Assembly: GCA_021736445.1 (NCBI GenBank)
Contig: JAIPGA010000014.1
Location: 1-40,026, forward strand
DNA from: Synergistales bacterium
GTDB lineage: Bacteria; Synergistota; Synergistia; Synergistales; Aminiphilaceae
Direction of reading: 5' to 3'
Length of the DNA stretch: 40,026 nt
Part shown: piece after piece, positions 1 to 40,026 of the stretch
Position numbering within the stretch: position 1 is the first letter of the stretch
Layout of the letters: each line of letters begins with the position of its first letter
Notes under the pieces: generated by a model
What the model was told of the DNA's origin: nothing
The model's database searches: none
What the model saw: only the letters and a program-made list of their open reading frames with translations
Translations under genes and position numbers: made by a program

Positions 1-127
1 CTTCCAGGTGTTCGGTGGCTTCCGCTACGAAATCGTGCAGGAATTCCTCGTCCATGGCGCTCTCCTCGGCGGATGCCGATCCGTTGATGATCCCGTTGAC
101 GAGGTTGCCGTTCTGTTCGTCGCTCAC
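1..127 (-). CDS. cheA: CheA-like chemotaxis histidine kinase, N-terminal fragment
   Basis: This is the first 42 codons of a gene that runs off the left edge. A GTG start at 127-125 follows a perfect AGGAGG (140-135) by 7 bases, which decides the start. After a polar stretch of about 25 residues comes MDEEFLHDFVAEATEHLE. That is the typical opening of a histidine-phosphotransfer (Hpt) domain of CheA kinases, in which helix A has the pattern DFxxEAxEHLE. The phosphorylated histidine would lie beyond the edge. CheA links methyl-accepting receptors to the flagellar motor through CheY. Other Hpt-containing kinases are possible because only helix A is visible. No neighbouring chemotaxis gene is in the window. 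Confidence 0.55.
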   Translation of the reverse strand, partial: MSDEQNGNLVNGIINGSASAEESAMDEEFLHDFVAEATEHLE

Positions 128-680
128 ACATTCACCTCCTTCCTGTCGATCAATGATGTCTGGTATGCCCCTTCGGCCCCCTTCTGCCCACCCCGCGCCG
201 TATAGCTTTCCCCTCGGAGACGGGTTGCTGTCTCCAGGTCCTCCCTCCCTGTACAGACTCGGCCTCCGGAAGACTGCCGGGGTATGCCGTATCCCTGGAA
301 CCGGAAAGGTCGGGGAACAAAAGACACAAGACAGAGCCCATACCGGCGCACTGCATCTCGTCTCATCCTGTCGGGGACAAAAGACCTGATTCTCCTGAAC
401 TCCAGGTGCCAACGGAAAACATGATAGTGGATTCCCGGCAGAGGTGCAATAGGTTTGTTTTAACTATTCACACCATGCACATAATCACAAGCCCGGGAGG
501 GCAGCCAATACTTTCGTAAATATGCGCACCAACAAAACAGACGATGGTATGCCATGGCATGCTGCAGCAAAGCCCCTGCATCGCTGCCGGGCGCGCAAAA
601 AGGTAGGGTCGCTCCCGGAGGAGGCCCTACCTGTGGTGCAGGGGGTACGCAAAAAACACGGTACAAGCTGGAACGGCTCC
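128..680. other. Intergenic region between cheA-like gene and TRAP operon I
   Basis: About 550 bases without a convincing gene. It holds the terminator of TRAP operon I (597-632), the leader of the cheA-like gene, and a near-exact direct repeat of GTCGGGG(A)ACAAAAGAC at 309-325 and 370-385. Open frames here lack ribosome sites and resemble no family I know. No clear sigma-70 promoter for the cheA-like gene was found. Confidence 0.6.
597..632 (-). terminator. Rho-independent terminator of TRAP operon I
   Basis: On the minus strand AGGTAGGG and CCCTACCT form an 8-bp outer stem (632-625 with 608-601). The inner CTCC/GGAG pairs extend it. Five T residues follow (601-597). It lies 48 bases beyond the dctM stop codon at 681, where the operon should end. 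Confidence 0.75.
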
Positions 681-1994
681 CTATCTGAACAGGAGATTCG
701 GCAGCCACATCACCAGCTGCGGGAAGATGATGCACAGGGTCAGACAGATCAGCTGGGTGATGACAAAGGGCGTGATGGAACGGTAGATATCCGTCATGGT
801 CAGCCCCTTGGGAGCGATTCCCTTCATCATGAACAGCATGGTGCCGAAGGGCGGCGTCAGGTAGCCGGTCTGGGTGTTGACGGCGTAGAGCACGCCGAGC
901 CAGAGGGGATCGAAGCCGTACATGGGGAGCAGCGGCAGCAGAATGGGGAGGGTGATCATCAGGATGCTCCATGCATCGATCACCAGCCCCAGGAGGAACC
1001 AGACCACCTGGATGGCGATCAGCATGGTCCACCAGCCGATCTCGTACTTCTCCACCAGACCGGTCACCATCCTCGAGGCTCCCAGCCCCATGTAGACGGC
1101 GGCGAAGGCCTGGGCGGAAAAGAGGATCCACATCATGAAGCCCTGGACCTTGATTGTGGCGTTGGCGGCGTCCTTGATCAGCTGCCAGTTCAGGCGACGA
1201 TGGAGGGCGCTGCAGATGAAGGCGCCGAAGGCACCCACGGCGGCCGCCTCGGTGGGGGTGGCGATCCCCGTATAGATCGACCCAAGCACCGAGGTGATCA
1301 GAACAAAGGGAAGGATGACCCCCTTGAGGGAGGAGATCTTGGCATCCCAGTCGGCCCTCTCTTCGGCGGGAAGGGGAGGCCCGAGGTTGGGGTTGCGGTA
1401 GCACTTGATCAGTATGTACCCGATGATCAGGGAGGAGCAGAGCAGCCCGGCGCTCATCCCCCCGGCGAAGAGCTCGCCGATGGAGACCTGGGCGATGGTT
1501 CCGTAGAGGACCAGCGCGATGCTGGGCGGAATGAGCGGTCCCAGCACACCGCCGGCCAGGATCGAACCCGTGGCCAGCCTCTTGTCGTAGCCACGCTTCA
1601 GCATGGCGGGGAGGGCCATGACGCCCATGACGACCACACCGGTGGAGGCGATCCCAGACATGGCGGCGATCAGGGTGCAGGCGATCACCGTCCCCACCGC
1701 CAGCCCGCCCCGGAGGGAACCCATCCAGCGGTACATCATCTCGTAGAGATCCTCGGCCACACCGGAACGTTCGAGCACCGTCGCCATCAGTACAAAGAGC
1801 GGGGCGGCGACCAGTGTCGTGGTGGACATCATGGAGAAGGTCCGGGCCACGATGATAAAGAGCGATTCGGGACCCCAGAATATAGCGGTAAAAACAGTGC
1901 CCAGTCCTCCAAGCACAAATGCCACAGGCAACCCCAGGGCCAGCAGAAGGAACATGCTTCCAAACAGATAGATCGAAATAAGCCCTATATCCAT
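681..1994 (-). CDS. dctM: TRAP transporter large permease subunit (DctM)
   Basis: A 437-residue polytopic membrane protein, the usual length of DctM, the subunit that forms the Na+-coupled transport path. Hydrophobic segments run throughout, starting from residue 5. Family motifs are visible: GVLGPLIPPSIALVLYG in the middle and NTQTGYLTPPFGTMLFMMKG near the end. The ATG at 1994 follows GAGGTG. The gene lies 9 bases after dctQ and is the last of dctP-dctQ-dctM, followed by a terminator. It would take a carboxylate or similar small acid delivered by the DctP protein. The sequence does not show which substrate. Confidence 0.93.
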   Translation of the reverse strand: MDIGLISIYLFGSMFLLLALGLPVAFVLGGLGTVFTAIFWGPESLFIIVARTFSMMSTTTLVAAPLFVLMATVLERSGVAEDLYEMMYRWMGSLRGGLAVGTVIACTLIAAMSGIASTGVVVMGVMALPAMLKRGYDKRLATGSILAGGVLGPLIPPSIALVLYGTIAQVSIGELFAGGMSAGLLCSSLIIGYILIKCYRNPNLGPPLPAEERADWDAKISSLKGVILPFVLITSVLGSIYTGIATPTEAAAVGAFGAFICSALHRRLNWQLIKDAANATIKVQGFMMWILFSAQAFAAVYMGLGASRMVTGLVEKYEIGWWTMLIAIQVVWFLLGLVIDAWSILMITLPILLPLLPMYGFDPLWLGVLYAVNTQTGYLTPPFGTMLFMMKGIAPKGLTMTDIYRSITPFVITQLICLTLCIIFPQLVMWLPNLLFR

Positions 1995-2003
1995 AACTTC
2001 ACC

Positions 2004-2558
2004 TCATTCACCGATCGCACTGGTGCCGGCGTCGGTGTCGGTCTTGGTGACAAGCTCGCGGCCGGTCACGGCGGCGTAGAGGTCCCTGATGGTTTTGGTG
2101 GTGCCCTGAAGCAGAACAAGCGCAGCCGCCAGGGGTATCGTCAGCTTGACCGGCCAGAGCGGGGGACCCCATGTGCTGTTGGAGTACTCCAGCACCGACA
2201 GACTGTCCCAGGCCCAGGGAATGCCTTGCCACAACAGCGTTCCCACAAAGGCGTAGAACATCGTCCAGGTACAGAGATCGACAATGGCTCTGGCCCTCGT
2301 CCGGAAGAACTGGTAGAAGACCTCCACGTTGACAAAGGCCTTCCACCGGAGGGCGTAGGCCCCTCCTATGACGAAGTGGGCGCCGAAGAGCATGCAGGAG
2401 GTCTCGTGGGCCCAGATCGTGGGGCTGTCGAAGACATACCGCATCATCACCTCGAACACCAGAACGAGCATGATCGGGTAGACCAGGAACCCCACGATCC
2501 TGCCCACCCAGTCGTTCATGTTGTCAACAAAGTCTACATAACCTATTATGAATTTCAA
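2004..2558 (-). CDS. dctQ: TRAP transporter small permease subunit (DctQ)
   Basis: A 184-residue protein with four hydrophobic segments (about 15-35, 48-70, 90-112 and 130-155), the standard DctQ topology. The segment WAHETSCMLFGAHFVIGGAYAL matches the conserved second helix region of the family. The best start is TTG at 2558, six bases after GAGGTG; an in-frame ATG at 2519 is the alternative. DctQ assembles with DctM in the membrane. A long hairpin separates it from dctP upstream, and dctM follows after 9 bases. The last 25 residues are polar and probably cytoplasmic. Confidence 0.9.
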   Translation of the reverse strand: MKFIIGYVDFVDNMNDWVGRIVGFLVYPIMLVLVFEVMMRYVFDSPTIWAHETSCMLFGAHFVIGGAYALRWKAFVNVEVFYQFFRTRARAIVDLCTWTMFYAFVGTLLWQGIPWAWDSLSVLEYSNSTWGPPLWPVKLTIPLAAALVLLQGTTKTIRDLYAAVTGRELVTKTDTDAGTSAIGE

Positions 2559-2596
2559 TCACGTCACCTCACCCGATGCCTGCCTGTCGATAACGA

Positions 2597-2636
2597 AAGA
2601 GCGCCCCTTCCGCAAAAGGGGCACCCTCCCGCTCTT
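2597..2636 (-). terminator. Intercistronic hairpin between dctP and dctQ
   Basis: Two nested stems: outer AAGAGCG/CGCTCTT (2597-2603 with 2630-2636) and inner GCCCCTT/AAGGGGC (2603-2609 with 2616-2622). No good T-run follows on the minus strand. A hairpin here fits partial termination or 3'-end protection of the dctP message, which would give more binding protein than permease. That role is inferred. Confidence 0.5.
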
Positions 2637-2642
2637 CAGGAG

Positions 2643-3719
2643 CTACTGGTCGGAATCGATATAGCCGTAATCCCTCATGAACTGCTTGACGATCCTGATC
2701 CCCTCGACAACCCGGGGGTCCTTGGGACCGATATCCTCGGAGACCCGCTCCAGATAGGGCAGGGAGAACTCCTGGGTGATCGTCTTCACATCTTCCTCTC
2801 CCCATTCGATGTACTCGGTGCCCCACTCGGGGAAGGACTTGTTGAACATCTCGCGTCTCTGCCGGGAACAGACGTCGGCAAAATCCTGGTTGAAGGCCAG
2901 GGCCGCCGTCTCCACGATCGCCTGGAGATCCGGGGGCAGCTCGTCCCAGGCCTTCTGCGACACCCAGAGCTCCATGCCCTGCGGCACCTGCCAGGCCGGA
3001 CCGATGAAGTAGGGGCAGACCTCGTAGAGCTTCAGGTCGCGGTAGAGCCACCAGGCCGTTCCGCTGCCGTCCAGTGTGCCCGTGGCGATGGCCATGTAGG
3101 TCTCGGGGTGGGGCAGCATGACCGGCGCCGCACCGAAGTGCTCCATGGTGTCCGACATGGCGCCGAAGAAACGCACCTTGAAGCCTTCCAGGTCTTCGAC
3201 ACCGTAGAGCGGCTCCTTGCTCCAGAAGTAGGTGTTCCCCACACTGTGGGTACCCAGGAAATGGATGCCTTCCTCGGCCAGGCCTTCTCCGATCAGCCTG
3301 TCGATTCCCCGGTGGTGGTAGAGCTCGTTGAACTCCTCGGTGGAACGGGTGACGAAGGGAGGCAGGTTACCCGCCTGCAGCCACCCCACGGGGAGCGAGC
3401 CCCTCCAGAAGAGGGAACTGGTGTTGGCGATCTGGATCATGTTATGCTGCAAAGCGGGGAAGACCTCCTGGTAGTCTACCAGCTCTCCCGCGTAGTGCAG
3501 GGTGATATCCAGACGCCCGTCGGACATCTCGCGGATCCTCTCGATAAAGGGAGGGATCACATATTCGGTGGCAAGGGCTCCGGGGGGATGGTGGCTCTGG
3601 AATTTCCAGTGGTATACCTTCTTGTCGTCCGCCGAGGCCTGCGGGGGCGCACCCAGCACAAGCAGGCCGACAGCTACGAAAACGATCAGGACCAATGCAG
3701 CCAGATTTCTCGTCTTCAA
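2643..3719 (-). CDS. dctP: TRAP transporter periplasmic substrate-binding protein (DctP)
   Basis: A DctP-family solute receptor of 358 residues. I place the start at TTG 3719, eight bases after a perfect AGGAGG. This gives MKTRN followed by a hydrophobic signal peptide ending near the ASA of PPQASADD (about residue 30). The mature part shows family features: KFQSHHPPG at its start, DLEGFKVRFFGAMSDTMEHFGAAPV with the conserved arginine that usually pairs with a substrate carboxylate, and an aromatic-rich GTAWWLYRDLKLYE segment. It is the first gene of operon I, so the permease substrate is set by this protein. The ligand cannot be read from sequence. The frame continues upstream to 3830 without a ribosome site. 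Confidence 0.9.
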   Translation of the reverse strand: MKTRNLAALVLIVFVAVGLLVLGAPPQASADDKKVYHWKFQSHHPPGALATEYVIPPFIERIREMSDGRLDITLHYAGELVDYQEVFPALQHNMIQIANTSSLFWRGSLPVGWLQAGNLPPFVTRSTEEFNELYHHRGIDRLIGEGLAEEGIHFLGTHSVGNTYFWSKEPLYGVEDLEGFKVRFFGAMSDTMEHFGAAPVMLPHPETYMAIATGTLDGSGTAWWLYRDLKLYEVCPYFIGPAWQVPQGMELWVSQKAWDELPPDLQAIVETAALAFNQDFADVCSRQRREMFNKSFPEWGTEYIEWGEEDVKTITQEFSLPYLERVSEDIGPKDPRVVEGIRIVKQFMRDYGYIDSDQ

Positions 3720-3902
3720 CAAAACCGCCTCCTTCAGATCATGAACTCGGACTCTCTCCCACACGCCACTGGTTGTATGGGCATCACCTCCCCGCATTCC
3801 GGTTCGGGACAACCGGGGACGACGCGGCAAAGGGGCCGCCGGTATCTTTCTCCAGTCACCCCGCCATCACATCCGTACAGAACCAAAAAACAGCTTGCCG
3901 AC

Positions 3903-3931
3903 AGTCTATAGGACACGCCACATCGGGTCAA
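3903..3931 (-). promoter_or_regulatory. Candidate sigma-70 promoter of TRAP operon I
   Basis: On the minus strand TTGACC (3931-3926) is followed after 17 bases by TAGACT (3908-3903), or after 15 bases by TATAGA (3910-3905). A second TTGACA lies just upstream (3947-3942). The leader to the dctP start would be about 180 bases. Confidence 0.4.
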
Positions 3932-3998
3932 CACTTTGGAATGTCAAGGCACCAGGGTACTGGAACCACGGAAACCGAAGAGGACGCACCGGTCCCGC

Positions 3999-4838
3999 TC
4001 AGCCTCGCACGGGCTGCCGGGCGACGAAGATCTGCTCGTAGACGAGGATGACGCCGGTGGTCACCGTGGTGAGGATGATGGCCAGGGCGTCGGCGGCATT
4101 GATGTCGGCGGCCACCTCGGAGACATGGGTATAGATGACCAGAGGAAGGATCTTGACGCCTGTGCCCGTAAGGGCGAAGGCGGTACCGAAGGCCCCCATG
4201 CTCACCGCAAAGAGCAGGGAGGAACCGGCCAGTACCGACGGCGCCAGCATGGGCAGCAGCACCTTGAAAAACACCGTAGCCGGACGGGCGCCGAGGCTCG
4301 ACGCCGCCTCCACCTGCGACCAGTCGGCGTTGGACCAGGCGGCCACCATGGTGAGGATCATCCGGGGGATCAGAAAGTAGAGGTAGGCCACCACAAGGCC
4401 CCGCCAGGTAAAGAGGAACTCCGAGAACTCCAGGGGATTGATGCCGAAGAAACGCTGCATGAGCAGCGTGAAGAAGCCGCTGGTCCCCAGCAGGATGATA
4501 AAGGAAAAGCCCACGATGAGCCCGCTGAAGGTCAGCGGCACCGCCGTCAGCGCCAGCGAAAAGGAGCGGACGCCGCCTCTGGTCTTGTGGATGGCGTAGG
4601 AAACCGGCACACCCAGCAAGGTCCCCAGAAAGGCGGTGCTCAGGGAGAGGATCAGACTGGTGGCCAGCGACTCCCGGTAGAGATTGCGGAAGATGAGCAG
4701 CGAGTAGTTGCCGAGGGAGAGCCTGCCGTCGACCCACAGGCTCTCCCACAGCACCAGGGCAAGGGGCCAGACCAGGAAGAGCAGGATCAGCGCTCCCAGC
4801 GGAAGCAAAAGTAGATAGGTCAGCCCCCTGCGTTCCAT
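3999..4838 (-). CDS. ABC transporter permease, second of operon
   Basis: A 279-residue inner-membrane permease with about six hydrophobic segments. The binding-protein-dependent transport (EAA) loop is visible as QVEAASSLGARPATVFFKVLLPML, with the usual EAA---G spacing that docks on the ATPase. It resembles permeases of iron(III), spermidine/putrescine and 2-aminoethylphosphonate importers. The gene begins 6 bases after the binding-protein gene and is last in its operon. The partner permease is the first gene, at 7533-8363. No strong terminator follows before 3931. The substrate is not determinable from sequence. Confidence 0.85.
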   Translation of the reverse strand: MERRGLTYLLLLPLGALILLFLVWPLALVLWESLWVDGRLSLGNYSLLIFRNLYRESLATSLILSLSTAFLGTLLGVPVSYAIHKTRGGVRSFSLALTAVPLTFSGLIVGFSFIILLGTSGFFTLLMQRFFGINPLEFSEFLFTWRGLVVAYLYFLIPRMILTMVAAWSNADWSQVEAASSLGARPATVFFKVLLPMLAPSVLAGSSLLFAVSMGAFGTAFALTGTGVKILPLVIYTHVSEVAADINAADALAIILTTVTTGVILVYEQIFVARQPVRG

Positions 4839-4844
4839 GATTCC

Positions 4845-5930
4845 CTAGTCCTCTCCCAGCACCTTGCTGCCCCACATCCGGGCGGCCTCTTCCTGCACGG
4901 ACTGCGCCTTGATCCAGTCCACATCCTGGGCGCGGTCATAGTCCGAGGCGGGCAGAAACTTGCCGGCCACCTCTTCGGGCAGCTCCACACCCGGCACGGA
5001 GGGCCGGACGAAGCCCTTGGCGAAGATCCCCTGCCCCTTGTCGGTCATGATGAAGTTCAGCCAGAGCTTGGCCGTATTGGGGTGCGGGGCGCCTTCCACC
5101 ATGCTGATGGCGTAGGGAGCGGTGATGGTGCCCTCTTCGGGGATCACCAGGTCCACGGCGTCGCCGAGACCGGCGATGTACTTGGCACGGTAGCCGTTCC
5201 AGTCGTAGGTGATCCAGACCGGGATCTCCCCCTTGACGAACTTGTCAAAGGGCGTGGTCTTCTCGATAAGCCGCACGTTGCCGGCCTGCTGCAGCTCGGC
5301 AAGGTAGTCGATGCCCGGGCTCATGTCGTCCAGATCGCCGCCGTGGGCGTAGGTGGTGGCGATGGTCAGGGCGTAGCCGATCCCCGTGGTTCTGGGATCC
5401 AGATAGACAACGGACTTCCTGAAGCGCTTGTCGAGGAGTTCCTCCCAGGACGTGGGGGTCTCGGAGACCAGGCGCTTGTTGATCACGAAGACCACCGTGC
5501 CCTTGTGGATGGAGAACCACTTGCCCTCGGGATGGCGGATCATCTCGGGCAGCCTCTCGAAGTTCACCGGCTTGAAGGGCGCCGTCAGCCCCTTCTCGGC
5601 GGCCAGTGCGCCGAAGGGCATGAAGTAGTAGGCCGTGTCGGCCTGAGGGTTGTTGCTCTCCTTCTCCAGACGGACCACCGTCGCGCCGCTGCCCAGATCG
5701 TTGTAGTTGATCTGGATGCCGTACCGCTCGGTGAAGGCGTCGAACTGCCCCTGCCAGTTGGCCCAGGTGGGTCCCGTATCGTAGCTGTTCAGACCGCCCT
5801 CTTCCCTGGCCTTCTCCCAGAGCTCGCGCTCGCCGGGATAGAGCTCCTCGTCAAAGGCCACCGCAACAGCCGTCAGGGCAAAAACCAGCCCGACAGCAAG
5901 CACCAGAACCTTCCACGCACTCAATCGCAT
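4845..5930 (-). CDS. ABC transporter extracellular solute-binding protein
   Basis: A periplasmic binding protein of 361 residues with a signal peptide (MRLSAWK, hydrophobic core, VAVAFDEE). Three in-frame starts lie close together. ATG 5930 is ten bases after AGGAGG (5946-5941) and keeps the classic signal peptide, whereas ATG 5936 is only four bases away. The fold looks like the FbpA/PotD/PhnS-type type II binding proteins, with WITYDWNGYRAKYIAGLG around the hinge and the C-terminal segment ANTAKLWLNFIMTDKGQ-like (here PNTAKLWLNFIMTDKGQ). Candidate ligands in this group are ferric iron, polyamines, thiamine and phosphonates. I cannot choose among them. Confidence 0.83.
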   Translation of the reverse strand: MRLSAWKVLVLAVGLVFALTAVAVAFDEELYPGERELWEKAREEGGLNSYDTGPTWANWQGQFDAFTERYGIQINYNDLGSGATVVRLEKESNNPQADTAYYFMPFGALAAEKGLTAPFKPVNFERLPEMIRHPEGKWFSIHKGTVVFVINKRLVSETPTSWEELLDKRFRKSVVYLDPRTTGIGYALTIATTYAHGGDLDDMSPGIDYLAELQQAGNVRLIEKTTPFDKFVKGEIPVWITYDWNGYRAKYIAGLGDAVDLVIPEEGTITAPYAISMVEGAPHPNTAKLWLNFIMTDKGQGIFAKGFVRPSVPGVELPEEVAGKFLPASDYDRAQDVDWIKAQSVQEEAARMWGSKVLGED

Positions 5931-5980
5931 TGCCATCAACCTCCTCTGTGTGATCGGCGCTCGCAGCGCCGGTATTCCCG

Positions 5981-7039
5981 CTACAGGTCTTCCTTCGACA
6001 GGGGCACCAGCCTCCCGTCGGCGGCGTCGAAACGGACGCAGAGCGGATCGCCGGGGGTGAAACGCCGCTCTTCGGCATTGAGCAGATCCACAATCATCCG
6101 CTGATCCTCCACATCCAGCGCCAGGCGCAGCAGCGGACCCAGAAAGACCTGGCCGGCCACCACACCCTTGAGCACATTCACCGCTCCCTCATCCCCGCAG
6201 TGGGGTTCCAGACGTTCCGGCCTGATGGAGAGCAGACAGGGCCCCCTCTGCACCGTGGTATCCTCCACCTGGAGTTCCCGGCCGCGCCATCGGACCCGAC
6301 CGGGACCGACCGCCTCCGCCTCCAGCAGATTGTTGACCCCCACGAAATCGGCCACAAAGGCGCTCTGCGGCCGTGAGTAGATCTCCCAGGGGCTCCCCAC
6401 CTGGGCGATGCGTCCCTGCTCCATCAGCGCCACCCGGTCGGAGATGGAGAGGGCCTCCTCCTGGTCGTGGGTCACATAGATGGTGGTGATGCCGCTCTCC
6501 CGCTGGATCCGTTTGATCTCGAAACGGAGGTTGTTGCGCACCTTGGCATCCAGGGCGGAGAGCGGCTCGTCCAGAAGAAGCACCTCCGGATCGATGGCCA
6601 GCGCCCGGGCCAGGGCCACCCGCTGCTGCTGTCCGCCGGAGAGCTCCCTGGGGGAGAAGGCGCCACGGTCGCCGAGGCCCACCAGTGCAAGATATTCGTC
6701 GGCACGCTGCCGGACCTCGTCTTCGGCCATCTTTCGCACCCGCAGACCGAAGGCCACGTTGTCGTAGGCCGTCATGTTGGGGAAGAGGGCGTAGTTCTGG
6801 AAGACGATGCCCACCTTCCGGTCGCGGACCTTCACACCCCACATGGAACGGCCGCCGATGGCGATCTCGCCGCTGTCGGGGGTGATGAAACCGGCGATGA
6901 GACGGAGCGTGGTGGTCTTGCCGCAGCCCGACGGCCCCACGATGGAGAGGAATTCACCGTCCTCCGCGGAGAGGGAGAAGGCCTCCACGGCCTTGACGTT
7001 GCCAAAGGAGCGGGAGACATCCCTCAGCACCACGCTCAC
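5981..7039 (-). CDS. ABC transporter ATP-binding protein with TOBE domain
   Basis: A 352-residue ATPase of the PotA/FbpC type. Visible motifs are Walker A GPSGCGKTT (about 34-42), Q-loop VFQNYALFPNMT, signature LSGGQQQR, Walker B VLLLDEPLSALD and switch histidine YVTHDQEEA. The last 110 residues form a TOBE-type domain (LLSIRPERLEP), found in importers of iron, polyamines, maltose and phosphonate. The GTG start overlaps the stop of the LOG-like gene by four bases, so the two are translationally coupled. It would power the two permeases of this operon. Confidence 0.92.
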   Translation of the reverse strand: MSVVLRDVSRSFGNVKAVEAFSLSAEDGEFLSIVGPSGCGKTTTLRLIAGFITPDSGEIAIGGRSMWGVKVRDRKVGIVFQNYALFPNMTAYDNVAFGLRVRKMAEDEVRQRADEYLALVGLGDRGAFSPRELSGGQQQRVALARALAIDPEVLLLDEPLSALDAKVRNNLRFEIKRIQRESGITTIYVTHDQEEALSISDRVALMEQGRIAQVGSPWEIYSRPQSAFVADFVGVNNLLEAEAVGPGRVRWRGRELQVEDTTVQRGPCLLSIRPERLEPHCGDEGAVNVLKGVVAGQVFLGPLLRLALDVEDQRMIVDLLNAEERRFTPGDPLCVRFDAADGRLVPLSKEDL

Positions 7040-7536
7040 CGTTCGGCCCTCTTCCGCAGCAGCTCCACGACAGCCTCCGCCGCCTCCTCGGGGCTCTCCA
7101 CAGCGGTCAGGGGCACGGGATCACCCTGCTCGTCCCGGACCTGGAATGTCTTGTAGGCCACGATCGGTTTGCCCGCCCGGAGGGCGAAGGCGATCTCCGA
7201 AAGCGTCCCGAAGCCGCCGTCCAGGGCCGCCACCACCTGTCCGGCAGTGGCGACAGCGAGGTTCCTGGCTTCACCCAGGCCTGTCACGATAGGCAGGGAG
7301 ACCCAGGGATTGGCCTCCTCCAGCGAATGGGGCAGCAGGCCGACGGAAAAGCCGCCTCCCTCGGCGACGCCCCGGCAGACACCTTCCATCACGCCCCCCC
7401 TGCCGCCGCAGACGACGGTGATCCCCTGTTCCGCCAGGAGGCGGCCCAGTGTACGGGCCGCTTCGTAGAGCTCCTCCGAAGGCGTGGAGGAGCCGATCAC
7501 GCTGACCACAGGGGGGCGAACATTTGCATCCGTCAT
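7036..7536 (-). CDS. LOG-like Rossmann-fold nucleotide-binding protein
   Basis: A 166-residue soluble protein related to the lysine-decarboxylase-like (LOG/DprA-superfamily) proteins, close to the TIGR00725 group. Features are VSVIGSSTPSEE at the N-terminus, the glycine-rich VVCGGRGGVMEGVCRGVAEGGG where the family has its PGGxGT-related phosphate-binding loop region, and ALDGGFGTLSEIAFALRAGKP. LOG proteins hydrolyse nucleotide 5'-monophosphates at the N-glycosidic bond, but members of this subgroup have no established role. The start is ATG 7536, after AGGAGG, and overlaps the permease stop as ATGA. Its place between permease and ATPase genes is unusual for an uptake operon. Function is left open. 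Confidence 0.8.
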   Translation of the reverse strand: MTDANVRPPVVSVIGSSTPSEELYEAARTLGRLLAEQGITVVCGGRGGVMEGVCRGVAEGGGFSVGLLPHSLEEANPWVSLPIVTGLGEARNLAVATAGQVVAALDGGFGTLSEIAFALRAGKPIVAYKTFQVRDEQGDPVPLTAVESPEEAAEAVVELLRKRAER

Positions 7537-8363
7537 GAGGTACCTCCTCCCAGAACCGCCTGTGTGCCTCCGGTGCCGAAGAGGCGGCCCAACAGGATCA
7601 CGCCGAGCAGCGTGAAGAGACTCATGGTCACCAGCACCATCGTGGCGGCGCAGGCAAAGCCTGTCCCCACGTAGAACGCCTGGTAGAGCACCACCGGATA
7701 GGTCTGGCTGGCCGAACTGGTCACCATCACGGCCAGCTGGAACTCGCCCAGCGACATGGCGAAGGTCATCAGCGCCCCCGAGGTGAGGCCGGGCAGCAGG
7801 TTGGGGAGCAGCACCTTCCGGGCCATGAAGAGCGGCCCCGCACCGAGCGAAAGCCCCGCCTCCTCCAGACGCTGCCAGCCGATCATCTCGATGTTGGCCA
7901 TCAAGGGGCGCACCATGAAAGGCAGTGTGTAGACGGCGTGGGCGCCCAGCAGCAGCTGCCAGGTACCCACAAGGGAAAAGAAATCCCAGTTGTAGGCCTG
8001 CACCAGACCGAGCCCCATCACCACCGGCGGCACGGCGATGGGGAGCAGGACCAGGAAATTCATCAGGGAATGGAGCCGGCGCTTGCCCAGCACGTGGACG
8101 GCGTAGACAGCGGGGATGGCCACGGCGGCGTTGACCAGCACGGCCAGGGAGGCCACCAGAAGACTCGTCAGGATGGCCTTGTAGTACATGGCCTGGGAGA
8201 AGACCTTGGCGTACCACTCCCAGGTGAAGCCCTCGGGAAGAAGCGTCCCGAACCAGCGCTCGCCCACCGAACCCACTGCAAGCAGCGCAATGGGCGCCAC
8301 CACATAGGCGAAATAGAGCAATCCGCCTGCAGCGAGTGCGGTTTTCCGAACCATGGCGGGCAC
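7533..8363 (-). CDS. ABC transporter permease, first of operon
   Basis: A 276-residue inner-membrane permease with about six hydrophobic segments. Its EAA loop is visible as RLEEAGLSLGAGPLFMARKVLLPNL. It pairs with the permease at 3999-4838, giving the two-permease architecture of iron, polyamine and aminophosphonate importers. The start is GTG 8363, six bases after GGAGG; an ATG three codons later is an alternative. A promoter with consensus spacing lies 70-100 bases upstream. The order permease, LOG-like protein, ATPase, binding protein, permease indicates one transcript. Confidence 0.87.
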   Translation of the reverse strand: MPAMVRKTALAAGGLLYFAYVVAPIALLAVGSVGERWFGTLLPEGFTWEWYAKVFSQAMYYKAILTSLLVASLAVLVNAAVAIPAVYAVHVLGKRRLHSLMNFLVLLPIAVPPVVMGLGLVQAYNWDFFSLVGTWQLLLGAHAVYTLPFMVRPLMANIEMIGWQRLEEAGLSLGAGPLFMARKVLLPNLLPGLTSGALMTFAMSLGEFQLAVMVTSSASQTYPVVLYQAFYVGTGFACAATMVLVTMSLFTLLGVILLGRLFGTGGTQAVLGGGTS

Positions 8364-8431
8364 CTTCTTCCTCCGGAATTTTTACAGCGGGAACACAGGG
8401 AGTACAGAGGGGAGTGTTGCCTTCACTGTAA

Positions 8432-8460
8432 AGTGTACACACCACCCCCTCCGTGGTCAA
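8432..8460 (-). promoter_or_regulatory. Sigma-70 promoter of the ABC operon
   Basis: On the minus strand TTGACC (8460-8455), a 17-base spacer and TACACT (8437-8432). Transcription would start near 8425. The dyad CACTGTAAAGTG (8424-8435) lies across the -10/+1 area and could bind a regulator. Confidence 0.6.
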
Positions 8461-8543
8461 TCCTGCAACACGTTCATGGAGGTTACAGTCCCGCTACAAT
8501 CCTGCCACCCGACGCCGGGCAAGCACAGCTCCGGCGGGCGGCA

Positions 8544-9773
8544 TCACCCCGCGAGCCGGCGGACGGCACCCTCCAGCAGCTCCGCGCCCTTGGCGACCTT
8601 GTCGTAGTCGGTCCACTCCTCGGGGCAGTGGCTCTTGCCGCTGCGGCTGGGGACAAAGAGCATCCCCATGGGGGCGACGGCGGCCATCACCATGGCGTCG
8701 TGGCCGGCGCCGCTGGGCATGACATGGGCGGAGATGCCCTTCTCCCTGGCCACATCCTGGAAGGTGCGGATGATCTGCGAGTCCACCTGCACCGGCTGGA
8801 CGGTAAGCCGGTGTTCCAGGGACCACTCCAGACCGGCATGGTGGCAGACCTCGTCCAGGGTGCGCTCGATCTCCCCGTTGATATGCTCGATCACGTCCTC
8901 CTGGCTGCAGCGAAGGTCCACGGTGAAGCGCACCTCGCCGGGGATGATGTTGAAGGCCCCGGGCTCTGCGGTGAGCATGCCCACCGTGGCCACGGCGCCG
9001 TGCCCGGCGTTGCGGGCGATCCCGTCGATGGCGGCCACCACCCTGCTCGCCCCGACCAGCGGATCCCTGCGGTAGTCCATGGGCGTGGTGCCGGCGTGGT
9101 CGCTCCGGCCTCTGACGGTCACGTTGAGGATCCGGATCCCCACGATGGAATCCACGATCCCCGCGTCGAAACCCTCCTCTTCCAGCACCGGCCCCTGCTC
9201 GATGTGCAGCTCCAGAAAGGCCTTGATGCTCCCCGGCTTCCGGGCCGCCTCGGGAACCCTGGCGGGATCGATGCCGAATTCCTGCAGCGCCCGGGCCTTG
9301 GTGACGCCATGGGCGTCGGTGTTTTCCTCCACTTCCTTCCGGGTCACCTTCCCCGCCATGGCCCGGCTTCCCCAGAGACCGGAGCCGAAGCGGCCGCCCT
9401 CTTCCTCGGTCATCACCACCATCTCCAGGGGATGTTCCGTTTCGATCCCTTCCGTATGGAAGTGACGCATCGCCTCCAGGGCGGCGACGATCCCCGCGGT
9501 CCCGTCGAAGGCCCCGCCGTGGACCACCGAATCGATGTGGGAGCCGAACAGCACCGGCGGGGCATCGTCCCGCCTTCCCCTCCGCCGGCCGAAGATGTTG
9601 CCCGCCGTGTCCTGGGAGACCTCAAGGCCCGCTGCTTCCATCTCGCCCTTCAGATAGCCCCGGGCCTTGATCTCCTCGGGGGTGAAGGCAAGCCTGGTGA
9701 TCCCCTCCCCCGGCGTGGCGGTGCACCCCGCCAGGGTCTCCAGATCCTTCCGTATCCTCTCGACATCCATCAT
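8544..9773 (-). CDS. M20 hydantoinase/carbamoylase-family amidohydrolase
   Basis: A 409-residue zinc hydrolase of the N-carbamoyl-L-amino-acid hydrolase/allantoate amidohydrolase/beta-ureidopropionase group. Metal-site motifs are GSHIDSVVHGGAFDGTAG (first His/Asp and bridging Asp), MTEEEGGRFGSG (catalytic Glu pair), LELHIEQGPVLE (His) and SGAGHDAMVMA near the C-terminus (final His/Asp). RGRSDHAGTTPMDYRRD is the dimerisation/substrate-binding signature. These enzymes release CO2 and ammonia from carbamoyl compounds or allantoate. The start is ATG 9773, eight bases after GGAGG; the frame extends further upstream into the preceding gene. It lies 13 bases after the M20 amidohydrolase and is probably last in that operon. 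Confidence 0.88.
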   Translation of the reverse strand: MMDVERIRKDLETLAGCTATPGEGITRLAFTPEEIKARGYLKGEMEAAGLEVSQDTAGNIFGRRRGRRDDAPPVLFGSHIDSVVHGGAFDGTAGIVAALEAMRHFHTEGIETEHPLEMVVMTEEEGGRFGSGLWGSRAMAGKVTRKEVEENTDAHGVTKARALQEFGIDPARVPEAARKPGSIKAFLELHIEQGPVLEEEGFDAGIVDSIVGIRILNVTVRGRSDHAGTTPMDYRRDPLVGASRVVAAIDGIARNAGHGAVATVGMLTAEPGAFNIIPGEVRFTVDLRCSQEDVIEHINGEIERTLDEVCHHAGLEWSLEHRLTVQPVQVDSQIIRTFQDVAREKGISAHVMPSGAGHDAMVMAAVAPMGMLFVPSRSGKSHCPEEWTDYDKVAKGAELLEGAVRRLAG

Positions 9774-9786
9774 TGTCCGCGCCTCC

Positions 9787-10986
9787 CTACTGTCCTCTGG
9801 TGAGGTAGTTGTACGCAAAGCCCGAGAGCAGCGCCACGCCGCCCGGGAGCGCGTCGTCGTCCACGTTGAACCGCGGGTGGTGGTGGGCGACGTCGGTGCC
9901 CTTCCCGGGGTTCCGGCAGCCTACGAAGAAGAAGGTGCCGGGGATCTTCTCCTGGTAGAAGCTGAAGTCCTCGGAGACCATCACCAGCGGCGTCTCCTCC
10001 ACGTTCTCCGCGCCGAGCATGGCCTCGCCGGTCTCCCTGACGATGTCCGTGGTGTGCTTTTCGTTGATCACCGGCGAGACAAAGGGCGTCAGCTCAAGCT
10101 CCCCTTCGCAGCGCAGGGCGGCGCAGATGCCGTCGAGGATGCGCTGCGAGATATTGGGGAGTGCGGCCCGGCGTCCGGGGTCGAAGGCACGGTAGTTGCC
10201 GATGATCTCCGCCTCCTCGGGGATCACGTTGAAGGCCGACCCGGCGTGCATGCTGCCGATGCTCACCACCACCGTCTCCAGGGGGTCCACCTCGCGGCTG
10301 ACCACCGTCTGGAGGGTGGAGACGAAGTTGCTGGCCGCGATGGTGGGATCCACGGCGAGGTGGGGCATGGCGCCGTGGCCGCCGGCGCCCCTGATGTTCA
10401 CCTGCCACTTGTCGCAGGAGGCCATGGTGGGGCCGTACCGGTAGGCCATCTTCCCCGTCTCCAGGGGCGACCAGATATGACACCCGGCGATGGCGTCCAC
10501 ACCGTCCAGCACGCCCTCGCGGGTCATGTAGTCGGCGCCGGATTCGATGCCGTACTCCTCGGCGGGCTGGAAGATGATCCGCACCCGGCCGGGGAGGTCG
10601 TCTTTCACCCTGGCGAGGTTCTTCGCCGCCGTGAGGAGCATGGAGATGTGGGAGTCGTGGCCGCAGGCGTGCATGACGCCGTCGTTCTGCGACCGGTAGG
10701 GCAGGTCGTTCTGCTCCTGCACGGGCAGGGCGTCCATATCGGCCCGCAGCGCCACGCATCTGCCTTCCTTGCCGACGTTCAGATCGGCCGCCACGCCGCT
10801 TTCCGTCCCCTTGGCGCCGGTGCGGATGTTCTCGTAGCCGAAGTCGCCGAGCATCTCCGCCACCGTTCTGCTGGTTTCGATCTCCTTCCAGGAGAGCTCG
10901 GGGTGGCTGTGGAAGTGGTGCCGCAGCCGGATGGTCTCCTGGTGCTCCTCCTGGGCCATCCGCTTGAGATCACTGAGTTGCAGCAT
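9787..10986 (-). CDS. M20D amidohydrolase (N-acyl-amino-acid hydrolase-like)
   Basis: A 399-residue zinc peptidase-fold amidohydrolase of the IAA-amino-acid hydrolase/hippurate hydrolase type. Motifs are LRHHFHSHPELSWKE, LRADMDALPVQE, MHACGHDSHISMLLTAAK (metal ligands), FQPAEEYGIESGADYM (catalytic Glu) and GAGGHGAMPHLAVDP in the lid domain. Members cleave N-acyl, N-aryl or other amide conjugates of amino acids in the cytoplasm. The start is ATG 10986, six bases after AAGGAG. It sits between a membrane protein gene and a carbamoylase-type gene, which suggests import followed by hydrolysis of N-modified amino acids. The actual substrate is unknown. Confidence 0.88.
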   Translation of the reverse strand: MLQLSDLKRMAQEEHQETIRLRHHFHSHPELSWKEIETSRTVAEMLGDFGYENIRTGAKGTESGVAADLNVGKEGRCVALRADMDALPVQEQNDLPYRSQNDGVMHACGHDSHISMLLTAAKNLARVKDDLPGRVRIIFQPAEEYGIESGADYMTREGVLDGVDAIAGCHIWSPLETGKMAYRYGPTMASCDKWQVNIRGAGGHGAMPHLAVDPTIAASNFVSTLQTVVSREVDPLETVVVSIGSMHAGSAFNVIPEEAEIIGNYRAFDPGRRAALPNISQRILDGICAALRCEGELELTPFVSPVINEKHTTDIVRETGEAMLGAENVEETPLVMVSEDFSFYQEKIPGTFFFVGCRNPGKGTDVAHHHPRFNVDDDALPGGVALLSGFAYNYLTRGQ

Positions 10987-11006
10987 GGATATCTCCTTTC
11001 CGTCCG

Positions 11007-12209
11007 TTACAGCAGCTTCACGAAGAAGCCGGCCAGGACCACCGAGACGATGGTGACCGTGGCGAACCCGCCGACGATCATCTTGGGCAGCATCTGGTCC
11101 ATGAGGAACTTGTTCTCCTCCGGGCTCTCGGCCAGGGCCTTGGCCGCCTCCTCGGTGAGGATGTAGTTGTAGGGAAACCCGTAGAGCCCGGTGAGGGCCA
11201 CGGCGAAGGACATCTCCCTGGTGAAGCCCAGCGCCTTCCCCACTGCCATGGAGAGCAGCGCCATCCCCGACACGCCGAGGACGATGCTGCCCGCCAGAGC
11301 GGGGATGATGGACATGAGGCCCTCCGGGGTGGCCAGGGCCAGTTTGCTGAACAGAAAGGCCGTCAGCCCCAGCATCAGATAGCCGAAGGAGCCCGCCTTG
11401 TTCATGGGCTTGCGTTCCAGAAAGCCCAGCTCCGAGAAGACCACGCCCAGCAGCAGGCAGAGCACCCACTTGGAGACCGCGCCGCCGGTGGCCTTCTCCA
11501 GCAGCACGGCGATGTAGGCGATGACGGCCATCTTGGCCAGCATGACAAAGATGGTCTGGTAGCGCTCGGGGAAATTGGGAACGATCTGGAACCGCCCCTT
11601 CCTGCCCGAAGGGTTCTCCTCGGGCATGAGCGCCTCCAGCTCGGCCACCTTCTCCCTGTCGGTGCGGTAGATATGCCGCAGCCGCTTGCCTTCCTTCTTC
11701 AGCGCCAGGGCGGTGAGCGGATAGCCCACGAATCCCTGGATCACGTACATGATGATGGCCAGCACCGCCAGGTCCGCCAGACCCCTGGCCTCGGCGGCGC
11801 CGTTCATGATCATGGCCGCCACGATGCCACCCGTCAGCGGCGGGGTGGCCACCACCATGGTCTCCCATCCCCAGACCAGCGCCCCGACGGTGAGCAGCAG
11901 CGCGCAGATCCCCACGGTTCCGCTGAGGGCGATGACCACTGTTCTCCACTGGGCCAGCAGCTCCTTAAGGCTCATCAGTGCGCCCATGTGGACCAGCAGG
12001 AGGTACATGGCCATGTAGGCCAGCGGCGAGGCCAGCCCCGCCGTCTCCACGAAATCCTGGGGGATGCCGGGGATGATCCCCCAGTAGGCCGCCAGGAAGA
12101 GACAGGCCATCACGAAGACCGACGGCACGAAGGCCCGTGTCTTGGCGGAGACGATATCACCAATCGCAAAGAAAACCGTTACGACAATAAATGCCACAAG
12201 AAAATCCAT
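11007..12209 (-). CDS. Polytopic membrane protein, putative transporter
   Basis: A 400-residue protein with roughly ten to eleven hydrophobic segments. The start ATG 12209 gives MDFLVAFIVVTVFFAIGD; the ribosome site GGGGTGAAGAG is weak. Notable segments are MYLLLVHMGALMSLKELL, which recalls 2-hydroxycarboxylate and GltS-like carriers, TPPLTGGIVAAMIMNGAAEA, whose glycine/asparagine-rich loop looks like a re-entrant substrate loop, and GLYGFPYNYILTEEAAKAL near the end. A charged cytoplasmic loop of about 50 residues (around 195-240) splits it in two halves. I do not recognise the family with certainty. With two amidohydrolase genes directly downstream, a role in taking up their substrate is the simplest inference. 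Confidence 0.7.
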   Translation of the reverse strand: MDFLVAFIVVTVFFAIGDIVSAKTRAFVPSVFVMACLFLAAYWGIIPGIPQDFVETAGLASPLAYMAMYLLLVHMGALMSLKELLAQWRTVVIALSGTVGICALLLTVGALVWGWETMVVATPPLTGGIVAAMIMNGAAEARGLADLAVLAIIMYVIQGFVGYPLTALALKKEGKRLRHIYRTDREKVAELEALMPEENPSGRKGRFQIVPNFPERYQTIFVMLAKMAVIAYIAVLLEKATGGAVSKWVLCLLLGVVFSELGFLERKPMNKAGSFGYLMLGLTAFLFSKLALATPEGLMSIIPALAGSIVLGVSGMALLSMAVGKALGFTREMSFAVALTGLYGFPYNYILTEEAAKALAESPEENKFLMDQMLPKMIVGGFATVTIVSVVLAGFFVKLL

Positions 12210-12466
12210 CTTCTCTTCACCCCTTTTTCTCTCGTGTTCTCGCTCGCCGCCCGGTGCTGGGCATCCGTCACCGTTCCCGTACCAGCGCCGGGTGCTCGCC
12301 TCCCTGTCGCCGGCATCCCCCCTCACTCCACTCTCCTGCATTCCAATGTCATAATGGACTGCAAACGCCATACTGGATCCACAGCTGGATGCTATGGTAT
12401 TCCAATGAGAGCATAGGCGCAATCACCCGGAGAGGATTCGCCCCCGGAGTCCGCGCTCCCTGTATC

Positions 12467-12512
12467 GCCAAAACCCCCGTATTCTCCCTGATGGAGGAGA
12501 CGGGGGTTTGGC
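12467..12512. terminator. Strong hairpin in divergent region
   Basis: GCCAAAACCCCCGT pairs with ACGGGGGTTTGGC apart from a one-base bulge. TCTCC/GGAGA extends the stem inside. On the minus strand the stem closes into TTTTGG, so it resembles a weak terminator reading leftward. No gene upstream on that strand explains it. It could shield the membrane-protein operon from read-through or act in its leader. Confidence 0.45.
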
Positions 12513-12519
12513 TGATCTG

Positions 12520-12528
12520 TGCTAGAAT
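12520..12528 (+). promoter_or_regulatory. Extended -10 promoter of the sugar transporter
   Basis: TGCTAGAAT (12520-12528) is an extended -10 element (TG, one base, TAGAAT). No convincing -35 is seen, since the hairpin occupies that area. The leader to the start at 12695 would be about 160 bases. Confidence 0.4.
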
Positions 12529-12694
12529 ACAGTCAATTCTCAGCTTCGTGCCGAGACAGCACTGCGCGTAGCCCAAACAGAAGAAGTGATGCCAGTGGAT
12601 GCCGGTGCGGGCATGCCAGGCGGCCCTGGTGGGAGACACTCAGGGCGTATGGTTCGGCTGTCCGAAACCGAAAAAGAGAGAGGAGAGATCTGCG

Positions 12695-14180
12695 ATGCAG
12701 CAACAGGCGGCTGTGCTCGGCAGAGAGGGTCTGCGGCCCGCCGTCTTCGGGGCGGCGATCTCCGCCGCACTGGCGGGGCTGCTCTTCGGCCTGGACGTGG
12801 GGGTGATCTCCGGGGCGCTGCCCTTCATCCGGGAGACCTTCCAGACCACCACCTTCCAGGAGGAGGTCATCGTCAGCGGGCTGCTCTGGGGGGCCTGCGC
12901 CGGGGCGATGGCCAGCGGCAGGCTCTCCCGGAGGATCGGGCGGAAGTACGCACTGCTTGCGGCGGCGGCGCTCTTCGCCGCAGGGGCGCTGGGCTGTTCG
13001 CTGGCCCCCTCGGTGGAGGTGCTCATCGCGCTCCGGGTGCTGCTGGGGCTCGCCGTGGGGGTCGCCTCCTTCGCAGCGCCGCTCTACCTCTCGGAGATGG
13101 CGCCCAAGGGGGTGCGCGGCGGCATGATCTCCATGTATCAGCTGTTCATCACCGCCGGGATCCTCCTGGCCTTCACCAGCGACACCGTCTTCGCCGGCTA
13201 CTTCCGGATGCCTCCGGAGGCCGGAGAGTGGCTGCTGCGCCACCTCCACCGCTGGCCGCAGGTCACGGAGGCCATCGGTGCGCGGGGGCGGCCACTGGCG
13301 GCTCATGCTGGGGGTGACGGCCATCCCGGCGGGGCTGATGTTCGCGGCCATCTCCTTTCTGCCCAGAAGCCCCCGCTGGCTCGCCCTCCGGGGACGCACC
13401 GCCGAAGCCAGACTGGTGCTCACCAGGCTGCGGTCCACGGAACGGCAGGTTGCAGAAGAGCTGGAGGAGATCCGAAACTCCCTGACGGTGCCGCAAAACG
13501 GATGGGAGCTCTTCCGGGAGAACCGATTCTTCCGCCGCGCCCTCTTTCTGGGGATCGTCCTGCAGACCATCCAGCAGCTCACCGGGATCAATGTGGTGAT
13601 GTACTACGCCCCGAAGATCTTCGAGATCGCCGGCTTCGACACCACCTCGGAACAGATGTGGGGCACCGTCCTGGTGGGGCTGGTGAACATGCTCTCCACG
13701 TTCATCGCCATCGCCTTCGTGGACCGCTGGGGCCGCAAGCCCATCATGTACGCCGGCTTTGTCACCATGGGCGGGGCCATGCTGACCATCGGCGCCATCT
13801 TCACTGCCGGGGTGCACAGCAGCCCCACGATGGCCTATCCCGCCGCCGCTGCACTGCTGGTCTTCATTGTCGGCTTCGCCATGAGCGCCGGGCCGATCAT
13901 CTGGGTGCTCTGCTCGGAGATCTATCCTCTGGGGGGCCGCGACCTGGGCATCACCGTGAGCACCGCCACCAACTGGATCGTCAACGGCATCGTGGGGATG
14001 ACCTTCCTCACCATGCTGGAGGTACTGGGCCCGGGCGCCACCTTCTTCCTCTACGGCGGCCTGGAAGCGCTCTTCATCCTGGTCTTCGTCCTCTATGTCC
14101 CCGAAACCAGGGGGGTATCGCTGGAACACATCGCGGGGAATCTGATGAAGGGGGTGCGGCTGCGGGATATCGGGAGGTGA
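12695..14180 (+). pseudogene. MFS sugar:proton symporter, frameshifted
   Basis: A sugar-porter family transporter (GalP/XylE/AraE type) split by one frameshift. The first frame, from ATG 12695 (eight bases after AGGAGA), encodes helices 1-5 with GLLFGLDVGVISGALPFI and the RxGRK loop (RRIGRKYALL). The second frame, from about 13278, encodes helix 6 onward with PRSPRWL, QQLTGINVVMYYAPKIFE, DRWGRKP and the terminal PETRG. All sugar-porter signatures are present, and the join falls at a run of five G (13284-13288). Removing one G gives one continuous frame of about 494 residues reading AIGARGGHWRLMLGV across the join. Either the gene is inactivated or this is a homopolymer sequencing error. The loop between helices 5 and 6 is about 30 residues longer than in E. 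coli relatives. Confidence 0.85.
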
Positions 14181-14220
14181 GGGTGCCAAGCCGTGGTGCC
14201 GCCGGAGAGACCGGCGCCCA

Positions 14221-14247
14221 AGCGGCAGACGCCAGACTCTGCCGGCT
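14221..14247. terminator. Hairpin between convergent genes
   Basis: AGC-GGCAGA pairs with TCTGCC-GGCT, with one bulged G, around an 8-base loop. It lies between the transporter stop (14180) and the toxin stop (14253), so it may serve both directions. No T-run is present on either side. Confidence 0.4.
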
Positions 14248-14252
14248 CGGTA

Positions 14253-14594
14253 TCAGCCGGGGAACTCGAAGATGGGGAGCAACCGCGCCAGGACATCCTC
14301 CAGGAGAACCGGCGGCACATACTCCACAAAGACAGCCCCACGTGAGGTGAAGTCCAGCGCCCGCGGCTGGTCGCACCGAACCACGCCGGCGGTCGCGGTG
14401 CCGGCATGGTCCAGCCGAACGGCGAACCCCGACCGCCGGGCGAAGCCGCCGCCTTGCGTCACGGGGAGCACCACCGGAGCCCCCGTCAGCCTGTTGAAGG
14501 CGGTGGCCGAAACGACCAGGACCGGCCGGGTCCCCCGCTGCTCATGCCCGGACGCGGGATCCAGCGACACACGGTAGATCGCCCCCTGTTCCAT
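14253..14594 (-). CDS. PemK/MazF-family endoribonuclease toxin
   Basis: A 113-residue toxin of the MazF/PemK/ChpB family, which cuts mRNA at short sequence motifs. The N-terminal IYRVSLDPASGHEQRGTRPVLVVS has the family pattern GxEQxGxRPxLV. GVVRCDQPRALDF matches the second conserved block, where the D-Q/R pair lies near the active site. The C-terminus LEDVLARLLPIFE is the usual final helix. The ATG overlaps the antitoxin stop by one base (TAATG), so translation is coupled and no separate strong ribosome site is needed. It is convergent with the broken sugar transporter. Confidence 0.9.
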   Translation of the reverse strand: MEQGAIYRVSLDPASGHEQRGTRPVLVVSATAFNRLTGAPVVLPVTQGGGFARRSGFAVRLDHAGTATAGVVRCDQPRALDFTSRGAVFVEYVPPVLLEDVLARLLPIFEFPG

Positions 14595-14848
14595 TACAGC
14601 AGCTCTCTGCCTTCAGACCTTCCGTCGAGCCATTCCTGTTCTTCGGCAGTCCGCTCTCCTGCTTCCTCGCTCTGTGCAAGCAACTCCTGCAATGTATACC
14701 GCCGTTGTTCCGGCTCAACGATCAGTCTGTTATCCTCCATTTTCAAACTCACACTGGATCCTGCTCCCAGATGCAGCATATCCAGCACGGAGGGCGGCAG
14801 AGTCATCATCACCGATCCTCCTACCTTGCGGAGTTTCATTGTGGGCAT
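14594..14848 (-). CDS. AbrB/MazE-type antitoxin
   Basis: An 84-residue antitoxin with an N-terminal SpoVT/AbrB-MazE DNA-binding domain (MKLRKVGGSVMMTLPPSVLDMLHLGAGSSVSLKM cut at about residue 38), in which the swapped-hairpin motif GGSxxxTLPPxVL is clear. An acidic, flexible C-terminal tail (about 50-84, rich in Glu) would wrap and block the toxin. The start is ATG 14848, eight bases after GGAGG; the frame runs six codons further upstream. It probably represses its own promoter, whose -10 lies 20 bases upstream. The pair resembles ChpS-ChpB and PemI-PemK. Confidence 0.88.
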   Translation of the reverse strand: MPTMKLRKVGGSVMMTLPPSVLDMLHLGAGSSVSLKMEDNRLIVEPEQRRYTLQELLAQSEEAGERTAEEQEWLDGRSEGRELL

Positions 14849-14867
14849 GTCCAACACCTCCCACAAA

Positions 14868-14873
14868 ATTATA
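14868..14873 (-). promoter_or_regulatory. -10 element of the toxin-antitoxin operon
   Basis: A consensus TATAAT on the minus strand lies 20 bases before the antitoxin start. The hexamer 17 bases upstream is TGTTTT, a poor -35, which suits an autoregulated promoter. Confidence 0.5.
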
Positions 14874-14956
14874 CCTCAATATAACATCCGAAAACAGTCC
14901 CGGGACATCGGTAGCAGCCCGTCCCGACCATCAACTGAAACGGAAATCGTCGGCGG

Positions 14957-15058
14957 TTACGTGCCGGCCTCCGCTCCCAGCAGCGGCGAGGGCTCGCCGT
15001 GCCAGGTGACGAGCAGATGGGTGCGGGCGCGGGTGCCGGCGACGCAGAAGGGGGCGTT
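14957..15058 (-). pseudogene. Relic of a UvrD/Rep-type helicase C-terminus
   Basis: On the minus strand one frame ending in TAA (14959-14957) reads CVAGTRARTHLLVTWHGEP and then SPLLGAEAGT. This closely matches the end of UvrD/Rep/PcrA-family helicases, where motif VI is (L/F)YVAxTRA followed by a hydrophobic strand and GxPSPLL. The frame is closed by a stop (TGA) immediately upstream, and the Walker motifs and other helicase parts are absent. It is a remnant of about 33 codons left after a deletion. The next 250 bases hold no further recognisable part. The match is from memory of the motif, not from a search. Confidence 0.4.
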
Positions 15059-15263
15059 TCATGGCAAGCTGCACCCCGGTGTCCGCGGCAGGCGGTGATC
15101 CAGGGAGAACAGTGACGGGGTGCTCCGGATTCCGGCAACGCCGTCCCGCGGCAGGCAGAACCGGTGATGCGGCATTGTCTCACAGAGGAGCCGTCTCAGG
15201 CGGCCCTGTCGGCAGGCTTCTGTGATAGACTCACTGTATCTGTACGTTATCCGCTGTACACAC

Positions 15264-15269
15264 TACAAT
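15264..15269 (+). promoter_or_regulatory. Possible -10 element of the amino-acid permease
   Basis: TACAAT lies 26 bases before the permease start. The expected -35 area has only TGTACG. The nearby TGTACGTTATCCGCTGTACA carries TGTAC arms that could be an operator. Confidence 0.3.
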
Positions 15270-15294
15270 TGCACTATCCCAAGGGGGTCCGGAG

Positions 15295-16569
15295 ATGGGA
15301 AAAGAGCGTGGCTCGGCGTTTCTTACAATCAGTGTGGCTATCGTCATCACCGGGAATCTCATCGGCGCGGGGATCCTGGCCCTCCCCGTCAACACGGGGC
15401 TGGCCGGGCTTGTCCCGTCGCTGATCGGCATGGTGGTCTGCGGCGGGCTGATGTACCTCTCGGCCACGGTGCTGAGCGAGGAGGTAGCGGCAAGCGGCGA
15501 CGAGAGCTTCAACCTTCCCAGCTTCTTCGGCAAGTACCTGGGCTCCGGCGGCAGGTGGGTGGCCATCGCGGCCAACCTGATCATCCTCTACGGTCTGCTG
15601 ACGGCCTACCTGACGGGCGGGGCATCGATCATCGTGAACCTGCTGGGGATGGAGGGGGGCGCGCCGCTGGTGACAACGCTCTTCTTCCTGGCGCTGACGG
15701 CCTTCACGCTGATGGGGATCGAGATCATCCGCAAGTACGGGTCGCTGCTGATGGTCATCCTCTGGGGGACCTTCGCGGTGATGATCGTACTGGCCGAGCC
15801 GAGTGTGGAACCCGCACGCTTCGCCTACATGGACTGGGGTTTCCTGCCGGCCACGGTGCCCATCATCGTGACGGCCTTCCACTTCCACAACATCATCCCC
15901 AATGTCTGCAGCAGCCTGGACTGGGACATGGGGCGCATCCGCCGGGCCATCGCACTGGGGATGGCCATCGGCTTCGTGATGAACGCCCTCTGGGTGCATG
16001 TGGGGATCGGGGCACTGCCGCTGACGGGCGACGGGAGTCTGACGGCGGCCTTCGAGCAGAACACGCCGGCCACGGTGCCGATGTCCCAGGTCATCGCCTC
16101 GCCGGTCTTCCTCTTCTGCTCGCTGCTCTTCTCGCTGCTGGCCATCGTCACCTCCTACGCGGCCAACGGCATGGGGATGGTGGGCTTCGCCGGCGACCTG
16201 CTGGGCAACGTGCTGCACCTGAAAAGCCGCCTGGCGGTGGTGCTCTTCGCCTTTCTGCCGCCCTACCTGGTGGCCATGGTCTACCCGGATGTCTTCCTGG
16301 CGGCGATGAACGTGGTGGGCGGCGTGGGGATCGTGACGCTCTTCGGCGTACTCCCCGGGGTGATCCTGCTGCGCAGGGCGGCCTCCGCCGGGACCCGCGT
16401 GGTGGCCCTCGCCATGGTGGTGCTCTTCGCGCTCTTCCTCTGCATCGAGGTGGGCCAGGAGTTCGGCCTGCTCAAGCTCCACCCCCGGACGGAGCACTGG
16501 CACCACCACGAACAGCCGGTCACCCCGCAGGATGCGCAGCCGAGCCCGGCCGCCGGAGATGCAGATTGA
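15295..16569 (+). CDS. Aromatic/hydroxy amino-acid permease (HAAAP type)
   Basis: A 424-residue membrane protein with about eleven hydrophobic segments, related to TyrP, Mtr, TnaB and SdaC of the HAAAP branch. The N-terminal ITGNLIGAGILALPVNTGLAG is the unwound first helix that binds the amino-acid backbone in this superfamily. TAFHFHNIIPNVCSSLDWD corresponds to the conserved FGFHxxIPxxxxYxxxD-like block. These carriers import Tyr, Trp or Ser/Thr with protons or Na+. The start ATG 15295 follows AAGGGGG and GGAG. The hydrophilic tail is rich in His and Pro (HWHHHEQP). It appears to be a single-gene unit, with yjbQ following under its own promoter. Confidence 0.82.
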   Translation: MGKERGSAFLTISVAIVITGNLIGAGILALPVNTGLAGLVPSLIGMVVCGGLMYLSATVLSEEVAASGDESFNLPSFFGKYLGSGGRWVAIAANLIILYGLLTAYLTGGASIIVNLLGMEGGAPLVTTLFFLALTAFTLMGIEIIRKYGSLLMVILWGTFAVMIVLAEPSVEPARFAYMDWGFLPATVPIIVTAFHFHNIIPNVCSSLDWDMGRIRRAIALGMAIGFVMNALWVHVGIGALPLTGDGSLTAAFEQNTPATVPMSQVIASPVFLFCSLLFSLLAIVTSYAANGMGMVGFAGDLLGNVLHLKSRLAVVLFAFLPPYLVAMVYPDVFLAAMNVVGGVGIVTLFGVLPGVILLRRAASAGTRVVALAMVVLFALFLCIEVGQEFGLLKLHPRTEHWHHHEQPVTPQDAQPSPAAGDAD

Positions 16570-16582
16570 TGGGAGAGCGGCG

Positions 16583-16621
16583 TTGACGCTGCGCCTGAGG
16601 ATCGTATACTTGGGGCCCAAG
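16583..16621 (+). promoter_or_regulatory. Promoter and palindrome upstream of yjbQ
   Basis: TTGACG (16583-16588), a 16-base spacer and TATACT (16605-16610) form a good sigma-70 promoter. CTTGGG-G-CCCAAG (16609-16621) is a perfect 13-base palindrome over the start point and may be an operator. A second -10-like TATAAT at 16644-16649 lacks a -35. Confidence 0.6.
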
Positions 16622-16736
16622 AACGGCATTTGGAAAGGTGCGGTATAATCCAGGCCACGTTCACCGTTGACGACAGGCCTGTCCGTTTCCTCGAGCAGTC
16701 CAGAGAGGATGGATCCAACAGCAAAGGAGGCCGACG

Positions 16737-17153
16737 ATGGAAACCTACCGCAAGGAACTGTGGATGAATGTGCCGACCCGCCGGGGCTTCGTGAACCTCA
16801 CGCCGCAGGTGGAGGAATGCCTGCAGGAGAGCGGCATTCGGGAGGGGCTTTTGCTCTGCAACGCCATGCACATCACCGCCTCGGTCTTCATCAACGACAA
16901 CGAGAGCGGCCTGCACAGGGACTTCGAAGGCTGGCTGGAGCGGCTGGCGCCGGAGAAGCCCCACGATCAGTACAACCACAACACCTTCGAGGACAACGGC
17001 GACGCCCACCTGAAGCGGAGTGTCATGGGCCGCGAGGTGGTTGTCGCCGTCACGGAGGGCAAACTGGACTTCGGGCCCTGGGAGTGTATCTTCTACGGCG
17101 AGTTCGACGGCAAACGCAACAAGCGTGTGCTGGTGAAGATCATCGGCGAATGA
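16737..17153 (+). CDS. yjbQ: YjbQ/UPF0047 family protein
   Basis: A 138-residue member of the YjbQ (UPF0047) family, of usual length. Conserved blocks are [32 protein letters not shown], of which only short parts diagnose the family ([10 protein letters not shown] and NE--L--D), then [20 protein letters not shown] with the histidine cluster of the active site. The C-terminus [29 protein letters not shown] is typical. E. coli YjbQ has weak thiamine-phosphate synthase activity and its true role is unsettled. The start ATG 16737 is eight bases after GGAGG. Its 3' end is convergent with the original end of the diaminopentanoate dehydrogenase gene, now separated from it by the insertion. Confidence 0.92.
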
Positions 17154-17155
17154 AC

Positions 17156-17201
17156 GCCCGCGGCAGGGGCAGGTCGAGCATGCTGGTCAGGCCCGGCGGT
17201 G
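17156..17201 (+). repeat. 46-bp direct repeat, left copy
   Basis: Identical over all 46 bases to 18764-18809. It begins GCCCGCGGCAGG and ends CCCGGCGGTG. This copy starts 2 bases after the yjbQ stop and carries the original 3' end of the dehydrogenase gene: read on minus, the shared codons ...LPLPRA continue into FIRR and TGA. Confidence 0.95.
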
Positions 17202-17253
17202 ATTCGCCCGGGAAGCACATTTTTGCTGGACGCACCAGAAATACCACGAGCTT

Positions 17254-17308
17254 CCTGCCTTATTCCTGCCTTATTCCTGCCTTATTCCTGCCTTATTCCT
17301 GCCTTATT
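17254..17308 (+). repeat. Five exact tandem copies of CCTGCCTTATT
   Basis: An 11-base unit repeated five times without change. The last unit supplies the stop codon of the AlbA_2 gene (TAA on minus at 17306-17304). Copy number is likely variable through slippage. Confidence 0.95.
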
Positions 17309-18716
17309 CTTTGCTGCGCCCCGATTCTCCGCTAACGCACCAAACTGCACCACGCCCGTGGCCTTTTGTTTCGATCAAACCTAATCGTTTCAAATGAAAA
17401 AGATCCTCACGTAAAGTGCGTTCCGGGGGAGGATCATCAATACACTCAACAATATGACGAAAGGCAAGACAAGGTGACTGGGAAAGCATTTGCAGAATCT
17501 GCCGCTGCCTTGGGGTCAGATCATGGGCAACGCGATGCGGGGCAATATAACCACTCGGGAGAAAACGTACCCAGACACTACCAGCTTGCTCACCAAATTC
17601 GGGTTCCGGATGACCTGCTTTGACACACAATTGTACTATCTTTTGGGTGCCTCTTCCCCATTGTTCTATAATCCCCCGAAGATAGAATGTCTTTGCTATC
17701 ATTGGATTACGCAACCGAGAAGAGTGTTCCCGCTTGAGATCTCCAGGAACCAAGCCAAATGGCAGGGTTCCATCACTCCAGATTTCAAGCCGATCATCAT
17801 AGATAGCCAGACTCACCGCACCCCCCACAATAGCATAGTCCCGATGACAAAACGCGTTCACCAATGCCTCTCGGAGAGCCTCCAACGGGAAAAGCGGTTC
17901 GTCTTCACGCTCGAAGATACCAGGCACAATCCGACCAGCCACGGGCAAACTGCGTCGCAAAAAGGCCATAGCCTCATTCAAGAGTTCAAAAGCATGCCCC
18001 TCTAGCTGTCTTTGGTCAATGAAATTTGTTTTGTCCATCCCGCGGAAGCGCGCCATACGCAAGTGACACTGTGGATAGTCGGGAAGGAAGCGATTTCCAA
18101 ATAAAACCACTGCTGCATTGTTCAATCCTTCCTCTACCTGCAGTCCCAAACGTGGCAAAATATCGGAAATGTCGTTTCCTACCGATTCCGGAAGCCGACC
18201 CGCTTCTCTTCCCAATCGGACCGTGCGAAGAATCTCCTCGTCATCCAAATCAGCAACACGGTACCCCCGTGAAATACCGTTTTCCCACCGTATTTCCTGC
18301 TGCATTCGCTCACGCAGCAATTGCTGGTATACAGATTGGGGCATAATTGATGTCGTTGAGGTTGACCTTTGATAAGGTCGGCCATCGCAAACAAAAGGAC
18401 GTAATTCAGGCTGTGGCGGTATCGATAACACCAGCACTTCCTTCTCCTCGGTTACTGGAACACGCTTGATTTCAGTTTCCGCAGGAGGTTCAATCGTGTG
18501 GAGCTTTTCGGCAATATCCCGCAGTGTCCTATCACCAATCTGTTGACCGACAATATCACCTTTTGGCGTCACCCCAAAAAGGATTTGCCCACCCTGCCTA
18601 TTAAGCATTCCACACAATGTTTTAAGAGCCCTCTGCAACTGACCGGCAGATTGCTTAAACTCTACGGTATCGGATTCTCCACCTCTAACAAGCTGTTTAA
18701 TTTCTTTAATATTCAT
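17304..18716 (-). CDS. AlbA_2 (Schlafen-like) domain ATP-binding protein
   Basis: A 470-residue protein of the family often annotated as putative transcriptional regulator or RecG-related ATPase. Residues about 10-130 form an AlbA_2 domain, with ESDTVEFKQSAG (glutamate at the conserved position), FGVTPKGDIVGQ and a C-terminal YxRxxxxT-like PYQRSTSTT. The central part has EALREALVNAFCHRDYAI (N-x-x-x-H-R-D-Y box) followed by LEIWSDGTLPFG and RNPMIAKTFYLRGIIEQWGRGT, the HATPase_c_4 fold. A winged-helix-like C-terminus (about 395-465) follows. Related proteins occur near defence and mobile genes, but no function is proven. I chose ATG 18716, nine bases after GAGGTG. It is the only gene of the repeat-bounded insertion and its base composition differs from its neighbours. 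Confidence 0.85.
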   Translation of the reverse strand: MNIKEIKQLVRGGESDTVEFKQSAGQLQRALKTLCGMLNRQGGQILFGVTPKGDIVGQQIGDRTLRDIAEKLHTIEPPAETEIKRVPVTEEKEVLVLSIPPQPELRPFVCDGRPYQRSTSTTSIMPQSVYQQLLRERMQQEIRWENGISRGYRVADLDDEEILRTVRLGREAGRLPESVGNDISDILPRLGLQVEEGLNNAAVVLFGNRFLPDYPQCHLRMARFRGMDKTNFIDQRQLEGHAFELLNEAMAFLRRSLPVAGRIVPGIFEREDEPLFPLEALREALVNAFCHRDYAIVGGAVSLAIYDDRLEIWSDGTLPFGLVPGDLKREHSSRLRNPMIAKTFYLRGIIEQWGRGTQKIVQLCVKAGHPEPEFGEQAGSVWVRFLPSGYIAPHRVAHDLTPRQRQILQMLSQSPCLAFRHIVECIDDPPPERTLREDLFHLKRLGLIETKGHGRGAVWCVSGESGRSKE

Positions 18717-18729
18717 TTCCTTTGGCACC

Positions 18730-19812
18730 TCATCCCAAATCCGGGACGCTATCGCCAGACCATGCCCGCGGCAGGGGCAGGTCGAGCATGCTGGTCAGGC
18801 CCGGCGGTGCGGCGAGGACATGGGGGATCATGTTGACGGCCATGGCGGTGGTGCCGACGCCGCCGGGGATCTCGGGGCTGATGACCATGTCCACCGCCTG
18901 GGGAACACCCTCGATGCGGATGTAGTCACCGGTCTCCACCCCCTCCAGATGGGGCGATACCTGCTGGGGATGCTCCAGGGTGATCACGGCCCGGCCGGCG
19001 ACGATGCCCCGGGCGGTGTGGTTGCAGCCCGCCACCATGCCGGGATCGACGCGGATCCGCGGTGTCTCCCGGACCACCGTGGAGACAATGGGCTCCCTGG
19101 TCTCGGCAATCTCGTCCAGCTTCCAGCCCAGGGCGTCGGCGACCATGCGCACCGACTGCCGGAAGCCGATGTGACCGGTGATCCGGCCTTCCCCCACGCC
19201 CTGCCGGAACGCTTCCGGCGGAACTCCCACGCCCTGGGTGGCCATGACGGTGGCGCCGAAGGGCGAGAGATCGTTGACCCGCCGGGCCTTAACGGCATCC
19301 ACCTTTGTGCAGGGGCCGGTGAGAGCGAGGATGAGCGTATCCAGGACGAAGCCCGGGTTGATGCCTGTGCCGAGGATGGTGACGCCCCGGTCCCCGGCGG
19401 CAGCGTCGAGCTCGGCCGCGGTCTCCGGATCGGCGGCCTGCGGGTAGGCCATCTCCTCGGCGATGGAGATGACGTTCTTGCCCGAGGCCACGAGCCGCAG
19501 GATCTCCGGCCGGACCTCCCGGACAAAGGAGCTGGTGGCCAGCAGGGCGATCTCCGCCGCGGCCCCGGCGGCTTCTTCGACGGTACCCACGGCAACGCCC
19601 GTTTTCTCCCCCAATTCCAGGATCTCCCCCAGATCCCGCCCCTCTTTGGCCGGGTCGGTGTCGGCTGCGGCGACGATCTCCACGCCCCGTTCCAGCAGGA
19701 GCCTGGCGATGCCGCATCCCATGGCCCCCAGGCCGACGATGACTGCCCGGATACCGTCAGCCGTAAAAACATTCTGTCCGGTTGGCACGGATGTGCCGTG
19801 GCTGTCTTGCAT
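18730..19812 (-). CDS. ord: 2,4-Diaminopentanoate dehydrogenase-like protein
   Basis: A 360-residue NAD(P)-binding dehydrogenase resembling ORD of the oxidative ornithine pathway, which deaminates 2,4-diaminopentanoate to 2-amino-4-oxopentanoate. The nucleotide site VIVGLGAMGCGIARLLLERG is at about residues 23-42. GTGINPGFVLDTLILALTG is the signature of this family, and the fold is that of dihydrodipicolinate reductase. The start ATG 19812 follows GGAGA. The other pathway genes (ornithine aminomutase oraSE, thiolase ortAB) are absent here. Its last ten codons (WSGDSVPDLG) lie outside the 46-bp repeat and come from the insertion, replacing an original FIRR ending now stranded at the other repeat. 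It is divergent from xdhC. Confidence 0.8.
   Translation of the reverse strand: MQDSHGTSVPTGQNVFTADGIRAVIVGLGAMGCGIARLLLERGVEIVAAADTDPAKEGRDLGEILELGEKTGVAVGTVEEAAGAAAEIALLATSSFVREVRPEILRLVASGKNVISIAEEMAYPQAADPETAAELDAAAGDRGVTILGTGINPGFVLDTLILALTGPCTKVDAVKARRVNDLSPFGATVMATQGVGVPPEAFRQGVGEGRITGHIGFRQSVRMVADALGWKLDEIAETREPIVSTVVRETPRIRVDPGMVAGCNHTARGIVAGRAVITLEHPQQVSPHLEGVETGDYIRIEGVPQAVDMVISPEIPGGVGTTAMAVNMIPHVLAAPPGLTSMLDLPLPRAWSGDSVPDLG
18764..18809 (+). repeat. 46-bp direct repeat, right copy
   Basis: This exact copy of 17156-17201 lies inside the 3' coding end of the diaminopentanoate dehydrogenase gene, encoding on minus about 15 residues that include TSMLDLPLPRA. Confidence 0.95.
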
Positions 19813-19939
19813 GATCGCTCTCCATTCTGTTGGTTTCGGCGGCCTATGAGGCCCCTTCGCTTGCGATGGTATCGTTCTGCCGCAATGTATTGTACCAGCC
19901 GCAGGGCATTCCGGCGGACCCCCGGACTCGCCTCTCCCC

Positions 19940-19968
19940 TTGAACGGCCCCTCGCCATGGGCCACAAT
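19940..19968 (+). promoter_or_regulatory. Candidate xdhC promoter
   Basis: TTGAAC (19940-19945), a 17-base spacer and CACAAT (19963-19968) match the sigma-70 consensus moderately. On the opposite strand a TACAAT near 19885 could serve the dehydrogenase gene, without a good -35. Confidence 0.35.
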
Positions 19969-20023
19969 AGACCCGTTTCCCGAACGCAGGGCGTTCAACC
20001 TGATCAAACCGGAGGGACCAGAG

Positions 20024-20815
20024 ATGGCCAATCAGAACAGGGAGCTCTTCCGCTCCATCGCCCAGTCCATCGGCGAGGGCGGCCGGGGCGTGCTGTGCAC
20101 CATTGTGGACGAGACGGGATCGGTCCCGCGGGGACGGGGAGCCAAGATGTGGGTCCACCCCGACGGGACATCGGAGGGCACCATCGGCGGCGGCATCGTG
20201 GAGCAGCACGTCCGGGAACGGGGGCTGGAGCTGCTGCAGCAGGGTGAAGCCGCGGAGCTCTACAGCGAGGAGATCTCCGCCGATGTGGCCTCGCTGGAAA
20301 GCGGCAGCTGCGGCGGCAGCGTGACGGTCTTTCTGGAGTCCATCGGCCAGGAGCGGGAGGTGGTGGTCTTCGGGGCGGGCTTCATCGGCCAGTCGGTGGC
20401 CAGGACTGCGCTGATGGCGGGCTTCCGGGTGACCCTCTGGGACGACCGGGAGGATTTCGCCAACCAGGAGAACGCCCCGGGCGCCGCGGTGCTGGCCTGC
20501 CCGCTCACCGAGGCGCTGGAACGGATCCACTTCACGCCGGCCACCTACGCGGTGGTCTGCACCCGGGGACACGGCCTGGACATGGAGGTCCTGGGCGCGC
20601 TGGAAAGCAAAACCACGGCCTACGTCGGAATGCTGGGCTCGCACAACAAGAACGCCACCATCCGCAAGGCCCTGCTGGAGCGGGGAACGTCACAGGCATA
20701 TCTGGACAGTGTCCACGCCCCCATCGGGCTCTCCATCGGCGCGGACACCCCGGAGGAGATCGCCGTTTCTATTGTGGCGGAGATCATCGCCACGGTCCGG
20801 GGGGCGGCGGTCTGA
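20024..20815 (+). CDS. xdhC: XdhC/CoxI-family molybdenum cofactor maturation protein
   Basis: A 263-residue XdhC-family protein. The N-terminal XdhC domain shows GSVPRGRGAKMWV, GTIGGGIVEQ and the cysteine motif ESGSCGGSVTVFLE. A Rossmann domain follows, with VVVFGAGFIGQSVARTALMA at about residues 112-131 and YVGMLGSHNKNATIRK, a family signature. XdhC proteins bind the molybdenum cofactor, promote its sulfuration and insert it into xanthine dehydrogenase-type enzymes. The likely client here is the Mop oxidoreductase at 36526-39312. The start ATG 20024 is eight bases after GGAGG. It is separated from the rest of the molybdenum locus by the 8.1-kb cassette. Confidence 0.9.
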   Translation: MANQNRELFRSIAQSIGEGGRGVLCTIVDETGSVPRGRGAKMWVHPDGTSEGTIGGGIVEQHVRERGLELLQQGEAAELYSEEISADVASLESGSCGGSVTVFLESIGQEREVVVFGAGFIGQSVARTALMAGFRVTLWDDREDFANQENAPGAAVLACPLTEALERIHFTPATYAVVCTRGHGLDMEVLGALESKTTAYVGMLGSHNKNATIRKALLERGTSQAYLDSVHAPIGLSIGADTPEEIAVSIVAEIIATVRGAAV

Positions 20816-20827
20816 GATAGATCAACC

Positions 20828-20903
20828 TCTCCCGCAGTAGCCTCCCCGGCAAAGCCACCGGTGGAGCTGCGGGAGACACCCGTCATTCTATCCTGCATGC
20901 AAT
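20828..20903 (+). repeat. Hairpin repeat element, copy A
   Basis: A perfect 10-bp stem, TCTCCCGCAG (20828-20837) with CTGCGGGAGA (20867-20876), encloses a 29-base loop. A tail follows that ends ATCCTGCATGCAAT. From the right arm to the tail end it matches copy B at 32 of 37 positions by hand alignment. It lies 12 bases after the xdhC stop. Confidence 0.8.
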
Positions 20904-20942
20904 TCAATGCCTGACCCAAGTGTTTGCAAGGAAACATAAGGG

Positions 20943-20978
20943 CAGTGGTGTGCACCCCAACCGGGGCCCACACCACTG
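20943..20978. terminator. Hairpin between xdhC and dctP (II)
   Basis: CAGTGGTGTG pairs perfectly with CACACCACTG (10 bp). The loop contains CCCCAACCGGGG, which can pair further. It lies between convergent ends and probably terminates the cassette operon, xdhC or both. The T-runs are poor. Confidence 0.55.
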
Positions 20979-21029
20979 TATCCCTCTCTCCCGAGTCGCG
21001 CTGTTACGGTGTCACGTTCCGGGGGAACC

Positions 21030-22034
21030 TTACTCGTTGTACTGCAAGGCGGCTTCGATGAACTCGTCGCCGTACTGTTCACGGTACTGCTCGTAAAGTG
21101 GTTCCGCGGCTTCGCGGAACTTTAACTTATCTTCGTCGCTCACCTCGTTGACCTTCATGCCCTCTTCCTCGAGTTTCTCGATCAGCTCCGTATCCTGCCG
21201 GTAGGCCACGGCACGCTGCCGTTCCTTCGTTGCCTGGGCGGCATCCTTGACCACCTTCTGGTACTCTTCAGGAAGGCTGTCGAAGAAGGGCTTGTTGATG
21301 TAGAGAGCCACGGTCCCGTAGATATGCTGGGTGAGTGAACAGTAGTCCTGCACTTCGTAGAATTTCGCTGCGTAGATGATGGAGATGGGGTTTTCCTGGG
21401 CGTCCACCGTACCCTGCTGGAGCGCCGTGTAGAGCTCGCCGAAAGACATCGGGGTAGGGTTGGCGCCGTAAAGCTTGAAGGCCTTCACGTGGTATGGATT
21501 CTCCATGGTCCTGATCTTCAGGCCCTCAAGATCTCCCGGGACATTAACCGGGCCCCTGTTGTTGGTTATGTTGCGGAAACCATTCTCGCACCAGCCGAGG
21601 TTGTACATATTGCTTTCCACAAAGATCTCGTTCAGCTTTTCGCCAAAATCCCCGTCCAGCGCAGCGCGGGCGGCCTCTCGGGAGGTGAACAGGAACGGCA
21701 GGTCCATCACAGCGGCCCGCTCGTCGTATGCACTCAGGACGGAGCCTATGGCCATGGTCATCTCCAGCGTTCCCAGACTGACCGACTCCACGGCCTGCCT
21801 GTCGCCACCGAGCTGCGCGTTGGGGTAGAGCTCCACCTTGACGTTTCCGTCTGTTCCCTCTTCGATCTGTTTTTTGAATTCTTCCTTCAGGGCGATATGG
21901 GAAGCGTGCGACTCGGGAAGCACATGGGCAACCCGAATAAGATAATCCGAAGCCACAACTCCTGTGGACATGGAAACAAGAACCATCAAACTCAGAACCG
22001 CTACAACACTTACAGATAGTACCTTTTTCAACAT
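21030..22034 (-). CDS. dctP: TRAP transporter substrate-binding protein (DctP, system II)
   Basis: A 334-residue DctP-family receptor. The start ATG 22034 gives MLKKVLSVSVVAVLSLMVL, a clear signal peptide ending near STGVVASDY. Mature-domain signatures are IRVAHVLPESHASHIALKEEF, PNAQLGGDRQAVESVSLGT, and DLEGLKIRTMENPYHVKAFKLYGANPTPMSFGELYTALQQGTVDAQENP, of which IRTMENP carries the carboxylate-binding arginine. It resembles DctP of C4-dicarboxylate and related acid importers. It is the last gene of the cassette operon, 92 bases after the aminotransferase gene, and pairs with dctQ/dctM at 24348-26116. The binding protein being far from its permease genes is unusual. Confidence 0.9.
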   Translation of the reverse strand: MLKKVLSVSVVAVLSLMVLVSMSTGVVASDYLIRVAHVLPESHASHIALKEEFKKQIEEGTDGNVKVELYPNAQLGGDRQAVESVSLGTLEMTMAIGSVLSAYDERAAVMDLPFLFTSREAARAALDGDFGEKLNEIFVESNMYNLGWCENGFRNITNNRGPVNVPGDLEGLKIRTMENPYHVKAFKLYGANPTPMSFGELYTALQQGTVDAQENPISIIYAAKFYEVQDYCSLTQHIYGTVALYINKPFFDSLPEEYQKVVKDAAQATKERQRAVAYRQDTELIEKLEEEGMKVNEVSDEDKLKFREAAEPLYEQYREQYGDEFIEAALQYNE

Positions 22035-22100
22035 TTTTCTGCCCCCCTCAACTATGTCTGCCTCGTGTTCAAGGCATTCCGTCAACTATACCGCGCCACA

Positions 22101-22119
22101 TTACATCCACTCACCTCCT
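22101..22119 (-). promoter_or_regulatory. Minimal start-stop ORF with perfect ribosome site
   Basis: AGGAGG (22119-22114), a 7-base spacer, ATG (22106-22104) and an immediate TAA. It lies in the 92-base gap before dctP (II). A GTG four bases earlier would open a ten-codon leader peptide from the same ribosome site. It may hold ribosomes upstream of dctP. Confidence 0.4.
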
Positions 22120-22126
22120 CTCTCGG

Positions 22127-23302
22127 TTATCCTTTTTTGCCAAGAAAGTGCCCGTAGGCCGCCGCAAATTTTTCCATGCCCCGACTCACATCATCGCGTG
22201 AACAGGTAAAGGCGATCCGCACATACCCCGGGCTCCCAAAGGCGTCACCGGGCACGGTGGCTACCCCTTCCTTTTCGAGCAGGTAGGTGCAGAATTCAAG
22301 CGCCGATACGTCGAGGCATTCTATGGAAGGGAAGGCGTAGAACGCGCCCTTCGGTGGTGCAAAGCGAAGGCCCTCACAGGACTGGAGGGCACCCACAACC
22401 ACATCTCTCCTCCGTTCCATTTCCGCCACCATCTCACGGGTCATTCCGCTTCCCGAGCGGAGGGCCTCCACCGCGCCTTTCTGGGCGAAGGAACAGGCCG
22501 AGGTGGAAAGCATCTGATGCGTTTTCAGGAAGTAGGGATAAAGGTCTGGAGGACAGAGGATATAGCCGATACGCCACCCGGTCATGGAAAAGGTTTTGGA
22601 GAGCGAGTTCACGCCGATCACCCGGCCCGGGGTATCGGCAAATGCATAGATGTTCGCATTTTCATCGGTAAAGACAAAATCCTGGTAGCAGTCGTCCGTA
22701 ATGACATAAAGGTCGAATTCCTCGGCGAAATCCGCCAGTTTCTTCAGATCCTTTTCCGGTATTATCCCACCGGAAGGATTGTTGGGCGAGTTGATGATGA
22801 GGATCTTCGTCCGCTCCGTGACGGCGTTACGCAGACCTTCGAAATCCACCCGGTAGTACTCGTCCAGCCGGCTGGGCACGGAAACAGGGACACCGCCTGC
22901 AAGGTAGACCTGGTCGAAATAGGCGGGGAAGCAGGGAGTGGGAATGAGCACCTCATCACCGGGGTTGAGCAGTGCCATAAAGGTGACCATCTCAGCCTCT
23001 ACAGCACCGCAGGTCACAACGATTGAAGCTGCCTCCGCCTCTTTCCCCCACCGTGATTCCTGCTCTGCAATGGCTTTGCGCAATTCCGGGATTCCTTCCA
23101 AGGGGGTGTAATGGACAAACCCTTCGTCAAGCGCCTTCTGCGCTCCCTCTTTCGCCACCCGGGGAGAGTCAAAGTCGGGGCGTCCGATTTCGAAATGGAT
23201 GACCTTCTCACCCCTGTTTTCGATCTCCGCCGCAGAGGCGAGGATCTCCCGGATCCCCCCTTCAAAGGGAATATGTTCAAAGCGTCGTGAAACAGGGTGC
23301 AT
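22127..23302 (-). CDS. Class I/II PLP-dependent aminotransferase
   Basis: A 391-residue fold-type I aminotransferase of the aspartate aminotransferase Igamma group. Visible are IHFEIGRPDFDSP at about 35-47, NSPNNPSGGI (cofactor-contact asparagine at about 174-175), ITDDCYQDFVF (pyridine-binding aspartate at about 203), and the Schiff-base lysine in SLSKTFSMTGWRIGY (about 236). The C-terminal arginine for the substrate carboxylate is in YVRIAFTCS. The start ATG 23302 is eight bases after AGGAG; the frame runs further upstream. It follows the dehydrogenase gene by 4 bases. In this operon it would convert between an amino acid and the 2-oxo acid handled by the dehydrogenase. Confidence 0.9.
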   Translation of the reverse strand: MHPVSRRFEHIPFEGGIREILASAAEIENRGEKVIHFEIGRPDFDSPRVAKEGAQKALDEGFVHYTPLEGIPELRKAIAEQESRWGKEAEAASIVVTCGAVEAEMVTFMALLNPGDEVLIPTPCFPAYFDQVYLAGGVPVSVPSRLDEYYRVDFEGLRNAVTERTKILIINSPNNPSGGIIPEKDLKKLADFAEEFDLYVITDDCYQDFVFTDENANIYAFADTPGRVIGVNSLSKTFSMTGWRIGYILCPPDLYPYFLKTHQMLSTSACSFAQKGAVEALRSGSGMTREMVAEMERRRDVVVGALQSCEGLRFAPPKGAFYAFPSIECLDVSALEFCTYLLEKEGVATVPGDAFGSPGYVRIAFTCSRDDVSRGMEKFAAAYGHFLGKKG

Positions 23303-23306
23303 GGGA

Positions 23307-24311
23307 TCAGCTCCTTTTTTTCTCATCGGGAGAATTGGCTGGGCTGGCAGGTGGTTGGCCTGTAAGGACACGTTTTACTTCCATTGCGCAATGGCGGCGT
23401 AGTTCGGGCAGCGACTTGTCGGAGCGGAAGGCCGAATGGGGCGTAAACACGACATTTTCAAGAGAGAACAGGGGATCGTCCATATTGGCCGGCTCCTGTT
23501 CCATCACATCCAGCGCGGCCCCGGCAAGCTGGCCCGTAATGAGGGCTTCATAGAGATCTCTGCCGTTCACAATCGGGCCTCTGGACGTATTGACCAGGTA
23601 CGCCTCTGGTTTCATCTTGGCAAAGAGGCTCTTGTCAAAGAAGCCTCGGGTGTGTTTGTTGAGTGGGATGTGCACGGAGACCACATCGGACCTCCCGAGC
23701 ACTTCATCCAGGGAGTCCACTGTCTCCACCCCAAGCGCCTCCGCCTTCTCTTTGTCCATGCAGGGATCATGGGCCACAATCCTGCCGAACATCTGATAGG
23801 CCTTTCGGGCGGTCTCCTGGCCGATACGGCCGAATCCCACAAGCCCCAGTGTCGCCGCACCGATCTTTTTCAGGTCCCAGGCCGGGACCTTCTCGACGTT
23901 CCAGTTCCCTTTCCGTACATCCAGGTAATAGGTGTGGAACTGCTTGAGGAGGATCATGGCGAACATCACTGCATGGTCAGAAACCTCGTCCACACCGAAG
24001 GCCGCCATGTTGCATACCTGAATCCCCTCATCGGCGCAGGCTTCAAGGTCCAGATTGTCCACACCCTGGCCGTGCCGGGCGATCACCTTGCAGCGGGACA
24101 TCCTTTTCGCGACATCCCTGTCTACTAAGGTATTGGCCATGATAAGGCCGTCCACGCTCGCCAGGAAGTCGTCCCGCTTCCCTTCCTGGAAGGTGTGTTC
24201 CGGTCCGTAGGGTTCCCTGACGAGCTCAAAATCGGTGTCGCTGAATACCTCTTTTTCTATCTCGATGTCGTTGTCGTTCAAGAGACTGCAGATACCAACC
24301 CTCGTCACCAC
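23307..24311 (-). CDS. D-isomer-specific 2-hydroxyacid dehydrogenase
   Basis: A 334-residue NAD-dependent dehydrogenase of the phosphoglycerate/C-terminal-binding-protein branch. The Rossmann motif is LGLVGFGRIGQETARKAY. Catalytic residues are visible: arginine in LVNTSRGPIVN, glutamate in DVMEQEPANMDDPL and histidine in FTPHSAFRSDKS. RHGQGVDNLDLEACADEGI is the substrate-domain signature. It interconverts a 2-oxo acid and a D-2-hydroxy acid. I take GTG 24311, seven bases after AGGAG; another GTG directly follows, and the frame opens at 24326 without a ribosome site. It sits between dctM and the aminotransferase. The substrate side chain cannot be deduced. Confidence 0.9.
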   Translation of the reverse strand: MVTRVGICSLLNDNDIEIEKEVFSDTDFELVREPYGPEHTFQEGKRDDFLASVDGLIMANTLVDRDVAKRMSRCKVIARHGQGVDNLDLEACADEGIQVCNMAAFGVDEVSDHAVMFAMILLKQFHTYYLDVRKGNWNVEKVPAWDLKKIGAATLGLVGFGRIGQETARKAYQMFGRIVAHDPCMDKEKAEALGVETVDSLDEVLGRSDVVSVHIPLNKHTRGFFDKSLFAKMKPEAYLVNTSRGPIVNGRDLYEALITGQLAGAALDVMEQEPANMDDPLFSLENVVFTPHSAFRSDKSLPELRRHCAMEVKRVLTGQPPASPANSPDEKKRS

Positions 24312-24347
24312 CGGGCATCTCCTCACTTTCGTTGTAAGCTTCTCTGA

Positions 24348-25628
24348 CTAATCCATGAGACTGGGCAAAAACATTGAAAGCTGCGGTATGTATGTAATCA
24401 GGATAAGCGAAATAAGCATTGAGAGGATCAACGGCCATACAAAACGGGATATCTTGTCCACTGGAACCCCCGATACGGCAGAGGCAATGAAGAGATTCGC
24501 TCCATAGGGAGGCGTGACAAACCCGATTGAGAGATTGACGGTGAGGAATATTCCAAAATGGATCGGGTCGATCCCCAGCTGCATCACCACAGGCAGAAAG
24601 ATCGGGGCGAGAATGACACAGGATGAGATATTGTCGATAAAACACCCCACAAGGAGCAGGAATATGTTGATCAGGATGAGCAGAACCAGCGGACTCACGG
24701 CAAGGTTTGTCAGGAAGTTGCCCACCATGGCGGGTACCTGCTTCATTGTCACCAGGCCGGCAAAGGAGACGGACAGACCCAGGATGAATGTAACCGCCCC
24801 GTTGATGAGCATGGTGTCACGGAATGAACTGTAGATCTGCCTGAATCCCAGTTCCTTGTAGATGAAGCATCCCACGAAAAGCGCGTACACAGCCCCCACT
24901 ACAGCGGCCTCGGTGGGGGTGAAGATACCGCCATAGATACCGCCGAGGATGATAATCGGTACCAGCAATGCCCATATTGCTTCCTTGAGTGCCTGGACCG
25001 TCTTCCGTGCCGACGGTTTTCCCTCTGTGCCCCGGTAACCGTGCTTTTTCGAAATAAAGTAGTTGGCCGCCATGAGCAGCACGCCGATAAGGATGCCCGG
25101 CAGGATCCCGGCGATAAAAAGCGCTCCGATGGAGGTACCCGTGACCACACCGTAGATGACAAAGGGGATACTGGGAGGGATGATCACGCCTATGGAGCCG
25201 GCGGCCGCCGTAATGGCGGCGGCATACCCCCCGGGATAGTTTTTCTCCCGCATGGAGGGAATCATGAACGAACCGATAGCTGAAACGGTGGCTGGCGCAG
25301 ACCCGGAAATGGCGGCAAAAAACATGCAGGTCAACGTCGTTACCATGGCCAGGCCGCCTGTGAGGTACCCTACCAGTGTGTCGGCCAGGTCGAGCAACCG
25401 CTTCGAAATACCGCCATAGCGCATGAGATTGCCTGCGAGGATGAAAAAGGGAATAGCCATAAGCGGGAAAGAATCAAGACCGGCGAAAGCATTCTGGGCA
25501 ACCATCAGTGTGGGGATGTGCGAGAAAAGAACCAGACTCAGCACCGTGGCGATACCCAGGGCGATCCCGATAGGAACGCTGAGGGTCAGGAAGAAGAGCA
25601 GCCCCCCGAAGAGAACAAGAAGCATCAT
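24348..25628 (-). CDS. dctM: TRAP transporter large permease subunit (DctM, system II)
   Basis: A 426-residue polytopic membrane protein of standard DctM length. Motifs are SGSAPATVSAIGSFMIP, GSIGVIIPPSIPFVIYG (the PPS loop) and VNLSIGFVTPPYGANLFIASA. The start ATG 25628 overlaps the dctQ stop by four bases (ATGA). It forms the transport path with DctQ at 25625-26116, and the receptor is encoded at the operon end (21030-22034). It is clearly different in sequence from the DctM of system I, so the two TRAP systems are not recent duplicates. Confidence 0.93.
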   Translation of the reverse strand: MMLLVLFGGLLFFLTLSVPIGIALGIATVLSLVLFSHIPTLMVAQNAFAGLDSFPLMAIPFFILAGNLMRYGGISKRLLDLADTLVGYLTGGLAMVTTLTCMFFAAISGSAPATVSAIGSFMIPSMREKNYPGGYAAAITAAAGSIGVIIPPSIPFVIYGVVTGTSIGALFIAGILPGILIGVLLMAANYFISKKHGYRGTEGKPSARKTVQALKEAIWALLVPIIILGGIYGGIFTPTEAAVVGAVYALFVGCFIYKELGFRQIYSSFRDTMLINGAVTFILGLSVSFAGLVTMKQVPAMVGNFLTNLAVSPLVLLILINIFLLLVGCFIDNISSCVILAPIFLPVVMQLGIDPIHFGIFLTVNLSIGFVTPPYGANLFIASAVSGVPVDKISRFVWPLILSMLISLILITYIPQLSMFLPSLMD

Positions 25629-26116
25629 GACTGCTCACCTCGCGCAGGAGCGCTGACCTGGCGGAGTATCATTCGCTGGAAGAGCCGCAGCGACATAAGG
25701 CTGCACCCTACCGGGACGGAAAGATATGCCCATGCCATAGGCAGGCGCATCGCCGGCGAGAGCTGCATCCTGTCAAAGAGCATGGAGGTAAGCTGGGAGG
25801 ACTTGAGCGACAGGAATATACTGAAGGCTATCCAGATGGCAAATACAACCCAGTCGAGCTTTCTCTGGGCGCTCTCGCTCATGAAATTTTTGATGAATTC
25901 CACCCGGATATGGGCGGAGTGTTTGACCGCAAAACTCGTTCCGAGCCAGGTCTGCCATACGAAGATGTACCGGGCAAGCTCCTCGCTCCAGGAAAGCGAA
26001 GACTGAAAGATGTACCGCATGACCACCTGCATGAATATGAGTGCGACCGTAAAAACAAGAGATGGAATAAGAATAACTTCTTCGAATCTTCGGTCGAGAA
26101 AACGTAAGAACCGCAC
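25625..26116 (-). CDS. dctQ: TRAP transporter small permease subunit (DctQ, system II)
   Basis: A 163-residue protein with four hydrophobic segments (about 15-33, 48-68, 90-110 and 125-148). SLSWSEELARYIFVWQTWLGTSFAVKHSAHIRVEF contains the DctQ hallmark (SEELARY-F-W--f-G), in which the short core EELARYIFVWQTWLG is diagnostic. The start is GTG 26116, seven bases after GGAGG. The stop overlaps the dctM start. A small hairpin with a T-run separates it from the amidohydrolase gene upstream. Confidence 0.92.
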   Translation of the reverse strand: MRFLRFLDRRFEEVILIPSLVFTVALIFMQVVMRYIFQSSLSWSEELARYIFVWQTWLGTSFAVKHSAHIRVEFIKNFMSESAQRKLDWVVFAIWIAFSIFLSLKSSQLTSMLFDRMQLSPAMRLPMAWAYLSVPVGCSLMSLRLFQRMILRQVSAPARGEQS

Positions 26117-26138
26117 GCACCTTCCTCCCTTCCGCTAC

Positions 26139-26163
26139 AAAAACAACCGCCCCAAGGGGTTTG
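26139..26163 (-). terminator. Possible attenuating hairpin before dctQ (II)
   Basis: On minus, CAAACCCC, TT and GGGGCGGTTG form a small stem. TTTTTG follows at the DctQ-proximal end. It lies in the 49-base gap after the amidohydrolase gene and may reduce read-through into the transporter genes. Confidence 0.35.
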
Positions 26164-26165
26164 AT

Positions 26166-27728
26166 TTACCGCCAGTCCTCCGGGTTGCCCCACACGGCAC
26201 GGCCCTTCGTAAGGGTGAGCACCGCCTCTGTTTCCTGCAGCGTTTCCGGGGCCCGGGAGGCCACGTCACGGTTGAGAACAGTGATATCCGCTTTGTAGCC
26301 CGGCTTGATTTTCCCAAGCGTTTCAGAGCGTCCGGCTGAACGATGGCCGTTCACCGTGTACAGCGTCAGCGCTTCTTCCAGGGAGACCTTCTCCTCCGGC
26401 TTCCAGCCGCCTTTCGGTGCACCCTCGTCGTTCACTCGGTTTACGGCAGCCCAGATACCCCGCCAGGGATTCATCTGTTCACAGCCGGCGTCACTGGAAC
26501 CGCAAACCAGGAGTCCGGCGTTGAGTAACGAGGTGCAGAAATAGCCGTATTCACTCCGGTCGGAGCCGAGACGCTGTCCAAGAATCGACATATCGGTGGG
26601 CACCATACCCGACTGGATGTCGCAGACCACGGCATCCTTGAGGTGTGCGAGCTCGGCTATCTGGTCGGGCCTGCAGAGCTGTACGTGGTTCAGCCGCAAG
26701 GGGTAAGTAAAGGGGGTTGACCTGGGAAGGTCGAGCTTGTTGGCCAGGGAAAGGAACTGATCGATTGCCGCATCGCCGATAGCGTGAATCTGCGTCTGGA
26801 TGCACCTGTCCTGGGCTTCCTGCAGAATTGGAAGCAGGTCCTCCTCGTTGTGGTTGAGAACCCCCCAGTTCCCCGGATCGTCGGCGTAGGGGGCGGAAAG
26901 AGCGGCAGAACGAGGCCCCAGGGCACCATCCAGGAAGACCTTGAACCCTCCATAGCGGAGAAACTCGTCACCGAACCCACTGCGTATGCCCAGGGCGGGA
27001 AGAGTCTCGTCATAGAGTGTGATCCGCAGAGGGAGCTCACCGGATTCATTGAGCGCCTGCAGTGCGGGATAGTCCTCTCCAAGACCGTAGGAATCGGCAC
27101 TGCAGGCGTGTATGGAGGTGACACCAAGGGCAGCAAACTCCCTGCAGGCCTCTTTGAGGATCCGCTCCGTCTCTCGCGGTGAATACATTTCCCGTTCCAT
27201 GGTTGCAACAATTCGATTGGCGTCCTCTTCGTGGAATATCCCCGGGTGGTCATCGCCACAGGCAACGCCAGATCGCTTCAAAGCATTGCTGCTGGCTACA
27301 TGCACATGCCCGCAGGTCCGCACCAGATGGATGGGGTTGGGCAATTGCAGCCCGTCGAGTTCGAAACGGGTGGGGATCTCGTTTTCCGGCCAGCGGGTCT
27401 CGTTGAAGCCGATGGCGAACATCCAGTCACCGGGCTTCGTGTCAGCCGCATGTTCTCGGATCATCCTGAAGAGCTCATCCTTGGAACCAACCTGGGAGAG
27501 GTCCAGGGCGAGTTTCTGCCGTGCGTAGGCCGTAAGGTGCACGTGGGTATCGCACAACCCCGGCAAAACGGTATTTCCGTCGAGGGTCACCCTCTTCGGA
27601 CACTTCGGTGCGTCACTCTCATCGCCTACAAAAGCTATATACCCATCCTTCAGATAGACAGCGTGCCCTTTCGGCAAAAACCTCTCACCGTCCCAGATGC
27701 GGCCTCCTCTGATCAACAGCTCAGTCAT
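26166..27728 (-). CDS. YtcJ-type amidohydrolase (amidohydrolase family 3)
   Basis: A 520-residue metal-dependent hydrolase of the YtcJ/NfdA type. The N-terminal composite domain reads LIRGGRIWDGERFLPKG. The metal motif is LCDTHVHLTAYA (HxH) at about residue 60. Later ligands are TQIHAIGDAAIDQFLSL (histidine and aspartate region) and CGSSDAGCEQMNPWRGIWAA, where the family has the last metal-binding aspartate. GKIKPGYKADITVLNRD is the usual end. Known members hydrolyse N-substituted formamides or amides. It is cytoplasmic, with no signal peptide. The start overlaps the regulator's stop by eight bases, so it is the first structural gene of the cassette. It may release the acid or amine processed by the downstream aminotransferase and dehydrogenase. 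Confidence 0.88.
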   Translation of the reverse strand: MTELLIRGGRIWDGERFLPKGHAVYLKDGYIAFVGDESDAPKCPKRVTLDGNTVLPGLCDTHVHLTAYARQKLALDLSQVGSKDELFRMIREHAADTKPGDWMFAIGFNETRWPENEIPTRFELDGLQLPNPIHLVRTCGHVHVASSNALKRSGVACGDDHPGIFHEEDANRIVATMEREMYSPRETERILKEACREFAALGVTSIHACSADSYGLGEDYPALQALNESGELPLRITLYDETLPALGIRSGFGDEFLRYGGFKVFLDGALGPRSAALSAPYADDPGNWGVLNHNEEDLLPILQEAQDRCIQTQIHAIGDAAIDQFLSLANKLDLPRSTPFTYPLRLNHVQLCRPDQIAELAHLKDAVVCDIQSGMVPTDMSILGQRLGSDRSEYGYFCTSLLNAGLLVCGSSDAGCEQMNPWRGIWAAVNRVNDEGAPKGGWKPEEKVSLEEALTLYTVNGHRSAGRSETLGKIKPGYKADITVLNRDVASRAPETLQETEAVLTLTKGRAVWGNPEDWR

Positions 27729-28476
27729 TGTTCACCGCCCCCATGGTCTGCATGTTATGTATGCGGATCTTCAGGCTGGTTGTGAAGTGCGCCTGAAGTT
27801 TTTTCTTCACGGCATCGGCGTCCCGCTGCTCCAGGGACTCGACGATTGCCAGGTGATCTTCCAGGCTCCGTTTCATTTTTTCCTCGGGCCACACGTGATC
27901 GGAACGCCAGTACTGGATTTTCATGAGTGACAGCAGTTCCCTGAGAAATCGCACCATTACCTCATTGTTGGTGGCCTCAGCAAGAGCGACATGGAAGTCG
28001 TTGTCGTAGCTGTGGTAATTTTTGATATCCCGCTCTTCTGCGCTTTTCCTGAGTGATTCATAGATCCCCCGGACCCTCCGGAGCGCCTCGTCATCGGCCC
28101 TGCGCACGGCAACCTCGGCAATTACAGGCTCCAGCATGATCCGGGCAAAGAAGGCCTGAAAGCTGCCATTGTTCCCTTCGATTTCTTCCAGCATCTGGAG
28201 CAGCTCGTTGTTGACCTCAACGGTTTCACTCTGCTGCCCAAGGAGATTCTTCTCCTTCACGTACGTCCCGTCACCGGCCCTCCGCTCGATCACATCCATG
28301 AGCTCCAGTGCGCTTAACGCTTCCCGGACGGCTGTCCGGCTTACACCGGTCTGCTCAATGATGGACATCTCGCTTGGCAGCTTGTCGCCTGTCCTCAATT
28401 CGCCCCGCTCAATGGCCTCAAGGATCTGCTTGGCCACGAAGGATGTCTTTTTTTCCTTGGTCATACGCTCAAACAC
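27721..28476 (-). CDS. FadR-subfamily GntR transcriptional regulator
   Basis: A 251-residue regulator. The N-terminal winged helix (about 8-75) contains GELRTGDKLPSEMSIIEQTG and VSRTAVREALSALELM, the classical GntR helix-turn-helix. The all-helical C-terminal FCD domain shows DNDFHVALAEATNNEVMVRF (Asp/His metal or ligand site) and the final histidine in SLEDHLAIVESLEQRDAD. I prefer GTG 28476, six bases after GGTGGGG, because the resulting start MFERMTKEKKTSFVAKQIL fits the subfamily; ATG 28464 is the alternative. It is the first gene of the operon and would repress it until an acid ligand binds. The operator lies at 28495-28507. Confidence 0.9.
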   Translation of the reverse strand: MFERMTKEKKTSFVAKQILEAIERGELRTGDKLPSEMSIIEQTGVSRTAVREALSALELMDVIERRAGDGTYVKEKNLLGQQSETVEVNNELLQMLEEIEGNNGSFQAFFARIMLEPVIAEVAVRRADDEALRRVRGIYESLRKSAEERDIKNYHSYDNDFHVALAEATNNEVMVRFLRELLSLMKIQYWRSDHVWPEEKMKRSLEDHLAIVESLEQRDADAVKKKLQAHFTTSLKIRIHNMQTMGAVNND

Positions 28477-28494
28477 GACGATCCCCACCCGACG

Positions 28495-28507
28495 CAAATG
28501 ACATTTG
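28495..28507. promoter_or_regulatory. Likely FadR-type operator
   Basis: CAAATG-A-CATTTG is a perfect 13-base palindrome at about +2 to +14 of the promoter. ATGACAT occurs twice (28498-28504 and 28509-28515), so a second half-site overlaps the start point. The position suits repression by the gene product directly downstream. Confidence 0.6.
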
Positions 28508-28515
28508 TATGACAT

Positions 28516-28544
28516 ATTATAGATGACCGATTTCAGAGCGTCAA
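28516..28544 (-). promoter_or_regulatory. Strong sigma-70 promoter of the catabolic cassette
   Basis: TTGACG (28544-28539), exactly 17 bases, TATAAT (28521-28516). The start point would be near 28509, giving a leader of about 33 bases before the regulator gene. Confidence 0.8.
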
Positions 28545-28973
28545 GCTTGAGGTCAACAGGGCTCTGCACCTTGATTGCATAGAGCTACTAAGGTAAACCA
28601 GGGAGGACAGAAAGGACGGAACGTAATGCGGGAAGAGTGACAGGAAGACAACAGGAGAGGGCAGAATATTATACAACCAGGGCAGTCACACTGCAATCTG
28701 CCCAATTGCCGTAAACACAAAAATTAGAGGCTTTTTGTTAGATAATTTATGGTTTATTGCACTTCACTGCAAGCTAGAACTTGAAAAAAGGGGAGAGAGG
28801 TCTGATGCCGACTTCCACCATGCTCCCTCCGGCCTACAGAGTAAAACCAACGGCCTGATACGCAATAACGCCTCCCGCAATTCTCCCGGTGGCTTTCACC
28901 GTGGACACCACTGCGGGAGGCGCCCGTCGTTGCATCCTGCATGCAATACCAGGCCCGGAGTTCTTGGGTTGGC
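28545..28973. other. Intergenic region right of the cassette
   Basis: About 430 bases, AT-rich in the middle, without a recognisable gene. It contains a small hairpin GGGCAG/CTGCCC (28680-28703), an AT-rich dyad ACAAAAA/TTTTTGT near 28720-28740 and hairpin repeat copy B (28870-28947). A minus-strand open frame crosses the repeat but has no ribosome site. Confidence 0.5.
28870..28947 (+). repeat. Hairpin repeat element, copy B
   Basis: A perfect 10-bp stem, GCCTCCCGCA (28870-28879) with TGCGGGAGGC (28912-28921), encloses a 32-base loop. The tail ends ATCCTGCATGCAAT exactly as in copy A. The loop shares CCGGTGGCTTT with the reverse complement of copy A's loop. It lies just past the 3' end of the phosphatase gene. 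Confidence 0.8.
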
Positions 28974-29588
28974 CTACAGCGACGGCCGCCAGTTGACGGC
29001 GAGGATGCGGGGGCTGCCGCCGGGGCGGAGGATGGTGACGCCGCCGTAGTCGAAGGTGAATGCGAAGAGCTGCCGCCAGGGGAGCTCCAGCAGATGCCGG
29101 AAGAGCACCCGCAGGACACCGGCGTGGGTGACGCAGCAGAGGGTCGTCGCTCCGGTGACGGCAAAGGCCTCCTCGATGGCGGGGGCGACCCGCCGCTGGA
29201 GATCCTCGAAACTCTCGCCCCCAGGCGGGTGGTGGGTGGCAAGCTCGCGGCCCCGTCGGTCGAACTCATCGGGGGCTTCGGCTTGGATCTCGCCGAAGCT
29301 CCGGCCCTCCCATTCGCCCAGGGAGATCTCCTGCAGCCCCGGAACGGTACGCCTTGCAAGGGAACGCCTGCGGCAGGCGGCGATGATCTCACCGGTTTCG
29401 TCGGCCCTGACGAGGCCGCTGGTGACCAGGGCGTCGAAGGGGATCCCCGCGAGGGCCCGGCCGGTCGCGGCGGCCTGGTTGCGGCCCTCTTCCGAGAGGG
29501 GGACGTCCTTCCGGCCGAGGTAGATCTTTGTTCCCCCGGGGATAACGGGACGGCCGTGGCGAACGAGATAGAGCAGACGGTCATCCAC
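28974..29588 (-). CDS. Histidine phosphatase family protein
   Basis: A 204-residue phosphoglycerate-mutase-like phosphatase. The catalytic RHG motif is in LLYLVRHGRPVIPGG at about residues 8-14. LSEEGRNQAAATGRAL and SGLVRADETGEIIA (second active-site arginine) follow, then the acid residue in LQEISLGEWEGRSF and the second histidine in CCVTHAGVLRVLFRHLL. Relatives include CobC, GpmB and ribazole-phosphate phosphatases. The start is GTG 29588, which overlaps the preceding gene by eight bases; the ribosome site is weak and coupling is likely. It is the last gene of the mod operon. A role in cofactor or nucleotide metabolism is inferred from context only. Confidence 0.85.
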   Translation of the reverse strand: MDDRLLYLVRHGRPVIPGGTKIYLGRKDVPLSEEGRNQAAATGRALAGIPFDALVTSGLVRADETGEIIAACRRRSLARRTVPGLQEISLGEWEGRSFGEIQAEAPDEFDRRGRELATHHPPGGESFEDLQRRVAPAIEEAFAVTGATTLCCVTHAGVLRVLFRHLLELPWRQLFAFTFDYGGVTILRPGGSPRILAVNWRPSL

Positions 29589-30708
29589 TGACGGCCACCA
29601 CATTCTGCGCCAGATCGCCCAGGGAGAGGCCGGTGCAGCGCCCCCACGCCTCGCGCACCTCCATGGCTTTCCCCATACGTCGGGCCACAGCGGTCTGGGC
29701 CTCGGCATTGCCGGCGAACTGCGCCTCTTTGGTTCTGGTACGCTCCTCCAGGGGGACATACTCCTCACCGCTCACCGTCTTGTCGGCCAGATAGAGCAGC
29801 TCCCGCTCGCCCGGCGGATCCAGGATAACGGGATCGGGCAGATCCATATGGTCGGCGACGATCCCCGCCAGTTTGGGGAATCCCTGTCGCGTGAGCAAGT
29901 CGGCGGCCGCCTCGCCGTGACGGCGCTCTCCCTTGGCCAGGTCGTGGAGACGGGCAGCCGCGCCGAGGTAGACCCGGTCCACGGGGTAGCCCTTCCCTTC
30001 AAGCGCAGCGGCCAGGGCGTCGGCCAGCGCGGCCACGGCTTCACTGTGGCGCCGCACCGCCTCCGCCGTTCCGGCGATCTCGAAAAGGGCCTCCTCCTCT
30101 TCCGGCGTAGGCAGTTCCCGGCCGGCGATGGCGGCCAGCTCTTCGTATTCCTCTGGGCGGTTCATCCCCACGTGGACCCCCACGTCGGCCACATCGACCA
30201 CCACAGTGCTGTCGTGGTAGTTCCGCAGAAGCCCGCGCAGACCGTCGTGGCCGTCCCACTCCAGGATGGGACCCACCAGCCGCCGGGAGATCCAGGGCGG
30301 GTGCCCCCGAACACTGCGGAAACGCGGGGAGACCACGTCGCAGTCACCCTGGGCGGCCCGCTCCATCACCAGACGGTAGCTGCTGCTCCGCGCCAGCGGC
30401 GTGTCCGAGGGCAGCAGCAGAAACCCCTCCACATCCTCGGGGAGTGCGGCGACCCCGGTCTGGACGGAGGAAAACATCCCCTCGGGATAGCGTTCGTTGT
30501 ATGCCGCGGCGCAGCCCAGGCGTTCCGCCACGGGTTCCACCGCTTCGCGCCAGTGGCCGGTGACGACAATGGTGTGGCTGACGCCGGCGGCCTCCAGCCG
30601 ACGCTGGGCGAACTCCAGGGCGGGGAGACCGGCCAGCGGCAGGAGGGACTTGCAGCGCCCCATGCGGGAGGCGTAGCCGGCGGCGAGGATCACGGCTGCT
30701 GTCTTCAT
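29581..30708 (-). CDS. MobA-like nucleotidyltransferase fused to HD domain
   Basis: A 375-residue two-domain protein. Residues about 1-195 are a MobA/MocA-type NTP transferase: VILAAGYASRMGRCKSLLPL is the nucleotide-binding loop, and LLLPSDTPLA and GHPPWISRR are the metal and cofactor loops. Residues about 215-340 form an HD phosphohydrolase domain with LHDLAKGERRHGEAAADLL (HD pair) and IVADHMDLPDP. MocA enzymes attach CMP to molybdopterin for aldehyde oxidoreductases, so this is the probable cofactor-finishing enzyme for Mop. What the HD domain does is unknown. The start ATG 30708 is nine bases after AAGGAG. Similar MobA-HD fusions occur in Desulfovibrio. Confidence 0.87.
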   Translation of the reverse strand: MKTAAVILAAGYASRMGRCKSLLPLAGLPALEFAQRRLEAAGVSHTIVVTGHWREAVEPVAERLGCAAAYNERYPEGMFSSVQTGVAALPEDVEGFLLLPSDTPLARSSSYRLVMERAAQGDCDVVSPRFRSVRGHPPWISRRLVGPILEWDGHDGLRGLLRNYHDSTVVVDVADVGVHVGMNRPEEYEELAAIAGRELPTPEEEEALFEIAGTAEAVRRHSEAVAALADALAAALEGKGYPVDRVYLGAAARLHDLAKGERRHGEAAADLLTRQGFPKLAGIVADHMDLPDPVILDPPGERELLYLADKTVSGEEYVPLEERTRTKEAQFAGNAEAQTAVARRMGKAMEVREAWGRCTGLSLGDLAQNVVAVSG

Positions 30709-30712
30709 CTGC

Positions 30713-31138
30713 TCACGCTCCTTCGTCCTCTATTTTCGCACATTCCCGGCAGAGGCCGTAGACCACCAGCTGCTTGCCGCGGACCCTGGCCCCCCTGGGA
30801 ACCTCCACGTAGGGCAGCGACTGGCTGGTGAGGCACTCCATCCTGCCGCAGCCTGTGCAGAGAAAGTGGGGATGGTCGCCGGGGCAGCCCTTCTGAGAGG
30901 GTCGGTGGGCACAGAAGTGCCAGGCGCCGTCCATGCCCTGCACCTGGTGGACCAGGCCGGCCTCTTCCAGGGCGTAGAGGGTGCGGTAGAGGGTGACCTT
31001 GTCCATCTCCTCCATGCCGGGACAGGCACGGATCTGGGGGTTGGTCAGCGGCCGCCCGGCCCGGTAGAGCACGCGGAGCACCGCTTCGCGGGCCTCGGTG
31101 GGCCGGAGGCCGAAACGCTTCAGGATCGCGGTCTCCAT
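30713..31138 (-). CDS. Fur-family metalloregulator
   Basis: A 141-residue Fur/Zur/PerR-family repressor. The N-terminal winged helix shows LRPTEAREAVLRVLYRAGRPL and VTLYRTLYALEEAGLVHQV (recognition helix). The dimerisation domain has HPHFLCTGCGRMECL and GLCRECAKIE, the two CxxC pairs that bind structural zinc. The classical Fur regulatory segment is altered by an insertion-like PSQKGCPGD before the HPHF motif. It is encoded within the modABC/cofactor operon, four bases before the MobA-HD gene. Fur proteins bind 7-1-7 palindromes, and two such sites lie on the modA promoter. This makes it the likely local regulator. Its effector is unknown. Confidence 0.88.
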   Translation of the reverse strand: METAILKRFGLRPTEAREAVLRVLYRAGRPLTNPQIRACPGMEEMDKVTLYRTLYALEEAGLVHQVQGMDGAWHFCAHRPSQKGCPGDHPHFLCTGCGRMECLTSQSLPYVEVPRGARVRGKQLVVYGLCRECAKIEDEGA

Positions 31139-31144
31139 GGCAGA

Positions 31145-32194
31145 TCAGGAGCGGGCGGCGAAGCTGCAGGCCGGGTAGATGCAGGCGCTACAGCGGCGGC
31201 AGAGCCCCCCGACACCCCAGCGGCGCACGTCGGCCTCGTTGGGACGTCGTCCGGCGAAGAGCTGGTCCAGCAGGAGGTCCAGGGTGGTCCGTTCGTCGTG
31301 GACCACACAGGCCGGCGCCCCCACCACGGCGGTCTGTCCCGCGGTACCAAGCATCAGCATGGAGCCCGGCAGCGACGGCACCCCCTGGAAGGCGATGTCG
31401 CTGCAGACACTCCGGATGGCGCCGGGTGTCCTGTCGTTCACGTCCACGCTCATGCCGCCTGTGCAGACCACCAGCTCGGCCCCCGTCGCGACGAAACCCC
31501 GGATGGCGTCGGCCACGGCGGCTTCGTCGTCGGTGACGATCTCCCGGCCCAGGAGCCGGGCGCCCTAGTAGTCAAGCTTGCGCTCCAGCCTGGGGCGGAA
31601 GGCGTCTTCCACCCGGCCCTCGGCGAGCTCCCGGCCGGTGGTGACCAGGCCCGTTTTGAGGGGCAGGAAGGGCTGCACGCCGATGGGCTCCGCCAGGGCC
31701 TCGGCGGCGGCGACGTGCTCCTCGGTGGTCCAGAGCGGCCGGATACGGAAGGAGGCCACCACCTCACCCTGTTCGACGGGGATATGGGGCGGCAGGGTGG
31801 CCACGATCCATTCGCTGTCGGCGTTGATGGCGTGGACCATCTCGGCGTCGAACGCAAGAAGACCGCGGTGCTCCGCACGGAGGGAGCATTTCCCCTCGCC
31901 GGGACCCTCGCAGTCCACGCCGACGCCGGTGAGCCCGGCGGCCAGACGGAGGGCGGCGTCGTCCTCGTGGACCTCCCCTTCGTCCAGATGGAGGATGGCG
32001 AGGTGCTCCCTGCCCATGGAGCGCAGGGTCTCCAGATCCTCTTCTTTCACCACGTAGCCCTTTTTGAACCGGGGGCCCTTGTAGTGGGTCGCCGGGATAA
32101 CCTGGGTGAGGTCGTGGGCCAGCGGATGCCCCACGGCCTCCTCCAGCGCCAGGATCTCCTGTTTCGATTGTACCTTCTGGAGGGTCTCACTCAT
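31145..32194 (-). pseudogene. Molybdopterin-binding-domain protein interrupted by TAG
   Basis: One frame encodes a 349-residue protein broken by a single in-frame TAG at 31567-31565. The first part (from ATG 32194, about 209 codons) reads MSETLQKVQSKQEILALEEA, then GHPLAHDLTQVIPATHYKGP and VGVDCEGPGEGKCSLRAEH. The second part begins GARLLGREIVTDDEAAV and contains the MoaB/MogA-type signature VVCTGGMSVDVNDRTPGAI, then PGSMLMLG, GAPACVVHDERTTLDLLL and a cysteine-rich end (GGLCRRCSACIYPAC). The frame on both sides is intact, so only one codon is affected. Such proteins occur with selenium- or molybdenum-dependent hydroxylases and probably handle the cofactor. The codon could be a nonsense mutation, a sequencing error or read through. 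No strong start is seen for the second part. Confidence 0.8.
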
Positions 32195-32343
32195 GATCGC
32201 CTTCGTCTCCCTTCGCTGGTTCTCGCCAGACAACACACGACCCGCGTGCCGCCGCAAACGCGCATCCTTCTTCTATCCCCTCGCTGCAAGGGGCAACGGC
32301 TGGAGATGACCCGCTCCACCGTCACGCCACCTGCCGCAGGTGC

Positions 32344-33528
32344 TCATTGTCGCCTGGCATGGACGGTTTCCGCAGGCCTCCCCATGCCACCGCCCTCCTC
32401 CGTATCTTCCTGTCCGCTTCCTCCAAGGTCATCACGGGCACTCCCCCGCCGGTCCAGCACGGTGACATCCCGGCAGCGGAAGGCCATGAGCACCCGAGCT
32501 CCCTCGCCGGTTTCCATGTTCCGGTAGGAGTTGCCCGGGTATTCCACGTGCCAGTGGATCCCGGCCCCTTCCACGGTCAGCCGGACGGTGCTGCCCATGT
32601 CGAGGCGCTCCACCACAGTGCCTTCCACCACGTTGGGCGCCAGCGTGGGGTCCACCTGCACGCCGGGGTAGAGCAGCTTGATGTCGTGGGGCGCGATGAA
32701 GGCCAGTCGCTCCCCACGCTCGCGCACCGCCGGAGCGAGACGGAAGGCGCGGTCCTTCCAGCGCAGCGCCGGGCCGCCGGGGGTGTCGATAACCTCGCCC
32801 TCCAGCAGATTGCCCCACTGCAAAGCCTGCCAGACTGTGTCCTGGGCCTCGCCCCGCCAGAGCGATTCGACAGGCAGCGATCCCGAGAGTGTGCCCTCCC
32901 GGAGAAAGAAGATCCGGTCCCCCAGGGCGCAGACATCCTCGATCTGATGGGTCACGTAGAGCATGGGCACCCCCGTCTCCCGGTGGAGCTCCTTGAGGGT
33001 GCGCCGCAGACTCCGCCGCAGCGGTCCGTCCAGGGCGCTGAAGGGCTCGTCCAGTAGAAGGAGCGCCGGTTCGGCCGCCAGCGCCCGGGCCAGGGCCACT
33101 CTCTGCTGCTGCCCGCCGGAGAGCTCGCCTGGGTACCGGCCTTCCATCCCCTGGAGGTGGAGCCTGTGAAGCCAGCGATCCGCCTGTCCCAGCGCCGATG
33201 CGCGGCTGACGCCACGCAATCCGTAGGCCACGTTCTGTCGGGCCGTCATGTGCGGGAAGAGCGCCAGCTCCTGGAAGACCAGCCCGATCCCCCGCCGCGA
33301 CGGGTGGAGTGCCACGCCTCCATCGCTGTCGTGGAGCGTCGCGCCGCCGAGGACCACCCTGCCGCGTCTGGGCCTGCCCAGACCGGCGAGCAGTCGAAGG
33401 GTCAGACTCTTGCCGGATCCGCTGGGGCCGAAGAGGATGCCGATCTCCCGGTCCATGGCGAGATCCACAGCGAGACGGAACCCGCCGAGTTCGTGGTAGA
33501 GCGAGGCCTCAAGCCAGCTGTCTGCCAT
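32344..33528 (-). CDS. modC: Molybdate ABC transporter ATP-binding protein
   Basis: A 394-residue ATPase. Motifs are FGPSGSGKSLTLR (Walker A), VFQELALFPHMT (Q-loop), LSGGQQQR, ALLLLDEPFSALD (Walker B) and YVTHQIEDV (switch histidine). The C-terminal part (about 230-365) holds a Mop/TOBE-like regulatory domain (NVVEGTVVERLDMGSTVRLTVEGAG) that binds oxyanions in ModC. The tail of about 30 residues is polar and unusual. It overlaps modB by 20 bases. About 150 bases separate it from the next gene, with a CACCTGC-C-GCAGGTG dyad (32328-32342) just beyond its stop. Sulfate or tungstate importers are close relatives; the cofactor genes around it favour molybdate. Confidence 0.88.
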   Translation of the reverse strand: MADSWLEASLYHELGGFRLAVDLAMDREIGILFGPSGSGKSLTLRLLAGLGRPRRGRVVLGGATLHDSDGGVALHPSRRGIGLVFQELALFPHMTARQNVAYGLRGVSRASALGQADRWLHRLHLQGMEGRYPGELSGGQQQRVALARALAAEPALLLLDEPFSALDGPLRRSLRRTLKELHRETGVPMLYVTHQIEDVCALGDRIFFLREGTLSGSLPVESLWRGEAQDTVWQALQWGNLLEGEVIDTPGGPALRWKDRAFRLAPAVRERGERLAFIAPHDIKLLYPGVQVDPTLAPNVVEGTVVERLDMGSTVRLTVEGAGIHWHVEYPGNSYRNMETGEGARVLMAFRCRDVTVLDRRGSARDDLGGSGQEDTEEGGGMGRPAETVHARRQ

Positions 33529-34156
33529 AGCCGCCTCCTTCCAGGGAACGCACCAGCGCCAGCGCCGCCACGGCGGCCACCGTCAAAACCAGCGCCGCCA
33601 GGTTGGCGGCGGCGAACTCCAGCGCCTCCACCTGGCTGAAGATATAGAGCGGCAGCGTCTGGGTCCGCCCCGGGATGTTGCCCGCCAGCATGAGGGTGAC
33701 GCCGAAATCCCCCAGCGCCCGGGCCGAGGCCAGCGCCACGCCGGCGGCCAGTGAGCGGCGGCTGAGACGGAGGGTCACCTTCCGGAAGACGGCGAACTCG
33801 CCGTCGCCCAGGGTACGGGCGGCGCCCCCCACCTCGCCGGGCACAGCAGCGAAACCGACGCGGGCGCTCTGGACCATCAGCGGCAGCGAGGGCACCAGTG
33901 CGGCCAGTGCGGCCGCCGGAAAGGAGAAGACAAAGCCCAGCTCCTGCAAAAGCGGCAGATGCCCGAAGAGCATCAGCAGGTAGAGCCCCAGCACGGCCGG
34001 GGGGAGCGCCACGGGGAGCAGCACCAGAAAGGAGAGCAGTCTGCGCCCCGGGAACTCCCGCTTGGCCAGCACCCAGCCGATGGCCGTCCCGAGAACCAGC
34101 AGCAGCGGCACGTCAACGGCGAGCACCTTGAGGCTCACCAGCAGGGCGGAGGTCAT
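33509..34156 (-). CDS. modB: Molybdate ABC transporter permease
   Basis: A 215-residue inner-membrane permease with five hydrophobic segments, the size and topology of ModB. ARTLGDGEFAVFRKVTLRLSRRSL is the EAA loop that contacts ModC. GDFGVTLMLAGNIPGRTQTLPLYIF is a ModB signature. Its ATG overlaps the modA stop by one base (TGATG), and its 3' end overlaps modC by 20 bases, so all three are translationally coupled. Confidence 0.92.
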   Translation of the reverse strand: MTSALLVSLKVLAVDVPLLLVLGTAIGWVLAKREFPGRRLLSFLVLLPVALPPAVLGLYLLMLFGHLPLLQELGFVFSFPAAALAALVPSLPLMVQSARVGFAAVPGEVGGAARTLGDGEFAVFRKVTLRLSRRSLAAGVALASARALGDFGVTLMLAGNIPGRTQTLPLYIFSQVEALEFAAANLAALVLTVAAVAALALVRSLEGGGYGRQLA

Positions 34157-34884
34157 CAGCGCTCCAGCGGGAGCAGGCCCATTGACCGCCAGGTGGCGTC
34201 TTCTGCGGGTTGCCGGCAGAATTCCCAGAAGGCCCTGGCGCTGGGTCCCGCATCCGGAGCCAGGCCGCCAACCTGTGGTGTGGTCATCCCCTCAAGCACC
34301 AGCATGGCGCCCCCCACCTTCTGTGCTGCGCTCCGGGGCACAAAGGCCAGATCGGCGGCGCCGTGGCGCACGGCCATCACCGCCTGGGGCGCACCGCCGA
34401 CAAAGGCGGTCCGCTCCGTATCACCGTACCGCACCCATTCGCCGCGCTCCTGAAGGTACTGCTTGGCCAGCAGGCCGTAGGCGGTGCTGTCGGGCTCCGG
34501 AATGGCCACCACGGCATCCGGCGCGGGAGGCCAGCTCGGCGGCGCTTCCCCCTCCGCCATGAGCACCAGCTGCCCCCGGGCGAAGGGGGCCACATCCACC
34601 AAGAGGCCCTGTTCCTCCATCCAGCCCGGCCAGCGGGGCTCCGAGAGCAGCACGATGTCGAAGGGAGCACCGGATTTCATCTGCCGGGCCAGCGCCCCGC
34701 AGGGGCCTTTGACCAGATCGAAGGGTTCGCCTCCCTGGTCAACGAAGTCGTCGATGACGGCCTCCACGGCCGGCGCGATCCCCGCCGCCACGGCCATGAC
34801 CTCCGCATTGGCCTGCCGGACAGGAAACACCATCAATAGAAGAAAACAGAGAAGAGCGAGAGAAAACAGAGACAGTTTGTTCAC
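34156..34884 (-). CDS. modA: Molybdate-binding periplasmic protein
   Basis: A 242-residue oxyanion receptor. The start is GTG 34884, seven bases after AAGGA, giving a signal peptide (MNKLSLFSLALLCFLLLMVF then QANAEV). The mature domain has the ModA layout: MAVAAGIAPAVEAVIDDF, GPCGALARQMKSGAPFDIVLLS (serine/alanine oxyanion loop; the usual SSG is replaced by GPCG), PDSTAYGLLAKQYLQ and GAADLAFVPRSAAQ. At roughly 220 mature residues it is of normal size. It is the first gene of the molybdenum operon. The longer upstream frame to 35112 has no ribosome site and would lack a signal peptide at its start. Confidence 0.87.
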   Translation of the reverse strand: MNKLSLFSLALLCFLLLMVFPVRQANAEVMAVAAGIAPAVEAVIDDFVDQGGEPFDLVKGPCGALARQMKSGAPFDIVLLSEPRWPGWMEEQGLLVDVAPFARGQLVLMAEGEAPPSWPPAPDAVVAIPEPDSTAYGLLAKQYLQERGEWVRYGDTERTAFVGGAPQAVMAVRHGAADLAFVPRSAAQKVGGAMLVLEGMTTPQVGGLAPDAGPSARAFWEFCRQPAEDATWRSMGLLPLER

Positions 34885-34920
34885 GATATGTTCCTTTCCT
34901 GCACGAACTAACGGTCCACG

Positions 34921-34955
34921 CCGGACGCACAGACAGGAGGACGATGTGCGTCCGG
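34921..34955 (-). promoter_or_regulatory. Leader hairpin upstream of modA
   Basis: CCGGACGCAC pairs perfectly with GTGCGTCCGG (10 bp) around a 15-base loop containing CCTCCT on the message strand. It sits 37 bases before the modA start in a leader of about 160 bases. Its loop could pair with a ribosome site, but no T-run follows. Confidence 0.5.
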
Positions 34956-35035
34956 GTGGAACCGTGAGGATGTCCGGCCTCTTTCGCACCACCGTACACC
35001 GTGCTGTAGCGCGAGACGGCCTGTCATGCCTATTC

Positions 35036-35088
35036 TGCAACCGGGTTGCAGTATACGCAACAACATCCCGACATGCAACCGAGTTGCA
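35036..35088 (-). promoter_or_regulatory. modA promoter with two 7-1-7 operators
   Basis: TTGCAT (35078-35073), exactly 17 bases, TATACT (35055-35050) form a good sigma-70 promoter. TGCAACC-G-GGTTGCA (35036-35050) is a perfect 7-1-7 palindrome over the start region. TGCAACCGAGTTGCA (35074-35088) is a near copy over the -35, with centres 38 bases apart. Both overlap promoter elements, so a bound dimer would repress. The Fur-family product of this operon is the obvious candidate. Confidence 0.75.
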
Positions 35089-35096
35089 CTGAGGGG

Positions 35097-35129
35097 AAAA
35101 TGTTCGGGGCACGGCGACGCCGCGCCCCG
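35097..35129 (-). terminator. Terminator of the HEPN-MNT operon
   Basis: On minus, CGGGGC-G-CGGCG, T, then CGCCG-T-GCCCCG form an 11-bp stem with one mismatch. AACATTTT follows. It lies beyond the hepT stop and upstream of the modA promoter, insulating the two. Confidence 0.65.
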
Positions 35130-35148
35130 AGGAGCCGGGGGACGACGG

Positions 35149-35253
35149 TCAGGGGCGCCCTCCGTCCTCCGCCACAGACTTGATGTCTTCCGCTTCAGCG
35201 ACCTTTTCTGCATCGAAGGCACTCTTCAGCAAAGACAGAGGAACAGACAGCAT
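35149..35253 (-). CDS. Possible small ORF downstream of hepT
   Basis: A 34-codon frame from ATG 35253 lies in the same frame as hepT, five codons after its TAA. It reads MLSVPLSLLKSAFDAEKVAE and then an acidic segment (AEDIKSVAEDGGRP). No ribosome site is seen, though a tandem TTG-TTG lies just before. It may be the former C-terminus of a longer hepT, or chance. I do not recognise it. Confidence 0.2.
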   Translation of the reverse strand: MLSVPLSLLKSAFDAEKVAEAEDIKSVAEDGGRP

Positions 35254-35268
35254 GGCCAACAAACTGGT

Positions 35269-35613
35269 TTACCTGGCGCCTCTCTCCAACAAATGGACAC
35301 ACTCTTCTTCCAGGAGATCAAGTTTGTTTTGCACAACATCCCAGACAATCTCAACGTTGACCCCAAAGTATTCATGGGCCAACACGTTTCTGAATGCCTT
35401 GATTTTGCGCCATTCCACCTCTGTCCCCGATCCGTCCGAAGGGGCAGGGACATGACGGGCCGCTTCTCCGATAACCTCAAGATTTCTGACCACCGCATCC
35501 TGGGTCTTCCTGTCAGCGGAAAAGCCCGACTGGTCCATTCCCTCTACATACGAACGAATCCGCTGTATGGCCTCCAGGATATCGTCAATATAGAGCAGGT
35601 AATCCCTAGGCAT
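35269..35613 (-). CDS. hepT: HEPN-domain toxin (HepT/DUF86)
   Basis: A 114-residue all-helical HEPN protein. The catalytic/toxic motif R-x(4-6)-H is RNVLAHEYFGV at about residues 75-85, with the tyrosine that is the AMPylation target in HepT of Shewanella. YLLYIDDILEAIQRIRSYVEG and VVRNLEVIGEAARHVP are the typical first and middle helices. HepT is an RNase-type toxin neutralised by its MntA partner through AMP transfer. It overlaps mntA by eight bases. The pair lies between the mod operon and the cupin gene. Confidence 0.92.
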   Translation of the reverse strand: MPRDYLLYIDDILEAIQRIRSYVEGMDQSGFSADRKTQDAVVRNLEVIGEAARHVPAPSDGSGTEVEWRKIKAFRNVLAHEYFGVNVEIVWDVVQNKLDLLEEECVHLLERGAR

Positions 35614-35896
35614 AGGCCACCTCGGATTCTATGATCGGTTTCAGTCGAGGTTTGACGGAATCCCGGAGCACGAGATCGACAGGGGAGCCGAAGATATCTT
35701 CAAGATAGAACTTCAGGTCCATATAGGCGTCGAAAGAGGGCCGCTCCAGCTCGACTAGAATGTCGATGTCGCTCTCCGGGCCGGCTGTCCCACGGAGCAC
35801 CGACCCAAAGAGGCCTATCCGCCGTACGGAGAAGCGCTCCCGCAACTCCTGCTTATGTTCTTTGAGGTACAGCAATAGGACATCGGCGTTCTGCAT
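35606..35896 (-). CDS. mntA: MntA-type minimal nucleotidyltransferase antitoxin
   Basis: A 96-residue nucleotidyltransferase. The catalytic motif GSVLRGTAGPESDIDILVEL (GSxxRG...SDIDxxV) is at about 31-50. FDAYMDLKFYLEDIFGSPVDLV supplies the third acidic residue (VDLV). The start ATG 35896 is five bases after GGAGG and gives the usual family length; the frame extends upstream. It transfers AMP to the HepT tyrosine to block toxicity. A TACAAT at 35951-35946 is a possible -10. Confidence 0.9.
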   Translation of the reverse strand: MQNADVLLLYLKEHKQELRERFSVRRIGLFGSVLRGTAGPESDIDILVELERPSFDAYMDLKFYLEDIFGSPVDLVLRDSVKPRLKPIIESEVAYA

Positions 35897-35984
35897 CTCG
35901 ACCTCCGCGTCATGGAGCATTCCAACCGCCTTCGGTACCATATGTATTGTACGCCCTACGGCTCTCCGACTCCACCTGCGGCAA

Positions 35985-36416
35985 CTACGCCCCGGCGCTG
36001 CGGCGCTTGTCCACGCGGTAGCGGGCCATCTTCCCGTGGGGGTCGCCCTCGCAGGGGACAATACAGAGGAAGCTCCAGGGATCGTCGCCCAGATTGTCGT
36101 AGGCGTGGGGCGCGTGGGGCGGCACGTGGGCCCAGGAGTCCGCCGGGAGGTCCCGGGGTTCCCCGTCGATCACCACCTGGCCGTGGCCGTGCAGGGAGAT
36201 GAGGTAGTGCGGCCAGTGGTGCCCGTGGGTGTCGATATGCGCCCTTGGGGGCAGGGTGAAGAAGCGCACCACGTAGTCCTCGAAGAAGCGGTCGGGGCCG
36301 AAGACGATACGTTTCTCCGTCCCCCCGCCCAGCGACTGGGAGTCCTTCAGCGGCAGATCGGCGATCCGTCCCGCCAGCTGCGGCTGTCCTTCTGCTTCCC
36401 TCGTCTTCTCGTCCAT
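35985..36416 (-). CDS. Cupin-domain protein
   Basis: A 143-residue single-cupin protein. The first cupin motif is HIDTHGHHWPHYLISLHGHGQVVIDGE (short core THGHHWPHYL with three histidines for the metal and the later glutamate), and the second is PPHAPHAYDNLGDDPWSFLCI. The start ATG 36416 is seven bases after GGAGG. Single cupins bind small ligands or a metal and may be enzymes, sensors or storage proteins, so no function is assigned. It lies between mop and the toxin-antitoxin pair on the same strand, with a GC-rich hairpin after mop. Confidence 0.82.
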   Translation of the reverse strand: MDEKTREAEGQPQLAGRIADLPLKDSQSLGGGTEKRIVFGPDRFFEDYVVRFFTLPPRAHIDTHGHHWPHYLISLHGHGQVVIDGEPRDLPADSWAHVPPHAPHAYDNLGDDPWSFLCIVPCEGDPHGKMARYRVDKRRSAGA

Positions 36417-36484
36417 AAACCTTCCTCCCTTCCCTGTCAAAGCTCTCCGGCGGCGGGCTCCCGAAGGATGACGCCCACACCGGC

Positions 36485-36508
36485 GGCCCGGCGGCGCACC
36501 GCCGGGCC
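36485..36508. terminator. GC-rich hairpin after mop
   Basis: GGCCCGGCGG and CCGCCGGGCC form a perfect 10-bp stem with a CGCA loop. It lies 17 bases past the mop stop at 36526. No T-run follows on minus, so it may stop transcription partly or protect the mop 3' end. Confidence 0.5.
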
Positions 36509-36525
36509 CGTTTCCTGTATCGATG

Positions 36526-39312
36526 CTACGCCTTGTTCTTCAGCGCCTCAAGCACGCGCTGCGGTGTGGCCGGGATGGTGCGCACCCTGGCGCCGCAGGC
36601 GTTGTAGATCCCGTTGAGCACTGCGGGGTGCGGCGCGGACATGGGCAGCTCGCCGGTGCCGGAAGCGCCGAAGGGCCCGAATTCCCTGGGGGTCTCCATG
36701 TGGATCAGCTTGATGTCGTCGGGGATGTCCTCGATGAAGGGCAACCCGCAGGTGATCAGGTTGGTGTACTTCTTGGGATCCAGGAAATCCTCGGTGAGGG
36801 CGAAGCCGATGCCCTGAGCGATGCCGCCGTAGAGCTGGCCCTCGACGACAGCAAAGTTGTTGATCTTGCCCACGTCGCTCACCAGGGTGAAGCGCTCCAC
36901 ACTGGTCTTGCCGGTGGTCACGTCCACGGCCACCTCGGCCATGAAGACCCCGTACATGTGGTTGGCGAAGGGATAGCCCTGGCCGGTCTCGTCGTCCATA
37001 CCGGTGCAGTGCTGGACCTCGCCGTCGTTGTTGCGGATGGTGGCGGTCCATTCCCCGGTGTAGTAGGTGGGGATGCCCTCGGCGACCATCTCGTCGTAGG
37101 TGCGGTAGCCGCCGTCGTCCCTGCGCATGGCGTCCAGCAACTTGTTGCAGCTCTCGACGATGGCGTTGCCCACCATGTGCTGGCAACGGCTCGCCGCCGC
37201 CGCGCCGCTGTTGGGCGCCTTGGCGGTGTCGTTGCAGACCAGCTTGATCTGCCCGGGCTTGATGCCGATCTCCTTCAGCGCCTCGTGGGCGGTGCCCACG
37301 CAGCCCATGTCGGCGCCCTGGCCGTGGTCCTCCCAGGTGTTGTAGATGGTGACGCCTTCGGGCGTGAGTTCGATATCGCTCTGGGCGTTGTCGGGGCCGT
37401 CGTCGTTGGAGTTGTAGATCCCGATGGCAACCCCCACGCCGCGCTTCACCGTGTCGGTGGAGTTGGCTGCAGCGCGCTTTTTGGCCTGCTCGTAGAGCGG
37501 CCGGATCCTGCGGATCATGGTGGGCAGCGGATACACCTCAGGCCGCTGGCCGCTGGGCATGGTGTCCCCGGGCTGCATGATGTTCAGCTCGCGGAAGTCC
37601 AGCGGATCCATGCCGACCTTCCCGGCCAGTTCGTCCACGGCTACCTCCGAGGCCAGATAGGTCTGGGGCGCGCCGTAGGCCCGGAATGCCCCGCACCACT
37701 TCTGGTTGGTGAAGAGCGTGTACCCGGCGCCCTCCAGGTTGTCCAGGCCGTAGGGGGCGAGGAAGAACTGGCCGCCCTTGTTGGTCAGGTCCTGGCTGGA
37801 TTCAGAGTAGGGGCCGTGGTCCACATACCAGACCGGCTTGGCGGCTGTCATCCTGCCCTTCTCGTCGGCGCCGATCTTGACGTTGAAGAGGAAGGGCGAG
37901 CGCTTGGGCGTGCGGATGATGTGCTCCTTCATGTCGAAACGCATGTAGACCGGCCGGCCGGTGGCGACGACGCAGGCGCCGATGTAGTGCTCGTTGGTGA
38001 CGGCCACCTTGTAGCCGAAGGAGGCCCCCATGTTGTTCTCGATGATGCGGATCCTGGAAGGCGCCACCCCGAGGCCCCGGGCGATCATCATCTGATGGCG
38101 GTAGACGCAGATGCTCTTGCTCTGGATGGTGAGCCGGCCCTCGTCGTCGTAGTAGCCGAAGCCGCAGTCCGTCTCGATGGTGAGGTGGGGCTGGCGGGAG
38201 CTGTAGTAGCTCTCCTCCACGACATGGGCGGCCTTGTCCAGCAGCTTGTCTACGTTATCGCCCTTCCTGACGGGGCGCTTGTTGAAGGCGTTCCTGACGC
38301 CCTCAAGGTCCTCGATCTCGTCGTAGACCCGGGGGGCGTTGGGATTCATGGCCGATTCCACGTCAAGGAGCGGCTCCAGCTCTTCGAGATCCACCTCCAC
38401 CGCCGCGGCGGCCTGGCGGGCGTGCTCCTCGGAATCGGCGCAGACGATGGCCACGGCCTCGCCCCACTGGCGGATCTTGTCGTCGGCGATGATGCGCCGC
38501 TCCCAGCCGTCGGTGGTGCAGGTGGCGGATCCCACCTGGCCGCGGATTCGGTTGGTGCCCTTGTTGGCCCTGATATCGTCGGCGGTGACCACCTTGGCCA
38601 CACCGGGCATCCTCTCCGCTTCGGCGTAGTCCACCTTGAGGATCCTGGCGTGGTGGGTCTCGGGACAGACCGGCACGGCCCAGAGGGCGTTGTCGGGCAG
38701 CTTCTGCGCCACGTCGTCGCCGAAGTCCCAGGTGCCTGTCGCCTTGGCTACGGCGCTGGGACGGGGATAGGAGGTCCCCCAGACGGCGCCATCCTTGCCC
38801 AGCGTTTCGGAGAAGTCGGTCATCTCGGCCTCGCCGCGGAGCACCTTGGCCGCTTCCATGACGGCATCCACGATCTGCACGTATCCGGTGCAGCGGCAGG
38901 CGTTGCGGTTCTTCTGGAACCAGGTGCGCACGTCCTCCCTGGTGGGGGAAGGGTTCTCGTCGAGCAACGCCTTGGCGCTCATGATGAAGCCCGGCGTACA
39001 GAATCCGCACTGGATGGCGCCGAACTTGACGAAGGCCCACTGCAGGGCGTGGAGCTTGCCCGGGGCGCCGACGCCTTCGATGGTCATGATCTGGGCATCC
39101 TCGGGCACCTTTTCCCACTTGATGATGCAGGAACGCACCAGCTTCCCGTCCATCAGAACGCTGCAGGCCCCGCACTGTCCCACTTCACAGCCGATCTTGG
39201 TGCCCAGCAGTCCGAGCTGCTCCCGCAGGATCCTGGCCAGGTTCGTTCCCGCATCGGCGATGACGTCCTGGCGTTGCCCGTTGACCACAATGTGTTTCTT
39301 GAGATACTGCAT
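36526..39312 (-). CDS. mop: Molybdenum aldehyde oxidoreductase (Mop type)
   Basis: A 928-residue xanthine-oxidase-family enzyme, collinear with Desulfovibrio gigas aldehyde oxidoreductase (907 residues). The first [2Fe-2S] site is C42, C47, C50 (CEVGQCGAC) and C62. The second is C102, C105 (QCGFC) and C139, C141 (NACRC). The molybdenum domain starts near residue 185 (YPRPSAVAKATGTWDFGDD). Further blocks are AFRAYGAPQTYLASE, EDHGQGADMGCVGTAHEAL and GASGTGELPMSAPHP with the catalytic base E888. There is no FAD domain, as in D. gigas Mop, so electrons would leave to a ferredoxin or flavodoxin. It oxidises aldehydes to acids in the cytoplasm and needs the cytosine-dinucleotide cofactor. A riboswitch and terminator lie in its leader. 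Confidence 0.93.
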   Translation of the reverse strand: MQYLKKHIVVNGQRQDVIADAGTNLARILREQLGLLGTKIGCEVGQCGACSVLMDGKLVRSCIIKWEKVPEDAQIMTIEGVGAPGKLHALQWAFVKFGAIQCGFCTPGFIMSAKALLDENPSPTREDVRTWFQKNRNACRCTGYVQIVDAVMEAAKVLRGEAEMTDFSETLGKDGAVWGTSYPRPSAVAKATGTWDFGDDVAQKLPDNALWAVPVCPETHHARILKVDYAEAERMPGVAKVVTADDIRANKGTNRIRGQVGSATCTTDGWERRIIADDKIRQWGEAVAIVCADSEEHARQAAAAVEVDLEELEPLLDVESAMNPNAPRVYDEIEDLEGVRNAFNKRPVRKGDNVDKLLDKAAHVVEESYYSSRQPHLTIETDCGFGYYDDEGRLTIQSKSICVYRHQMMIARGLGVAPSRIRIIENNMGASFGYKVAVTNEHYIGACVVATGRPVYMRFDMKEHIIRTPKRSPFLFNVKIGADEKGRMTAAKPVWYVDHGPYSESSQDLTNKGGQFFLAPYGLDNLEGAGYTLFTNQKWCGAFRAYGAPQTYLASEVAVDELAGKVGMDPLDFRELNIMQPGDTMPSGQRPEVYPLPTMIRRIRPLYEQAKKRAAANSTDTVKRGVGVAIGIYNSNDDGPDNAQSDIELTPEGVTIYNTWEDHGQGADMGCVGTAHEALKEIGIKPGQIKLVCNDTAKAPNSGAAAASRCQHMVGNAIVESCNKLLDAMRRDDGGYRTYDEMVAEGIPTYYTGEWTATIRNNDGEVQHCTGMDDETGQGYPFANHMYGVFMAEVAVDVTTGKTSVERFTLVSDVGKINNFAVVEGQLYGGIAQGIGFALTEDFLDPKKYTNLITCGLPFIEDIPDDIKLIHMETPREFGPFGASGTGELPMSAPHPAVLNGIYNACGARVRTIPATPQRVLEALKNKA

Positions 39313-39358
39313 CCGCTACGATCCCTCCTGTCTCGCATGCATTCAGAGCCCCCGAGAC

Positions 39359-39386
39359 AAAAAAACGCTCCCCGGAAGGGAAGCGT
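39359..39386 (-). terminator. Intrinsic terminator in the mop leader
   Basis: On minus, ACGCTTCCC, TTCC, GGGGAGCGT and then seven T (39365-39359). It ends 47 bases before the mop start codon. A competing sequence GGAGGAGCGT at 39447-39438 resembles the terminator's 3' arm and can pair with ACGCTTCCC, which fits an antiterminator. Confidence 0.8.
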
Positions 39387-39442
39387 CATCTCTTTCAGCA
39401 ACCAGCTACGGCACGGCACGCCTGCTGTTGCCTACTACGCTC

Positions 39443-39539
39443 CTCCTTTCCAAACACGGGAGGCCGCCCCGTTTCCGGAACAACCCTATCGGCCGAACAA
39501 CCCTGGATCACGACAATCTGTAGGTCCCTCAGCTCGGAG
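39443..39539 (-). promoter_or_regulatory. Molybdenum-cofactor (Moco) riboswitch aptamer
   Basis: The message-sense segment 39464-39445 reads GGCCTCCCGTGTTTGGAAAG. It matches the conserved 3' part of the E. coli moaA Moco RNA (GCCUCCCGUAUCUGGAAAGG, recalled). CTCC at 39539-39536 can pair with GGAG at 39446-39443 as the closing stem. ACGGG and CCCGT flank an inner hairpin. The fit with a terminator just downstream and a cofactor-dependent enzyme supports the call. The 5' half is matched less certainly, and a tungsten-cofactor variant is possible. Confidence 0.7.
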
Positions 39540-39559
39540 GCTCTATGCAATTTGTGCTT

Positions 39560-39588
39560 ATGGTAGCACAGTCGATGTAGACGGTAAA
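39560..39588 (-). promoter_or_regulatory. mop promoter
   Basis: TTTACC (39588-39583), 17 bases, TACCAT (39565-39560) preceded by TGC, an extended -10. The start point near 39553 lies about 14 bases before the aptamer. A TGTGCT/AGCACA dyad covers the -10. Confidence 0.5.
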
Positions 39589-39946
39589 GGTGATCGGGCA
39601 ACAATCTGTGGACTGTGTGCAATAACGCCCCGCAACTGGAAAGGGCAAGCGCAGCCCATGCCCTTCCGTTGTCACAACGGCACCGACCCAATCGAGATTG
39701 CGCAACACCACGGATGGTCATCGCCATGAATGTGGCGTATCCTTAAGATGGATTCAAGAAGCATCGCCAGGCAAGGAGGCATGGAAGCACAGTTTTCACT
39801 ACACAATTGCCCCCATTTTGATCAAACAGGCGCAAGAATTACAGCCAACTTTCCCGTGCAGCGAACCAAAAATCCTGCAGCCATGGTCACAGCCGTCCCA
39901 AATGATCGGTTTCACAAATAGCGCCGCATTCTCGTGATATCTCGCG
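39589..39946. other. Intergenic region right of mop
   Basis: About 360 bases without a recognisable gene. It contains a perfect 7-1-7 palindrome CCGTTGT-C-ACAACGG (39666-39680) and an AAGGGCA/TGCCCTT dyad (about 39641-39665). On minus the dyad could terminate the gene at the right edge. Confidence 0.5.
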
Positions 39947-40026
39947 TCATCCGTCTTCTATGGCTGGCCAGTCCTCTTCGGAAATGCCGATGCTTTCGAG
40001 CAGATTTGCGTGAGTGAAGAGGATCG
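39947..40026 (-). CDS. C-terminal fragment of an unidentified protein
   Basis: The frame enters from the right edge and ends with TGA at 39949-39947. The 25 visible residues read ILFTHANLLESIGISEEDWP and then AIEDG. The other two minus frames here contain stops or basic, low-complexity sequence, so this frame is the likelier coding one. The balanced composition looks like real protein, but I do not recognise the family. Confidence 0.4.
   Translation of the reverse strand, partial: ILFTHANLLESIGISEEDWPAIEDG

Follow-up and report, generated by a model that had tools for sequence, protein, structure and literature searches.

The closest described systems are the XdhC/MobA-HD/Mod maturation locus (families NF045665 and NF045668), accessory catabolic cassettes or genomic islands carrying TRAP operons, and integron gene cassettes with attC sites. 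A linkage of XdhC with MocA is on record in other bacteria (PMC2997495). The window, the whole 40,026-nt stretch of DNA analysed here, is one entire contig (C14) of a 2.45-Mb draft genome of a Synergistales bacterium (97.6% complete, 112 contigs, 3.35% estimated contamination). It carries the same maturation gene set as f6 relatives, and its MobA-HD and aldehyde oxidoreductase pass the curated cut-offs, but its xdhC lies 8.1 kb away, pointing towards its partners from outside. The intervening block resembles accessory cassettes and islands: it is self-contained, has its own regulator and promoter, occurs at differing loci and varies between siblings, the last demonstrated at a locus of genomes G003 and G002 rather than at that of the window. 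It differs from them in containing no integrase or transposase, in the lack of a tRNA gene anywhere in the window, and in being bounded by a unique pair of hairpins. With integron cassettes the block shares imperfect, directly oriented hairpins at either end; unlike these, it has seven genes rather than one, its own promoter and no intI within the cassette. Read by eye, the tail of the border element does not appear to match the attC core motif GTTRRRY. An accessory catabolic operon stands between xdhC and the molybdenum genes that normally accompany it, most likely through old insertion at, or together with, the border element.

ORF calls and Pfam matches confirmed the gene content and coordinates of the original prediction, in which seven genes split xdhC from the HisP/MobA-HD/mod block (Table 1). 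The plus-strand xdhC is followed by the seven minus-strand cassette genes (20912–28871) and then, also on the minus strand, by HisP, MobA-HD, Fur, molybdopterin-binding, ModC, ModB and ModA genes and lastly by the aldehyde oxidoreductase gene, whose product is the likely client of the molybdenum genes. Cassette transcription runs from GntR/FCD through Amidohydro_3, DctQ, DctM, the D-2-hydroxyacid dehydrogenase and the aminotransferase to DctP. The 3' ends of xdhC and HisP are intact. The window XdhC scores below the NF045664 cut-off. The aldehyde oxidoreductase gene is preceded by a Moco (molybdenum/tungsten) riboswitch (39427–39551, minus strand, 72.7 bits). The molybdopterin-binding gene is broken into two ORFs by an in-frame TAG at 31565–31567, a frame that is open in 7/7 relatives checked; this reflects either gene decay or an assembly error.

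Table 1. Positions of genes and sequence elements at the xdhC–molybdenum locus of the window.
Feature	Coordinates	Strand	Evidence or remark
xdhC, XdhC-family molybdenum hydroxylase maturation factor	20024..20815	+	Pfam XdhC_C 2e-39
Left border element: 47-nt hairpin CTCCCGCA...TGCGGGAG + 36-nt tail (CCCGTC.TT..ATCCTGCATGCAAT)	20829..20911	+	starts 14 bp past xdhC stop
Hairpin 3' of dctP, probable end of cassette operon transcript	20950..20985	-	folding z -5.2; weak terminator-like site
DctP, TRAP solute-binding protein	21030..22085	-	Pfam 6e-98; TIGR00787
PLP aminotransferase class I/II	22127..23299	-	Pfam 1e-66
D-2-hydroxyacid dehydrogenase (PGDH-like)	23307..24326	-	Pfam 5e-54
DctM, TRAP large permease	24348..25628	-	Pfam 3e-125
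DctQ, TRAP small permease	25625..26116	-	Pfam 5e-30
Amidohydro_3 metal-dependent hydrolase	26166..27728	-	Pfam 7e-81
GntR/FCD regulator	27721..28569	-	Pfam FCD 9e-26, GntR 5e-18
Sigma-70-like promoter TTGACG-17-TATAAT	28516..28544	-	11/12 matches
Right border element, orientation as left copy	28872..28955	+	ends 18 bp from HisP stop
HisP, histidine phosphatase (alpha-ribazole-phosphatase-like, below cut-off)	28974..29768	-	profile match
MobA-HD, DVU_1551-family NTP transferase	29581..30708	-	NCBIfam NF045665 359.6 bits, cut-off 315
Fur-like regulator, molybdopterin-binding gene (in two ORFs), ModC, ModB, ModA	30713..35112	-	
Molybdopterin-dependent aldehyde oxidoreductase	36526..39312	-	NCBIfam NF045668 1426.9 bits, cut-off 1100

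Each cassette border carries one copy of an 83/84-nt element composed of a hairpin and a tail, the two copies lying in direct orientation. Both have the same hairpin arms (CTCCCGCA/TGCGGGAG), their 36-nt tails share 28 identities including an exact run of 14 nt, and overall they are 81–82% identical. One of the two hairpins is flipped relative to the other, since the interiors match well only when one is reverse-complemented (score 26.5 versus 1.5 head to head; 0/5000 shuffles). The similarity of the borders was reached in 0/300 shuffles, and with the shared tail the likeness of the hairpins is stronger than originally proposed. BLAST and a covariance model, together with a motif scan of 473 kb, revealed no third copy in this genome; the other 179 genomes of the order gave chance-level matches only, viral contigs gave none, and no Rfam family matched above noise. 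We considered whether the hairpins merely close operons, as terminators or REP-like structures do, and have no bearing on the arrival of the operon. Each does lie just 3' of a gene (xdhC or HisP), and a related cassette in genome G039 is flanked by two terminator hairpins alike in a TTCCCGCA motif. This explanation is nevertheless quite improbable: neither hairpin is followed by a T-run or was called as a terminator, the shared tail lies outside the hairpin, the searches above found no other copy in the genome, and both elements coincide with GC change points.

The lower GC of the cassette holds locally, at 0.557 compared with 0.66–0.70 in the adjoining genes. A two-change-point fit placed the maximum-likelihood changes at 20885 and 28885, each inside a border element (3-lnL ranges 20745–20910 and 28805–29010). 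The position of a unique direct-repeat pair exactly at the two borders, coinciding with these change points, argues for an insertion. The foreign composition implied by the original prediction was not borne out. Set against 273 ORFs drawn from 433 kb of this genome, the cassette genes lie at the 27th–48th percentile for GC3 and the 5th–75th for codon likelihood, and xdhC, HisP and MobA-HD at the 85th–99th percentile for GC3. Whole-gene GC of the cassette is low (1st–19th percentile), mostly owing to codon positions 1 and 2 and hence to the kind of protein encoded (membrane, transport); GC equal to or lower than that of the cassette was found in 8 of 278 same-size windows of the sampled genome. 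The GC step is real, but it arises where flanks of unusually high GC meet a fairly ordinary segment. Because the codon usage of the cassette is ordinary and its flanks are unusually GC-rich, composition gives no sign of a recent foreign origin and was discarded as evidence for one. A local GC dip may thus signal unusual flanks, not an unusual insert. Counting against the insertion are the native-like codon usage, which gives no mark of foreignness, and the 81–82% identity of the repeats, which records no fresh event.

It is scarcely credible that the repeats are where a foreign contig was wrongly attached during metagenome assembly. The draft is fragmented, with 112 contigs and the contamination estimate given above, and local GC differs, but the element copies share no exact run longer than 14 nt, a length that would not mislead an assembler, and the cassette codon usage fits the host genome. 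Moreover, nothing in 180 genomes matches the cassette amidohydrolase more closely than a paralogue encoded on contig C42 of its own genome, at 56% identity. To judge from the sequences, this proximity to an own-genome paralogue hints at gene exchange within the module.

As had been supposed, xdhC normally keeps company with molybdenum genes. Of 28 loci examined in relatives, 25 have xdhC near such genes, usually less than 200 bp from one, counting MobA-HD, HisP, Fur, molybdopterin-binding, mod and aldehyde oxidoreductase genes. The cassette, which might have proved a fixture of this position throughout the clade, stands beside xdhC in none of the 28; a distantly related aminotransferase (35–38% identical) occurs near xdhC in three. 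This usual linkage, with no TRAP cassette beside xdhC in relatives, favours an insertion. HisP and xdhC are spaced by 26–53 bp in three genomes of one genus (G015, G043 and G056), and in other families xdhC either has MobA-HD and Fur as its two neighbours or runs in tandem with the block.

The same comparison bears on a rearrangement, in which the operon already lay beside HisP, and recombination at the repeats brought xdhC, along with the 2,4-diaminopentanoate dehydrogenase gene, to the other side of it. The convergent xdhC–HisP arrangement of the window was seen in no relative, and in the two same-family genomes that have both genes (G002 and G003) the XdhC and MobA-HD matches are at separate loci, the better-matching xdhC copy having no molybdenum genes nearby. 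These two observations also count against an insertion between convergent genes, as does the lack of an empty site in a close relative, the window genome being the sole representative of its genus (g1) among the genomes searched. Further in favour of a rearrangement, the window XdhC forms a long lone branch in the XdhC tree and the cassette composition is native-like. Even so, we regard relocation of xdhC as possible but unlikely: direct repeats and sharp change points where the low-GC block begins and ends are the hallmark of an insertion, and in no relative does the cassette adjoin HisP/MobA-HD. With xdhC and MobA-HD apart in the same-family genomes, either piece may have moved.

The original prediction also anticipated the cassette at other loci with the same repeats. 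The cassette was there, with all seven genes in unchanged order, at G003:C85 and G039:C8, loci unrelated to that of the window; the repeats were not, as the border element flanks the cassette in neither genome. Neither the G003 island nor the cassette within it is bounded by shared repeats. A repeat match flanking the G039 cassette proved to be the two terminator hairpins and not the border element. The G003 and G039 cassettes are 65–86% identical to each other and 40–71% identical to that of the window, and several further genera have looser versions with a permuted gene order. The G003 cassette belongs to a stretch of ~19 kb that is missing from the close sibling G002, in which the matching flanks are 96.7–97.5% identical. 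Given the seven-gene unit elsewhere and this presence and absence between siblings, the cassette is, as judged from comparative sequence data, an accessory catabolic module. No relevant paper on a described cassette of this kind was found in the literature. The G003 segment (~19.4 kb, L157 8412 to L201 8791 versus G002) also holds a second catabolic cluster with glycine-dehydrogenase-like, antiporter, amidohydrolase, SDR and GntR genes.

The operon has the regulator of its own (GntR/FCD) and the strong promoter that had been predicted. TTGACG-17-TATAAT, read on the operon strand from 28544 to 28516, was the best among five matches; the true start of GntR/FCD is probably downstream of it, and the conserved part of the protein starts near 28464. 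The cassette operon would probably run independently, from its own promoter under GntR control. From the protein families, the TRAP transporter would take up an organic acid (carboxylate) or amide for cleavage by the amidohydrolase, and the aminotransferase and dehydrogenase would interconvert amino, 2-oxo and D-2-hydroxy acids. No substrate-naming family model was present among the profile matches to the cassette proteins, and the closest solved structures to the amidohydrolase are uncharacterised hydrolases. The dehydrogenase is of a generic family: its named relatives on genome contigs were only distant (30–36% identity), and its plasmid-borne relatives were all below 60% identity, the best at 36–39%.

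The window contains other oddities. A GC-poor AlbA_2/HATPase_c_4 ORF (17304–18728), whose GC3 falls at the 0th percentile, lies between the copies of a perfect 46-bp direct repeat (region 17156–18809). The repeat duplicates the end (3') of the neighbouring 2,4-diaminopentanoate dehydrogenase gene, and its distal copy would encode a different C-terminus. This is a clear recent insertion. No homologue of the ORF was found at E<=1e-20 in 20 relatives, and a perfect 11-bp tandem repeat of 5.3 copies (TTCCTGCCTTA) lies at the insertion edge (17252–17309). A HepT/MntA-like toxin–antitoxin pair occupies a low-GC patch between modA and a cupin gene (35269–36061); since the cupin gene directly follows modA in G017 (L124), this pair would seem to be the third insertion at the locus. 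A sugar transporter ORF at 13278–14180 matches only the second half of its family profile (168–449 of 452) and is probably truncated.

On balance, we think it probable that a seven-gene accessory operon was inserted long ago between convergent xdhC and HisP of the molybdenum aldehyde-oxidoreductase maturation locus. The cassette's occurrence as a unit elsewhere, its presence in G003 but not in G002, its own promoter and regulator, the close spacing of HisP and xdhC in G015, G043 and G056, and the intact 3' ends of xdhC and HisP all support this. No recombinase, integrase, transposase or resolvase was found within the cassette, whose seven genes are all metabolic, transport or regulatory; the lack of a recombinase, and of the element around the G003 and G039 cassettes, weighs against the insertion. 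The entry between xdhC and its partners suggested by the original prediction fits an accessory module; the direction of the event, its mechanism and the substrate of the operon are inferred, and entry by way of the repeats would fit the geometry. The two direct 84-nt copies would have been left or used by the insertion and so mark its joints. In the simplest route, a DNA circle, or a fragment carrying one element, would have recombined with an element copy between xdhC and HisP. We give very little credence to the idea that the 84-nt element is an undescribed recombination site by which catabolic operons without a recombinase move from one gene end to another, with the hairpin interior flipping from copy to copy. 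The insertion in the window looks old, because divergence is deep, the repeats are 82% identical and codon usage is ordinary. Under this preferred reading, a metabolic operon joined an unrelated cofactor-maturation locus without breaking a gene, and both joints are still marked by unique repeats; as an accessory-gene insertion it would be fairly ordinary, and of note chiefly for joints that are still visible.

Follow-up and report, generated by a model that had tools for sequence, protein, structure and literature searches.

The molybdate uptake genes of this Synergistales bacterium are preceded by a promoter carrying two palindromes, and the locus raises the question of which protein reads them and to what signal it responds. 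ModE, a molybdate-responsive repressor of modABC, is the textbook molybdate regulator. The sequence-only reading of the analyzed 40,026-nucleotide stretch of DNA (hereafter, the window) proposed a different candidate, a Fur-family protein encoded in the same operon, here designated FurX. Known regulators of the Fur family respond to Fe, Zn, Mn, Ni, heme, or peroxide. No Fur-family regulator of Mo genes was found in our search of the published literature, which had most subscription papers outside its reach. The comparison of genomes presented here suggests, with a probability of about 0.77, that FurX is a Zur-derived repressor of the Fur superfamily dedicated to a Mo/W regulon.

Gene neighborhood and the modA promoter

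The minus-strand run consists of modA, modB, modC, a MoeA-like gene, furX, a gene for a DVU_1551-type NTP transferase/HD protein, and a histidine phosphatase gene, in this order (Table 1). The Fur-family protein of the operon is encoded by the fifth gene of the run downstream of the promoter, in agreement with the sequence-only reading. The in-frame TAG in the MoeA-like gene appears likelier to be a nonsense change or an assembly error than recoding, since the position is occupied by Phe, Leu, Tyr, or a similar residue in relatives. The MoeA-like proteins of the window (31145-31200, minus strand) and of relatives share a conserved C-terminal tail of the CxxCxxCxYPxCxFA type that resembles a site for a metal or an Fe-S cluster. 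A HepT/MNT-type toxin-antitoxin-like pair (HepT/nucleotidyltransferase; 35269-35911, minus strand) separates the AOR-cupin genes from the modA promoter; in relatives, unlike in the window, the AOR, cupin, and furX/modA genes are contiguous. Besides FurX, this genome encodes two Fur-family proteins, one PerR-like and one a further Fur at a contig end (L156/L157, where both labels are a reading of the sequences), which brings the total to three. Three RF01055 copies are present in the genome beyond that of the window.

Table 1. Coordinates of the features of the window, all given as positions of the 40,026-nucleotide stretch
Feature	Position	Strand	Details
Histidine phosphatase, last gene of the run	28974..29768	-	PF00300 1e-48; start codon uncertain
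DVU_1551 family NTP transferase + HD (MocA-like cofactor maturation)	29581..30708	-	NF045665 2e-107
furX, Fur-superfamily regulator, proposed box binder	30713..31138	-	PF01475 35.5 bits; curated cut-off 23.1
MoeA-like molybdopterin-binding protein, Cys4 tail	31145..32194	-	Interrupted by in-frame TAG at 31565-31567
modC ATPase	32344..33528	-	TIGR02142 7e-65, below cut-off
modB permease	33509..34156	-	TIGR02141 7e-51, just below cut-off
modA-like molybdate/tungstate binding protein	34156..34884	-	GTG start at 34884; TIGR01256 1e-13, below cut-off; Pfam SBP_bac_11
Putative FurX box O2	35036..35050	-	TGCAACCGGGTTGCA as given for 35036-35050; TGCAACCCGGTTGCA on the minus strand; centered on the predicted transcription start
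Predicted sigma-70 type promoter TTGCAT-17-TATACT	35050..35078	-	-35 at 35078-35073; -10 at 35055-35050
Putative FurX box O1	35074..35088	-	TGCAACCGAGTTGCA as given for 35074-35088; TGCAACTCGGTTGCA on the minus strand; contains the -35 hexamer
Cupin protein, aldehyde oxidoreductase partner in relatives	35985..36440	-	PF07883
Molybdopterin-dependent aldehyde oxidoreductase (AOR)	36526..39312	-	NF045668 1427 bits
Moco/Tuco riboswitch aptamer upstream of AOR	39427..39551	-	RF01055 72.7 bits, E 2e-16

Both palindromes were found where the sequence-only reading had placed them, straddling a well-formed modA promoter that is indeed present on the minus strand. Its description of them as twin 7-1-7 operators holds in part: both are inverted repeats, but the conserved core of the box is 6-3-6 (TGCAAC-N3-GTTGCA), and a perfect 7-1-7 is seen at the 35036 site alone. 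The minus strand of the promoter region reads ...TGCAACTCGGTTGCATGTCGGGATGTTGTTGCGTATACTGCAACCCGGTTGCA..., the -35 hexamer being the 3' part of O1 and the -10 hexamer, after a spacer of 17, sharing one base with O2. The center of O2 (35043) coincides with the transcription start predicted from the consensus match, and the centers of O1 and O2 are 38 bp apart.

The exact box, TGCAACNNNGTTGCA, occurs twice in the 2.45-Mb genome, both times in the modA promoter, while the reversed control motif has no exact site in the whole genome. Under a first-order Markov model of the window, 0.10 exact sites would be expected in a genome. Elsewhere in this genome, sites with one or two mismatches are near background, and no further FurX targets can be distinguished among them. 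This near-background level of two-mismatch versions would be expected of chance palindromes, but the probability of that explanation is negligible: two sites are located 38 bp apart in one promoter against 0.10 expected, and the identical box is found upstream of modA in many genera. Chance was therefore excluded.

Co-occurrence of the box and FurX in Synergistota

The survey covered 188 Synergistota genomes, in which FurX orthologs were counted by hand at E below about 1e-18. Orthologs were present in 81 genomes and the exact box in 61. The motif tracks the Fur ortholog across the 188 genomes: FurX is encoded in 54 of the 61 genomes with the box, compared with 27 of the 127 box-free genomes (Fisher p=4e-19). 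No association with FurX was found for the reversed motif in the same 188 genomes (p=1). Synergistota dominate the counts, and a genus-level test, which removes phylogenetic non-independence in part, gave a box by FurX table of 29/7/2/25 for 63 genera (p=4e-9).

Seven genomes contain the box and lack FurX. Five of them have FurX-bearing genus-mates and may lack furX because of an assembly gap. The other two are G124, whose assembly is 71% complete, and G140, in which a divergent Fur gene (L202) adjoins the box. Conversely, 27 genomes encode FurX and lack the exact box, a count that weighs against FurX as the regulator. Fur orthologs devoid of the motif would have spoken against a link between the two; the observed pattern favors it, as the orthologs without an exact box often have a box with one or two mismatches before the equivalent genes. 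Boxes with zero to two mismatches were found near mod, moeA-like, furX, and AOR genes 40 times, versus 0 for the reversed control.

In most of the fetched loci, furX adjoins a MoeA-like gene, and in many it is clustered with genes for ModABC, the NTPase, AOR, and the cupin protein. In a Spirochaetales locus (L220), furX is located beside tupABC-moeA-moaA. An identical moeA-like promoter region was observed in loci L106 and L171, which come from genomes of different families (G024 and G018); contamination or recent transfer is possible.

The boxes could alternatively belong to an unrelated regulator, for example, of the GntR or two-component type, with FurX merely traveling with the Mo cluster. 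Such a regulator would account for the many genomes in which exact boxes are located on another contig or far from furX, and a response regulator gene does adjoin some of the boxes. We consider this explanation highly improbable in view of the co-occurrence of the box and FurX across the 63 genera, the presence of the box near the genes of Planctomycetes and Bacteroidetes Furs that share the D[KR]VT[LI]YR helix, and the assignment of the box to a Fur-family protein by Rodionov et al. (PMC545781). A response regulator gene, in some cases with a histidine-kinase-like gene, recurs near FurX boxes and mod genes (L178, L179, L181, L192-L195); these genes possibly represent a Mo-linked two-component system.

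Predicted target genes and promoter geometry

Targets were assigned to 78 box sites by similarity to the window proteins and by inspection. About 60 of the sites precede modA, moeA-like, furX, Mo-hydroxylase/AOR, or XDH genes, including about 30 at AOR, 18 at modA, 8 at furX (one divergent), 3 at moeA-like genes, and 1 at a three-subunit Mo hydroxylase. Further targets were L-glutamate-gamma-semialdehyde dehydrogenase (eight sites) and an SsuA/NMT1-type transporter (one site), and about nine sites were unclear. With sites mainly before mod, moeA-like, furX, and Mo-hydroxylase genes, the motif does not track another regulator. The composition of the predicted FurX regulon fits genes for Mo/W uptake, the cofactor, and Mo enzymes.

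The box before L-glutamate-gamma-semialdehyde dehydrogenase was seen in eight genomes (L187, L188, L196, L200, L203, L204, L205, and L215). One of these enzymes was tested and matched TIGR01236, and two of the genes are located directly downstream of a mod cluster (L196 and L200). To our knowledge, this dehydrogenase has no link to Mo, and the eight sites at an enzyme that is not a Mo enzyme speak against a regulator dedicated to Mo/W.

The sequence logo of 76 distinct sites shows A/T-rich symmetric flanks outside the fixed core. Three arrangements of the box and the promoter were distinguished by consensus matches, which are not mapped starts. In about ten modA/furX promoters, the TTGCA(T/A) of the box serves as the -35 element and the -10 element is located at +32/33, as in the window. 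In other promoters (moeA-like, several P5CDH and modA), the -10 element is just upstream of the box, which thus covers the predicted start. Where the box abuts a riboswitch at AOR, the best promoter is upstream of the box. All three predicted arrangements are those of a repressor.

Moco riboswitch and the absence of ModE

At 23 of the about 30 AOR sites, an RF01055 aptamer starts on the gene side of the box, at most 110 bp away. Eight of these sites have a gap of 79-109 bp; in the other 15, the first few bases of the annotated RNA fall within the box. No adjacent riboswitch was found at any modA site scanned. Because of the gaps at the eight AOR sites and the scanned modA sites without a riboswitch, the box was rejected as a part of the riboswitch. 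The Moco riboswitch itself is a known element (PMC2408646). It controls the kinds of genes that the FurX box also precedes and occurs both in the window and near the box at the 23 AOR sites, but it acts at the RNA level in response to the cofactor, and the modA promoter has no such RNA. Control of modA by a riboswitch was also ruled out, since the modA leader has no Rfam match and the Moco RNA of the window serves AOR. The box-riboswitch tandem independently supports the assignment of the box to a Mo regulon. In an Acetomicrobium-group genome, the FurX box of the AOR gene has been separated naturally from its Moco riboswitch by a transposase-like gene (L164:1823-4009).

The failure to see ModE in the window extends further: the TIGR00637 DNA-binding model had no match in this genome and none above the cut-off in all 188 Synergistota genomes. 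ModE was therefore ruled out as the regulator, and FurX matches Fur models only. Like ModE, FurX is encoded with Mo genes and is predicted to repress transcription from an operator that covers the modA promoter, but it belongs to an unrelated protein family, has another operator, and lacks the Mop/TOBE molybdate-binding domain. TunR and ModE-like regulators, which we take to be an alternative means of controlling Mo/W transport in sulfate reducers, resemble FurX in providing such control in anaerobes; they differ in protein family and in the box, CGGTCACG-N14-CGTGACCG. The Desulfovibrio ModE box is given in PMC545781.

Relationship of FurX to zinc regulators

FurX belongs to the Fur superfamily according to its PF01475 score (Table 1). 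The structure model (pLDDT 95) confirmed the fold, and Foldseek matched it to PerR, Fur, and Zur structures. The structural zinc site is formed by two CxxC pairs, of which C94, C97, and C133 are invariant and C130 is present in at least 90% of the sequences. A FurX dimer is predicted to bind a 7-1-7-like inverted repeat.

FurX-like proteins of Spirochaetales, deltaproteobacterial, and myxobacterial MAGs have about 47-60% identity to FurX, and those of Planctomycetes, Bacteroidetes, and Myxococcus about 30-45%. The latter relatives have in common the signature HxHFxCxxCGxxxCL and the helix D[KR]VT[LI]YR, and many of them also have the box near their own gene. In the phylogenetic tree, the FurX rows, most of them with Mo neighbors, form one clade with 95% SH-aLRT, and the zinc-type relatives fall outside; the inner order is unsure owing to the short alignment and several long branches. 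FurX is thereby placed as a sister to Zur-like proteins that are predicted to use TGCAACNNNGTTGCA.

Rodionov et al. (2004, PMC545781) had predicted this box, given as ATGCAACNNNGTTGCAT, to be that of Zur in Desulfovibrio. A deltaproteobacterial relative (L263), located with znuABC and three boxes, agrees with that prediction. Since the motif had already been published in this role, it marks a Zur-related clade, and the novelty is the link to Mo genes. Desulfovibrio Zur_D, the predicted zinc regulator, and FurX both belong to the Fur superfamily and have an identical box core, and both the VTLYR helix and the HxHFxCxxCGxxxCL signature of FurX are also present in the znuABC-linked relative L263. 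They differ in that the predicted targets of FurX are mod, moeA-like, AOR, and furX genes rather than znuABC, the CPG[ND]H segment and GKQ are found in FurX, and Synergistota keep a separate Zur.

Evidence for this separate Zur was obtained from the zinc uptake loci. ZnuA is encoded in 149 of the 188 Synergistota genomes and was not found in the genome of the window. Comparison of coordinates showed that in about 20 of these 149 genomes, another Fur paralog, about 26-36% identical to FurX, adjoins znuA; its recognition helix is DLATVYRT or similar versus D[KR]VTLYRTL in FurX. No FurX box was present at the 18 zur-znuA loci where the paralog aligned. In four Acetomicrobium-group loci (L328-L331), the palindrome TGCAAATNATTTGCA, which is likely the Zur box of Synergistota, is located just upstream of the zur gene beside znuA. 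Acetomicrobium hydrogeniformans (G015) encodes FurX, with boxes at modA and at AOR with its Moco RNA, plus zur-znuA with its own palindrome. The separate Zur beside znuA rules out FurX as the only Zur of the phylum.

FurX could still be a zinc sensor, with FurX-Zn repressing modABC and Mo-hydroxylase genes. Its box equals the published Desulfovibrio Zur box, a member of the wider clade is found at znuABC with three boxes (L263), and its His/Cys sensor residues resemble those of Zur, including H89, H91, and C102, the sensor ligands of the TGCAAC clade. Linkage to or control of zinc uptake, which characterizes Zur, is not observed, as the genome of the window is without ZnuA and has both its boxes at modA, and the boxes of the phylum precede Mo genes. 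Besides the znuA-linked paralog with its different helix and palindrome and the box-free zur-znuA loci, the FurX-specific residues C85, K122, and Q123 argue against zinc sensing, being missing in the zinc-type relatives. We therefore regard zinc as a rather unlikely signal.

Sensor site and proposed mechanism

Besides the structural CxxC pairs, H64, C76, H78, C85, H89, H91, C102, and K122-Q123 are invariant or nearly so in FurX. FurX differs from the zinc-type relatives in having C85 (in CPG[ND]H) and GKQ, whereas C102, H89, and H91 are common to both, so that CPG[ND]H...GKQ represents its own signature. We assume that residues of FurX correspond to the ligands of E. coli Zur. The putative sensor site is altered relative to the zinc-type relatives, without pointing to a ligand.

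Genome comparison supports the box, the regulon, the co-distribution of FurX and the box, the FurX clade, the absence of ModE, and the separate Zur. That FurX physically binds the box, that it represses, and which signal it senses are inferred in the following scheme. A FurX dimer with a co-repressor would bind TGCAACNNNGTTGCA. By covering the -35 element and the start site at O1 and O2, FurX would shut off modABC-moeA-furX-NTPase and thus its own gene too. Loss of the signal, most likely upon a shortage of Mo or W, would derepress the operon. In relatives, the box would also guard Mo-hydroxylase genes, often just before the Moco riboswitch, providing a DNA-level and an RNA-level gate. The earlier proposal that a Fur paralog controls molybdate uptake and cofactor genes is thus supported by the co-distribution and by the predicted target genes.

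Mo/W status is our leading candidate for the signal. As a tentative extension, FurX may directly sense Mo or W (as an oxyanion, a thio-form, or the cofactor) via a remodeled Zur site comprising C76, C85, H89, H91, C102, and K122-Q123; it would then be the first Fur-family Mo sensor, replacing ModE in the phylum and acting in series with the Moco riboswitch. The resemblance of its sensor ligands to those of zinc sensors speaks against a Mo/W-dedicated FurX, and the location of FurX boxes at both Mo uptake and Mo enzyme genes against a sensor that turns genes off when Mo is sufficient. Mo sensing could be reconciled with joint repression of uptake and enzyme in only two cases: the riboswitch determines the final output, or FurX responds to demand (substrate, redox) rather than to supply. 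For this reason, zinc sensing and thiol sensing were kept as rivals.

In the case of thiol sensing, FurX would respond to aldehyde or redox stress: modification of its Cys-rich site would release the DNA and turn on AOR, Mo supply, and glutamate-semialdehyde dehydrogenase. The boxes in repressing positions at uptake, Mo enzyme, and aldehyde dehydrogenase genes are consistent with this, as is the invariance or near-invariance of C85, C76, and C102. We find it unlikely, since the spirochaetal L220 cluster consists of tungstate uptake and cofactor synthesis genes with no aldehyde oxidoreductase in view, cysteines of the Fur family usually bind zinc, and no aldehyde-specific signature is known.

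Implications for the Fur family and Synergistota

A Zur-related branch of the Fur family appears to be a switch for Mo uptake and Mo-enzyme genes across Synergistota; its box was known before from Desulfovibrio, and its link to Mo genes is new. If true, a branch dedicated to Mo/W would bring a metal imported in oxyanion form into the range of the Fur family. It would explain how molybdate uptake is controlled in a phylum of anaerobic bacteria without ModE, and it would show that a zinc sensor was redirected while its DNA box was kept. The Fur-type operator and the Moco riboswitch on one promoter would constitute a two-layer control that is directly testable in the cultured Acetomicrobium hydrogeniformans.
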